Source: Crossaster papposus (taxonomy: Eukaryota > Echinodermata > Asteroidea > Velatida > Solasteridae). From it: a stretch of 64,000 nucleotides of DNA. The stretch is from the NCBI GenBank assembly GCA_037893245.1, contig JBAIAA010000251.1, positions 2,275,001 through 2,339,000 on the forward strand, written 5' to 3'. Below, in pieces: positions 1 to 64,000 of the stretch (within the stretch, counting starts at the first letter, position 1; every line of letters begins with the position of its first letter). The position numbers and the translations under genes were made by a program. The notes under the pieces are model-generated. The model ran no database searches. It was not told the DNA's origin and was given only the letters and a program-made list of their open reading frames with translations.

Positions 1-409
1 AATACGCTTCCAATCAAATCGGAAGTAAAAGTTTATATATTAAAGTGTACATCCCCACGTTATGCAGATTGTAATGTACAAATAACTGAATCGTTGCTAG
101 TCAAAGAAAATATTTAAGTTTGTAAAAGCGAATTGAGTTGAATAAAATGTCAAAACATATGATAATATTCAAACATTGTGTAGGTCATAAACATATAGAC
201 AAGCTGAAAGTATAAGAATTGTATTGTATATAGCTATTTTTCAAGTTGTGAATCCCAGCGTGTGTGACCGTAAACCAGCAAGAATAAAACATGTAAAAAT
301 GTAATATGTAAACATATTTTGGTTGTTGCAAGTCTGTTGCAAGTACATGTACATGTATGGTTGGTTATCGTAGCTGAGATGAGATTGGTCAATAGGTATA
401 GGCTGGGTT

Positions 410-553
410 CGGGCGGTCTGTTCTTGACTCGCGAAACTCGATTGTGTAAAACCCCGAATAATAGGTGGTGTGTGATCCTGTTCCGAGTGCAAGATTCTTG
501 GGTCGCGTTTGAGCGCGACAACCGAGTTTTGCGTGTCAAGAACAGACCGCCCG
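410..553. mobile_element. 144-bp foldback MITE upstream of C1q copy 1
   Basis: About 31-bp inverted arms (CGGGCGGTCTGTTCTTGACT ... AGTCAAGAACAGACCGCCCG with small differences) surround a short loop. The same element is at 21224-21366 and 46393-46536, so it predates the duplication. Confidence 0.65.
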
Positions 554-822
554 ACGCGACGAACCAGTCTGAGTCACCGTTGGAGTAAATCGGATGTGCA
601 AGGGCCGCATGTGCAGGGTTCACCAAGTTCATGTTGTTTTGTCAGGTACGTGACTTCATTTCCGGTCTGTATTTCCTCCAAAGCTCTAGGAGCCATTTCC
701 ATTGAGCTGCTAAGAACAATAAATTGGCTTAGCACAACAATGCCCTGCTCAGTTAAAAAGTTTAGACTCCATTGTTTTTTTCCGGGGCGCCTCCCAAATA
801 AACCAGTTAAACATTCTACCTG

Positions 823-1475
823 AGTTTAAACCCTTTATAATTGTATGCATGTCTTGAGCTAAATCAATTAAGTAAAATAATAATAATAATGAAGACCCCC
901 TCCCCCCCCCCTTAAACACATTAAACACATTATGATAACTTTAGTGTTCAAGCGGCTTTGGCATTAAACCCAGTAAATGCGTTAACATCAAAATCAATTT
1001 CAAAACATTCGCAGAACAGTATTTTTAAATCTTGATGTAGAGCGTAGAGATATGGAACTCGACAATTTGTTTTCATGATGTTTTGTATTAATAGGTTCCC
1101 TTTAATAATAATCGTGGCTAGAGTTGTTTCATAAAGGGGGCTCCACATACAACACGAACTGAACACTGAACAAATCACGACCGGTGTACGTACAAGTCAG
1201 TGGTTCGAGTGGTCTTTCATTAAGGAAGTCACAATAAAATATTGTTCAAGGCACTTATCTAGCTAACCCGGTTTTTCCTTTAGCCTTGCTCTCTGGTTAA
1301 GATATTCCACAAGAAAATTGGTAAACGTTAACAACAGCTGCATTCGAACCAGAGACCTTTCGATTAATAGCCCATCTCTCTATACAAACTAGGCTATTGG
1401 CGAGTTAGTTAAGGACAGGGGTTCTTTAGAGTTTGTTAATAATAGATCAGTTGTCATTGTTCTTTTCATGATTAT
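823..1475. other. Upstream noncoding stretch shared by three copies
   Basis: It holds an AAT microsatellite followed by a poly-C run (about 890-912; also 21701-21720 and 46877-46893, varying in length between copies). No gene is seen. Confidence 0.45.
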
Positions 1476-1480
1476 GTTAA

Positions 1481-1587
1481 GGAGAAATGACGAAAAAGTG
1501 GACATTCTTTGATTCGAATGGGCGAGGACGCGCAGCGTCCGAGCCCAATTTGAATCAAAGAATGTCCACCTTTTGAGTCGTTTCTCC
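1481..1587. repeat. Long imperfect hairpin
   Basis: GGAGAAATGACGAAAAAGTG and the following AGGACATT-like stretch recur inverted at the other side, ending CGTTTCTCC, around a GC-rich centre (GGACGCGCAGCGTCC). It resembles a small foldback element or the terminus of one. Confidence 0.55.
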
Positions 1588-2756
1588 GACTTAAACTACG
1601 TCCCTTTTACACCCATTGTCAATATTTAAAAGGAACAACAAGTGTCAATTCTTACTAATGCTTTAAAGTATGAGACGATTTAATTCCATTGTTCAGTGGT
1701 GCAAGCTACTAAGGAATGTGAAAGCTTTGTCCTGTCTAGTCTCCGTGTTGCGTAACCAAACAATTGAATAAAGGTTGGGTAAAATGAGGGTGTTTAAAAT
1801 GCCCAGTACAATCGACATCGAAGTCATTTGATGCCATACATTGTTGTGCGTCGGGTGTGTCTCTGCTAACTCCGCTAGTAATATGTCTTCCAGTGAGGAT
1901 CCGTACATATTTTTGAGTAGGAATACGTTGGGAGATATGTTGTGTCACCTCAAGAACTGACTCGCCAATTTATTTTGATGGTGATTTACACCAGTATTTT
2001 GGGACATATTCGATGAGGATTTATACTCCAATGAGGATTTATACTAAAGCGGCAAATTCAGAGGTGAAGAAACTTCCTACTACTCGTGGCTGATTTGGAC
2101 CCCTAACGGATCAGGTAATGATGGAAAATAAGCAAGAAAAGGAAACAAGAACTTGTTATTCCCAACATTTGACTTAGCTAGCTCTCATCAGCAGCTCATT
2201 TTGGCTTATTATTTTTACCAATTTTAGCCCTTTTTATGGTGTAACAATAGCGCCAGTAGTCATTATTCCGTGTCGAAGGTATACCAGCCTTTTGTTAAAC
2301 CCTGAACGGTTTCATTATCACATGTCAAGCCAGACTCGGAACAAAACAAATTTCTGTTGGTTTTTCTGCCGTTTTTGCTACACGGGTATACGACAGGACA
2401 GGACAACATGGGCGAGTTAGCGAATGTAAAGTACATGTACGTGTTATACGTATACCAGCCCTTTTAAAGTTGTGCATTAGTAGTATTTTTTAGGACCTTC
2501 GAACGTATGACATAACTATGACCTATCTCCGTCGAAAATTATTTCCATTTACAATAAATGTACATATTTTAAATTGCGAACCATCGCTTCGACCTTGCTA
2601 ATAAAAAGGTTTATCCTCCATTTGTTTTCTTTAGTCGTAATAAGTTCTTGGGCCATTTTCATTTTCGAATGTTTTAGACAAACCTTGATGCAATTTGTTA
2701 CATGCGGTTTGGCGCATCCATTTTATTTTATTGTTGTTATTGTTGATATCCCAGGT

Positions 2757-2989
2757 TGTGGCAAATCTGTGCAACAAGGCTTTTGGACGAACCACTCCAT
2801 ACGATCGAGCATGGCAGCATCTCGTCTCTACAACAAGGGCTTCGGTGGCCAGAACCAGTGAGGACCATAGGAGAGCAGTCAGCCGGGCTGAAACCGCATA
2901 AGCGCGTCGACACGGCAAAGAGACCTCCAAAACAATTAACTGTTGAAAGCTCTAGAGAAACTGTCAACATAGCTCTTACTAAGTTGTAA
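2757..2989 (+). other. Possible terminal exon, unknown product
   Basis: An acceptor-like TATCCCAG precedes 2756. One frame runs to a TAA at 2987-2989 that abuts AATAAATATAAC, a poly(A)-signal-like end. The peptide (ending ESSRETVNIALTKL) matches no family I recognise. Two other frames are also open for part of the way, so coding is weakly supported. It could be the 3' end of a retrocopy. Confidence 0.2.
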
Positions 2990-3050
2990 TAAATATAACA
3001 ATAGCAATTTCTGTGTCCATTGAGTCGTTCTTTTTCTGTTAATTCTTAAA

Positions 3051-3076
3051 AGAATGTACAGTTAACTGTACATTCT
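3051..3076. repeat. 26-bp perfect palindrome
   Basis: AGAATGTACAG|TTAA|CTGTACATTCT; the symmetry extends imperfectly a few more bases into TTAAA on each side. Confidence 0.7.
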
Positions 3077-3280
3077 TTAAAATAATCGACACTTTTCTGA
3101 ATAGAGTGACGTCACAAGAGTAGTTTAAATGTTTAGCATTACCCAGCTGCCGAGGAAAAAAAATTGCGAACCGCTACACGTAAACGTGGTTTAAGTTCAT
3201 GTATTGCCTTTTTGCCATGCAAACCTTTGAATCTCATCTGTCTTTCTTTCATTGGTCAGTTGTGAGTGTCAATCACGAAG

Positions 3281-3872
3281 CACGCGTTTGAACGTGTCAT
3301 CGACGTCTATAAAACGTCAACTAATAAGATATGTTCATTTCACATTTCAGTGTCGGTGACTGAAAGCGACATAAACATAACTTCCGTCTCATGAATATTA
3401 AACGAATCAGTGGTGCGTGATTGACAGTGCACTAGGGGCCACGCGTTTGAACGTGTCATCGACGTCTATAAAATGTCAACCAATAAGATGTGTTCATTTC
3501 ACAGTGTCGGTGACTGAAAGTTGCATTTAACATCATGAATATTAAACGAGTCAGTGGTGCGTGATTGACAGCGCACCAGGGGCCACGCGTTTGAACGTGT
3601 CATCGACGTCTATAAAATGTCAACCAATAAGATGTGTTCATTTCACAGTGTCGGTGACTTAAAGTTGCATTTAACATCATGAATATTAAACGAGTCAGTG
3701 GTGTGTGATTGACAGCGCACTAGGGGCCACGCGTTTGAACGTGTCATCGACGTCTATAAAATGTCAACCAATAAGATGTGTTCATTTCACAGTGTCGGTG
3801 ACTTAAAGTTGCATTTAACATCATGAATATTAAACGAGTCAGTGGTGTGTGATTGACAGTGCGCTAGGGGCC
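3281..3872 (+). promoter_or_regulatory. Tandem 144-bp repeat array with TATA/initiator in each unit, copy 1
   Basis: Four units start near 3281, 3440, 3584 and 3728, one fewer than in copies 2 and 3. The TATA box and initiator spacing are retained (last unit TATA 3755, A 3784). The array now sits in front of an orphan 5' region with no coding exon. Confidence 0.5.
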
Positions 3873-4035
3873 AATTACAAACCGGGCAACGTTCCTCAGT
3901 CACTGCTTAGGAAATCACTGGCAAGTTTTTTTAAGGCAGGAGCGCACGCTTTATTTCTCACAACGATCGCAACTCATCTTCGCCTTCGGCAGGACAGCCA
4001 GAGAGAGACCTGAACGCAAGAACGAGATTTACAAG

Positions 4036-4969
4036 GTAAGGTTCTGTGACAGATGGAAACAGGCTTTTCAAGTCTTGAGATGAAATTAATGTTTGTATTC
4101 CTTCTTGATTAGTGGTTCTTACAAAAGTATGTTTTGAACAAAACTCGTGAATAGAGTAAGTTGTGTCAGATTATATTTTGACTCTCTGCTCCGCTGTCCA
4201 TGTAAATGGTTGTAAAAGGCCGTTCATGTACTTGGGGGTCCCCTATACATGTATAGAGTACCGAAGTCAATACGTCATCTTTTGTCTGTTGCCAAGGCAA
4301 TTGGCTCCACACAAAAGTTACTCAACCATTTCCCTGTGCTTTTGCAATGGACGTTTCAGTCGACAAGTCGATGTCTGGAGCCATTGCTAGGACAACTGAC
4401 GTCACAATTCGGTACTCTATACCCTTGATACTGTGCTTGATGTTCAGGCTGTTCCACCATCCTTCTGACATGCTTTAATGAGCACACACAGCCTACCCCA
4501 GCATCCTACCAAGCATCGTTTAGCATCATGTCAGAATCTGCCGCGTATCCTGTTCCAGAATCTTCCACCTCATGTCCACTGAACTCACGGCACCATCCAC
4601 AACCCATACTGTTGTTAGCGCAAGCATCCCATCCTATTGATTTGTTTCACCACTCCATGAAAACCCTTAGGGCATAAGTCTTATTTAAAAGGGTTGGAGC
4701 AAACGTCAAATGTATTGTATTCCTTCTTTGCATCCACAGACTCCCCTTGCTATCTCCCCATTTTGTCATCATCTTTGTTACTTTCTTTTTAGGGACAGCT
4801 GCTCGCTTTGATAAAACATAATGATATCACAACATCAACAACAAACAAACAAACAAATTATAGCCTTTACGCTGACAACAGCCTCAAAGCGCTGTAAAAA
4901 TACATTAAAATAAACAAATAAAGAGACTTGTTGTGAGTTAAGGTGTTTGTTTTTTTGTATTATTTTCAG
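4036..4969 (+). other. Intron 1 of orphan C1q copy 1
   Basis: It contains the 170-bp MITE and otherwise sequence shared with the introns at 23334-24098 and 48515-49279. No gene is seen. Confidence 0.45.
4252..4421. mobile_element. 170-bp MITE in intron 1 of C1q copy 1
   Basis: Terminal inverted repeats TAGAGTACCGAA and TTCGGTACTCTA are flanked by TA/TATA. Copies 2 and 3 have the empty site (CATGTATACCC). A Tc1/mariner-type TA target is likely. Confidence 0.7.
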
Positions 4970-5754
4970 GTGACATTTAACTTCAGTCACCAAGATTTCT
5001 TCCCGGCGGCTGAGCTCTGATTAAGAACACCACGTCAAGGTAGGCCTTACTGTATTAAAAACAAATAACGTTATATTTTTTAACAAAACCATTGACGTAT
5101 CTTGGGAGGAGCTATAGCTAAACAATCAGCGAGACAAATTCTTAAATATTACCGTATTTACAGAGTTTTTCAGTCAGGATATTATATCTTTCCCAGTTAT
5201 TTTAACACTAGTATCATACATTCTTATAACGACACTTTACTTTCATCCCCGAACATTGCCTAGCTCAATTCTCAATTTCAAAAATAGTTATCAACGAATT
5301 CCATTCTAGATCAAGTATTATTGCAATTTGTATACTTTTCTGATTCCTCCTAAAATTGTGAAATTCGTTTCACGGGGCTTTGGAAATTAAATAAAAAAAT
5401 AACTAATGTTGGTGTTTTTTTGTCGTTTGTTTTAAGACTCTTGGTCATTTATATACAAAAATTAACCATAACGTTTGATAGTAAACAGAACAAAATGTAA
5501 CGACAACAGCGTCTAAATCTATTAAAATAAAAACAAAGCAAAATACCCAAAACCACACATTAATTTACAACGAATCGCAATGCTCTAATTAAAATTATAC
5601 TGCAACTTTAATCAAATCCCTTTGTAATTTTTGAAATTGAGAATCAAGAGTTGAGCTCGACGATGTTTGCGGACGAAATTAAAGTGCAAATATAATGAAT
5701 TTCTGGAGAAGAGGAGTGGTGGGGTTTGGCCCTACTTTATAGCTTGATTCAAAA

Positions 5755-6462
5755 TTATTTATAGCGCCACAGACCTGAAGTCCATAGCTGTCCCTAAAAC
5801 GTACCTTACGATACGCTAGACGATCAGACGATCCCCGTGGAGAAGGGGGGTTTAAACCGTTCGGGAGGTGCCATTTAACGAGCATGACGACCGGTTTAAA
5901 GATCCAGTCATTGCCAAAAACTCGGCACGAGGGGATACAAAGTTTATAGACAAAAAGATGGTAACAAACTGAACAAAAAGACGAACGATAATCTATATTT
6001 GTCTGGAATCAATAATTTATTTTAATTTTATAACTGGACATGTGACGAGTTATTATCAGGGACATTTGTAATATACATTTTGAGTACAAAATAAAGGTAT
6101 AATTATAAAACGAAAGTACTTCAACGTTCCATCAAGTTAGAGGATATTTTTAAGAAGGAATTATAGGTCTAGATTAACCATCAAATCGGAGGATATTTTT
6201 AGAAGGAAGTACGGGGCTAGATTAACTATCAAGTTGGATGATATTTTTTCTAAGGAACCACGGGGCTAGACTAACAATCAAGTTAGATAAATTCTTTTAT
6301 TTTTTGTTATTATTATTTTTTTATTTTTTTATAAAGAAATTACGGGGCTAGACTAACTATCAGGTTGGAGGATATTTTTAAGAAGGAATTATGGGGCTAG
6401 ACTAACCATCAGGTTGGAGTATATTTTTTAGAAGGAAACATGAAGTGTAAAAATCATTTTGG
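5755..6462 (+). repeat. Left terminal inverted repeat of the 14.9-kb element
   Basis: It matches the reverse complement of 19927-20632 over its whole length with scattered substitutions. The outer 250 bp are GC-richer; the inner part is repeats around GGATATTTTTAAGAAGGAAT. Confidence 0.8.
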
Positions 6463-9293
6463 GTGGGGGATAATTTTTAGAAGGAAATATAAGGTAGATG
6501 AACCATCATGGTAGTCAAATCATCTTTGCTAAGGGGATATTTTTTTTAGAAGGAAACATGGAGTGGACAAACCATTTTGGCTAGGGGGATATTTTTTAGA
6601 AGGGGTTATAAAGTAGATGAACCATCTTGGTAGACGAATCGTCTTGGTTAGGGGATAATTTTTAGAAGGAAACATGAAGTGTACAAATCTTTTTGGGTGG
6701 GGGATAATTTTTAGAAGGAAATATAAAGTAGATGAACCATCATGGTAGTCGAATCATATTGGCTGAGGGAATATCTTTTTAGAAGGAAACATGGAGTGGA
6801 CAAACCGATTTAACTAGGGGATATTTTTTAGAGGGGATTATAAGGTAGATGAACCATCTTGGTAGACGAATCGTCTTGGTTAGGGGATAATTTTTAGGAG
6901 GAGAGAATGGAGGGGACAAAACATTTTGGCTGGGGGATATTTATTAGAAACCATTTATTATTATTACGATAGCGTTTAAGTTAATGTAGTTGGACTCAAA
7001 AATGGATATCTGGTTTGTGCTGAAAGAAGTGAGTTAAGAAATGGAAGGAGAAACAAAAAAAAAGTGGATGGAGGGACAGTAAAAAGGTAGGTTGTAATGA
7101 GGAAAGAAGTGTAATTTTAGGGTAGAAATGATAGAAAAATAAAGAGGAAAGGTCTCCTTACTCTCGATGACCAGAAGAAACGCTGCGCTAGAACCAGCAT
7201 ATACATATTATTTATTGATCGTTAACTTGGTTGTCGTTAAGATCGGAGTAAACATAAGGTTTACACATCCTAGATATACCTCATGATATATCAAACGTTA
7301 AATCTATCACCGTGGAAGCAAGGAGTTTTAAACCTCTCTAGGATTGCCTTTAGATGAGCATGACGACCAATTATAAACGATTTAGTCATATATCATACTC
7401 GGCAATAAGCGATAGATAGTAGGAAAACAGGTTATTAGTAAGTACAAAGATGCGTACCAGATAAAGGTTATAGATAGGCCAGATTCCTTTTTTGAAATTA
7501 ATTTTGTTCAAGTTAGATGGGGAGTTTGTTTGTTTGTTTATTTAAAGCGTAAACAACATTTATTCTAAAAATGTATGGGGCATAATTGAATGGATACGAA
7601 AGTTAATAGACAATAAAATGGTAACAAACTAAAACACACATACGAACGGTAATCTGTATTTATCTGGAATCAATAATTTATTTTACTTTTATAACTGTAC
7701 AGTGACGTGTTATTACCAGGAAATCAATTACTGAGTCTTAGGGTCAATAAAGCCGAGAGTCCTAGGGTTAATAAAGCCCAGAGTCCTTGGGGAAATAAGT
7801 TGAGAGTCCTAGGGTAAATAAGGCCGAGAGTAGTAAATAATGTCGAGAGTCCTAGGGTAAAAAGAAATCATTATACGAATGCAATCTTTGTGAACTTGGT
7901 TGATGTATCTGCCGAATGGAGTGGAGCAGGACTTTCTGTAGGCCAACTTCCAAGCGTTCAGGCGTTTAGAAACAGCCATCTTGTTAATGGTCCTTGATGC
8001 GTTAGTGAATGACATCTGTGGGATTTAATGTTTTATAGAGAAGTGGAGGGAACTTTGGAATATTGAGGAAAAAATACAATGGGCCATAAGGACGCAGCGC
8101 GGGTATTTATCAGGACAGTAAAGAAACAAACTGATTAAAGTACAAGAATATTTACAGCGTTCAGGTTAGTATAGGTATTAAAGATGCCGGCGTGTAAAAG
8201 TTCTTACCAGTCAATTTTAGTAAATTTCAACAAGGAGACCATAAACAAAAATGTCTAAAAAGCGAGAACTCGTCAGGTGCAGTTCGCTCAGACCATGGGT
8301 AGGTTTCGTCTCGAGACTGCACGACCTATCCCATAAGAACTTTCACGTGGTGTTAGAGAGTCAGAGAAAAAAACAAGTGTAAAACGTACAATTACCTTGC
8401 AAAATTCTTGCTATAAGTTAAGGAAGAGGTGTAGAAGTTGAAAAGCCTGGTAACAGTATCACTTCACCTGGGCTTGTAGAGCACAAGGAACTGAAGGTTC
8501 TGTTATACAAAATTTCGTGGCGTAGCGAAGAGTGCTGTATCGGTAAAAGGGGGTCACAAGCGATCGATAGTCTATAGGAGCTATTTATTGGTTTATGAGT
8601 TATAAAATCAGATAATTTATACAATAATGTAATAGGTTTATCGATCGGATCGAAGGTAATTTACAAGTTATTTTTATAAAAAATAACCAGTAATAGATCA
8701 GTTTATTTTTTAGCAGTATATAAGTATAGTAACAAAACTTATTCAGATCGAAACTCACCCCGAAATCAGTGAGACGGTCGCGTACAATCCAAGGACGCAG
8801 TACGGTAAATTTGCGTTTTAGTGTTTGTAGCAGTATAAGACAGAAGTGTAGCATCGATGGTAGCTGAGAGCGAAGTGTAAACGTGACGCAAGAATTTAAA
8901 TCATCGATCTAGCAATGTGCGTTTCATACGCGCGCGCGCGTATTAATAACAAAAGGCTGGGCGCGTATCAGTAAAAAGAGTAGTCCAGTATCAGCGCAAT
9001 ACAAGTTTTCTTATAGGTTATTTATAAGAAATATTTATAATAGATCATCTCGTTCTCAAGAATTATAGAAAAAATATTAGATTTATTAATTTATTAAAAA
9101 TATTAAAAACCTAACCAGGGTAAATACAAATAAGCGTCGACAAATTAAGAAAACGTTCGTGAAAAGAAAGAAGAAAAGAGTTATAGCAAGAAAAAGAGAA
9201 ACAGAAGCGAGAAAAAGATAGATGAACGGCCCCACAGACTCTCGAGAATTACGAAAGAACGCCAGTGCAAATCATTCGACTTGTCTCTCATTG
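5755..9293 (+). repeat. 3.54-kb tandem unit 1
   Basis: The first unit contains the 0.7-kb arm, a 50-66-bp minisatellite (about 6370-6960), a second degenerate copy of the arm's outer part (about 7215-7740), and 27-28-bp repeats around GAGAGTCCTAGGGT (7731-7860). An AT-rich tail follows with a CG dinucleotide run at about 8930. No gene is seen. Confidence 0.75.
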
Positions 9294-12200
9294 TTATTTA
9301 TAGCGCCACAAACCTGAAGTCCATAGCTGTCCCTAAAACGTACCTTACGATACGCTAGACGATCAGACGATCCCCGTGGAGAAGGGGGGTTTAAACCGTT
9401 CGGGAGGTGCCATTTAACGAGCATGACGACCGGTTTAAAGATCCAGTCATTGCCAAAAACTCGGCACGAGGGGATACAAAGTTTATAGACAAAAAGATGG
9501 TAACAAACTGAACAAAAAGACGAACGATAATCTATATTTGTCTGGAATCAATAATTTATTTTAATTTTATAACTGGACATGTGACGAGTTATTATCAGGG
9601 ACATTTGTAATATACATTTTGAGTACAAAATAAAGGTATAATTATAAAACGAAAGTACTTCAACGTTCCATCAAGTTAGAGGATATTTTTAAGAAGGAAT
9701 TATAGGTCTAGATTAACCATCAAATCGGAGGATATTTTTAGAAGGAAGTACGGGGCTAGATTAACTATCAAGTTGGATGATATTTTTTCTAAGGAACCAC
9801 GGGGCTAGACTAACAATCAAGTTAGATAAATTCTTTTATTTTTTGTTATTATTATTTTTTTATTTTTTTATAAAGAAATTACGGGGCTAGACTAACTATC
9901 AGGTTGGAGGATATTTTTAAGAAGGAATTATGGGGCTAGACTAACCATCAGGTTGGAGTATATTTTTTAGAAGGAAACATGAAGTGTAAAAATCATTTTG
10001 GGTGGGGGATAATTTTTAGAAGGAAATATAAGGTAGATGAACCATCATGGTAGTCAAATCATCTTTGCTAAGGGGATTTTTTTTTAGAAGGAAACATGGA
10101 GTGGACAAACCATTTTGGCTAGGGGGATATTTTTTAGAAGGGGTTATAAAGTAGATGAACCATCTTGGTAGACGAATCGTCTTGGTTAGGGGATAATTTT
10201 TAGAAGGAAACATGAAGTGTACAAATCTTTTTGGGTGGGGGATAATTTTTAGAAGGAAATATAAAGTAGATGAACCATCATGGTAGTCGAATCATATTGG
10301 CTGAGGGAATATCTTTTTAGAAGGAAACATGGAGTGGACAAACCGATTTAACTAGGGGATATTTTTTAGAGGGGATTATAAGGTAGATGAACCATCTTGG
10401 TAGACGAATCGTCTTGGTTAGGGGATAATTTTTAGGAGGAGAGAATGGAGGGGACAAAACATTTTGGCTGGGGGATATTTATTAGAAACCATTTATTATT
10501 ATTACGATAGCGTTTAAGTTAATGTAGTTGGACTCAAAAATGGATATCTGGTTTGTGCTGAAAGAAGTGAGTTAAGAAATGGAAGGAGAAACAAGAAAAA
10601 AGTGGATGGAGGGACAGTAAAAAGGTAGGTTGTAATGAGGAAAGAAGTGTAATTTTAGGGTAGAAATGATAGAAAAATAAAGAGGAAAGGTCTCCTTACT
10701 CTCGATGACCAGAAGAAACGCTGCGCTAGAACCAGCATATACATATTATTTATTGATCGTTAACTTGGTTGTCGTTAAGATCGGAGTAAACATAAGGTTT
10801 ACACATCCTAGATATACCTCACGATATATCAAACGTTAAATCTATCACCGTGGAAGCAAGGAGTTTTAAACCTCTCTAGGATTGCCTTTAGATGAGCATG
10901 ACGACCAATTATAAACGATTTAGTCATATATCATACTCGGCAATAAGCGATAGATAGTAGGAAAACAGGTTATTAGTAAGTACAAAGATGCGTACCAGAT
11001 AAAGGTTATAGATAGGCCAGATTCCTTTTTTGAAATTAATTTTGTTCAAGTTAGATGGGGAGTTTGTTTGTTTGTTTATTTAAAGCGTAAACAACATTTA
11101 TTCTAAAAATGTATGGGGCATAATTGAATGGATACGAAAGTTAATAGACAATAAAATGGTAACAAACTAAAACACACATACGAACGGTAATCTGTATTTA
11201 TCTGGAATCAATAATTTATTTTACTTTTATAACTGTACAGTGACGTGTTATTACCAGGAAATCAATTACTGAGTCTTAGGGTCAATAAAGCCGAGAGTCC
11301 TAGGGTTAATAAAGCCCAGAGTCCTTGGGGAAATAAGTTGAGAGTCCTAGGGTAAATAAGGCCGAGAGTAGTAAATAATGTCGAGAGTCCTAGGGTAAAA
11401 ATAAATAATTATACGAATGCAATCTTTGTGAACTTGGTTGATGTATCTGCCGAATGGAGTGGAGCAGGACTTTCTGTAGGCCAACTTCCAAGCGTTCAGG
11501 CGTTTAGAAACAGCCATCTTGTTAATGGTCCTTGATGCGTTAATGAATGACATCTGTGGGATTTAATGTTTTATAGAGAAGTGGAGGGAACTTTGGAATA
11601 TTGAGGAAAAAATACATTGGGCCATAAGGACGCAGCGCGGGTATTTATCAGGACAGTAAAGAAACAAACTGATTAAAGTACAAGAATATTTACAGAGTTC
11701 AGGTTAGTATAGGTATTAAAGATGCCGGCGTGTAAAAGTTCTTACCAGTCAATTTTAGTAAATTTCAACAAGGAGACCATAAACAAAAATGTCTAAAAAG
11801 CGAGAACTCGTCAGGTGCAGTTCGCTCAGACCATGGGTAGGTTTCGTCTCGAGACTGCACGACCTACCCCATAAGAACTTTCACGTGGTGTTAGAGAGTC
11901 AGAGAAAAAAACAAGTGTAAAACGTACAATTACCTTGCAAAATTCTTGCTATAAGTTAAGGAAGAGGTGTAGAAGTTGAAAAGCCTGGTAACAGTATCAC
12001 TTCACCTGGGCTTGTAGAGCACAAGGAACTGAAGGTTCTGTTATACAAAATTTCGTGGCGTAGCGAAGAGTGCTGTATCGGTAAAAGGGGGTCACAAGCG
12101 ATCGATAGTCTATAGGAGCTATTTATTGGTTTATGAGTTATAAAATCAGATAATTTATACAATAATGTAATAGGTTTATCGAATCGGATCGAAGGTAATT

Positions 12201-12832
12201 TACAAGTTATTTTTATAAAAAATAACCAGTAATAGATCAGTTTATTTTTTAGCAGTATATAAGTATAGTAACAAAACTTATTCAGATCGAAACTCACCCC
12301 GAAATCAGTGAGACGGTCCCGTACAATCCAAGGACGCAGTACGGTAAATTTGCGTTTTAGTGTTTGTAGCAGTATAAGACAGAAGTGTAGCATCGATGGT
12401 AGCTGAGAGCGAAGTGTGAACGTGACGCAAGAATTTAAATCATCGATCTAGCAATGTGCGTTTCATACGCGCGCGCGCGTATTAATAACAAAAGGCTGGG
12501 CGCGTATCAGTAAAAAGAGTAGTCCAGTATCAGCGCAATACAAGTTTTCTTATAGGTTATTTATAAGAAATATTTATAATAGATCATCTCGTTCTCAAGA
12601 ATTATAGAAAAAATATTAGATTTATTAATTTATTAAAAATATTAAAAACCTAACCAGGGTAAATACAAATAAGCGTCGACAAATTAAGAAAACGTTCGTG
12701 AAAAGAAAGAAGAAAAGAGTTATAGCAAGAAAAAGAGAAACAGAAGCGAGAAAAAGATAGATGAACGGCCCCACAGACTCTCGAGAATTACGAAAGAACG
12801 CCAGTGCAAATCATTCGACTTGTCTCTCATTG
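9294..12832 (+). repeat. 3.54-kb tandem unit 2
   Basis: It is nearly identical to units 1 and 3. A minus-strand frame of 145 codons (12393-11956) is open but has no recognisable domain and no codon-conservation signal. Confidence 0.75.
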
Positions 12833-15800
12833 TTATTTATAGCGCCACAAACCTGAAGTCCATAGCTGTCCCTAAAACGTACCTTACGATACGATACGCT
12901 AGACGATCAGACGATCCCCGTGGAGAAGGGGGGTTTAAACCGTTCGGGAGGTGCCATTTAACGAGCATGACGACCGGTTTAAAGATCCAGTCATTGCCAA
13001 AAACTCGGCACGAGGGGATACAAAGTTTATAGACAAAAAGATGGTAACAAACTGAACAAAAAGACGAACGATAATCTATATTTGTCTGGAATCAATAATT
13101 TATTTTAATTTTATAACTGGACATGTGACGAGTTATTATCAGGGACATTTGTAATATACATTTTGAGTACAAAATAAAGGTATAATTATAAAACGAAAGT
13201 ACTTCAACGTTCCATCAAGTTAGAGGATATTTTTAAGAAGGAATTATAGGTCTAGATTAACCATCAAATCGGAGGATATTTTTAGAAGGAAGTACGGGGC
13301 TAGATTAACTATCAAGTTGGATGATATTTTTTCTAAGGAACCACGGGGCTAGACTAACAATCAAGTTAGATAAATTCTTTTATTTTTTGTTATTATTATT
13401 TTTTTATTTTTTTATAAAGAAATTACGGGGCTAGACTAACTATCAGGTTGGAGGATATTTTTAAGAAGGAATTATGGGGCTAGACTAACCATCAGGTTGG
13501 AGTATATTTTTTAGAAGGAAACATGAAGTGTAAAAATCATTTTGGGTGGGGGATAATTTTTAGAAGGAAATATAAGGTAGATGAACCATCATGGTAGTCA
13601 AATCATCTTTGCTAAGGGGATTTTTTTTTAGAAGGAAACATGGAGTGGACAAACCATTTTGGCTAGGGGGATATTTTTTAGAAGGGGTTATAAAGTAGAT
13701 GAACCATCTTGGTAGACGAATCGTCTTGGTTAGGGGATAATTTTTAGAAGGAAACATGAAGTGTACAAATCTTTTTGGGTGGGGGATAATTTTTAGAAGG
13801 AAATATAAAGTAGATGAACCATCATGGTAGTCGAATCATATTGGCTGAGGGAATATCTTTTTAGAAGGAAACATGGAGTGGACAAACCGATTTAACTAGG
13901 GGATATTTTTTAGAGGGGATTATAAGGTAGATGAACCATCTTGGTAGACGAATCGTCTTGGTTAGGGGATAATTTTTAGGAGGAGAGAATGGAGGGGACA
14001 AAACATTTTGGCTGGGGGATATTTATTAGAAACCATTTATTATTATTACGATAGCGTTTAAGTTAATGTAGTTGGACTCAAAAATGGATATCTGGTTTGT
14101 GCTGAAAGAAGTGAGTTAAGAAATGGAAGGAGAAACAAGAAAAAAGTGGATGGAGGGACAGTAAAAAGGTAGGTTGTAATGAGGAAAGAAGTGTAATTTT
14201 AGGGTAGAAATGATAGAAAAATAAAGAGGAAAGGTCTCCTTACTCTCGATGACCAGAAGAAACGCTGCGCTAGAACCAGCATATACATATTATTTATTGA
14301 TCGTTAACTTGGTTGTCGTTAAGATCGGAGTAAACATAAGGTTTACACATCCTAGATATACCTCACGATATATCAAACGTTAAATCTATCACCGTGGAAG
14401 CAAGGAGTTTTAAACCTCTCTAGGATTGCCTTTAGATGAGCATGACGACCAATTATAAACGATTTAGTCATATATCATACTCGGCAATAAGCGATAGATA
14501 GTAGGAAAACAGGTTATTAGTAAGTACAAAGATGCGTACCAGATAAAGGTTATAGATAGGCCAGATTCCTTTTTTGAAATTAATTTTGTTCAAGTTAGAT
14601 GGGGAGTTTGTTTGTTTGTTTATTTAAAGCGTAAACAACATTTATTCTAAAAATGTATGGGGCATAATTGAATGGATACGAAAGTTAATAGACAATAAAA
14701 TGGTAACAAACTAAAACACACATACGAACGGTAATCTGTATTTATCTGGAATCAATAATTTATTTTACTTTTATAACTGTACAGTGACGTGTTATTACCA
14801 GGAAATCAATTACTGAGTCTTAGGGTCAATAAAGCCGAGAGTCCTAGGGTTAATAAAGCCCAGAGTCCTTGGGGAAATAAGTTGAGAGTCCTAGGGTAAA
14901 TAAGGCCGAGAGTAGTAAATAATGTCGAGAGTCCTAGGGTAAAAATAAATAATTATACGAATGCAATCTTTGTGAACTTGGTTGATGTATCTGCCGAATG
15001 GAGTGGAGCAGGACTTTCTGTAGGCCAACTTCCAAGCGTTCAGGCGTTTAGAAACAGCCATCTTGTTAATGGTCCTTGATGCGTTAATGAATGACATCTG
15101 TGGGATTTAATGTTTTATAGAGAAGTGGAGGGAACTTTGGAATATTGAGGAAAAAATACATTGGGCCATAAGGACGCAGCGCGGGTATTTATCAGGACAG
15201 TAAAGAAACAAACTGATTAAAGTACAAGAATATTTACAGAGTTCAGGTTAGTATAGGTATTAAAGATGCCGGCGTGTAAAAGTTCTTACCAGTCAATTTT
15301 AGTAAATTTCAACAAGGAGACCATAAACAAAAATGTCTAAAAAGCGAGAACTCGTCAGGTGCAGTTCGCTCAGACCATGGGTAGGTTTCGTCTCGAGACT
15401 GCACGACCTACCCCATAAGAACTTTCACGTGGTGTTAGAGAGTCAGAGAAAAAAACAAGTGTAAAACGTACAATTACCTTGCAAAATTCTTGCTATAAGT
15501 TAAGGAAGAGGTGTAGAAGTTGAAAAGCCTGGTAACAGTATCACTTCACCTGGGCTTGTAGAGCACAAGGAACTGAAGGTTCTGTTATACAAAATTTCGT
15601 GGCGTAGCGAAGAGTGCTGTATCGGTAAAAGGGGGTCACAAGCGATCGATAGTCTATAGGAGCTATTTATTGGTTTATGAGTTATAAAATCAGATAATTT
15701 ATACAATAATGTAATAGGTTTATCGAATCGGATCGAAGGTAATTTACAAGTTATTTTTATAAAAAATAACCAGTAATAGATCAGTTTATTTTTTAGCAGT

Positions 15801-16376
15801 ATATAAGTATAGTAACAAAACTTATTCAGATCGAAACTCACCCCGAAATCAGTGAGACGGTCCCGTACAATCCAAGGACGCAGTACGGTAAATTTGCGTT
15901 TTAGTGTTTGTAGCAGTATAAGACAGAAGTGTAGCATCGATGGTAGCTGAGAGCGAAGTGTGAACGTGACGCAAGAATTTAAATCATCGATCTAGCAATG
16001 TGCGTTTCATACGCGCGCGCGCGTATTAATAACAAAAGGCTGGGCGCGTATCAGTAAAAAGAGTAGTCCAGTATCAGCGCAATACAAGTTTTCTTATAGG
16101 TTATTTATAAGAAATATTTATAATAGATCATCTCGTTCTCAAGAATTATAGAAAAAATATTAGATTTATTAATTTATTAAAAATATTAAAAACCTAACCA
16201 GGGTAAATACAAATAAGCGTCGACAAATTAAGAAAACGTTCGTGAAAAGAAAGAAGAAAAGAGTTATAGCAAGAAAAAGAGAAACAGAAGCGAGAAAAAG
16301 ATAGATGAACGGCCCCACAGACTCTCGAGAATTACGAAAGAACGCCAGTGCAAATCATTCGACTTGTCTCTCATTG
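12833..16376 (+). repeat. 3.54-kb tandem unit 3
   Basis: It is almost the same as unit 2, which suggests the most recent duplication in the array. A CGATA doubling near 12890 lengthens the unit start; unit 4 shares it. Confidence 0.75.
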
Positions 16377-19300
16377 TTATTTATAGCGCCACAAACCTGA
16401 AGTCCATAGCTGTCCCTAAAACGTACCTTACGATACGATACGCTAGACGATCAGACGATCCCCGTGGAGAAGGGGGGTTTAAACCGTTCGGGAGGTGCCA
16501 TTTAACGAGCATGACGACCGGTTTAAAGATCCAGTCATTGCCAAAAACTCGGCACGAGGGGATACAAAGTTTATAGACAAAAAGATGGTAACAAACTGAA
16601 CAAAAAGACGAACGATAATCTATATTTGTCTGGAATCAATAATTTATTTTAATTTTATAACTGGACATGTGACGAGTTATTATCAGGGACATTTGTAATA
16701 TACATTTTGAGTACAAAATAAAGGTATAATTATAAAACGAAAGTACTTCAACGTTCCATCAAGTTAGAGGATATTTTTAAGAAGGAATTATAGGTCTAGA
16801 TTAACCATCAAATCGGAGGATATTTTTAGAAGGAAGTACGGGGCTAGATTAACTATCAAGTTGGATGATATTTTTTCTAAGGAACCACGGGGCTAGACTA
16901 ACAATCAAGTTAGATAAATTCTTTTATTTTTTGTTATTATTATTTTTTTATTTTTTTATAAAGAAATTACGGGGCTAGACTAACTATCAGGTTGGAGGAT
17001 ATTTTTAAGAAGGAATTATGGGGCTAGACTAACCATCAGGTTGGAGTATATTTTTTAGAAGGAAACATGAAGTGTAAAAATCATTTTGGGTGGGGGATAA
17101 TTTTTAGAAGGAAATATAAGGTAGATAAACCATCATGGTAGTCAAATCATCTTTGCTAATGGGATATTTTGTTTAGAAGGAAACATGGAGTGGACAAAAC
17201 ATTTTGGCTAGGGGGATATTTTTTAGAAGGGGTTATAAAGTAGATGAACCATCTTGGTAGACGAATCGTCTTGGTTAGGAGATAATTTTTAGAAGGAAAC
17301 ATGAAGTGTACAAATCATTTTGGGTGGGGGATAATTTTTAGAAGGAAATATAAAGTAGATGAACCATCATGGTAGTAGAATCATCTTTGCCAAGGGGATA
17401 TATTTTTAGAAGGAAACATGGAGTGGACAAACCGATTTAGCTAGGGGGATATTTTTTAGAAGGGGTTATAAAGTAGATGAACCATCTTGGTAGACGAGCC
17501 GTCTTGGTTAGGGATAATTTTTAGAAGGAAATATAAAGTAGATGAACCATCATGGTAGTCGAATAATCTTTGCTAAGGGGATATTTTTTAGAAGGAAACA
17601 TGGAGTGGACAAACCATTTTGGCTAGGGGGGTATTTTTTAGAAGGGGTTATAAAGTAGATAAACCATCTTGGTAGACGAATCGTCTTGGTTAGGGGGTAA
17701 TTTTTAGAAGGAAACATGAAGTGTACAAATCATTTTGGGTGGGGGATAATTTTTAGAAGGAAATATAAAGTAGATGAACCATCATGGTAGTCGAATCATA
17801 TTGGCTAAGGGAATATTTTTTTTAGAAGGAAACATGGAGTGGACAAACCGATTTAGCTAGGGGGATATTTTTTAGAGGGGATTATAAGGTAGATGAACCA
17901 TCTTGGTAGACGAATCGTCTTGGTTAGGGGATAATTTTTAGGAGTAAAGAATGGAGGGGACAAAACATTTTGGCTGGGGGATATTTATTAGAAACCATTT
18001 ATTATTATTACGATAGCGTTTTAGTTAATGTAGTTGGACTCAAAAATGGATATCTGGTTTGTGCTGAAAGAAGTGAGTTAAGAAATGGAAGGAAAAACAA
18101 GAAAAAAGTGGATGGAGGGACAGTAAAAAGGTAGGTTGTAATGAGGAAGGAAATGTAATATTAGGGTAGAAATGATGGAAAAATAAAGAGGAAAGGTCTC
18201 CTTACTCTCGATGACCAGAAGAAACGCTGCGCTAGAACCAGCATATACATATTATTTAATGATCGTTAACTTGGTTGTCGTTAAGATCGGAGTAAACATA
18301 AGGTTTACACATCCTAGATATACCTCATGATATATCAAACGTTAAATCTATCACCGTGGAAGCAAGGAGTTTTAAACCTCTCTAGGATTGCCTTTAGATG
18401 AGCATGACGACCAATTATAAAAGATTTAGTCATATATCATACTCGGCAATAAGCGATAGATAGTAGGAAAACAGGTTATTAGTAAGTACAAAGATGCGTA
18501 CCAGATAAAGGTTATAGATAGGCCAGATTCCTTTTTTGAAATTAATTTTGTTCAAGTTAGATGGGGAGTTTGTTTGTTTGTTTATTTAAAGCGTAAACAA
18601 CATTTAGTCTAAAAATGTATGGGGCATAATTGAATGGATACGAAAGTTAATAGACAATAAAATGGTAACAAACTAAAACACACAGACGAACGGTAATCTG
18701 TATTTATCTGGAATCAATAATTTATTTTACTTTTATAACTGTACAGTGACGTGTTATTATCAGGAAATCCATTACTGAGTCTTAGGGTCAATAAAGCCGA
18801 GAGTCCTAGGGTTAATAAAGCCCATAGTCCTTTGGGAAATAAGTTGAGAGTCCTAGGGTAAATAAGGCCGAGAGTAGTAAATAATGTCGAGAGTCCTAGG
18901 GTAAAAAGAAATAATTATACGAATGCAATCTTTGTGAACTTGGTTGATGTATCTGCCGAATGGAGTGGAGCAGGACTTTCTGTAGGCCAACTTCCAAGCG
19001 TTCAGGCGTTTAGAAACAGCCATCTTGTTAATGGTCCTTGATGCGTTAGTGAATGACATCTGTGGGATTTAATGTTTTATAGAGAAGTGGAGGGAACTTT
19101 GGAATATTGAGGAAAAAATACATTGGGCCATAAGGACGCAGCGCGGGTATTTATCAGGACAGTAAAGAAACAAACTGATTAAAGTACAAGAATATTTACA
19201 GAGTTCAGGTTAGTATAGGTATTAAAGATGCCGGCGTGTAAAAGTTCTTACCAGTCAATTTTAGTAAATTTCAACAAGGAGACCATAAACAAAAATGTCT

Positions 19301-19926
19301 AAAAAGCGAGAACTCGTCAGGTGCAGTTCGCTCAGACCATGGGTAGGTTTCGTCTCGAGACTGCACGACCTACCCCATAAGAACTTTTACGTGGTGTTAG
19401 AGAGAGAGAAAAAAAAAACAAGTGTAAACATAAAAATACCTTGCAGTCGGTCAAATTGCGTTATAGCGCTAGTATACAGAGAAAGGCGTATAGCATCGAT
19501 GGCAGCTAGGAGCGAAGTGTGAACGTGACGCAGGAATTTGAATCATCATTCTAGCCATGTGCGCTCCACACGCGCACGTGTTAAAAACAATCGTTGGCGC
19601 GTATCAATAAGGTGTGTGGCGCAGCATCAGAGTAATACAAGTATTCGATAAGGTTAATAACGAATTGTTTATATTAGACGTATCTCGTTCTCAAGAATTA
19701 TTGAAATAAAAAATATATTTGATTAATTATTTATAAAGATACAAAAATCTTAATTATGGTAATAAAAATAGGCGTCGACAAATTGAGAAAACGTTCGTGA
19801 AAAGAAAGAAGAAAAGAGTTGTAGTAAGAAAGGGAAAAACAGAAGAGAGAAAAAGATAGATGAACGGCCCCGCAGACTCTCGAGAATTACGAAAGAACGC
19901 CAGTGCAAATCATTCGACTTGTCTTT
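16377..19926 (+). repeat. 3.54-kb tandem unit 4 (diverged)
   Basis: The minisatellite region is expanded (about 17040-17960). The 3' portion is shortened and diverged from 19400 onward, where units 1-3 carry the 145-codon frame region. Confidence 0.7.
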
Positions 19927-20632
19927 CAAAATGATTTTTACACTTCATGTTTCCTTCTAAAAAATATACTCCAACCTGATGGTTAGTCTAGCCCCATAAT
20001 TCCTTCTTAAAAATATCCTCCAACCTGATAGTTAGTCTAGCCCCGTAATTTCTTTATAACAAAATAAAAGAATTATAATAATAAAAAATAAAAGAATTTA
20101 TCTAACTTGATTGTTAGTCTAGCCCCGTGGTTCCATATAAAAAATATCATCCAACTTGATAGTTAATCTAGCCCCGTACTTCCTTCTAAAAATATCCTCC
20201 GAATTGATGGTTAATCTAGACCTATAATTCCTTCTTAAAAATATCCTCTAACTTGATGGAACGTTGAAGTACTTTCGTTTTATAATTATACCTTTATTTT
20301 GTACTCAAAATGTATATTACAAATGTCCCTGATAATAACTCGTCACATGTCCAGTTATAAAATTAAAATAAATTAATGATTCCTGACAAATACAGATTAT
20401 CGTTCGTCTTTTTGTTCAGTTTGTTACCATCTTTTTGTCTATAAACTTTCGTATCCCCTCGTGCCGAGTTTTGGCAAAGACTGGATCTTTAAGCCGGTCG
20501 TCAAGCTCGCTAAATGGCACTTCCCGAACGGTTTAAACCCCCTTTCTCCACGGGGATCGTCTGATCGTCAAGCGTATCGTGAGGTACGTTTAGGGACAGC
20601 TATGGACTTTAGGTTTGTGGCGCTATAAATAA
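19927..20632 (-). repeat. Right terminal inverted repeat of the 14.9-kb element
   Basis: This is the inverted copy of 5755-6462. It is joined directly to the 3' end of unit 4, so the array ends where the arm starts in mid-repeat, at about position 708 of a unit. Confidence 0.8.
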
Positions 20633-21223
20633 CGATTCGAAGTGTAGATAGTCAATACGGCTTACCCATGTTTATGTTAAATGTCCCGGTTTAGGAGTTA
20701 AAGAAGGACATTTTTGAGTTTCTTTTACAGTTTATTTATATGTTCACAGTGATAGAGAAAAAATGCTCATAGAAATGTAAGGTTATAGTATCTTATTATG
20801 ATGGTTTGTGGTGAATACGCTTCCAATCAAATCGGAAGTAAAAGTTTATATATTGAAGTGTACATCCCCACGTTATGCAGATTGTAATGTACAAATAACT
20901 GAATCGTTGCTAGTCAAAGAAAATATTTAAGTTTGTAAAAGCGAATTGAGTTGAATAAAATGTCAAAACATATGATAATATTCAAACATTGTGTAGGTCA
21001 TAAACATATAGACAAGCTGAAAGTATAAGAATTGTATTGTATACAGCTATTTTTCAAGTGGTGAATCCCGGCGTGTGTGAGCGTAAACCAGCAAGAATAA
21101 AAACAGGTAAAAATGTAATATGTAAACATATTTTGGTTGTTGCAAGTCTGTTGCAAGTACATGTACATGTATGGTTGGTTATCGTGGCTGAGATGAGATT
21201 GGTCAATACGTATAGGCTGGGTT

Positions 21224-21366
21224 CGGGCGGTCTGTTCTTGACTCGCGAAACTCGATTGTGCAAAACCTCGAATAATAGGTGGTGTGTGATTCTGTTCCGA
21301 GTGCAAGATTCTTGGGTCGCGTTTGAGAGCGACAACGAGTTTTGCGTGTCAAGAACAGACCGCCCG
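21224..21366. mobile_element. 144-bp foldback MITE upstream of C1q copy 2
   Basis: Orthologous position to 410-553, with the same inverted arms. Confidence 0.65.
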
Positions 21367-22435
21367 ACGCGACGAACCAGTCTGAGTCACCGTTGGAGTA
21401 AATCGGATGTGCAAGGGCCGCATGTGCAGGGTTCACCACGGTTGTTTTGTCAGGTACGTGACTTCATTTCCGGTCTGTATTTCCTCCAAAGCTCTAGGAG
21501 CCATTTCCATTGAGCTGCTAAGAACAATAAATTGGCTTAGCACAACAATGCCCTGCTCAGTTAAAAAGTTTAGACTCCATTGTTTTTTTCCGGGGCGCCT
21601 CCCAAATAAACCAGTTAAACATTCTACCTGAGTTTAAACCCTTTATAATTGTATGCATGTCTTGAGCTAAATCAATTAAGTAAAATAATAATAATAATGA
21701 AGACCCCCCCCCCCCCCCCTCTTAAACACATTAAACACATTATGATAACTTTAGTGTTCAAGCGGCTTTGGCATTAAACCCAGTAAATGCGTTAACATCA
21801 AAATCAATTTCAAAACATTCGCAGAACAGTATTTTTAAATCTTGATGTAGAGCGTAGAGATATGGAACTCGACAATTTGTTTTCATGATGTTTTGTATTA
21901 ATAGGTTCCCTTTAATAATAATCGTGGCTGGAGTTGTTTCATAAAGGGGGCTCCACATACAACACGAACTGAACACTGAACAAATCACGACCGGTGTACG
22001 TACAAGTCAGTGGTTCGAGTGGTCTTTCATTAAGGAAGTCACAATAAAATATTGTTCAAGGCACTTATCTAGCTAACCCGGTTTTTCCTTTAGCCTTGCT
22101 CTCTGGTTAAGATATTCCACAAGAAAATTGGTAAACGTTAACAACAGCTGCATTCGAACCAGAGACCTTTCGATTAATAGCCCATCTCTCTATACAAACT
22201 AGGCTATGGTGAGTTAGTTAAGGACAGGGGTTCTTTAGAGTTTGTTAATAATAGATCAGTTGTCATTGTTCTTTTCATGATTATATGTTTAGCATTACCC
22301 AGCTGCCGAGGAAAAAAATTGCGAACCGCTACACGTAAACGTGGTTTAAGTTCATGTATTGCCTTTTTGCCATGCAAACCTTTGAATCTCATCTGTCTTT
22401 CTTTCATTGGTCAGTTGTGAGTGTCAATCACGAAG

Positions 22436-23171
22436 CACGCGTTTGAACGTGTCATCGACGTCTATAAAACGTCAACTAATAAGATGTGTTCATTTCACAT
22501 TTCAGTGTCGGTGACTGAAAACCACATAAACGTAACTTCTGTCTCATGAATATTAAACGAGTCAGTGGTGCGTGATTGACAGCGCACTAGGAGCCACGCG
22601 TTTGAACGTGTCATCGACGTCTATAAAATGTCAACCAATAAGATATGTTCATTTCACAGTGTCGGTGACTGAAAGTTGCATTTAACATCATGAATATTAA
22701 ACGAGTCAGTGGTGCGTGATTGACAGCGCACTAGGGGCCACGCGTTTGAACGTGTCATCGACGTCTATAAAATGTCAACCAATAAGATGTGTTCATTTCA
22801 CAGTGTCGGTGACTGAAAGTTGCATTTAACATCATGAATATTAAACGAGTCAGTGGTGCGTGATTGACAGCGCACCAGGGGCCACGCGTTTGAACGTGTC
22901 ATCGACGTCTATAAAATGTCAACCAATAAGATGTGTTCATTTCACAGTGTCGGTGACTGAAAGTTGCATTTAACATCATGAATATTAAACGAGTCAGTGG
23001 TGCGTGATTGACAGCGCACTAGGGGCCAAGCGTTTGAACGTGTCATCGACGTCTATAAAATGTCAACCAATAAGATGTGTTCATTTCACAGTGTCGGTGA
23101 CTTAAAGTTGCATTTAACATCATGAATATTAAACGAGTCAGTGGTGTGTGATTGACAGTGCGCTAGGGGCC
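22436..23171 (+). promoter_or_regulatory. Tandem 144-bp repeat array with TATA/initiator in each unit, copy 2
   Basis: Five units start near 22436, 22594, 22739, 22883 and 23027, each with TATAAAA and TCATTTC at 29-base spacing. Units end with a conserved block around CATCATGAATATTAAACGAG and GCGTGATTGACAG. It lies upstream of the C1q 5' exons, as in copies 1 and 3. Confidence 0.55.
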
Positions 23172-23333
23172 AATTACAAAGCGGGCAACGTTCCTCAGTC
23201 ACTGCTTAGGAAATCACTGGCAAGTTTTTTAAGGCAGGAGCGCACGCTTTATTTCTCACAACGATCGCAACTCATCTTCGCCTTCGGCAGGACAGCCAGA
23301 GAGAGACCTGAACGCAAGAACGAGATTTACAAG
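23083..23333 (+). other. Predicted noncoding 5' exon 1 of C1q gene, copy 2
   Basis: It runs from the initiator-like motif of the last 144-bp repeat (TATA at 23054, A at 23083) to the donor AAG|GTAAGG after 23333. The donor is conserved with copies 1 and 3. Confidence 0.45.
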
Positions 23334-24098
23334 GTAAGGTTCTGTGACAGATGGAAACAGGCTTTTCAAGTCTTGAGATGAAATTAATGTTTGTATTCCT
23401 TCTTGATTAGTGGTTCTTACAAAAGTATGTTTTAAACAAAACTCGTGAATAGAGTAAGTTGTGTCAGATTATATTTTGACTCTCTGCTCCGCTGTCCATG
23501 TAAATGGTTGTAAAAGGCCGTTCATGTACTTGGGGTCCCCTATACATGTATACCCTTGATACTGTGCTTGATGTTCAGGCTGTTCCACCATCCTTCTGAC
23601 ATGCTTTAATGAGCACACACAGCCTACCCCAGCATCCTACCAAGCATCGTTTAGCATCATGTCAGAATCTGCCGCGTATCCTGTTCCAGAATCTTCCACC
23701 TCATGTCCACTGAACTCGGCACCATCCATAACCCATACTGTTGTTAGCGCAAGCATCCCATCCTATTGATTTGTTTCACCACTCCATGCAAACCCTTAGG
23801 GCATAAGTCTTATTTAAAAGGGTTGGAGCAAACGTCAAATGTATTGTATTCCTTCTTTGCATCCACAGACTCCCCTTGCTATCTCCCCATTTTGTCATCA
23901 TCTTTGTTACTTTCTTTTTAGGGACAGCTGCTCGCTTTGATAAAACATAATTATATCACAACATCAACAACAAACAAACAAACAAATTATAGCCTTTACG
24001 CTGACAACAGCCTCAAAGCGCTGTAAAAATACATTAAAATAAACAAATAAAGAGACTTGTTGTGAGTTAAGGTGTTTGTTTTTTTGTATTATTTTCAG

Positions 24099-24168
24099 GT
24101 GACATTCAACTTCAGTCACTAAGATTTCTTCCCGGCGGCTGAGCTCTGATTAAGAACACCACGTCAAG
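24099..24168 (+). other. Predicted noncoding 5' exon 2 of C1q gene, copy 2
   Basis: The segment is bounded by the acceptor TATTATTTTCAG and the donor TCAAG|GTAGGC. It is 70 bp, the same length as in copies 1 and 3. Introns on both sides (23334-24098 and 24169-25084) are AT-rich and hold no gene. Confidence 0.45.
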
Positions 24169-25813
24169 GTAGGCCTTACTGTATTAAAAACAAATAACGT
24201 TATATTTTTTAACAAAACCATTGACGTATCTTGGGAGGAGCTATAGCTAAACAATCAGCGAGACAAATTCTTAAATATTACCGTATTTACAGAGTTTTTC
24301 AGTCAGGATATTATATCTTTCCCAGTTATTTTAACACTAGTATCATACATTCTTATAACGACACTTTACTTTCGTCCCCGAACATTGCCTAGCTCAATTC
24401 TCAATTTAAAAAATAGTTATCAACGAATTCCATTCTAGATCAAGTATTATTGCAATTTGTATACCTTTCTGATTCCTCCTAAAATTGTGAAATTCGTTTC
24501 ACGGGGCTTTCGAAATTAAATAAAAAAATAACTAATTTTGGTCTTTTTTGTCGTTTGTTTCAAGACTCTTGGTAATTTAAACACAACAAAAATAACCATA
24601 AGGTGTGATAGTAAACAGAACAAAATGCAACAACAGCGTCTAAATCTATTAAAATAAAAACAAAGCAAAATACCCAAAACCACACATTAATTTACGACGA
24701 ATCGCAATGCTCTAATTAAAATTATACTGCAATTTTAATCAAATCCCTTTGTAATTTTGAAATTGAGAATCAAGAGTTGAGCTCGACGATGTTTGCGGAC
24801 GAAATTAAAGTGCAAATATAATGAATTTCTGGAGAAGAGGAGAGGTGGGGTTTGGCCCTACTTTATAGCTTGATTCAAAACCCGTACAACACTCTTCCTC
24901 AAAAAAGTTGTTCTGTCAAATTTGTTTTGCCGCTTTATACAAACCGACCAAAACGAACATCTGAAGTTATTTTGTATGCGCTCTACCCGAGAACCTTTTA
25001 ATTCAATTTTGTTTTGCTTCTTTTTCTGTTTAATAATTAGTCCCTTTTGTGATTTATATTGTCTACTTTTGGTATTTCATACAGAATGAAGATCTTGGTG
25101 GCAACCGTTCTTTCAATCGCCCTCCTTCTGGGTAACTCTGTCAAGCTCCGAGCTTCCGTCACTGGGCCGGTTGCCACGGACGGTGATGTTCCAGCGTCTC
25201 ATGCGTGTCCGATGTGCTGCCAGGGACCTGCTGCCGCACATGGTATACCAGGTTTAAATGGGCAGATCGGACCGATGGGACCCTACGGCCAGCCGGGGTC
25301 AAAGGGCGACGCAGGTCAGCCGGGTCAAATTGGCGATATCGGGCCAATCGGTCCAATGGGTGAGCGGGGAGCACTTGGGAACGCTGGGCCTAAAGGTGAC
25401 GATGGGATAGGTCAGCCCGGCAAGATAGGTCCGAAAGGTCTGCAGGGTGTAGTCGGAAGTCCTGGTCAGACTGGTGTCAAAGGTCAGAAGGGTGAGCCAG
25501 GGGAGACACCAGACGACTCCAACCAGCGGGTAGCATTCACCGCGGTGAGGACGAGCGGCTCTGATACCTCTACGAGTCGCGACACCCGTTTGCCCTTCCA
25601 GCAGATCGAGACGCTTCTGCCGGGTACCAGCTTCGATCTCGGGACCGGCACGTTCACGTGTACTGTGCCGGGCACCTACGTGTTTACGTTTTCTGTGAAC
25701 AAATCTCCTTCCAGCAGCCCCCTGTACGTTCATCTCCGGAAGAACGACGACGATGTTGTCACTGGCCTTAGCAATGATTCAGGTAACTATGAGCCAGTCA
25801 GTCCGCAGCGCAC

Positions 25814-27055
25814 TGAAAAGCCGTTCCTTTTATGTGCGATTTATGCATGGCACTTTGTGCGTGACCTCGTTTTTGAATACTTAATGAGCTGGCGACAACG
25901 CCTGGAATTTGGTCCGAAACATCCGTTTTATTCACTGGCTGTCAATATTATGTATATTTTCTTTTGGATAAGGAAACATTTTGTTATATTATCAAATCAG
26001 ATTAGAAAATATATGACATTTAGAGGGTGAAATTTATAACGTAAAAAAAGCTCCCGAACCAACAAATTGACCTTTAAAAAAAGACGAATTTTGTCCATCT
26101 TCTGGCAGCGGCCACAACCCAATTTCACACTGATGTTAAAGATAATTTCATATTCTATCACAAAACTGTAGATTTGGGGTTGATTTTAACTTAGTCCAGT
26201 CAGGGCGCAGAAAATTATAACGTTCTCAATAAATTAACAAACGGAACATCCCGCCATGACAGTCCATAGTCTTCCTGCGCCCTCATTGGTCGAAAATGAC
26301 GTCATTGAAAAAGGCTTCGTGGTAACGTGTAGTTCATGCACATTTCAATACGCAGTTTTTTGTGTATTTTTTTAATTGTAAGCTCAAGCGAAAAGGATTC
26401 TGCTAATCAGTATTTTGTTTAATCTTTTTAACAGTGGACTGATTAATAAATAATAATATTGCCTGCGTAATACAATGTATACAGCCAAATATACACACAA
26501 AAAGCAGCAAATGAAGTCGTTGTTTAAAATTTATATCTGTATTGTGAGGTTGGTTTATAAAAGAAACTGCACTTTTTATTTGAAACTTGCATGTTATTGC
26601 TTACATTAATATACCCTGTTGATGTTATACGACTTGAATACAATTGTTAAATTAAACCCTGAAATTGTAAAAACTTATTTTACTTACATCATCAATTACA
26701 TGTACATGTACATAAATACAGATTGAAGAAATGACCAAAATTAGGGTTGATAATGAGATAATAAATGTTTAGCAATTAGGCAAAACATTAACAAAAATAT
26801 GGCCAACATTCAAATTAAAATAATGACAACATAGTGAAGATGATAATTACCATCATCTTTGGCATAATGTTCAATGTGCAAACCATTGAGATTAGTATAA
26901 AAGTAAATAAAGTTTGTTTTATCTTTGCTTGATGGTTTTGGCATAGTTTCTTTGGCATTAAATTATTGTAAATATTAAATTACAATGTATACCCGCTTCT
27001 AACATTGCAAAAACAAAAGATTTTAAATAAGACATAAATTTTGCTAATATAAATG
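25814..27055. other. AT-rich interior of the C1q insertion, no gene
   Basis: Apart from a TTAGTCCAGTCAGGGCGCAG motif at 26191 and a TGACGTCA near 26298, nothing recognisable is present. Confidence 0.4.
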
Positions 27056-27827
27056 TTAATGCACATAAATGATATCACTGATAATAGAAATAATACAATC
27101 TGCATTCATAAAGTTATATGCTGTTTGTGTCAAATTTACATTGTTGCTAAAAACTTTGTTGGCATAGTTTTGGGCATAAAGTCCTAGATGATTTGACAAA
27201 CTGACCCGACTCGACCAGACTCGGTTTTGATCTGTTTTAGCTGCACTGTGTTTGCACAACACTGACACAAAGTCATGTATATTATTTAAAACACTAAAAT
27301 CCAAAAACATTTACATGTAGGCCTACATGTACAAAGAACGTGCTGCATATCCACCAGTACATTTAAATCTTCAACTATTTTCAAAACTTCTTTGGAAACC
27401 AAACTCTAGATCATTTGTCCCAACATGAATCATTACAAATACAATGTCAGGCACAGTTGTTAAGTTGATGTCATGCTGATGGAGCAGATACTTTCTAAGG
27501 CCAGAAATTGTAGTACCGCGACGAGTCACTGCCTGCAAATCAACCAACTATAGTAGTGATGTTCTCTTTGAGATACTTTGTGAGAGAATATCCGAAGACA
27601 AGAGCTTTGCCTTTGGCCTTCTGTGGCTCCTGACATGCTGGCAATGGCTGGCAATGGCTGGCAATGGCTGGCGATGGCTGCGATGGCTGCGATGGCTGCG
27701 ATGGCTGCGATGGCTGCGATGGATGATGGCTGCGATGGCTGCCATGGCTGCGATGGCTGCAAGGGGGATGGCGGTGGGCATGGCCATGGTGGTGGACGGC
27801 ATGAATGCTACCTAGTATAAGAAACAT
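27056..27827 (-). pseudogene. Decayed SGNH/GDSL-hydrolase-like fragment inside the C1q insertion
   Basis: Three blocks in minus-strand order resemble SGNH hydrolases. ALVFGYSLTKYL (near 27610-27580) resembles the GDS block with D changed to Y. PDIVFVMIHVGTND (near 27460-27415) is a typical GTND block. NNVNLTQTAYNF (near 27150-27110) stands where the catalytic DxxH (DGVHL) block is expected, with both catalytic residues gone. The blocks lie in different frames with stops between, so this is a relic. SGNH-like domains are known as passengers in some transposable elements. A chance match is possible for the first block; the GTND block is the strongest. Confidence 0.4.
27640..27765 (+). repeat. 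GGCTGCGAT / GGCTGGCAAT microsatellite
   Basis: A 9-10-bp tandem repeat within the insertion. Its open frames (Ala-Met or Ser-Gln-Pro repeats) come from the repeat, not from a gene. Confidence 0.75.
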
Positions 27828-29059
27828 ATTGGAAGACAGAAATAGGAACTATGAAGTTTAGCACAATAATACTACTACATTTATGATTATTAAATAATTT
27901 GTTAGAATTTTGAACAAAAACATAGGCCTAAGTCATGAAAGAAAAATCAATTCGTATGCATGACAAGAAGGCAGAAACCTAACTTGATCATATAAATAAA
28001 GCCACACAAAACAAAAAAATTAATTATGTTTCTGTTGGCTACTGTGCAATCACCATCTAGTGCATATCCAGCACATGTACATGTACACACGTGCTTGTGT
28101 GCATAATGAAATACGTACGTTCTGCGTATGTAAAGCCGAAAGACATGGCCGAAAAAGTTGAAATCGCGCGCACGAAAATCGTCGCAAAATACATGAAAAA
28201 AATGTCGCCACAGGCTAAATTGTATATCAAACGAAAGATCATTGCTTCCTTTATCGATGTGTAGTGATCATTTTTGGCAATATTTGTTAGTCCAGTCAGG
28301 GCGCAGAAACTAAACACACGACAACAACATTTCTTAAAATTATACTCTAACTTCGAGTGAACAAAATTCTGCCAAAAACACACTGAATCTCGTCATATTT
28401 TATATCATTCGATTCAGAAAATCGTTCGCTCTCCACTTACCACGCCATATTGGATAATCACTGCTTCGTTTGCAACGTGTAACTCGTGAAAACAAAGCGG
28501 TCGAACTCTCGCAATAACTCGCGTAAATTTCGTGGCCGATTTGCGACGCCGGCCCTGCAAATAAAATTCGGGATATGACCTCATTAACGAGTGCGCTGCG
28601 GACTGACTGGAGCAGGTGTCTGGGAGCGCGGTGCTGGTTCTGCAGCGAGGAGACACGGTGGGGCTTACCATGTACGGTACGGTGGTTAGTGAATCCACCT
28701 ATCACTACACCTCATTCAGTGGCTTCCTCCTTTACCCCGAATAAATAATAAATAATTGCTGAAACAGTAGTCGTATTGAAAAGGAATAATATTCTATGTC
28801 ATAATAATTAATATTTGTTAAGCGTCTTAGTCTTCATAAAAAGTTTCAAAACACCTTACCAACCGACATAAAAACTACATGAAAAACAATTTAATCAAAA
28901 GTAATATTTGTATAGAACTTGTTTTATAGGTTGCGTATGTTTTTATTCCACACTCGACACTTGTCGCAATAGCTGAGATACATTTGGTGTTTAATTCTAA
29001 ACCTTGTTTCAATACGATTTAATGCAGATAATTAGTTGTACAATGAACTATCGACGTAC

Positions 29060-29385
29060 TAATAAATATCTTACTTATTTGAAAGAAAACAAATGATTCT
29101 AGGCATCCAGCAAAATGATTACGGTTGATATCGTGTAATTGTTCAGAATTGTTTAAACAAATTCACAATCGCCCGCTGGCGAATGCGACAAAATATAATA
29201 ATAACTGCCCGACTTTGGTTGAAAAAGAATGCCGTTTTTCTTGCTTTTCTCGGCATCCATGATTGTAAAACTTCGGACAGGTCAGTTAAACGATATTTAC
29301 TATAAAATACAACCGAAACCCCAAATCCACCCATTCATAATAATTTAAGCAATTACCAATGGTGTATCCTAGTCCTTTAAATGTT
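29060..29385 (-). mobile_element. MITE family with TTTAAAGG...ACACCATT ends, copy 2 left
   Basis: Inverted relative to 35748-36107, with shared blocks ACACCATTGGTAATTGCTT and ACAATCATGGATGC. The two copies bracket the oxidoreductase gene. Confidence 0.55.
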
Positions 29386-30374
29386 CATACATGTCCGCCA
29401 TATTAACATATCGTTACTGAATAAACATATTTACCCATTCTATGTTGTTTCAAATGTTTTTTTTAAATATACAATTTACAGTTTTTAATATTCATTTTTA
29501 ATAAAATGTTCAGATATACTGATACCAGTGCAGCGTAACTGGAGGTCCAAGGTTCAAACCCAGCTAAAGTCAATGTATGAATACAAAATAGAATATTTTG
29601 CTTCAATTCCCAATTTGTAAGCATTTAATAGCATCTGTATAAATAAAAAAGTAAGGTAGAATATTAGCATTTGCTCTATTTGGTATAAATTAAATGGCTA
29701 TACTGTACGTGCACATGATAGACTCTATTGTTATAAACCATTCGGCTGTGCAATTAACTGCAAGTATAAATCGTTTGATACTTTGTTAGTTAGCAATTCT
29801 AAGATTGCTGGGATTTTAAGTATGAGCTTCATGACCTCTCAGTTTTCGGTTTTCACTTCATTCTAAACTTCTCTCTCGGTATGTCCATGGAGGTCCCACT
29901 CTCCCTTCAGTATCATGTTAGCTGCCATGTGGCTGATCTCATCCGAGCACTTGGCCCCGACCCCGTTACCGCCAACGAGCACGCCAAGCCCAGGGCCGAC
30001 CATGTCGCAGTAGAGTAGCCGCGTAGGTGTGGTGGTAGTCACGCAAGTATCGGTGTGAATGGAAAGTGGCTTCAGATCTGCAACGGTAATAACAAGTGTT
30101 GCATCTTTTTCGATTTAATATCCAAAGGCAATCACGGCAACTTGATGAAAAGGCGACAAAAACATAGGACGAACATTTTTGAATGGATGCATAGTTCCAT
30201 TTCAATATGCTGCACTTCACTGGATATACTTGTAACAAATTTGTGATTGACTTTTGTTTTATCCCACCGTTTTGTAAAACCTGCCGATAGTAATTATTGA
30301 CTAGTTTTGTGGTGACGGCGCTCAATATAACGGGGCACTACGATTCCTCGCATTAAATTACACCTTGTGAAAAA

Positions 30375-30562
30375 GCTCACAGGACGTGTCGCAGCTGCCT
30401 TGCGGCGAAATGGCTGCATCGAGCTGTATACTGCCCACGGAGCCGAGATGGTATTTGAAATGTTTCGTGTGCACAATGAGCAGGGGTAATAATATTGTAG
30501 TGACACAAGCGCCAGTATTGTTGGATACGTGCGCTTTACAATTATTATTATTGTTATCTATA
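30375..30562 (+). mobile_element. 5'-truncated SINE, copy 2
   Basis: The core (CTTGCGGCGAAATGGCTGCA ... GGAGCCGAGATGGTATTTGA) matches the SINE core at 31990-32258 in the opposite orientation and ends in an ATT-repeat tail. The apparent peptide LRRNGCIELY is a SINE translation, not an exon. Confidence 0.55.
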
Positions 30563-30904
30563 GTTTTTACACAGTAATAATATCGATGGAGTCCAACGGA
30601 TCACCTACCAGGAATTATGCCTTGTAGGAACTGTAGGAGTCTATCTGACGTTGGTTGATCACCATGACCAAAGTACCAGGCCTTCATTTGCTCCTTAGTT
30701 GTCATATCTTTCTCACCCACTTTACCGTGACCTATTTTCAGGTACCACTTACCTACAACACATTTGGGGAAAGAAAACAAAATTTAGCTACAATGTATTC
30801 AATAGGAATAGTATGGTGGTTTCATTGGGACTAACAAATGATCAGCGCGGACGCCAAGCACAAGTTCTCCTCTCGCTTGGTTGCAGCAAGTGAGTTAGGG
30901 GAGA

Positions 30905-30995
30905 CTTGGGTCTGAGTCAGAGTCCCAGTCACCACTGTCGAGTCTTGAGTGCGAGTCCTGAATCAAACAGGTAGAGTCCGAGTCATAAGTCAAAT
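30905..30995. repeat. GAGTC-type microsatellite
   Basis: Degenerate GAGTCYGAGTC repeats; the counterpart in copy 3 is at about 53695-53775 with different unit order. Confidence 0.5.
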
Positions 30996-31989
30996 GGTTG
31001 GGTCTGAGCAATATTTATTGGTATTTGCCAGAGATTCAGTAAGAATTCAAAATCCAAATTCAGTAAGAATCAAATCTTATTATTACTAAAATTGGAAATT
31101 CATAGCTATTTTCCCATTCATAGCTATTCCTATTTTGCAATCTATAGGTTGGTTGCGCACAAACATTACCGTTGTGATTTTGAATTTACAAGGCGGGATT
31201 CAGACCTATACACGTCATGCATATCATTTGCATATCTCAGGAGGGAATCTCAGGAGGTACGCAAGATTCGCTGCTCGTTGTAATACTGGACACCATTTGA
31301 AGTCTAGGAACCAGACTAGGCTAGACATGATGGGAGGATTGTGTTTACTCATAAAGATGTCAAAATCCAGCTAGATTATCTAATGGCCTGTTCTCTTAAT
31401 GATTACATTCATTAGTCACATATACATGGTAATATTTACCGTTTGGGTACGGAATCGTGGCAAAATGTAGCAGTCTTGTCCCAAGTCCGTTTCTCCCTCA
31501 TGGACGTCTAAGGAAGGCATGCCACGGAGCCTGTCCCTGTCATCTTCTATCAACTACAGAAGCACCACGACTTGAGGCTTGGCCGTTATATCAAGTTGCA
31601 ACCCAGCGGGTAGTAGGTCTCCCACAGCAGTTGAGGCCCCAGTGCGGAGCAAGACTTTCTTAGCATTGATGGTCCTGTCGGCTTCGGTGGCTAGTGTAAA
31701 TACGATGTGATAGATCGTCAACGAGGTCAACCAATATTCTGCATCCTTGGCGCTGAGCCAAGGTCTGCTGGGCAAAAAGGAGCTTCCGCGGGCTCAGATG
31801 ATGACACTGATCCCTGTCTGCTTGGCACCATCGAGTAGCTTACGGCCGAGGGAACCATCGTGTGTAGTCAGCCACAACACCCCAACGTCCCTGTAAAAAT
31901 GTATCCCTACAGAGAAAATGATAGGTAACCAACTATTTAAGGTGACATGTGATTAATGGCTGTTGACCGGTTCCCAGCCATTTTCCACT

Positions 31990-32258
31990 CGATAATAATA
32001 GCAAGTACTTGTACAGTGAAATATTCCAAATACCATCTCAGCTCCCGGGGGAGCATACAGCTCGATGCTGCCATTTCGGCGCAAAGAAGCTATTCCAATG
32101 ACCATCTCTGCCCTCACAGGTACCCATTTACGCCTGGGTGGGAGAAGCAGAAGCACACGCACAACCCCAGGTTGGACTCGAACCCACAACCTGCAGAATT
32201 ACCAGCAGACCACAAATTAAATGCTCCCGGCCACGATGCCACTCCACAGCCCTAAATA
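31990..32258 (-). mobile_element. tRNA-derived SINE, copy 2
   Basis: On the minus strand a head GGGCTGTGGAGTGGC is followed by a pol III B-box-like GGTTCGAGTCC, a core with AAATGGGTACCTGTGAGGGC and an ATT-repeat tail (TATTATTATC). The orthologous copy is at 54732-54995. Its core resembles the plus-strand fragment at 30375-30562. Confidence 0.65.
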
Positions 32259-32300
32259 AGTGGTCTTCTACAATTGAAAACTTTGATATGAGAGTTTTTC

Positions 32301-34148
32301 TACGGAGCTCTGGAAGTGCCATCCGACTTGTTTACATCCTGACATATTTTATCTCAGGATGACGACATAATAGAGGCAAAATGACGACATCCTTTAATAT
32401 TTGTTTGCGTAATGGCGAGATCCTGAGATAATATATATCGTGTGATGACGACATGCTGAAAGTAGGATGACGACATCCCGAGATAATATATCGCGGGATG
32501 ACGAAATGCTGAAAGTAGGATGACGACATCCCGAGATAACATATCGCGGGATACAACATGCTAAAAGTAGGATGACGACATCCCGAGATAATATATCGCG
32601 GGACGACGACATCCTGAGATAATTTATCGCGGGATGACGACATGCTAAAAGAAGGGTGACGACATCCTGAGATAATATATCGCGGGATGACGACATGTTG
32701 AAAGTGGGATGACGACATCCTGAGATAATATATCGCGGGATGACGACATCCTGAGAGTAGGATGACGACATCCTGAGATAATATATCCCGGGATGACAAC
32801 CTGCTGCTGAAACTATGTAGGATCCTGATTAGATCAGCAATACGGAAGCTTAAAGTGACCATCCGTGTTTCCGCGTTTCAGAATGAAAAACCATGTAAAG
32901 ATGGACACTTGGTGCAATGCTCGCAGTCAGCATACGATAGGCCGGGTAGCAGCGCGGCGAGTCTCTGCCTCGATTTTTGTCATACCCCTTGCGAGGTTTT
33001 ATGTTAATGAGGCTTCCCTTTGAGGGGCGGAGTGGTTTGACAAAAAAATTCAAAAATTATTTTGTCCCATTTATCACAGAAAATAAACACAACCACACAC
33101 ATAATGTTGTTGTCAACATTATACTTTATTGATTTAAGCAAACAAAATCCGTATTACATGTTTCCTTTAATCAATCCGTATGGTAGGCTTTGTCTATTTC
33201 CGTGACGCTTTTGCTTTGGTCTTGACGCTTTGACTTTGGTCGTGACAGTTGTGGACCACCGTAGTATTTCGTTAAAAGACGTCTTCTTGAGAGATATGAT
33301 TTAATATCCTGGAAAGACGTCTTTCCAAGATACGATTATCATGGAAAGGCGTCTTTTTGTGATACGATTATCATAGAAAGACGTCTTTCTGAGATACGAT
33401 ATTAGGAAAGATATATTTAAGAGATACGATATCACGGAAAAACATATTTTTATATCAGTATTCCGTCTTTTTGAGAAAAATTATCTCAGAAACGTGGAAA
33501 CGCGGATGGTCACTTTAAGCTTCCGTATTGCTGATCTAATCAGGATCCTACATAGTTTCAGCAGCATGTCGTCATCCCGGGATATATTATCCCAGGATGT
33601 CGTCATCCTACTTTCAACATGTCGTCATCCCGCGATATATTATCCCAGGATGTCGTCATCCTACTTTTAGCATGTCGTCATCCTGCGATATATTATCTCA
33701 GGATGTCGTCATCCTACTTTCAACATGTCGTCATCCCGGGATATATTATCCCAGGATGTCGTCATCCTACTTTCAACATGTCGTCATCCTGCGATATATT
33801 ATCTCAGGATGTCGTCATGCTCTTTTCAACATGTCGTCATCCTATTTTCAACATGTCGTCATCCCGCAATATATTATCTCAGGATGTCGTCATCCTACTT
33901 TCAACATGTCGTCATCCTGCGATATATTATATCAGGATGTCGTCATCCTATTTTCAACATGTTGTCATCCCGCGATATATTATCTCAGGATGTCGTCATC
34001 CTACTTTCAGCATGTCGTCATCACGCGATATATTATCTCAGGATGTCGCCATTACGCGAACAAATATCAAATGATATCAGGATGTCGTCCTGAGATAAAA
34101 TATGTCAGGATGTAAACAAGTCGGATGGCACTTCCATATTTTTCCGTA
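32301..34148. mobile_element. Foldback element E1 with satellite arms, copy 2
   Basis: The terminal repeats start TACGGAGCTCTGGAAGTGCC; the right end is GGCACTTCC...TCCGTA. The flanking 6-bp direct repeat is TTTTTC (32295-32300, 34149-34154). The arms (to about 32880 and from 33492) are mostly 53-bp tandem units with GGATGACGACATCC cores, inverted between the arms. The central 0.6 kb has no gene and includes short repeats around GATACGATTATCATGGAAAG. Confidence 0.75.
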
Positions 34149-34300
34149 TTTTTCAGATGAATAACATTTTTGACTAACAAATAGTCACTTTTCTCACTTC
34201 CGGAAACTTGTTTTAACCTCAAATTGATTCTGGACTTTTCAATGTTTCCTCTTTATTAAAAGAAGAAGAAGATAATCGTTTCCTCATTTTTCCTCAAAAG

Positions 34301-35047
34301 TACGGAGCTCTGGAAGTGCCATCCGACTTGTTTACATCCTGACATATTTTATCTCAGGGTGACGACATAATAAAGGTAAAATGACGACATCCTTTGATAT
34401 TTGTTCGCGTAATGGCGACATCCTGGGATATTATATCGCGGGATGACGACATCCTGAAAGTACGATGACGACATCCTGAGATAGTATATCTCGGGATGAC
34501 GACATGTTGAAAGTATGATGACGATATCTTGAGATAATATATCGCTGGATGACGACATGCTGAAAGTGGGATGACAACATCCTGAGATAATATCTCAGGA
34601 TGTCGTCATTACGCGAACAAATATCAAAGGATGTCGTCATTTTGCCCTTATTATGTCGACATCCCGCGATATCTTATCTCAGGATGTCGTCATCCCACTT
34701 TCAACATGTCGTCATCCCGCGATATATTATCTCAGGATGTCATCATCATACTTTTAGCATGTCGTCATCCCGCGATATATTATCTCAGGATGTGGTCATC
34801 CCACTTTCAGCATGTCGTCATCCCGCGATATATTATATCGGGATGTCGTCATCGTACTTTCAACATGTCGTCATCCGGCGATATCTTATATCAAGATGTT
34901 GTCATCGTACTTTATATTATCTCAGGATGTCGCCATTACGCGAACAAATATCAAAAGATGTCGTCATTTTGCCTCTATTATGTCGTTATCCTGAGATAAA
35001 ATATGTCAGGATGTAAACAAGTCGGATGGCACTTCCAGAGCTCCGTA
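34301..35047. mobile_element. Foldback element E2 with satellite arms, copy 2
   Basis: Same family as E1, smaller. The TACGGAGCTCTGG ends are perfectly inverted, and the 6-bp target duplication CAAAAG lies at 34295-34300 and 35048-35053. The arms meet near 34590 with almost no loop. Confidence 0.78.
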
Positions 35048-35747
35048 CAAAAGCTCTTGCAGAAAGGGCAAAACAGACTTTCGGCATGCGCAAGTCTACA
35101 ATCCGTAACCTCTTCCCGCATCTTGTAGACGTCAATGGTTCACAGGTTCACAGTACGCGTGAAATATTCGCACATGCATTCACACGTGCGTGCATTTCTC
35201 TCTCACCTGTCAATCGTTCAATATCACTGAACCTTTGAGCTGCTCGTCTGCCAAGTTCTCCTGATTCAAAACTTCTGCTGATTCCACTAAATACTCGTCC
35301 CTCATCAAATACAGACCGGCTTTCATAATTCTTTAAAAAATAACCAGAAGATATAATTGCAATTATTCATGATCCAGTGTTGTAGTACTAGAACTTGCAC
35401 CAAATTATGTAAACATAATAATGACCCTATAAACTCTCTGGCATGCTGTCATTTTGAAGTAGTCTAAAGATGTGTCCCAGAGATGCATTTTTTTGAAATT
35501 TCTATTAAGCAGTTGGTTCAATATCAAATCTAAAAATATTATTGGTTCAAATCTAAAAATATTATTTTCTTGGTATATATAGCATCCACAGAACTAAACC
35601 TTCGTCAGTTTAGTTTTCAAGCACCTTTCTTTTAATTAGATTTTTGAGAACTTTTGCGGCTTTCAAACAATAAAAATGTACAACTGACAATAAGTAAAAC
35701 ATTTTTGAGGTCTTGGATATATTTGGACAATGTGCCCCTCCCAAAGA

Positions 35748-36107
35748 TTTTAAAGGTAAACACCATTGGTAATTGCTTGAATTATCATGAATGGGTACAT
35801 TTTTGGGGGTTGTATTTTTTAATAAACATTGTTCAACTGACTTGTCTGGAGTTTTACAATCATGGATGCTGAGAAAAGCAAGAAAAACGACATTTGTTTT
35901 TAACCGTCGTCAGGCAGTAGTTCTTATATTGTTACTGTTTTTTTATTATATAAAATTCAATTTATCAGAACAATTAGAGGATATCTAGCGCAATACTTTT
36001 GCTAGATGCCTACAATCATTATTTACCTACAAATAAGTAAGATATTTCTTAATATAATTCGGTAGTAAAATATTGCGATTTCGCAAATGGTGTATCCTAC
36101 CTTTAAA
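35748..36107 (+). mobile_element. MITE family with TTTAAAGG...ACACCATT ends, copy 2 right
   Basis: The terminal inverted repeat is TTTAAAGGTAAACACCATT at the left and AATGGTGTATCCTACCTTT at the right. No coding capacity. Confidence 0.6.
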
Positions 36108-36273
36108 TCACGAGTGGGAAACAAAAATCATACCTCTTCGTGACTGGTTCGCTGGGTCCGTTAAAGCAAACTGAGATACCAGGCCGCTCTGAGCAATATT
36201 TGGCGGCTGCACTGCCCCATAAACCTGCCCCGACGACACAAACGACAAATACCTCGGTTGCAGTTGCAGACAT

Positions 36274-37150
36274 GACTGACAAACGATGGGGTTATTACAT
36301 ACAGCTAGTAGTATGACACTAAATTACATGAAAAGAAAACACAAACAGAAAACTGAAAAGGTCAGGTAAACACAAAATGTCAACGGAAAAGTCGTAGGTC
36401 GTCTTGATAAGGAAAGTATTCAGTTGATACGTACGGGGTGTTCTGTACATAGGGTCATTTTTGACAATTTGTCTTGTTTCTGTATACAATTTATTTAACC
36501 ATCATATATATTTTTCGGTTGCATGAAAATGCATGAGTATACCCACAGACTTTGTGTCTTGATTGACCGAGAGCTAGTCACATGGTATTTTCTATTTTTA
36601 CTATTTTTCTGTGCGCGACCAAAAGTACTATACCCGTAGCAACCATGGTACTATACCATTAGCAACCAAAGTAGTACCCATGGCGCGGTATTTGTGTGTA
36701 AATGTATGCTGATGTGCGCGTAGAGCGTAGCGCGTATTGTTCCAAAGAGCCAGCACTACAGAGTTGGATTAAAATAAAAGTTCATTTTAACTGTATTTAG
36801 ATTATAATTATAAAATATTAAAACCAAGCTGTATCTGTGAGTGAGGCATGAAGGTAGGAAACCTCAATTGACATGGGCGAGGTGTTAAAAACTGTCATAA
36901 GGTGTTATAAACGTGAAAATACTGGTACGACTACGAGTATTAAATGACTAAAGAGACTGGAGAGATCGTGCTGTGGCTTCAAAGAATAATAACAGTTTTC
37001 TTATCTGTTCGATGCTTCCAATACTACAAGCACACACTATGCCTAATGCGCATAAACCGAATGTATATGTGTGTAACAATGAGACGGAGCATATAAGTGA
37101 CTGACTTCTTATTGTGGGGATTTCCTTGAACTTGTTCAAGTCTCCCATGT
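36274..37150. other. Stretch upstream of oxidoreductase exon 1, no gene
   Basis: If the oxidoreductase was transcribed, this side holds its promoter; no TATA box or other clear element was recognised. The copy 3 counterpart is 59137-59945. Confidence 0.35.
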
Positions 37151-37454
37151 TATACCCCAGTCACAATTGGCTTGCGATGGGTTTGCAATTAGTTTACGGC
37201 GGATTTCTAGGCATTTTCGGCCGGGGCCCCACGGGACTCCTTGCGGCTGCCAGGTCATTTTTTGGCATCGGGCGGGCATCGAGTTACTTTTAACTCGGAC
37301 TTAAAACCTGGTGCGGCGTTTCGCATCGCAAACTGATCGCCAATAAATCGGTCAATGCCTAGCCGATGTCCGGCACACGTCGGGCGGGCGCAAAGCCAAA
37401 TAATTACCCTAACCCACGCCGCCCGGGCTCCGCTTTAATTGTGACTGGGGTATA
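37151..37454. mobile_element. TA-flanked GC-rich MITE, copy 2
   Basis: Ends TATACCCCAGTCACAATT and AATTGTGACTGGGGTATA are perfect inverted repeats with a TA/TATA target. The orthologous copy is at 59946-60246. Confidence 0.7.
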
Positions 37455-37572
37455 AGGCAACCCTTTAACTACATTTTCGCACAATTTATGGACACACCAT
37501 TTTCCCCCAGTTTTTGTTTGCTGGGCTAAATATCACAATGTTATCATTGTTCATATGATTTTCCATAAGGTT

Positions 37573-37814
37573 TTAACCAGTTCGCGCCGGATGACGTATA
37601 TAAACGCAAACATTTCCCGAAATTCAAAACGGATGACGCATAAACACGCCAAGTTCAAGTTCGGAAATGTATGTCAGCAGCGCGCAAGGCCGGAAATGCG
37701 TGGGTGTGCTACCCAGCACTATCGGCCTGAACACGCTTCGGATCGAGTTTCGTTAAAAATAATCCCGCCCGTCGGCTCGGCGATAGTAAAATAATCCTGG
37801 CGCGAACTGGTTAA
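37573..37814. mobile_element. TTAA-flanked MITE, copy 2
   Basis: TTAA|CCAGTTCGCGCC at the left and GGCGCGAACTGG|TTAA at the right. A TTAA target suggests a piggyBac- or Kolobok-type origin. Copy 3 (60365-60600) has lost its right end. Confidence 0.68.
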
Positions 37815-38324
37815 TATGTTAACTGTGCCAGTAAGCAACTTGGTGAATTTGAAGCTCACCGATACTGACTACTTGATAATATCTGGAGACAGTGTAAATG
37901 TGCGCATGTTTATGGGTTCATGAAGTTGTCATTTTGGATAATTACTATGATCACATAATTATTCAGTCACTTACAGTGTATATTCTATAGAAAATGTTAT
38001 TGAAGTAAGGATATGTAGAATCACCAAAATAAACTTTTCCAAAAAAATGTTAATAATAATATACCCAAATATAGGAATAAATATATTACGCGGCAGGGAT
38101 TAACGATTTATGCAAATTAGTCATATTTCCACCACTTGGATTTGTTGATATTTTTAGTATGTTATTCTAGAGAGCTTATAGAAGTGCACTGTGGTGAAAA
38201 ATATTCTATTGCAATTTGTGTGGGGTCAACAAAAGAAAATTAAGTATTTTCCCTGGACTATAATCCTACTCCTAGCGTCTTGACCTAGATGAAATTGTTT
38301 AGGTGAAATAAACTTGTTTATTAA

Positions 38325-38810
38325 AAGCCCTGTCCGCACTGGACTTAATTTGGGCAAACTAACCGAGCCAATGGGTAACTTGCCCATTTCAAGTCCAGTG
38401 CGGACAGCCTGGGTAACTTTCCTCACAGGTAACTTACCCACGCCGCGTGGGAAGTTTAACCGAGCCAAAGGTGCCCAGGAAGATTGACCAGGAAGATTTA
38501 ACCGAGCCAGAAAATCCAGTGCGGACGCGACGTCTCGGTTAAATCTTCCATCACCCATTATGTAAGAAAATAATGTTGAGAGCTAGCGTCGGGAACAGAC
38601 GATCCGGTCGTCAAGTCGCGGTCATAGGTCACGCAGGGCGCCCTCTTTATTGTTTTGGAGCCAGTTTGGTTATAGTTTACCCATCGTCCCGGCAATTCAA
38701 CCCGCGTCAATTAAATCCAAGTGCGGACAGTGGGAAGATTAACCCATCGGAATGTTACCCGGCGTCATGGTCAAATTACCCAAAATGTTTATCCAGTGCG
38801 AACACGGCTT
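38325..38810. mobile_element. 486-bp MITE with repeated TCCAGTGCGGACA motifs, copy 2
   Basis: Ends AAGCCCTGTCCGCACTGGA and TCCAGTGCGAACACGGCTT are inverted. The GTCCGCACTGGA motif recurs several times inside in both orientations, as subterminal sites do. Open frames here are not genes. The orthologous copy is at 61122-61607. Confidence 0.6.
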
Positions 38811-39038
38811 AGGTCGTTTCATTTAACAATAACTCTGCTATTATTTTATCATAGGCCCTATTGTTAATACGTGGCCAACTGTATTGACATGAATTTTGTC
38901 CATAGAAATACGAAATGTAACTTGATACTTATTTCTTATCTTCCATAAGGCCTATCAATTACGTTTGGTAGAACGATTGTGTAAAATGACCTGTGACATC
39001 GCATAGCACCCCCAAGGCATTATAGTGGTACGGTCGGC

Positions 39039-39431
39039 ATGCACTATTTTTCAAAATCAAAGTGTCTGATGCAGCTTGCGGAATACACCTTGAAATTTCA
39101 CTTTTCATTCAAATCGTATGTAAATCTTAGTACCACAATCTTATTCGTCGATGTGTACTTGCATCTCAGATGGCTTATAGAGGACTTCTGTGGCCGTTTT
39201 GAGGGTGAAATCGGATGTTTTGGGCAAACATTAGTCCGAGTAACTTGGACCCAAAAATCACCTTTTTCAACACGTGGACATGTCGGGGGATATCCAAGCA
39301 AGAGCCCTTTGTTTGGATCGCTGTACGGAATGTCTGCACATCGATCCCCCATGACCTCCCACACTTATCCCCCAAAATGTCACGGAAAACGGCCACTTAC
39401 AAAAATGCTGCTTGTCCCCAGTACTCAGTAG
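39039..39431 (+). other. Open frame of 130 codons, conserved in the duplicate, no recognised product
   Basis: The frame is kept in copy 3 (61827-62228), but so are overlapping frames on the minus strand, because the DNA itself is nearly identical. No signal peptide, domain or splice signal supports it. Probably noncoding; listed for completeness. Confidence 0.12.
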
Positions 39432-40863
39432 GCACTAAGGATCAAAGAAGACACTAACACTAACAGTATCAGTGTGTTCTTACCTTTCCAAAAAGTGAGA
39501 AAATCAGGCCTCAAAATGTGGAGCAATGTTCGCCGATTCAAATGCACATAATTTATAGCCATTGTTGAGCAAAGTCAACGACTGTTACCTGTTTCGTGCA
39601 CTGTGCTGTAGTGGGTGGCTAAAAATACTAGTTGAGTACACACTACACACCGTCCAAAACATGTTTCTTTGACCTATACATACGTCAAAGATACACGTCT
39701 TTTATAAAAACGAACTTTCTCCATACTGAACAGGCACCTTTTTTACCTTTGACGTTGCCTTTTCAACTCCAAATAAAATATTGAAAGGAAAAGTTCCTAA
39801 CCGCAGTTTCATAATCATATACACAGGCCAAACTTAAGGGCGCCGCCATTACTAAAACTATTCGCGCCTCGACTTTTGAGGGCGCTACACATTATTTTGG
39901 TCAAAACATTCGCTTCAGACGCATCGCGTCCAAAAGCGAAAAATCTATTATTATATTTTGTTTTCATTTTTTTTTTCAAGACCCATTTTTACTGTGTTTG
40001 TTTTTGTACCAACTTGTCTCTCACCAAAATTTCGCGAGGATTTTCTCTCCACTGATGTTCACTCCGAACCGTTGAGGGTGTCTGACCCTAGTGCTCGGGA
40101 TAGCCGGGCTAGGTAGCGCTTTCGCTGGACTCTGTTGTTCTCTAACACAACTTACTGCTAGATGGACCTTGCTGTAGGCCCAACTCGGATTCGCAGTTTG
40201 CTTACTATTGACGAATATGTTTCAATCAGCAGGTAGACCCAGCCTTGTATTTTACACCCCAAGCGACGAGGTGTGGTGGTCGACTTCAGATTACTCTTTA
40301 GTCGATGGGACCCTTCCACACAAATTGAAAGGGCCCAGTGATTCAGGTACACCCCCCTGCTACACCTGGCTGGGGCAGTAGAGGGAGCTTAACCCCTCAC
40401 TGGTGCTAGGAATAACACTCCCCTCACCCAAGAAGTATACATCCTCCAGATTATAAGCTAGAAGAGTTAAGTACTCAAATGGTGTTTAAAGCACACAGGA
40501 ACATTTACATTCATTTCAAAAATAACCTAGCGAATGATTAGGCCAGATAAAAAACAAAACTAGTTTCTAGTCCAGATGATTTTTGGTTATAGGGTCGTAT
40601 CATATAATAATAATTAGACTCCACTAATAAAAAAAAATAAGAATTAGGATTGGTAGAAAAGTGCCGATGTGAATATGACTCAGATTTTTGTCACTTTTAA
40701 TTTATTTAAAAACTTTTGTTGTAGCAAAAAATTGATCCACACGAGGATAAGAAACAATATATTCATGATTTGGCCTTATAAAAAGCTTACATGGATTAAA
40801 GATTGTACTGGTCCCCCCTTGTTTATTTCATCTGGTTTGTCGTCTAGAAGAAAACAGAAAAAC

Positions 40864-40922
40864 CAATGTAGGTAATTTTAACGATCATTCAAATGACTGA
40901 TCGTTGAAAATTACTTACATTG
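40864..40922. repeat. 59-nt near-perfect hairpin
   Basis: A stem of about 24 bp (CAATGTAGGTAATTTTAACG / CGTTGAAAATTACTTACATTG minus its last base) with one wobble position, one bulge and a 10-nt loop (TTCAAATGAC). It could be a MITE core or a pre-miRNA-like fold. Confidence 0.5.
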
Positions 40923-41103
40923 TTGTTTTTTCTTATTATGTACGGTTATGATATTGGGTGTTCCTATAATCACGGCTTTAGCAACTGCTGCGTTTTTTGA
41001 GAGACACCTTGTAGTTAGAGAAGTTGTCAGTAAAGATACCAAACATTTTTGTTTTTTAAGAGCTAAAGATTGCAAACTGCATAAAGTCCTGGCTGCAAGA
41101 CGT

Positions 41104-41455
41104 CCTAATCGCGGTATGCAGCGCTCCGTAGGCCGCCGATGCAGGCGCCCTCTAACGCCTAACGTGACCACGCCCTTAGCTTCGAATAGAACGTCTTGGC
41201 TAACTAACTTAATCGCTCGAAAAATTCGCACGTGTGTGTGACGTTGTGTGTACAATCTCGTGACGTAACATGGTCAAGTTTCTGTTACGTCACGTAATTA
41301 TGCACGCAACGTCACACGCGCATGCAAATGCGACACAATTATGCTTAATAATTTTCCGAGAGATTGTTGGTTAGCCAAGACGTCCTATTCGAAGGTCATG
41401 GCGTGGTCTACGTTTAGTGGATGCCCTCATAGGCAGCCTACGATACCGCGATTAG
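41104..41455. mobile_element. 350-bp foldback element in the spacer
   Basis: Imperfect inverted arms of about 170 bp: CTAATCGCGGTAT at the left and ATACCGCGATTAG at the right, with shared inner blocks CGTCTTGGCTAAC and GTGACGTAACA. Relatives lie at about 42495-42740 and 43215-43275. Confidence 0.6.
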
Positions 41456-41784
41456 AATGCCAAAAATGTTTTCTTATTTTTTTCTATTTTTTTTTTTTAC
41501 ATATAATTGTATTTTATACCTTTATATAACATTGTACTATGGATAAGCATTCAGCCATTGAGCTGATTTTTGAATTTTTTTTGTGATTGTAAATTAGTGT
41601 ATACACAAGAAATTTAGACAATTAAAGAACCTTTAATGAAACTGAATTATTGTGTGTATGTTTTTATTATTAAGTGTGATTGAGGTCTGCAGTTAAAACT
41701 CCGTTTTTACAAACCGAATACTACTGGTTGGCACAAGTCCGGTATATTGGAAATAGAGGTAACATTATAAGGGTGTAGTGTTGC

Positions 41785-42490
41785 ATTTTTGTTTTTAATT
41801 GGCTAATATTTGACTTTTTGGAAAATATTTAAATTGTAAGGTGTTAGCCTTGTATTTTTATTAAAATTAACAAAATAATTACTTTTGGGAAAACATTTAA
41901 ATTGCAAGGGGTTAGTTAATAGCCTTGGATTTTTATTAAAATTACACAAATAAACCACAAGAGAAACTGACTATGTGAATATGCACATTTACAAATAATG
42001 CAAACTCAGTTTTACTTGCGGTTTATTTGAGTATTATAAAATAAAACGTCGTATCCTTATTGAGTGATCCCCACAATGTCGCTTCCCAGGTTATATCGTA
42101 CAATTGGGTGTGATCCCTGGCTAAACGGCATTCTGGTGTTTATGACTTCTGACTAATATGCCCTCGAACAAAGATTCTGACAATTTGGAAGACCATCAAC
42201 ATAGGGCAAATTAGCTCAGTTGGTAGATCGCCCAACCGGAATTCTAGAGATCGCAGGTTCAACGCCTTGCCAATTTCTTTGTTCACTTTTAATTTTATTT
42301 AAATTGACCACAAATGTACTTGTCTTTAAGAAAAAAAAAATGTAAGGGGTTATAGCCTTGCATTTTTATAAAATTGGCCTATTTTTTTATTTTTTAGATA
42401 AATTAAACATTGAAAGGGGTTAGCCTTGCATTTTTATTAAATTGTTTCCAAATTAACAATATAGAACATTTTTAAATTGTGAGTGGTTAG
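41785..42490 (+). repeat. Dispersed repeat AAGGGGTTAGCCTTGCATTT
   Basis: At least five diverged copies of a unit with GGGGTTAGCCTTG(C/G)ATTTTTATTAAA, spaced irregularly (about 75-110 bp), with the tRNA-like relic between them. Confidence 0.5.
42204..42272 (+). tRNA. tRNA-like relic (pseudo-tRNA or SINE head)
   Basis: An A-box-like TTAGCTCAGTTGGTAGA and a B-box-like GGTTCAACGCC are present, and the GGCAA / TTGCC ends can pair as part of an acceptor stem. The D-stem and anticodon stem do not pair well, so no anticodon is assigned and function is unlikely. Confidence 0.35.
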
Positions 42491-45400
42491 CCTTGACCTT
42501 CGCCATGACCTTCGAATATGTCGTCTTGGCTAACTCGCATAATCGCTCGGGAAATTACGAGCGGAATTGTGTACATTTGCATGCGCGTGTGATGTTGCGT
42601 GCATAATCGAATGATGCTACATGCATAATCGCTAACTCATTGGTCAAGTTTCTGTTACATCACATAATTATGCAACGTCACACGCGCATGCAAATCGACA
42701 CGATTGTGCTTAGAATTTTCCGAGAGATTTAAAGGGTGCGTGCCACTAAATCTCTGAAAATCTCTGCGCGCGAGCTCATTAATATTGTGTGATCCCTCCG
42801 GTAATTTTGATTAAGAGGTCCCTGGAGCCTATAAATTGGACTGATTGTAGAAATATCTGTGGAAATCAAGAATTGGTGACCTGTGGCTTCCAACTCGGGG
42901 GATTGCGTTCACAAAAAAGACCAATACGTGGGTCTATTTTGCATAGAGGCGGGGGGCTACATTTAGACCTGGGCCCAGAGCTGGGCCACCATTTTAGGGG
43001 TGGTTTGTGGGAAGGGGAGTATAAAAAAAATTCATTCGGTCAACCCCCATAAATTTGAAAAGAAAATTATTCTAGTAGTCTTAATCTTTAATTTCCAGTC
43101 AAAAAATATTGCCACCCTACTTCTGAGCGTCACCAGGCGGCGCTCTTTCTTTCTATTTTTGAGTTGGTTACAATGAGCCCCGTATTTAGTGACTGAAACC
43201 ATAAGGCCGATGTGAGTAAGGGTGGTCATAGCGTGGTCTATACGGCGTACATCAGAGGGCGCCCGCATTGGCGGCCTACGCGCGCAGCATACAGCGCTGT
43301 TTTCTCAGTTGTTTATTTTGAACTCCAAGGAAGTAATCAATATGCAAACACGTCATATCTCCAGAACCGAAGGGGCCATGGAGCTCTATTATATACTAAT
43401 TGAAAGCTGACGTTGTGAGCTTTGCATTCATGTATATAACTATTTGTTGGCGACATAATATTAATTTTTATAACAATTGACTATATTAATTTTGACTTTT
43501 TGAATTTTTATTAAAAAAATTGTTTTATTTTTTTTACCAAATAAATAGTCATAAATTACAAATAAAACAATTGACTGCATGTGATATCTAAAATCAATGA
43601 GAAATTTATTATTATCAGAAAAACACAAGATAAAACAAAATAAGGTCATTTTCTCCCATAGTTTATACCTAAAACGCCCCATTTGTTTCTAGAAGTAATT
43701 TGAAAGGTTAAACAAAAAATTGCTGGTATAATTGCATTTTAGAGCAATGTTCACATGTGGCGTCAGTGATGACAGCTAAAGTAATTTCAACTGTTTCCTA
43801 CAATGTACAAATAAAGTCCAGCCTGAAGTCTGGTGTCGAGACAACAGTGGGTAAAACCGACTGTTCTCTCCTGGCACCAGACTACTTCATATTGAAAATT
43901 TGCAAAAATAGACTTCTACAAAAATTTGTTATTCACCTTTTTGTAAATTTGAATGCTTCAGATTTAACCGATGCCTCTTTTTCTTTCGTATGATGAGCAG
44001 CTTAACGTGTTACTGCATACATCGGCTGTTACCACAAAAAACGCACCTCCTATTTTTGTTTTACCCAGTTTCCCATCTTAAAAAGCAATAAAAACATATC
44101 AAAATGAATGTTTACATTGATAAAATAAAAAGCAATTAATGAAATTGTTAGTTAAATTGCATGTTAATAAAAGGTACTTAATACTGTGACAAATCTACTG
44201 ATAGATGCGAGGGTGCATATCGGTACTCATGATGTTATGATCAATCATGACAACATCATGATAACCAATTCCCTGCAGAAGTATCTACCCCACCCTCACC
44301 CCCAGTCCATAGCAGCTGGGATGCCATTATACCACACATTTGTTATGGGCTCATTAGTGAGGGGTTCCTGCAAAATGAGACAGAACTGGGCAGAGGTTGA
44401 AATGAGGGTTTTCGTTAAGAAAAGAGAATAAAATTCTCCTTACAATGTTGTATGTTGTGCTTCAATCGGACATTCCGTGAACAAGTTATGGATGTTTAAA
44501 GTTCACATTTATTAATATGTCGCTAAGGTACAATGTTATGAAAAAGAACTTTGAAATGTTGAGTTTTGTACATGATATATGGGAAAATGTTAATTGTTTT
44601 CCCTATAAAAACTCTTTCATTCCACTATTTCCATACTATTTCTTAATCAAATATAGTTATTAGACATAGCAAAGATTACAAATATCAATAAATCTGAAGA
44701 AAAATAAAACACCAATTATGTATTATTTTGCAATTTTCTCCACTATGCCCTGTGCCCAGTTCTGCCTCGCACAATAAAGTACATTGAGTTGCAAGTCTGG
44801 TTGTTTTTGTTTCCCTTGGGGGAACAAAAAAATCCTCCAAACCACAAATTAATAAAAGAAAAAGTTTCCAATGACTTAAAAACTTTATTTTAAGAGAGAC
44901 AAAGAAAGAAAAATATAATACTTTTTGTTAACAATCACTCCCCGGACGTAAAACTCTCCAAAATTAGCCCTATTATTAAGATTTCCAAGGCGCTAAACAA
45001 GATTGGGGGATGATAAATTCTCATTGGCACTGGTAGAAAAGAGAATTATTATCTCATCGGAAGTGTGAGATCGCACGGTTCTTGGAAATGGTGCGTGTCT
45101 TATGCACATCAGGGATTAGTGTGCAGTGGTCCACGAAGGGTGCTGAGGAATGTCCTTTAAGGTGCGTGTTTGTTATTTAAATACTAAGAATTGGAAGTGC
45201 TTAGTTTGGATTTATTATTTGATCTTCGAGCTTGTTCGCTTTTTCAAGCGCTCGATCGCCTTCGGGGGTCAGACGGGAAAGTTTTTAGAGCATCTTTTTT
45301 CTGAACCCAAATAAATCCCAGGTTTTGATCAATTAAATATTGATAAATTCCTAATTGTTTCCAATCCTACAACATTTTCATGAAATGTATTCAGGGATAG

Positions 45401-45611
45401 CAGCAAACGCTGTAAAAAGTAAAGATATTTGTAGGGATGATTGCCAATACCGCATCCGTTAACGATTCGAAGTGTTCATTGTAAAGATAGTCAATAGGGC
45501 TTACCCATGTATATGTTAAATGTCCCGGTTTAGGAGTTAAAGAAGGAAATTTTCGAGTTTCTTTTACAGTTTATTTATATGTTCACAGTGATAGAGAAAA
45601 AATGCTCATAG

Positions 45612-45937
45612 ACTGGTTATATTTCTGGGAAATGTGGATTCTAGAAGCATTTTTGGGGAAAAGCAGGCAAACCACTTTTTCGGGGTAGTTTTTCACGCTG
45701 AACACGAATCTGTTGTTTGCCAAGCCCAAAAATGACTAATAAGGTCACTAATTGGGGGTCAAAGGTCAATGAGTGCAAAATTTAAAAGTTTTCAAAAAGT
45801 GTTTTAATTGACATTCTCTATCCAGATATGTAACGTATTTTACAATATTTTGTATCGTAGGGTTCATACAGGGTTTCAAAATGTGAGAAAAAAGGTAAAT
45901 GTGAAGGAAAAATAATGCTGTTTTGTGAATTTCACAG
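45612..45937. mobile_element. 326-bp insertion near the start of copy 3
   Basis: Copy 2 reads CTCATAG|AAATGTAAGG without it. No clear terminal repeats; AG occurs at both junctions. Class unknown. Confidence 0.4.
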
Positions 45938-46392
45938 AAATGTAAGGTTATAGTATCTTATTATGATGGTTTGTGGTGAATACGCTTCCAATCAAATCGG
46001 AAGTAACAGTTTATATATTGAAGTGTACATCCCCACGTTATGCAGATTGTAATGTACAAATAACTGAATCGTTGCTAGTCAAAGAAAATATTTAAGTTTG
46101 TAAAAGCGAATTGAGTTGAATAAAATGTCAAAACATATGATAATATTCAAACATTGTGTAGGTCATAAACATATAGACAAGCTGAAAGTATAAGAATTGT
46201 ATTGTATATAGCTATTTTCAAGTGGTGAATCCCGGCGTGTGTGGGCGTAAACCAGCAAAAGTAAAAACAGGTAAAAATGTAATGATGTAAATATATTTTG
46301 GTTGTTGCAAGTCTGTTGCAATTACATGTACATGTATGGTTGGTTATCGTGGCTGAGATGAGATTGGTCAATACGTACGTATAGGCTGGGTT

Positions 46393-46536
46393 CGGGCGGT
46401 CTGTTCTTGACTCGCGAAACTCGATTGTGTAAAACCCCGAATAATAGGTGGTGTGTGATCCTGCTCCGAGTGCAAGATTCTTGGGTCGCGTTTGAGCGCG
46501 ACAACCGAGTTTTGCGTGTCAAGAACAGACCGCCCG
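46393..46536. mobile_element. 144-bp foldback MITE upstream of C1q copy 3
   Basis: Orthologous position to 410-553, with the same inverted arms. Confidence 0.65.
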
Positions 46537-47616
46537 ACGCGACGAACCAGTCTGAGTCACCGTTGGAGTAAATCGGATGTGCAAGGGACGCGTGTGCAGG
46601 GTTCACCAAGTTCATGTTGTTTTGTCAGGTACGTGACTTCATTTCCGGTCTGTATTTCCTCCAAAGCTCTAGGAGCCATTTCCATTGAGCTGCTAAGAAC
46701 AATACATTGGCTTAGCACAACAATGCCCTGCTCAGTTAAAAAGTTTAGACTCCATTGTTTTTTTCCGGGGCGCCTCCCAAATAAACCAGTTAAACATTCT
46801 ACCTGAGTTTAAACCCTTTATAATTGTATGCATGTCTTGAGCTAAATCAATTAAGTAAAATAATAATAATAATGAAGACCCCCCCCCCCCCCCTTAAACA
46901 CATTAAACACATTATGATAACTTTAGTGTTCAAGCGGCTTTGGCATTAAACCCAGTAAATGCGTTAACATCAAAATCAATTTCAAAACATTCGCAGAACA
47001 GTATTTTTAAATCTTGATGTAGAGCGTAGAGATATGGAACTCGACAATTTGTTTTCATGATGTTTTGTATTAATAGGTTCCCTTTAATAATAATCGTGGC
47101 TAGAGTTGTTTCATAAAGGGGGCTCTACATACAACACAAACTGAACACTGAACAAATCACGACCGGTGTACGTACAAGTCAGTGGTTCGAGTGGTCTTTC
47201 ATTAAGGAAGTCACAATACAATATTGTTCAAGGCACTTATCTATCTAACCCGGTTTTTCCTTTAGCCTTGCTCTCTGGTTAAGATATTCCACAAGAAAAT
47301 TTGTAAACGTTAACAACAGCTGCATTCGAACCAGAGACCTTTCGATTAATAGCCCATCTCTCTATACAAACTAGGCTATTGGCGAGTTAGTTAAGGACAG
47401 GGGTTCTTTAGAGTTTGTTAATAATAGATCAGTTGTCATTGTTCTTTTCATGATTATATGTTTAGCATTACCCAGCTGCCGAGGAAAAAAATTGCGAACC
47501 GCTACACGTAAACGTGGTCCAAGTTCATGTATTGCCTTTTTGCCATGCAAACCTTTGAATCTCATCTGTCTTTCTTTCATTGGTCTTTCTTTCAGTTGTG
47601 AGTGTCAATCACGAAG

Positions 47617-48352
47617 CACGCGTTTGAACGTGCCATCGACGTCTATAAAACGTCAACTAATAAGATATGTTCATTTCACATTTCAGTGTCGGTGACTGAA
47701 AGCGACATAAACGTAACTTCCGTCTCATGAATATTAAACGAGTCAGTGGTGCGTGATTGACAGCGCACCAGGGGCCACGCGTTTGAACGTGTCATCGACG
47801 TCTATAAAATGTCAACCAATACGATGTGTTCATTTCACAGTGTCGGTGACTGAAAGTTGCATTTAACATCATGAATATTAAACGAGTCAGTGGTGCGTGA
47901 TTGACAGCGCACTAGGGGCCAAGCGTTTGAACGTGTCATCGACGTCTATAAAATGTCAACCAATAAGATGTGTTCATTTCACAGTGTCGGTGACTGAAAG
48001 TTGCATTTAACATCATGAATATTAAACGAGTCAGTGGTGCGTGATTGACAGCGCACCAGGGGCCACGCGTTTGAACGTGTCATCGACGTCTATAAAATGT
48101 CAACCAATAAGATGTGTTCATTTCACAGTGTCGGTGACTGAAAGTTGCATTTAACATCATGAATATTAAACGAGTCAGTGGTGCGTGATTGATAGCGCAC
48201 TAGGGGCCAAGCGTTTGAACGTGTCATCGACGTCTATAAAATGTCAACCAATAAGATGTGTTCATTTCACAGTGTCGGTGACTGAAAGTTGCATTTAACA
48301 TCATGAATATTAAACGAGTCAGTGGTGTGTGATTGACAGTGCGCTAGGGGCC
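47617..48352 (+). promoter_or_regulatory. Tandem 144-bp repeat array with TATA/initiator in each unit, copy 3
   Basis: There are five head-to-tail units; the first is about 159 bp and the others 144 bp, starting near 47617, 47776, 47920, 48064 and 48208. Each unit carries GTCTATAAAA and, 29 bases downstream from the first T of TATA to the A, a TCATTTC that fits the initiator consensus YYANWYY. A CCAAT lies between them. In the last unit TATA begins at 48235 and the initiator A is 48264. The array ends about 160 bp before the exon-1 donor. Promoter function is inferred from motif spacing and position. Confidence 0.55.
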
Positions 48353-48514
48353 AATTACAAACCGGGCAACGTTCCTCAGTCACTGCTTAGGAAATCACTG
48401 GCAAGTTTTTTAAGGCAGGAGCGCACGCTTTATTTCTCACAACGATCGCAACTCATCTTCGCCTTCGGCAGGACAGCCAGAGAGTGACCTGAACGCAAGA
48501 ACGAGATTTACAAG
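48264..48514 (+). other. Predicted noncoding 5' exon 1 of C1q gene, copy 3
   Basis: A 5' UTR exon is predicted from the initiator-like TCATTTC (A at 48264) of the last 144-bp repeat to the donor AAG|GTAAGG after 48514. The donor is perfect and is conserved in all three duplicate copies. The true transcription start is inferred only; any of five repeats could supply it. Confidence 0.5.
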
Positions 48515-49279
48515 GTAAGGTTCTGTGACAGATGGAAACAGGCTTTTCAAGTCTTGAGATGAAATTAATGTTTGTATTCCTTCTTGATTAGTGGTTCTTA
48601 CAAAAGTATGTTTTAAACAAAACTCGTGAATAGAGTAAGTTGTGTCAGATTATATTTTGACTCTCTGCTCCGCTGTCCATGTAAATGGTTGTAAAAGGCC
48701 GTTCATGTACTTGGGGTCCCCTATACATGTATACCCTTGATACTGTGCTTGATGTTCAGGCTGTTCCACCATCCTTCTGACATGCTTTAATGAGCACACA
48801 CAGCCTACCCCAGCATCCTACCAAGCATCGTTTAGCATCATGTCAGAATCTGCCGCGTATCCTGTTCCAGAATTTTCCACCTCATGTCCACTGAACTCGG
48901 CACCATCCATAACCCATACTGTTGTTAGCGCAAGCATCCCATCCTATTGATTTGTTTCACCACTCCATGCAAACCCTTAGGGCATAAGTCTTATTTAAAA
49001 GGGTTGGAGCAAACGTCAAATGTATTGTATTCCTTCTTTGCATCCACAGACTCCCCTTGCTATCTCCCCATTTTGTCATCATCTTTGTTACTTTCTTTTT
49101 AGGGACAGCTGCTCGCTTTGATAAAACATAATGATATCACAACATCAACAACAAACAAACAAACAAATTATAGCCTTTACGCTGACAACAGCCTCAAAGC
49201 GCTGTAAAAATACATTAAAATAAACAAATAAAGAGACTTGTTGTGAGTTAAGGTGTTTGTTTTTTTGTATTATTTTCAG

Positions 49280-49349
49280 GTGACATTCAACTTCAGTCAC
49301 TAAGATTTCTTCCCGGCGGCTGAGCTCTGATTAAGAACACCACGTCAAG
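49280..49349 (+). other. Predicted noncoding 5' exon 2 of C1q gene, copy 3
   Basis: This 70-bp segment lies between a pyrimidine-rich acceptor (TTGTATTATTTTCAG) and the donor TCAAG|GTAGGC. Both sites are retained in copies 1 and 2. The segment contains no ATG that would compete with the start in exon 3, so it is read as 5' UTR. Confidence 0.5.
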
Positions 49350-50271
49350 GTAGGCCTTACTGTATTAAAAACAAATAACGTTATATTTTTTAACAAAACC
49401 ATTGACGTATCTTGGGAGGAGCTATAGCTAAACAATCAGCGAGACAAATTCTTAAATATTACCGTATTTACAGAGTTTTTCAGTCAGGATATTATATCTT
49501 TCCCAGTTATTTTAACACTAGTATCATACATTCTTATAACGACACTTTACTTTCGTCCCCGAACATTGCCTAGCTCAATTCTCAATTTAAAAAATAGTTA
49601 TCAACGAATTCCATTCTAGATCAAGTATTATTGCAATTTGTATACTTTTCTGATTCCTCCTAAAATTGTGAAATTCGTTTCACGGGGCTTTGGAAATTAA
49701 ATAAAAAAATAACTAATGTTGGTGTTTTTTTTTGTCGTTTGTTTTAAGACTCTTGGTCATTTATATACAAAAATTAACCATAACGTTTGATAGTAAACAG
49801 AACAAAATGTAACGACAACAGCGTCTAAATCTATTAAAATAAAAACAAAGCAAAATACCCAAAACCACACATTAATTTACAACGAATCGCAATGCTCTAA
49901 TTAAAATTATACTGCAACTTTAATCAAATCCCTTTGTAATTTTTGAAATTGAGAATCAAGAGTTGAGCTCGACGATGTTTGCGGACGAAATTAAAGTGCA
50001 AATATAATGAATTTCTGGAGAAGAGGAGTGGTGGGGTTTGGCCCTACTTTATAGCTTGATTCAAAACCCGTACGACACTCTTCCTCAAAAAAGTTGTTCC
50101 GTCAAATTTGTTTTGCCGCTTTATACAAACCGACCAAAACGAACATCTGAAGTTATTTTGTATGCGCTCTACCCGAGAACCTTTTAATTCAATTTTTGTT
50201 TGCTTCTTTTTCTGTTTAATAATTAGTCCCTTTTGTGATTTATATTGTCTACTTTTGGTATTTTATACAGA

Positions 50272-51108
50272 ATGAAGATCTTGGTGGCAACCGTTCTTTC
50301 AATCGCCCTCCTTCTGGGTAACTCTGTCAAGCTCCGAGCTTCCGTCACTGGGCCGGTTGCCACGGACGGTGATGTTCCAGCGTCTCGGGCGTGTCCGATG
50401 TGCTGCCAGGGACCTACTGCCGCACATGGTATACCAGGTTTAAATGGGCAGATCGGACCGATGGGACCCTACGGCCAGCCGGGGTCAAAGGGCGACGCAG
50501 GTCAGCCGGGTCAAATTGGCGATATCGGGCCAATCGGTCCAATGGGTGAGCGGGGAGCACTTGGGAACGCTGGGCCTAAAGGTGACGATGGGATAGGTCA
50601 GCCCGGCAAGATAGGTCCGAAAGGTCTGCAGGGTGTAGTCGGAAGTCCTGGTCAGACTGGTGTCAAAGGTCAGAAGGGTGAGCCAGGGGAGACACCAGAC
50701 GACTCCAACCAGCGGGTAGCATTCACTGCGGTGAGGACGAGCCTCTCTGATACCTCTACGAGTAGCGACACCCGTTTGCCCTTCCAGCAGACCGAGACGC
50801 TTCTGCCGGGTACCAGCTTCGATCTCGGGACCGGCACGTTCACGTGTACTGTGCCGGGCACCTACGTGTTTACGTTTTCTGTGAACAAATATTCTTCCAG
50901 CCGCCTGTACGTTCATCTCCGGAAGAACGACGACTATGTTGTCTCTGGCTTTAGCTATGATTCAAGTCTCAGTGAGCAGGTGTCTGGGAGCGCGGTGCTG
51001 GTTCTGCAGCGAGGAGACACGGTGGGGCTTACCATGTACGGTAGGGTGTTTAGTGAATCCACCTATCACCGCACCTCATTCAGTGGCTTCCTCCTTTACC
51101 CCGAATAA
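50272..51108 (+). CDS. Secreted collagen-like C1q-domain protein, intact copy 3
   Basis: The frame encodes 278 residues. Residues 1 to about 24 form a signal peptide (MKILVATVLSIALLLGN...). A Cys cluster CPMCCQG lies at 41-47, a Gly-X-Y collagen stretch at about 53-140 with one break near GDDGIGQPG, and a C1q/TNF-like globular domain at about 148-278. Recognisable C1q blocks are RVAFTAVRTS, CTVPGTYVFTFSV, LYVHLRKND, LVLQRGDTVGLTMYG and the terminal SGFLLYPE. Proteins of this build are secreted, trimerise through the collagen and C1q parts, and often act as lectin-like recognition molecules in invertebrate immunity; that role is inferred here. The start was chosen at ATG 50272 because an acceptor (TTTTATACAG) ends at 50270. 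A longer frame opens at 50245, inside the intron. Two noncoding 5' exons lie upstream. The TAA stop is embedded in AATAAA. Confidence 0.88.
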   Translation: MKILVATVLSIALLLGNSVKLRASVTGPVATDGDVPASRACPMCCQGPTAAHGIPGLNGQIGPMGPYGQPGSKGDAGQPGQIGDIGPIGPMGERGALGNAGPKGDDGIGQPGKIGPKGLQGVVGSPGQTGVKGQKGEPGETPDDSNQRVAFTAVRTSLSDTSTSSDTRLPFQQTETLLPGTSFDLGTGTFTCTVPGTYVFTFSVNKYSSSRLYVHLRKNDDYVVSGFSYDSSLSEQVSGSAVLVLQRGDTVGLTMYGRVFSESTYHRTSFSGFLLYPE

Positions 51109-51429
51109 ATAATAAATAATTGCTGAAACAGTAGTCGTATTAAAAAGAAATAATATTCAATGTCATAATAATCAATATTTGTTAAGCATCTTAGTCTTCA
51201 TAAAAAGTTTCAAAACACCTTACCAACCGACATAAAAACTACATGAAAAACAATTTAATCAAAAGTAATATTTGTATAGAACTTGTTTTATAGGTTGCGT
51301 ATGTTTTTATTTCACACTCGACACTTGTCGCAATAGCTGAAATACATACGGTGTTTTAATTCTAAACCTTGTTTCAATACGATTTAATGCAGTTAATTAG
51401 TTGTACAATGAACTATCGACGTACTAATA

Positions 51430-51838
51430 AATATCTTACTTATTTGAAAGAAAACAAATGATTCTAGGCATCCAGCAAAATGAATACGGTAGATATCGTG
51501 TAATTGTTCAGAATTGTTTAAACAAATTCACAATCGCCCGCTGGCGAATGCGACAAAACATAATAATAACTGCCCGACTTTGGTTAACCCTAACTCCCTA
51601 CACAACAAAGAAAGTTGGAGGATTTTGAAGGAATTGTATTGTTCAATAACAATGGTGAGGGAGTTAGGGTTAAAAAAAGAATGCCGTTTTTCTTGCTTTT
51701 CTCGGCATCCATGATTGTAAAACTTCGGACAGGTCAATTAAACGATATTTACTATAGAATACAACCGAACCCCCCAAATCCACCCATTCATAATAATTTA
51801 AGCAATTACCAATGGTGTATCCTAGTCCTTTAAATGTT
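51430..51838 (-). mobile_element. Same MITE family, copy 3 left, with a nested element
   Basis: Orthologous to 29060-29385, but interrupted by the 82-bp TTAA element at 51588-51669. Confidence 0.55.
51588..51669. mobile_element. 82-bp piggyBac-like miniature element
   Basis: Ends CCCTAACTCCC and GGGAGTTAGGG are flanked by TTAA on both sides (51584-51587, 51670-51673). Copy 2 has TTGA and no insert at the same place. TTAA targets with CCC-starting ends are typical of piggyBac-type elements. Confidence 0.6.
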
Positions 51839-52624
51839 CATACATGTCCGCCATAATATCGTTACTGAATAAACATATTTACCCATTCTATGTTATTTCC
51901 TTTTTTTTTTTTTTTAATATACAATTTACTGTTTTTAATATTCATTTTTAATAAAATGTTCAGATATACTGATACCAGTGCAGCGTAACTGGAGGTCCAA
52001 GGTTCAAACCCAGCTAAAGTCAATGTATGAATACAAAATATAATATTTTGCTTCAATTCCCAATTTGTAAGCATTTAATAGCATCTGTATAAATAAAAAA
52101 GTAAGGTAGAATATTAGCATTTGCTCTATTTGGTATAAATTAAATGGCTATACTGTACGTGCACATGATAGACTCTATTGTTATAAACCATTCGGCTGTG
52201 CAATTAACTGCAAGTATAAAACGTTTGATACTTTGTTAGTTAGCAATTCTAAGATTGCTGGGATTTTAAGTATGAGCATCATGACCTCTCAGTTTTCGGT
52301 TTTCACTTCACTCTAAACTTCTCTCTCGGCATGTCATAGTCCCACTCTCCCTTCAGTATCATGTTAGCTGCCATGTGGCTGATCTCATCCGAGCACCTGA
52401 CCCCGACCCCGTTACCGCCAACGAGCACGCCAAGCCCAGGGCCGACCATGTCGCAGTAGAGTAGCCGCGTAGGTGTGGTGGTAGTCACGCAAGTATCGGT
52501 GTGAATGGAAAGTGGCTTCAGATCTGCAACGGTAATAAAAAGTGTCGCATCTTTTTCGGTTTAATATCCAGAGACAATCACGGCAACTTGATGAAAGGGC
52601 GACGAAAACATAGGACGAACATTT

Positions 52625-53016
52625 GTGACGCGGTATGTCAAAATCAGGCATTTTGGGGCAAGAAGTCAATTTTGAGTTTCTGCAATATTAGTAAAATGCA
52701 CCCCTTGCTCTTTTAAATGCCACCTTGCGTTTTTTGTATTGAATATTCCAAAGTAAAGATATACAGTTTTGAAATCACATTGTCTGAAATGTAAAAAATG
52801 AGAAAGAGACCTTTCAAGTTGGAGTTTTGTATTACACAAAATGCTTTGTCAATTAAGTTTTAATTGAAACTTTTACATAACAGTTGAAACATATTAATAG
52901 CACCACAAAAAAATGTAAATTCCCCAAATCACTGAAAATCACCCCACATTATTTTGTAGCTGTTTCTCCTTTCGTAGCACAGCCCAATTCCGCCTGGTTT
53001 TGACATACCATGTCAC
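52625..53016. mobile_element. 392-bp MITE in intron 4 of oxidoreductase, copy 3 only
   Basis: Inverted ends GTGAC..GGTATGTCAAAA..CAGGC of about 25 bp are flanked by ATTT (52621-52624, 53017-53020). Copy 2 has the empty site at about 30174. Confidence 0.7.
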
Positions 53017-53154
53017 ATTTTTGAATGGATGCTTCGTTCTATTTCAACATGCTGCACTTCACTGGATATACTTGTAACAAATTTGTGATTGACTTTTGTT
53101 TTATCCCACCGTTTTGTAAAACCTGCCAATAGTAATTATTGACTAGTTTTGTGA

Positions 53155-53352
53155 AAAAGCTCACAGGACGTGTCGCAGCTGCCTTGCGGCGAAATGGCTG
53201 CATCGAGCTGTATACTCCCACGGAGCCGAGATGGTATTTGAAATGTTTCGTGTGCACAATGAGCAGGGGTAATAATATTGTAGTGACACAAGCGCCAGTA
53301 TTGTTGGATACGTGCGCTTTACAAATATTTTTATTGTTATCTATAGTTTTTA
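53155..53352 (+). mobile_element. 5'-truncated SINE, copy 3
   Basis: Orthologous to 30375-30562. Copy 2 has about 45 extra bases just upstream. Confidence 0.55.
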
Positions 53353-54731
53353 AACAGTAATAAGATCGATGGAGTCCCGCGGATCACCTACCAGGAATTA
53401 TGCCTTGTAGGCACTGCAGGAGTCTATCTGACGTTGGTTGATCACCGTGACCAAAGTACCAGGCCTTCATTTGCTCCTTAGTTGTCATATCTTTCTCACC
53501 CACTTTACCTTGACCTATTTTCAGGTACCACTTACCTACAAAACATTTGGGGAAAGAAAACAAAATTTAGCTACATGTATTCAATAGGAATAGTATGGTG
53601 GTTTCATTGGGACTAAACAAATGATCAGCGCGGACGCCAAGCACAAGTTCTCCTCTCGCTTGGTTGCAGCAAGTGAGTTGGGGGAGACTTGGGTTTGAGT
53701 CACCAAACATTGAGTCTGAGTCAGAGTCCCAGTCCTGAATCAAACAGGTAGAGTCCGAGTCTGAGTCATAAGTCAAATGGTTGGGTCTGAGCAATATTTA
53801 TTGGTACTTGTATTTGCCAGAGATTCAGTAAGAATTCAAAATCCAAATTCAGTAAGAATCAAAGCTCTTTATTACTAAATTGGAAATTCATAGCTATTTT
53901 CCCATTCATAGCTATTTTATAGCTATTCCCATTTTGAAATCTATAGGTTGGTTGCGCACAAACATTACCGTTGTGACTTTGAATTTACAAGGCGGGATTC
54001 AGACCTATACACGTCATGCATATCATTTGCATATCTCAGGAGGGAATCTCAGGAGGTACGCAAGATTCGCTGCTCGTTGTAATGTTTACTCATAAAGATG
54101 TCAAAATCCAGCTGGATTATCTAATGGCCTGTTCTCTTAATGATTACATTCATTAGTCACATATACATGGTAATATTTACCGTTTGGGTACGGAATCGGT
54201 GGCAAAATGTAGCAGTCTTGTCCCAAGTCCGTTTCTCCCTCATGAACGTCTAAGGAAGGCTTGCCCTGGAGCCTGTCCCTGTCATCTTCTATCAACTACA
54301 GAAGCACCACGACTTGAGGCTTGGCCGTTATATCAAGTTGCTACCCAGCGGGTAGTAGGTCTCCCACAGCAGTTGAGGCCCCAGTGCGGAGCAAGACTTT
54401 CTTAGCATTGATGGTCCTGTCGGCTTCGGTGGCTAGTGTAAATACGATGTGATAGATCGTCAACAATGTCGTCCAATATTCTGCATCCTTGGCGCTGAGC
54501 CAAGGTCTGCTGGGCAAAAAGGAGCTTCTGCGGGCTCAGATGATGACACTGATCCCTGTCTGGTTGGCACCATCGAGTAGCTTACGGCCGAGGGAACCAT
54601 CGTGTGCAGTCAGCCACAATACCCCAACGTCCCTTTAAAAATGTATCCCTACAGAGAAAATGATAGGTAACCAACTATTTAAGGTGTCATGTGATTAATG
54701 GCTGTTGACCGGTTCCCAGCCATTTTCCACT

Positions 54732-54995
54732 CGATAATAATAGCAAGTACTTAGTGAAATATTCCAAATACCATCTCAGCTCCCGGGGGAGCATACAGCT
54801 CGATGCTGCCATTTCGGCGCAAAGAAGCTATTCCAATGACCATCTCTGCCCTCACAGGTACCCATTTACGCCTGGGTGGGGAGAAGCAGAGGCACACGCA
54901 CAACCCCAGGTTGGACTCGAACCCACAACCTGCAGAATTACCAGCAGACCACAAATGAAATGCTCCCGGCCACGATGCCACTCCACAGCCCTAAA
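54732..54995 (-). mobile_element. tRNA-derived SINE, copy 3
   Basis: Orthologous to 31990-32258, with the same B-box-like GGTTCGAGTCC and tail. Confidence 0.65.
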
Positions 54996-55040
54996 TAAGT
55001 GGTCTTCTACAATTAAAAACTTTGATATGAGAGTTTTTTT

Positions 55041-56856
55041 TACGGAGCTCTGGAAGTGCCATCCGACTTGTTTACATCCTGACATATTTTATCTCAGGAT
55101 GACGACATAATAGAGGCAAAATGACGACATCCTTTAATATTTGTTCGCGTAATAGCGACATCCTGAGATAATATATCGCGAGATGACGACATGCTGAAAG
55201 TAGGATGACGACATCCCGAGATAACATATCGCGGGATGACGACATGCTAAAAGTATGATGACGACATCCCGAGATAATATATCGCGGGATGACGACATCC
55301 TGAGACAATATATCACGGGATGACGACATGTTGAAAATAGGATGACGACATCCTGAGATAATATATCGCGGGATGACGACATGTTGAAAGTAGGATGACG
55401 ACATCCTGAGATAATATATCGCGGGATGACGACATCCTGAGAGTAGGATGACGACATCCTGAGATAATATATCGCGGGATGACGACATGCTGAGAGTAGG
55501 ATGACGACATCCTGAGATAATATATCCCGGGATGACAACATGCTGCTGAAACCATGTAGGATCCTGATTAGATCAGCAATACGAAAGCTTAAAGGGACCA
55601 TCTGCGTTTCCGCGTTTCAGAATGAAAAACCATGTAAAGACGGACACTTGGTGCAATGCTCGCAGTCAGCATACGATAGGCCGGGTAGCAGCGCGGCGAG
55701 TCTCTGCCTCGATTTTTGTCATACCCCTTGCGAGGTTTTATGTTAATGAGGCTTCCCTTTGAGGGGCGGAGTGGTTTGACAACAAATTTCAAAAATTATT
55801 TTGTCCCATTTATCACAGAAAATAAACACAACCACACACATAATGTTGTTGTAAACATTATACTTTATTGATTTAAGCAAACAAAATCCGTATTACATGT
55901 TTCCTTTAATCAATCCGTATGGTAGGCTTTGTCTATTTCCGTGACGCTTTTGCTTTGGCCTTGACGCTTTGACTTTGGTCGTGACAGTTGTGGACCACCG
56001 TAGTATTTCGTTAAAAGACGTCTTCTTGAGAGATATGATTTAATATCCTGGAAAGACGTCTTTCCAAGATACGATTATCATGGAAAGGAGTCTTTTTGTG
56101 ATACGATTATCATAGAAAGACGTCTTTCTGAGATACGATATTAGGAAAGATATATTTCCGAGATACGACATCACGGAAAGACATATTTTTATATCAGTAT
56201 TCCGTCTTTTTGAAATAAATTATCTCAGAAACGCGGAAACGCGGATGGTCACTTTAAGCTTCCGTATTGCTGATCTAATCAGGATCCTACATAGTTTCAG
56301 CAGCATGTCGTCATCCCAGGATATATTATCCCAGGATGTCGTCATCCTACTTTCAACATGTCGTCATCCCGCGATATATTATCCCAGGATGTTGTCATCC
56401 TACTTTTAGCATGTCGTCATCCCGGGATATATTATCCCAGGATGTCGTCATCCTACTTTCAACATGTCGTCATCCTGCGATATATTATCTCAGGATGTCG
56501 TCATGCTATTTTCAACATGTCGTCATCCTATTTTCAACATGTCGTCATCCCGCGATATATTATCTCAGGATGTCGTCATCCTACTTTCAACATGTCGTCA
56601 TCCTGCGATATATTATCTCAGGATGTCGTCATGCTATTTTCAACATGTCGTCATCCTATTTTCAACATGTCGTCATCCCGCGATATATTATCTCAGGATG
56701 TCGTGATCCTACTTTCAGCATGTCGTCATCATGCGATATATTATCTCAGGATGTCGCCATTACGCGAACAAATATCAAAGGATATCAGGATGTCGTCCTG
56801 AGATAAAATATGTCAGGATGTAAACAAGTCGGATGGCACTTCCATATTTTTCCGTA
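55041..56856. mobile_element. Foldback element E1 with satellite arms, copy 3
   Basis: Orthologous to the 32301-34148 element. The right target duplication TTTTTC is at 56857-56862; the left one has become a T run. Arm unit numbers differ from copy 2. Confidence 0.75.
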
Positions 56857-57009
56857 TTTTTCAGATGAATAACATTTTTGACTAACAAATAGTCACTTTT
56901 CTCACTTCCAGAAACTTGTTTTAACCTCAAATTGATTCTGGACTTTTCAATGTTTCCTCTTTATAAAAAAAAAAAAGAAGATAATCCTATCCCCATTTTT
57001 CCTCAAAAG

Positions 57010-57914
57010 TACGGAGCTCTGGAAGTGCCATCCGACTTGTTTACATCCTGACATATTTTATCTCAGGATGACGACATAATTAGGTAAAATGACGACATCC
57101 TTTGATATTTGTTCGCGTAATGGCGACATCCTAAGATAATATATCGCGGGATGACGACATCCTGAAAGTACGATGACGACATCCTGAGATAATATATCGC
57201 GTGATGACGACATGTTGAAAGTAGGATGACGACATCCTGATATAAGATATCGCGGGATGACGACATGTTGAAAGTAGGATGGCGACATCCTGAGATAATA
57301 TATCTTGGGATGACGATATGTTGAAAGTATGATGACGACATCTTGAGATAATATATCGCTGGATGACGACATGCTGAAAGTGGGATGACGACATCCTGAG
57401 ATAATATCTCAGGATGTCGTCATTACGCGAACAAATATCAAAGGATGTCGTCATTTTGCCCTTATTATGTCGTCATCCCGCGATATCTTATATCAAGATG
57501 TTGTCATCCTACTTTCAAGATGTCGTCATCACGCGATATATTTTCTCAGGATGTCGTCATCGTACTTTCAGGATGTCGTCATCCCGCGATATATTATCTC
57601 AGGATGTCGCCATTACGCGAACAAATATCAAAGGATGTCGTCATTTTGCCCTTATTATGTCGTCATCCCGCGATATCTTATATCAAGATGTTGTCATCCT
57701 ACTTTCAAGATGTCGTCATCACGCGATATATTTTCTCAGGATGTCGTCATCGTACTTTCAGGATGTCGTCATCCCGCGATATATTATCTCAGGATGTCGC
57801 CATTACGCGAACAAATATCAAAGGATGTCGTCATTTTGCCTCTATTATGTCGTCATCCTGAGATAAAATATGTCAGGATGTAAACAAGTCGGATGGCACT
57901 TCCAGAGCTCCGTA
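57010..57914. mobile_element. Foldback element E2 with satellite arms, copy 3
   Basis: Orthologous to 34301-35047 and flanked by CAAAAG (57004-57009, 57915-57920). Its right arm has gained a duplicated block of about 190 bp (57420-57610 repeated at 57610-57800). Confidence 0.78.
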
Positions 57915-58629
57915 CAAAAGCTCTTGCAGAAAGGGCAAAACAGACTTTCGGCATGCGCAAGTCTACAATCCGTAACCTCTTCCCGCATCTTGTAGACGTC
58001 AATGGTTCACAGGTTCACAGTACGCGTGAAATATTCGCACATGCATTCACACGTGCGTGCATTTCTCTCTCACCTGTCAATCGTTCGATATCACTGAACC
58101 TTTGAGCTGCTCGTCTGCCAAGTTCTCCTGATTCAAAACTTCTGCTGATTCCACTAAATACTCGTCCCTCATCAAATACAGACCGGCTTTCATAATTCTT
58201 AAAAAAATAACCAGAAGATATAATTGCAATTATTCATGATCCAGTGTTGTAGTACTAGAACTTGCACCAAATTATGTAAACATAATAATGACCCTATAAA
58301 CTCTCTGGCATGCTGTCATTTTCAAGAATTTTGAAGTAGTCTAAAGATGTGTCCCAGAGATGCATTTTTTTGAAATTTCTATTAAGCAGTTGGTTCAATA
58401 TCAAATCTAAAAATATTATTGGTTCAAATCTAAAAATATTATTTTCTTGATATATATAGCATCCACAGAACTAAACCTTCGTCAGTTTAGTTTTCAAGCA
58501 CCTTTCTTTTAATTAGATTTTTGAGAACTTTTGCGGCTTTCAAACAATACAAATGTACAACTGACAATAAGTAAAACATTTTTGAGGCCTTGGATATATT
58601 TGGACAATGTGCCCCTCCCAAAGATTTTA

Positions 58630-58983
58630 AAGGTAAACACCATTGGTAATTGCTTGAATTATCATGAATGGGTAAATTTTTGGGGGTTGTATTTTGTAGT
58701 AAACATTGTTCAACTGACTTGTCTGGAGTTTTACAATCATGGATGCTGAGAAAAGCAAGAAAAACGACATTTGTTTTCAACCGTCGCCAGGCAGTAGTTC
58801 TTATATTGTTTCTGTTTTTGTTATTATATAAATATCAATTTTCAGAACAATTGGAGGATATTTAGCGCAATTCTTTTGCTGGATGCCTACAATCATTATT
58901 TACCTACAAATAAGTCAGATATTTCCTAATAATTTGGTAGTAAAATGTTGCGATTTCGCAAATGGTGTATCCTATCTTTAAAT
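58630..58983 (+). mobile_element. Same MITE family, copy 3 right
   Basis: Orthologous to 35748-36107. Confidence 0.55.
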
Positions 58984-59945
58984 CTCGAGTGGAAAACAAA
59001 AATCATACCTCTTCGTGACTGGTTCACTGGGTCTGATAAGGCAAACCAAGATACCAGGCCACTCTGAGCAATATTTGGCGGCTGCACTGCCCCACAAACC
59101 TGCCCCGACGAATACCTCGGTTGTAGTTGCAGACATGACTGACAAACGATGGGGTTATCACGTACAGCTAGTAGTATGACACTAAATTACATGAATAGAA
59201 AACACAAACAGAAAAGGTCAGGTAAATACAAAATGTAAACGGAAAATTTGTAGGTCGTCCTGATAAGAAAAGTATTAAGTTTTTTCAGTTGTTTCTGTAT
59301 AACATACAATTTATTTAACCATCATATATTTTTTCGGTTGCATGAAAATGCATGAGTATACCCACAGACTCTGTTTCTTGATTGACCGAGTGCTAGTCAC
59401 ATGGTATTTTCCATTTTTGCTATCTTTCTGTGCACGACCAAAAGTACTATACCATTAGCAACCAAAGTAGTACCCATGGCGCAGTATTTGTGTGTAAATG
59501 TATGCTGATGTGCGCGTAGAGCGTAGCGCGTATTGTTCCAAAGAGCCAGCACTACAGAGTTGGATTAAAATAAAAGTTCATTTTAACTGTATTTAGATTA
59601 TAATTATAAAATATTAAAACCAAGCTGTATCTGTGAGTGAGGCATGAAGGTAGGAAACCTCAATTGACATGGGCGAGGTGTTAAAAACTGTCATAAGGTG
59701 TTATAAACGTGAAAATACTGGTACGACTACGAGTATTAAATGACTAAAGAGACTGGAGAGATCGTGCTGTGCTTCAAAGAATAATAACAGTTTTCTTATC
59801 TGTTCGATGCTTCCAATACTACAAGCACACACTATGCCTAATGCGCATAAACCGAATGTATATGTGTGTAACAATGAGACGGAGCATATAAGTGACTGAC
59901 TTCTTATTGTGGGGATTTCCTTGAACTTGTTCAAGTCTCCCATGT

Positions 59946-60246
59946 TATACCCCAGTCACAATTGGCTTGCGATGGGTTTGCGATTAGTTTACGGCGGATT
60001 TCTAGGCATTTTCGGCCGGGGCCCCACGGGACTCCTTGCGGCTGCCAGGTAATTTTTTGGCATCGGGCGGGCATCGAGTTACTTTTAACTCGGACTTAAA
60101 ACCTGGTGCGGCGTTTCGCATCGCAAACTTATCGCCAATAAATCGGTCAATGCCTAGCCGATGTTCGGCACACGTCGGGCGGGCGCAAAGCCAAATAACC
60201 CTAACCCACGCCGCCCGGGCTCCGCTTTAATTGTGACTGGGGTATA
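59946..60246. mobile_element. TA-flanked GC-rich MITE, copy 3
   Basis: Orthologous to 37151-37454. Confidence 0.7.
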
Positions 60247-60364
60247 AGGCAACCCTTTAACTACATTTTCGCACAATTTATGGACACACCATTTTCCCCC
60301 AGTTTTTGTTTGCTGGGCTAAATATCACAATGTTATCATTGTTCATATGATTTTCCATAAGGTT

Positions 60365-60600
60365 TTAACCAGTTCGCGCCGGATGACGTATATAAACGCA
60401 AAAATTTCCCCAAATTCAAAACGGATGACGCATAAACACGCCAAGTTCAAGTTCGGAAATGTATGTCAGCAGCGCGCAAGGCCGGAAATGCGTGGGTGTG
60501 CTACCCAGCACTATCGGCCGGAACACGCTTCGGATCGAGTTTCGTTAAAAATAATCCCGCCCGTCGGCTCGGCGATAGTAAAATAATCCTGGCGCGAACT
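60365..60600. mobile_element. TTAA-flanked MITE, copy 3, right end eroded
   Basis: The left end is as in copy 2. The right end stops at GGCGCGAACT and continues into TAATATG. Confidence 0.6.
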
Positions 60601-61121
60601 AATATGTTAATATGTTAACTGTGCCAGTAAGCAACTTGGTGAATTTGAAGCTCACCGATACTGACTACTTGATAATATCTGGAGACAGTGTAAATGTGCG
60701 CATGTTTATGGGTTCATGAAGTTGTCATTTTGGATAATTCACTATGATCACATAATTATTCAGTCACTTACAGTGTATATGCTTTAGAAAATGTTATTGA
60801 AGTAAGGATATGTAGAATCACCAAAATAAACTTTTCCAAAAAAATGTTAATAATAATATACCCAAATATAGGAATAAATATATTACGCGGCAGGGATTAA
60901 CGATTTATGCAAATTAGTCATATTTCCACCACTTGGATTTGTTGATATTTTTAGTATGTTATTCTAGAGAGCTTATAGAAGTGCACTGTGGTGAAAAATA
61001 TTCTATTGCAATTTGTGTGGGGTCAACAAAAGAAAATTAAGTATTTTCCCTGGACTATAATCCTACTCCTAGCGTCTTGACCTAGATGAAATTGCTTAGA
61101 TGAAATAAACTTGTTTATTAA

Positions 61122-61607
61122 AAGCCCTGTCCGCACTGGACTTAATTTGGGCAAACTAACCGAGCCAATGGGTAACTTGCCCATTTCAAGTCCAGTGCGG
61201 ACAGCCTGGGTAACTTTCCTCACAGGTAACTTACCCACGCCGCGTGGGAAGTTTAACCGAGCCAAAGGTGCCCAGGAAGATTGACCAGGAAGATTTAACC
61301 GAGCCAGAAAATCCAGTGCGGTCGCGACGTCTCGGTTAAATCTTCCATCACCCATTATGTAAGAAAATAATGTTGAGAGCTAGCGTCGGGAACAGACGAT
61401 CCGGTCGTCAAGTCGCGGTCATAGGTCACGCAGGGCGCCCTCTTTATTGTTTTGGAGCCAGTTTGGTTATAGTTTACCCATCGTCCCGGCAATTCTACCC
61501 GCGTCAATTAAATCCAAGTGCGGACAGTGGGAAGATTAACCCATCGGAATGTTACCCGGCGTCATGGTCAAATTACCCAAAATGTTTATCCAGTGCGAAC
61601 ACGGCTT
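61122..61607. mobile_element. 486-bp MITE with repeated TCCAGTGCGGACA motifs, copy 3
   Basis: Orthologous to 38325-38810 and very similar. Confidence 0.6.
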
Positions 61608-62817
61608 AGGTCATTTCATTTAACAATAACTCTGCTATTATTTTATCATAGGCCCTATTGTTAATACGTGGCCAACTGTATTGACATGAATTTTGTCCAT
61701 AGAAATACGAAATGTAACTTGATACTTATTTCTTATCTTCCATAAGGCCTATCAATTACGTTTGGTAGAACGATTGTGTAAAATGACCTGTGACATCGCA
61801 TAGCACCCGCAAGGCATTATAGTGGTATGGTCGGCATGCACTATTTTTCAAAATCAAAGTGTCTGATGCAGCTTGCGGAATACACCTTGAAATTTCACTT
61901 TTCATTCAAATCGTATGTAAATCTTAGTACCACAATCTTATTCGTCGATGTGTACTTGCATCTCAGATGGCTTATAGAGGACTTCTGTGGCCGTTTTGAG
62001 GGTGAAATCGGATGTTTTGGGCAAACATTAGTCCGAGTAACTTGGACCCAAAAATCACCTTTTTCAACACGTGGACATGTCGGGGGATATCCAAGCAAGA
62101 GCCCTTTGTTTGGATCGCTGTACGGAATGTCTGCACATCGATCCCCCATGACCTCCCACACTTATCCCCCAAAATGTCACGGAAAACGGCCACTTACAAA
62201 AATGCTGCTTGTCCCCAGTACTCAGTAGGCACTAAGGATCAAAGAAGACACTAACAGTATCAGTGTGTTCTTACCTTTCCAAAAAGTGAGAAAATCAGGC
62301 CTCAAAATGTGGAGCAATGTTCGCCGATTCAAATGCACATAATTTATAGCCATTGTTGAGCAAAGTCAACGGCTGTTACCTGTTTCGTGCACTGTGATGT
62401 AGTGGGTGGCTAAAAATACTAGTTGAGTACACACTACACACCGTCCAAAACATGTTTCTTTGACCTATACATACGTCAAAGATACACGTCTTTTATAAAA
62501 ACGAACTTTCTCCATACTGAACAGGCACCTTTTTTACCTTTGACGTTGCCTTTTCAACTCCAAATAAAATATTGAAAGGAAAAGTTCCTAACCGCAGTTT
62601 CATAATCATATAGCCAAACTTAAGGGCGCCGCCATTACTAAAACTATTCGCGCCTCGACTTTTGAGGGCGCTACACATTATTTTGGTCAAAACATTCGCT
62701 TCAGACGCATCGCGTCCATACGGCCGCTTAAATGACCATCCTGTTACCGCAATACTTAGATAATTTTTCTTTGAAACATGGAAAAATGCACAATGTATTA
62801 CGGATTTCAAAGATATT

Positions 62818-63668
62818 TTTCCCAGTAACCCGGAATTCAATGATAAGGTATCTCAGTAACCCGGAATGCAATGATAAGGTATCTCAGTAACCCGGAATGC
62901 AATGATAAGGTATCTCGGTAACCCGAAATGCAGTGATAAGGTATCTCAGTAACCCGGAATGCAATGATAAGGTATCTCAGTAACCCGGAATGCAGTGATA
63001 AGGTATCTGGGTAACCCGAAATGCAACGATGAGGTATCTCAGTAACCCGAAATGCAGTGATACGGTATCTCGGTAACCCGAAATGCAGTGATACGGTATC
63101 TCGGTAATCCGAAATGCAGTGATACGGTATCTCAGTAACCCGAAATGCAGTGATACGGTATCTCGGTAACCCGGAATGCAGTGATAAGGTATCTTAGTAA
63201 CACAAAATGCAATGATAAGGTATCTCGGTAACCCGAAATGCAGTGATACGGTATCTCAGTAACCCGAAATGCAGTGATACGGTATCTCGGTAACCCGGAA
63301 TGCAGTGATAAGGTATCTTAGTAACACAAAATGCAATGATAAGGTATCTCGGTAACCCGAAATGCAGTGATACGGTATCTCAGTAACCCGAAATGCAGTG
63401 ATACGGTATCTTGGTAACCCGGAATGCAGTGATAAGGTATCTTAGTAACACAAAATGCAATGATAAGGTATCTCAGTAACCCGAAATGCAGTGATACGGT
63501 ATCTCAGTAACCCGAAATGCAGTGATACGGTATCTCGGTAACCCGAAATGCAGTGATACGGTATCTCAGTAACCCGAAATGCAATGATGAGGTATCTCGG
63601 TAAACCGGAATTCAATGATAAGGTATCTCAGTAATGAAAATACAATGATAAGGTATCTAAGTAGACTC
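62818..63668 (+). repeat. 31-bp satellite with 124-bp higher-order period
   Basis: About 27 units of GGTATCTCAGTAACCCGAAA with TGCAGTGATAC. A variant unit with CTTAGTAACACAAAATGC recurs at 63192, 63316 and 63440, exactly four units apart. The array starts about 100 bp after the end of duplication copy 3. Confidence 0.8.
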
Positions 63669-64000
63669 GAAAGGCAATGGTAATGAAAATGAAATTCAAT
63701 GACCGCCAAATATTCATGTTGAAAACACAACAAATATTCCCAGTTGACTTCATCTAAAAACAAGTACATCTTTGAATCCCGATTTCAGGAATCATAATTG
63801 ATTCCCCACGGTAGGATACCAGCATACTTGTGTGAATGTAAGGCTCAACGCAAGAAAGATGTTTTTCATGTTTGTAAGTATTGTATACTTGATTGATCCA
63901 ATTCATAACAGAAAGCCTTAGTTTGGTCAGTAGACCATAGGGCGTCCAATTGTAGCCGATAGTGATATTTTCGTTTTACTCTACTCCGGTACAAAAACAA
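63669..64000. other. Right-edge sequence, no feature recognised
   Basis: Unique AT-rich sequence after the satellite; no gene or repeat recognised. Confidence 0.4.

Follow-up and report, generated by a model that had tools for sequence, protein, structure and literature searches.

Arrays of promoter-like units and the adjacent genes in the window

On sequence grounds, the tandem array described here is the putative proximal promoter of a single, very large C1q family with about 500 gene copies, not a stray satellite, and the gene family behind the arrays is a larger finding than the array itself. Each array is probably the proximal promoter of its C1q gene, duplicated head to tail, with the last unit as the main candidate Pol II start; the promoter reading itself we consider likelier to be right than wrong. 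The window (the whole stretch of 64,000 nt analyzed, C251:2275001-2339000 of the assembly) contains three copies of the region, with the following features.

3267-3872, plus strand: copy 1 array of four promoter units, not followed by a C1q exon (homology ends at 5754)
22422-23171, plus strand: promoter-unit array of copy 2, five units
25086-25781, plus strand: C1q coding part of copy 2, head frame disrupted (homology with copy 3 stops at 25781)
47603-48352, plus strand: copy 3 array of five promoter units, with steps of 159/144/144/144 bp
47603-47762, plus strand: unit 1 of copy 3, with a 17-nt inverted repeat at its ends, 88% complementary, TGTCAATCACGAAGCAC / GTGGTGCGTGATTGACA
47644-47677, plus strand: TATAAAA...TCATTTC pair of copy 3 unit 1, TCATTTC at 47671, putative +1 A at 47673
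47803-47836, plus strand: TATA-Inr pair of unit 2, TCATTTC at 47830, A at 47832
47947-47980, plus strand: TATA-Inr pair of unit 3, TCATTTC at 47974, A at 47976
48091-48124, plus strand: TATA-Inr pair of unit 4, TCATTTC at 48118, A at 48120
48235-48268, plus strand: TATA-Inr pair of unit 5, the putative favored productive start, TCATTTC at 48262, A at 48264
48264-48514, plus strand: putative leader exon 1 if the start is in unit 5, donor GT at 48515, exon limits predicted
49280-49349, plus strand: putative untranslated exon 2, predicted from splice signals
50271-51108, plus strand: exon 3 with the complete C1q frame of 278 aa (ATG at 50272), signal peptide, collagen and C1q head

In every one of the 14 units that the three arrays contain (four, five and five in copies 1, 2 and 3) TATAAAA and TCATTTC are separated by 27 bp from start to start and by 29 bp to the A, that is, within the approximately 25-31 bp between the TATA box and the initiator A (+1) of Pol II promoters. 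The motif pair, its constant spacing and the unit counts of the initial annotation are thereby confirmed. Its other statements hold in part: the 144-bp step applies to the later units, while 159 bp separate the first unit, itself diverged, from the second; the splice donor is indeed downstream of the array, but separated from it by 163 nt (48352 to the GT at 48515), not immediately adjacent; and the gene that the arrays were said to precede has an intact reading frame in copy 3 only, being cut short in copy 2 and absent from copy 1, which, judging from the loss of homology at 5754, ahead of the C1q exon, has lost that exon. The region 5755-19445, where the copy 1 exon would be expected, is occupied by approximately four tandem copies of a 3.54-kb unit, with pieces 97-99.5% identical.

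The copy 3 protein has the features of a C1q-like secreted protein, namely a signal peptide (identified by reading only), collagen repeats (PF01391, E 1.3e-13) and a C-terminal C1q domain (PF00386, E 9.1e-23).

Outside the arrays, the exact TATAAAA-N20-TCATTTC combination is absent from both strands of the 64-kb window. A loose pair, TATAWA with TCAKTY 25-29 bp on, occurs there twice on the plus strand and four times on the minus strand, compared to a mean of 0.8 and a maximum of 6 in 60 Markov-random windows, one strand read. For a single ancestral unit, a TATA-Inr pair is thus only mildly unlikely to arise by chance, and the copies are not independent. The promoter reading draws its weight from the pair being kept up and placed 5' of the leader exon.

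One more element of the unit is TGATTGACA, which we take to be a PBX-MEIS type site. It has 16 matches in either orientation in the 64 kb, all inside the arrays: 13 for the 14 units on the right, and one at each of the three left edges, where it is inverted, which gives unit 1 of copy 3 its 17-nt inverted ends.

Genome-wide distribution of the arrays

The assembly (1.02 Gb, 1841 contigs) is that of a sea star: COX1 on a mitochondrial contig reads best, judged by eye among eight codes, with the echinoderm code (table 9), and the tRNAs of that contig follow the sea-star order. It was searched with patterns allowing up to 3 mismatches, which miss more diverged units, and with the reversed patterns as controls. 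The unit core was found at 1144 places, the first-unit edge at 508, the later-unit edge at 957, the leader flank at 475, and the C1q coding start at 515, with 0 places for each reversed control. These counts fit a single array for each gene, averaging about 2.9 units.

Among the matches listed (contigs C22 and C31, 100 of 1144 places) all 37 unit clusters are located upstream of a C1q gene in the same orientation, with the leader flank less than 2 kb downstream in 26 of them and the coding start less than 4.5 kb downstream in 34. The placement of promoter-like units directly 5' of a C1q-family leader exon, proposed from the window, is thus reproduced in these clusters and agrees with the edge, leader and coding counts. 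The opposite case, a satellite abundant away from genes, is represented by none of the 37 clusters listed on the two contigs.

Duplicate haplotypes were considered as a source of the copy number and rejected on two grounds: the large-subunit exons of what are probably three polymerases occur at one place each (on C932, C24 and C355), besides a bacterial copy on C8, a check that reaches as far as these large-subunit genes tell, and all 22 complete C1q heads compared differ in their loops. A mobile element ended by the 17-nt inverted repeat was also rejected, as the edge counts agree with the gene counts and no target-site copy is seen by reading.

First-unit edges also occur in series: four of them, about 2.2 kb apart, precede one listed C1q coding start at C130:5507378-5516663, and edge pairs 2460 bp apart are present on C130, C185 and C187. 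On these contigs the promoter region seems, from the edge positions, to be duplicated at a second, larger scale. Separately, C8, the contig of loci L029, L031 and L032, is longer than 5 Mb and carries genes of bacterial type, free of interruptions, for cytochrome oxidase and RNA polymerase; it is probably a bacterial companion genome within the assembly.

Variation among gene copies and in unit number

The copies compared form two groups, A and B, which differ by approximately 12-20% around the promoter. The 20 loci L009-L028, best matches to a five-unit query and, as a sample, biased to five units, all contain the same region from the array to the C1q exon in pieces about 94-99% identical, with lower identity farther out and insertions in some. 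The frame is complete in 14 of the 20, the exceptions being L009, L012, L018, L019, L020 and L026. In L020 (6642-8702) the C1q exon is broken by an insert whose frame resembles, by eye, a non-LTR reverse transcriptase. Group B consists of nine loci on other contigs (L033-L041), picked for a perfect coding start on contigs that have no perfect leader among the matches listed; their aligned pieces are mostly 80-92% identical to the window, the arrays have one to three units with steps of mostly 153 bp, and the frame is complete in all seven loci, out of nine, fetched far enough. Three more loci, L043-L045, were taken from the list of leader matches.

Unit number ranges from 2 to 10 in the 29 arrays whose edges both appear without mismatch among the matches listed: two units in 3 arrays, three in 8, four in 3, five in 12, and six, nine and ten in one array each. 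Unit number thus varies between paralogous copies. By reading, the single-unit locus L039 has a first-unit head joined to a last-unit tail, which looks like a loss of units by unequal exchange.

In five-unit arrays, units of the same rank in different arrays differ at 1.56 positions per 106 bp, units of other ranks at 1.81, and units within one array at 1.80. Since same-rank units resemble one another across arrays about as closely as units do inside a single array, the arrays were copied whole with the gene, and we infer that subsequent gain and loss of units would have proceeded by unequal exchange. Whole-array copying also fits a neutral passenger, that is, a small tandem repeat hitchhiking in a duplicating gene region, and between groups A and B the whole array is indeed no better kept than the neighboring intron. 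This explanation is very unlikely, however, given that conservation is uneven within the unit and that the block around Inr is unchanged across both groups.

Conservation of the putative core promoter motifs

We have compared 156 units from 35 arrays, collected with a 35-mer that holds both motifs with up to 10 mismatches, a procedure favoring kept motifs. TCATTTC is present in 155 of 156 units and TATAAAA in 146 of 156. The TATA box deviates from the TATAWAW consensus in nine units, including the last unit of L017, a locus with a complete frame; five of the nine have TATAATA in one type of non-last unit, found in five of the nine group B loci, and in L034 the TATAATA unit is the first unit left.

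Off-consensus cells were counted without L012 unit 2 and L020 unit 2, which have indels in the TATA region, and without L044 unit 1. In the 22 units of group B they number 0/154 in Inr, 6/154 in TATA and 17/440 in the spacer, and make up 16% of each flank. In the 106 later units of group A the respective values are 1/742, 1/742 and 12/2120, with 86/4664 in the upstream and 13/2968 in the downstream flank; in the 25 first units of group A, 0/175, 1/175 and 12/500, with 8/1100 upstream and 12/700 downstream. In the last units of 15 loci (six from group A and nine from group B) the 28 columns around Inr, ATGTGTTCATTTCACAGTGTCGGTGACT, are unchanged.

For 38 distinct 70-bp units, taken without L012 unit 2 and L020 unit 2, a tree built from the same columns as those tested gives Inr one step, its TTCATTT core none, and TATA four, at a mean of 0.74 per site. 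On this same-column tree, TATA and Inr taken together at their true spacing require five steps, the third lowest value of 37 offsets, which is matched by 0.049 of random site sets. The evidence, modest as it is, makes the Inr block the best-kept part of the unit, with TATA fairly well but less strictly kept and, in group B, no better kept than the spacer.

The kept block TTCATTTCACAG, cut before TG, could also be read as a repeated 3' splice site offering alternative acceptors for a leader begun upstream. It does contain a pyrimidine-rich stretch followed by CAG, and by reading TTTCAG is still found at the end of the 5-bp insertion that the first units of group A carry. Such a reading leaves the TATA box unexplained, and we regard it as highly improbable.

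A search for an RNA gene in the unit, covering 47000-51500, gave nothing in Rfam with E up to 1. A bacterial promoter scan gave four matches, compared to 2.1 expected, and was set aside as having no meaning in an animal.

Putative transcription starts and the possible role of unit number

With the promoter reading, the ancestral unit would have had a factor site of the TGATTGACA type upstream of its TATA box, then an initiator with a strongly kept block after it, and unequal exchange would alter the number of such units. Pol II would most likely start at the last unit, yielding a 251-nt leader exon that would be spliced to a second untranslated exon and then to the single coding exon. The leader sequence ACAAGGTAAG is identical across the 15 aligned loci. 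Spliced retrocopies were tried as start-site markers and dropped: the 35-mers of the exon 1-2 and exon 2-3 junctions occur at 0 places each with up to 3 mismatches.

Given the predicted exons, starts at units 1-5 of copy 3 would produce 5' UTRs of 913, 754, 610, 466 and 322 nt with 13, 10, 7, 4 and 1 upstream AUGs, respectively. We favor the last unit as the productive start because each unit above it adds three upstream AUGs. The upstream units may then be extra platforms for factors and the PIC, or minor, poorly translated starts that would add upstream AUGs to the mRNA.

The initial annotation suggested instead that every unit is an equivalent, productive start, so that unit number sets the output. 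The spacing of TATA and Inr, constant in 14 of 14 window units, and the variable unit number speak for equivalence. However, starts above the last unit would carry 4 to 13 upstream AUGs compared to one, TATA is less strictly kept, and the units with TATAATA in five of nine group B loci look less constrained than equals would be; equivalence of the units is accordingly doubted, and we find it unlikely.

About as improbable is an array acting as an enhancer-like platform for upstream factors, with transcription started elsewhere, e.g., at the pair of TTTTAAGG and a TCATTCC-like motif inside the leader. The confinement of the 16 TGATTGACA matches of the window to the arrays would suit such a platform, and within the leader TTTTAAGG...CTCACAACGA is likewise well conserved. 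Still, the leader pair is too closely spaced, whereas the unit pair keeps its spacing, and by reading the leader TCATTCC of group B corresponds to TTATTTC in group A.

A further, doubtful suggestion is that unit number (1-10) could serve as a per-gene dial, setting the choice of the start site and the number of upstream AUGs across a germline repertoire of about 500 genes whose products have near-identical stalks and hypervariable loops at the tip. Were this true, unequal exchange would re-tune the expression of single members of the repertoire, leaving the coding part untouched.

Variable loops of the C1q head

The proteins read so far differ mainly in four loops that probably touch targets. 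Among the 22 complete heads compared, from window 50740-51075 and loci L010-L042, no two have the same loop combination; L041 was left out for its length (322 aa), and L037 and L038, as the fetched stretch ends early. In the 16 complete proteins of group A, pN and pS are 0.174 and 0.059 in the head loops, 0.011 and 0.0225 in the head scaffold, and 0.013 and 0.031 in the signal peptide and collagen part. The loop pN/pS ratio is 2.96 within group A (16 proteins) and 2.23 within group B (six proteins), for columns chosen by eye after the alignment had been seen. A second choice of columns, with at least three residues in group A alone, gave 23 columns, 20 of them in the head; tested in the six proteins of group B, these have pN 0.357 and pS 0.122, compared to pN 0.024 and pS 0.042 in other columns. 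Alignment column 161 has seven different residues in 16 proteins, and the third codon base is always C. The raised pS of the loops may indicate faster mutation, exchange or misalignment there, adding to selection; divergence of the neighboring non-coding DNA is 0.7-3%.

The predicted structure has a mean pLDDT of 56.2 over the whole model, with values below 50 for residues 1-145 and block means of 70-94 for the head (151-278), which resembles solved C1q heads (top TM-score 0.88 by target length). Fourteen of the 20 variable head sites fall into loops of the model (p = 0.0009), and all 20 are in or beside four loops, whose limits were set afterwards. Judging from the up-and-down strand order, the four variable loops should all be turned toward the tip opposite the collagen stalk.

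Comparison with known systems

Bivalve C1q genes mostly have no collagen. The expansion of bivalve C1qDC genes, with 476 genes in Crassostrea virginica, is similar to the one described here, as far as the excerpted text of PMC6835236 extends, in comprising hundreds of tandemly duplicated C1q genes, with diversifying selection at few head sites and a conserved scaffold. The sea-star family likewise shows the features of an expanded repertoire, many near-identical copies (515 coding starts) with excess amino-acid change at few head sites, and by this analogy it is a candidate germline recognition repertoire of the bivalve kind. Unlike the bivalve set, it is one near-identical, collagen-bearing subfamily of an echinoderm in which a promoter-like unit is repeated. 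In the cassettes read so far the encoded C1q heads have hypervariable tip loops; for sea stars, 59 is the largest printed C1q count found (PMC6409975, in excerpt). A published three-way count, also in excerpt, deals with the same domain and gives the sea star the highest value of three; here, by comparison, one subfamily alone has about 515 coding starts.

Spacer promoters of ribosomal DNA, tandemly duplicated in the frog, can serve as enhancers. Unit number in variable-number promoter repeats may alter expression; unlike these, the sea-star unit contains a whole TATA-Inr core, and its number varies between paralogues. The ribosomal spacer promoters resemble our arrays in being extra promoters 5' of the gene promoter (PMC6815422, in excerpt), and differ in using Pol I rather than Pol II and in not preceding a coding gene. 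Among the titles and opening lines of abstracts listed, none deals with arrays of Pol II core promoters in front of an immune gene family, and none describes a comparable sea-star C1q family. About 500 closely related natural promoter-gene cassettes in one genome, differing in unit number, constitute a ready experiment on tandem core promoters.

Other repeats in the window

At 32412-34913 and 55156-57865 of the window the near-palindrome GGATGACGACATCC, present in both orientations, is the basis of densely arrayed 22/31/53-bp repeats, and a 31-bp satellite with about 28 copies is located at 62823-63683.
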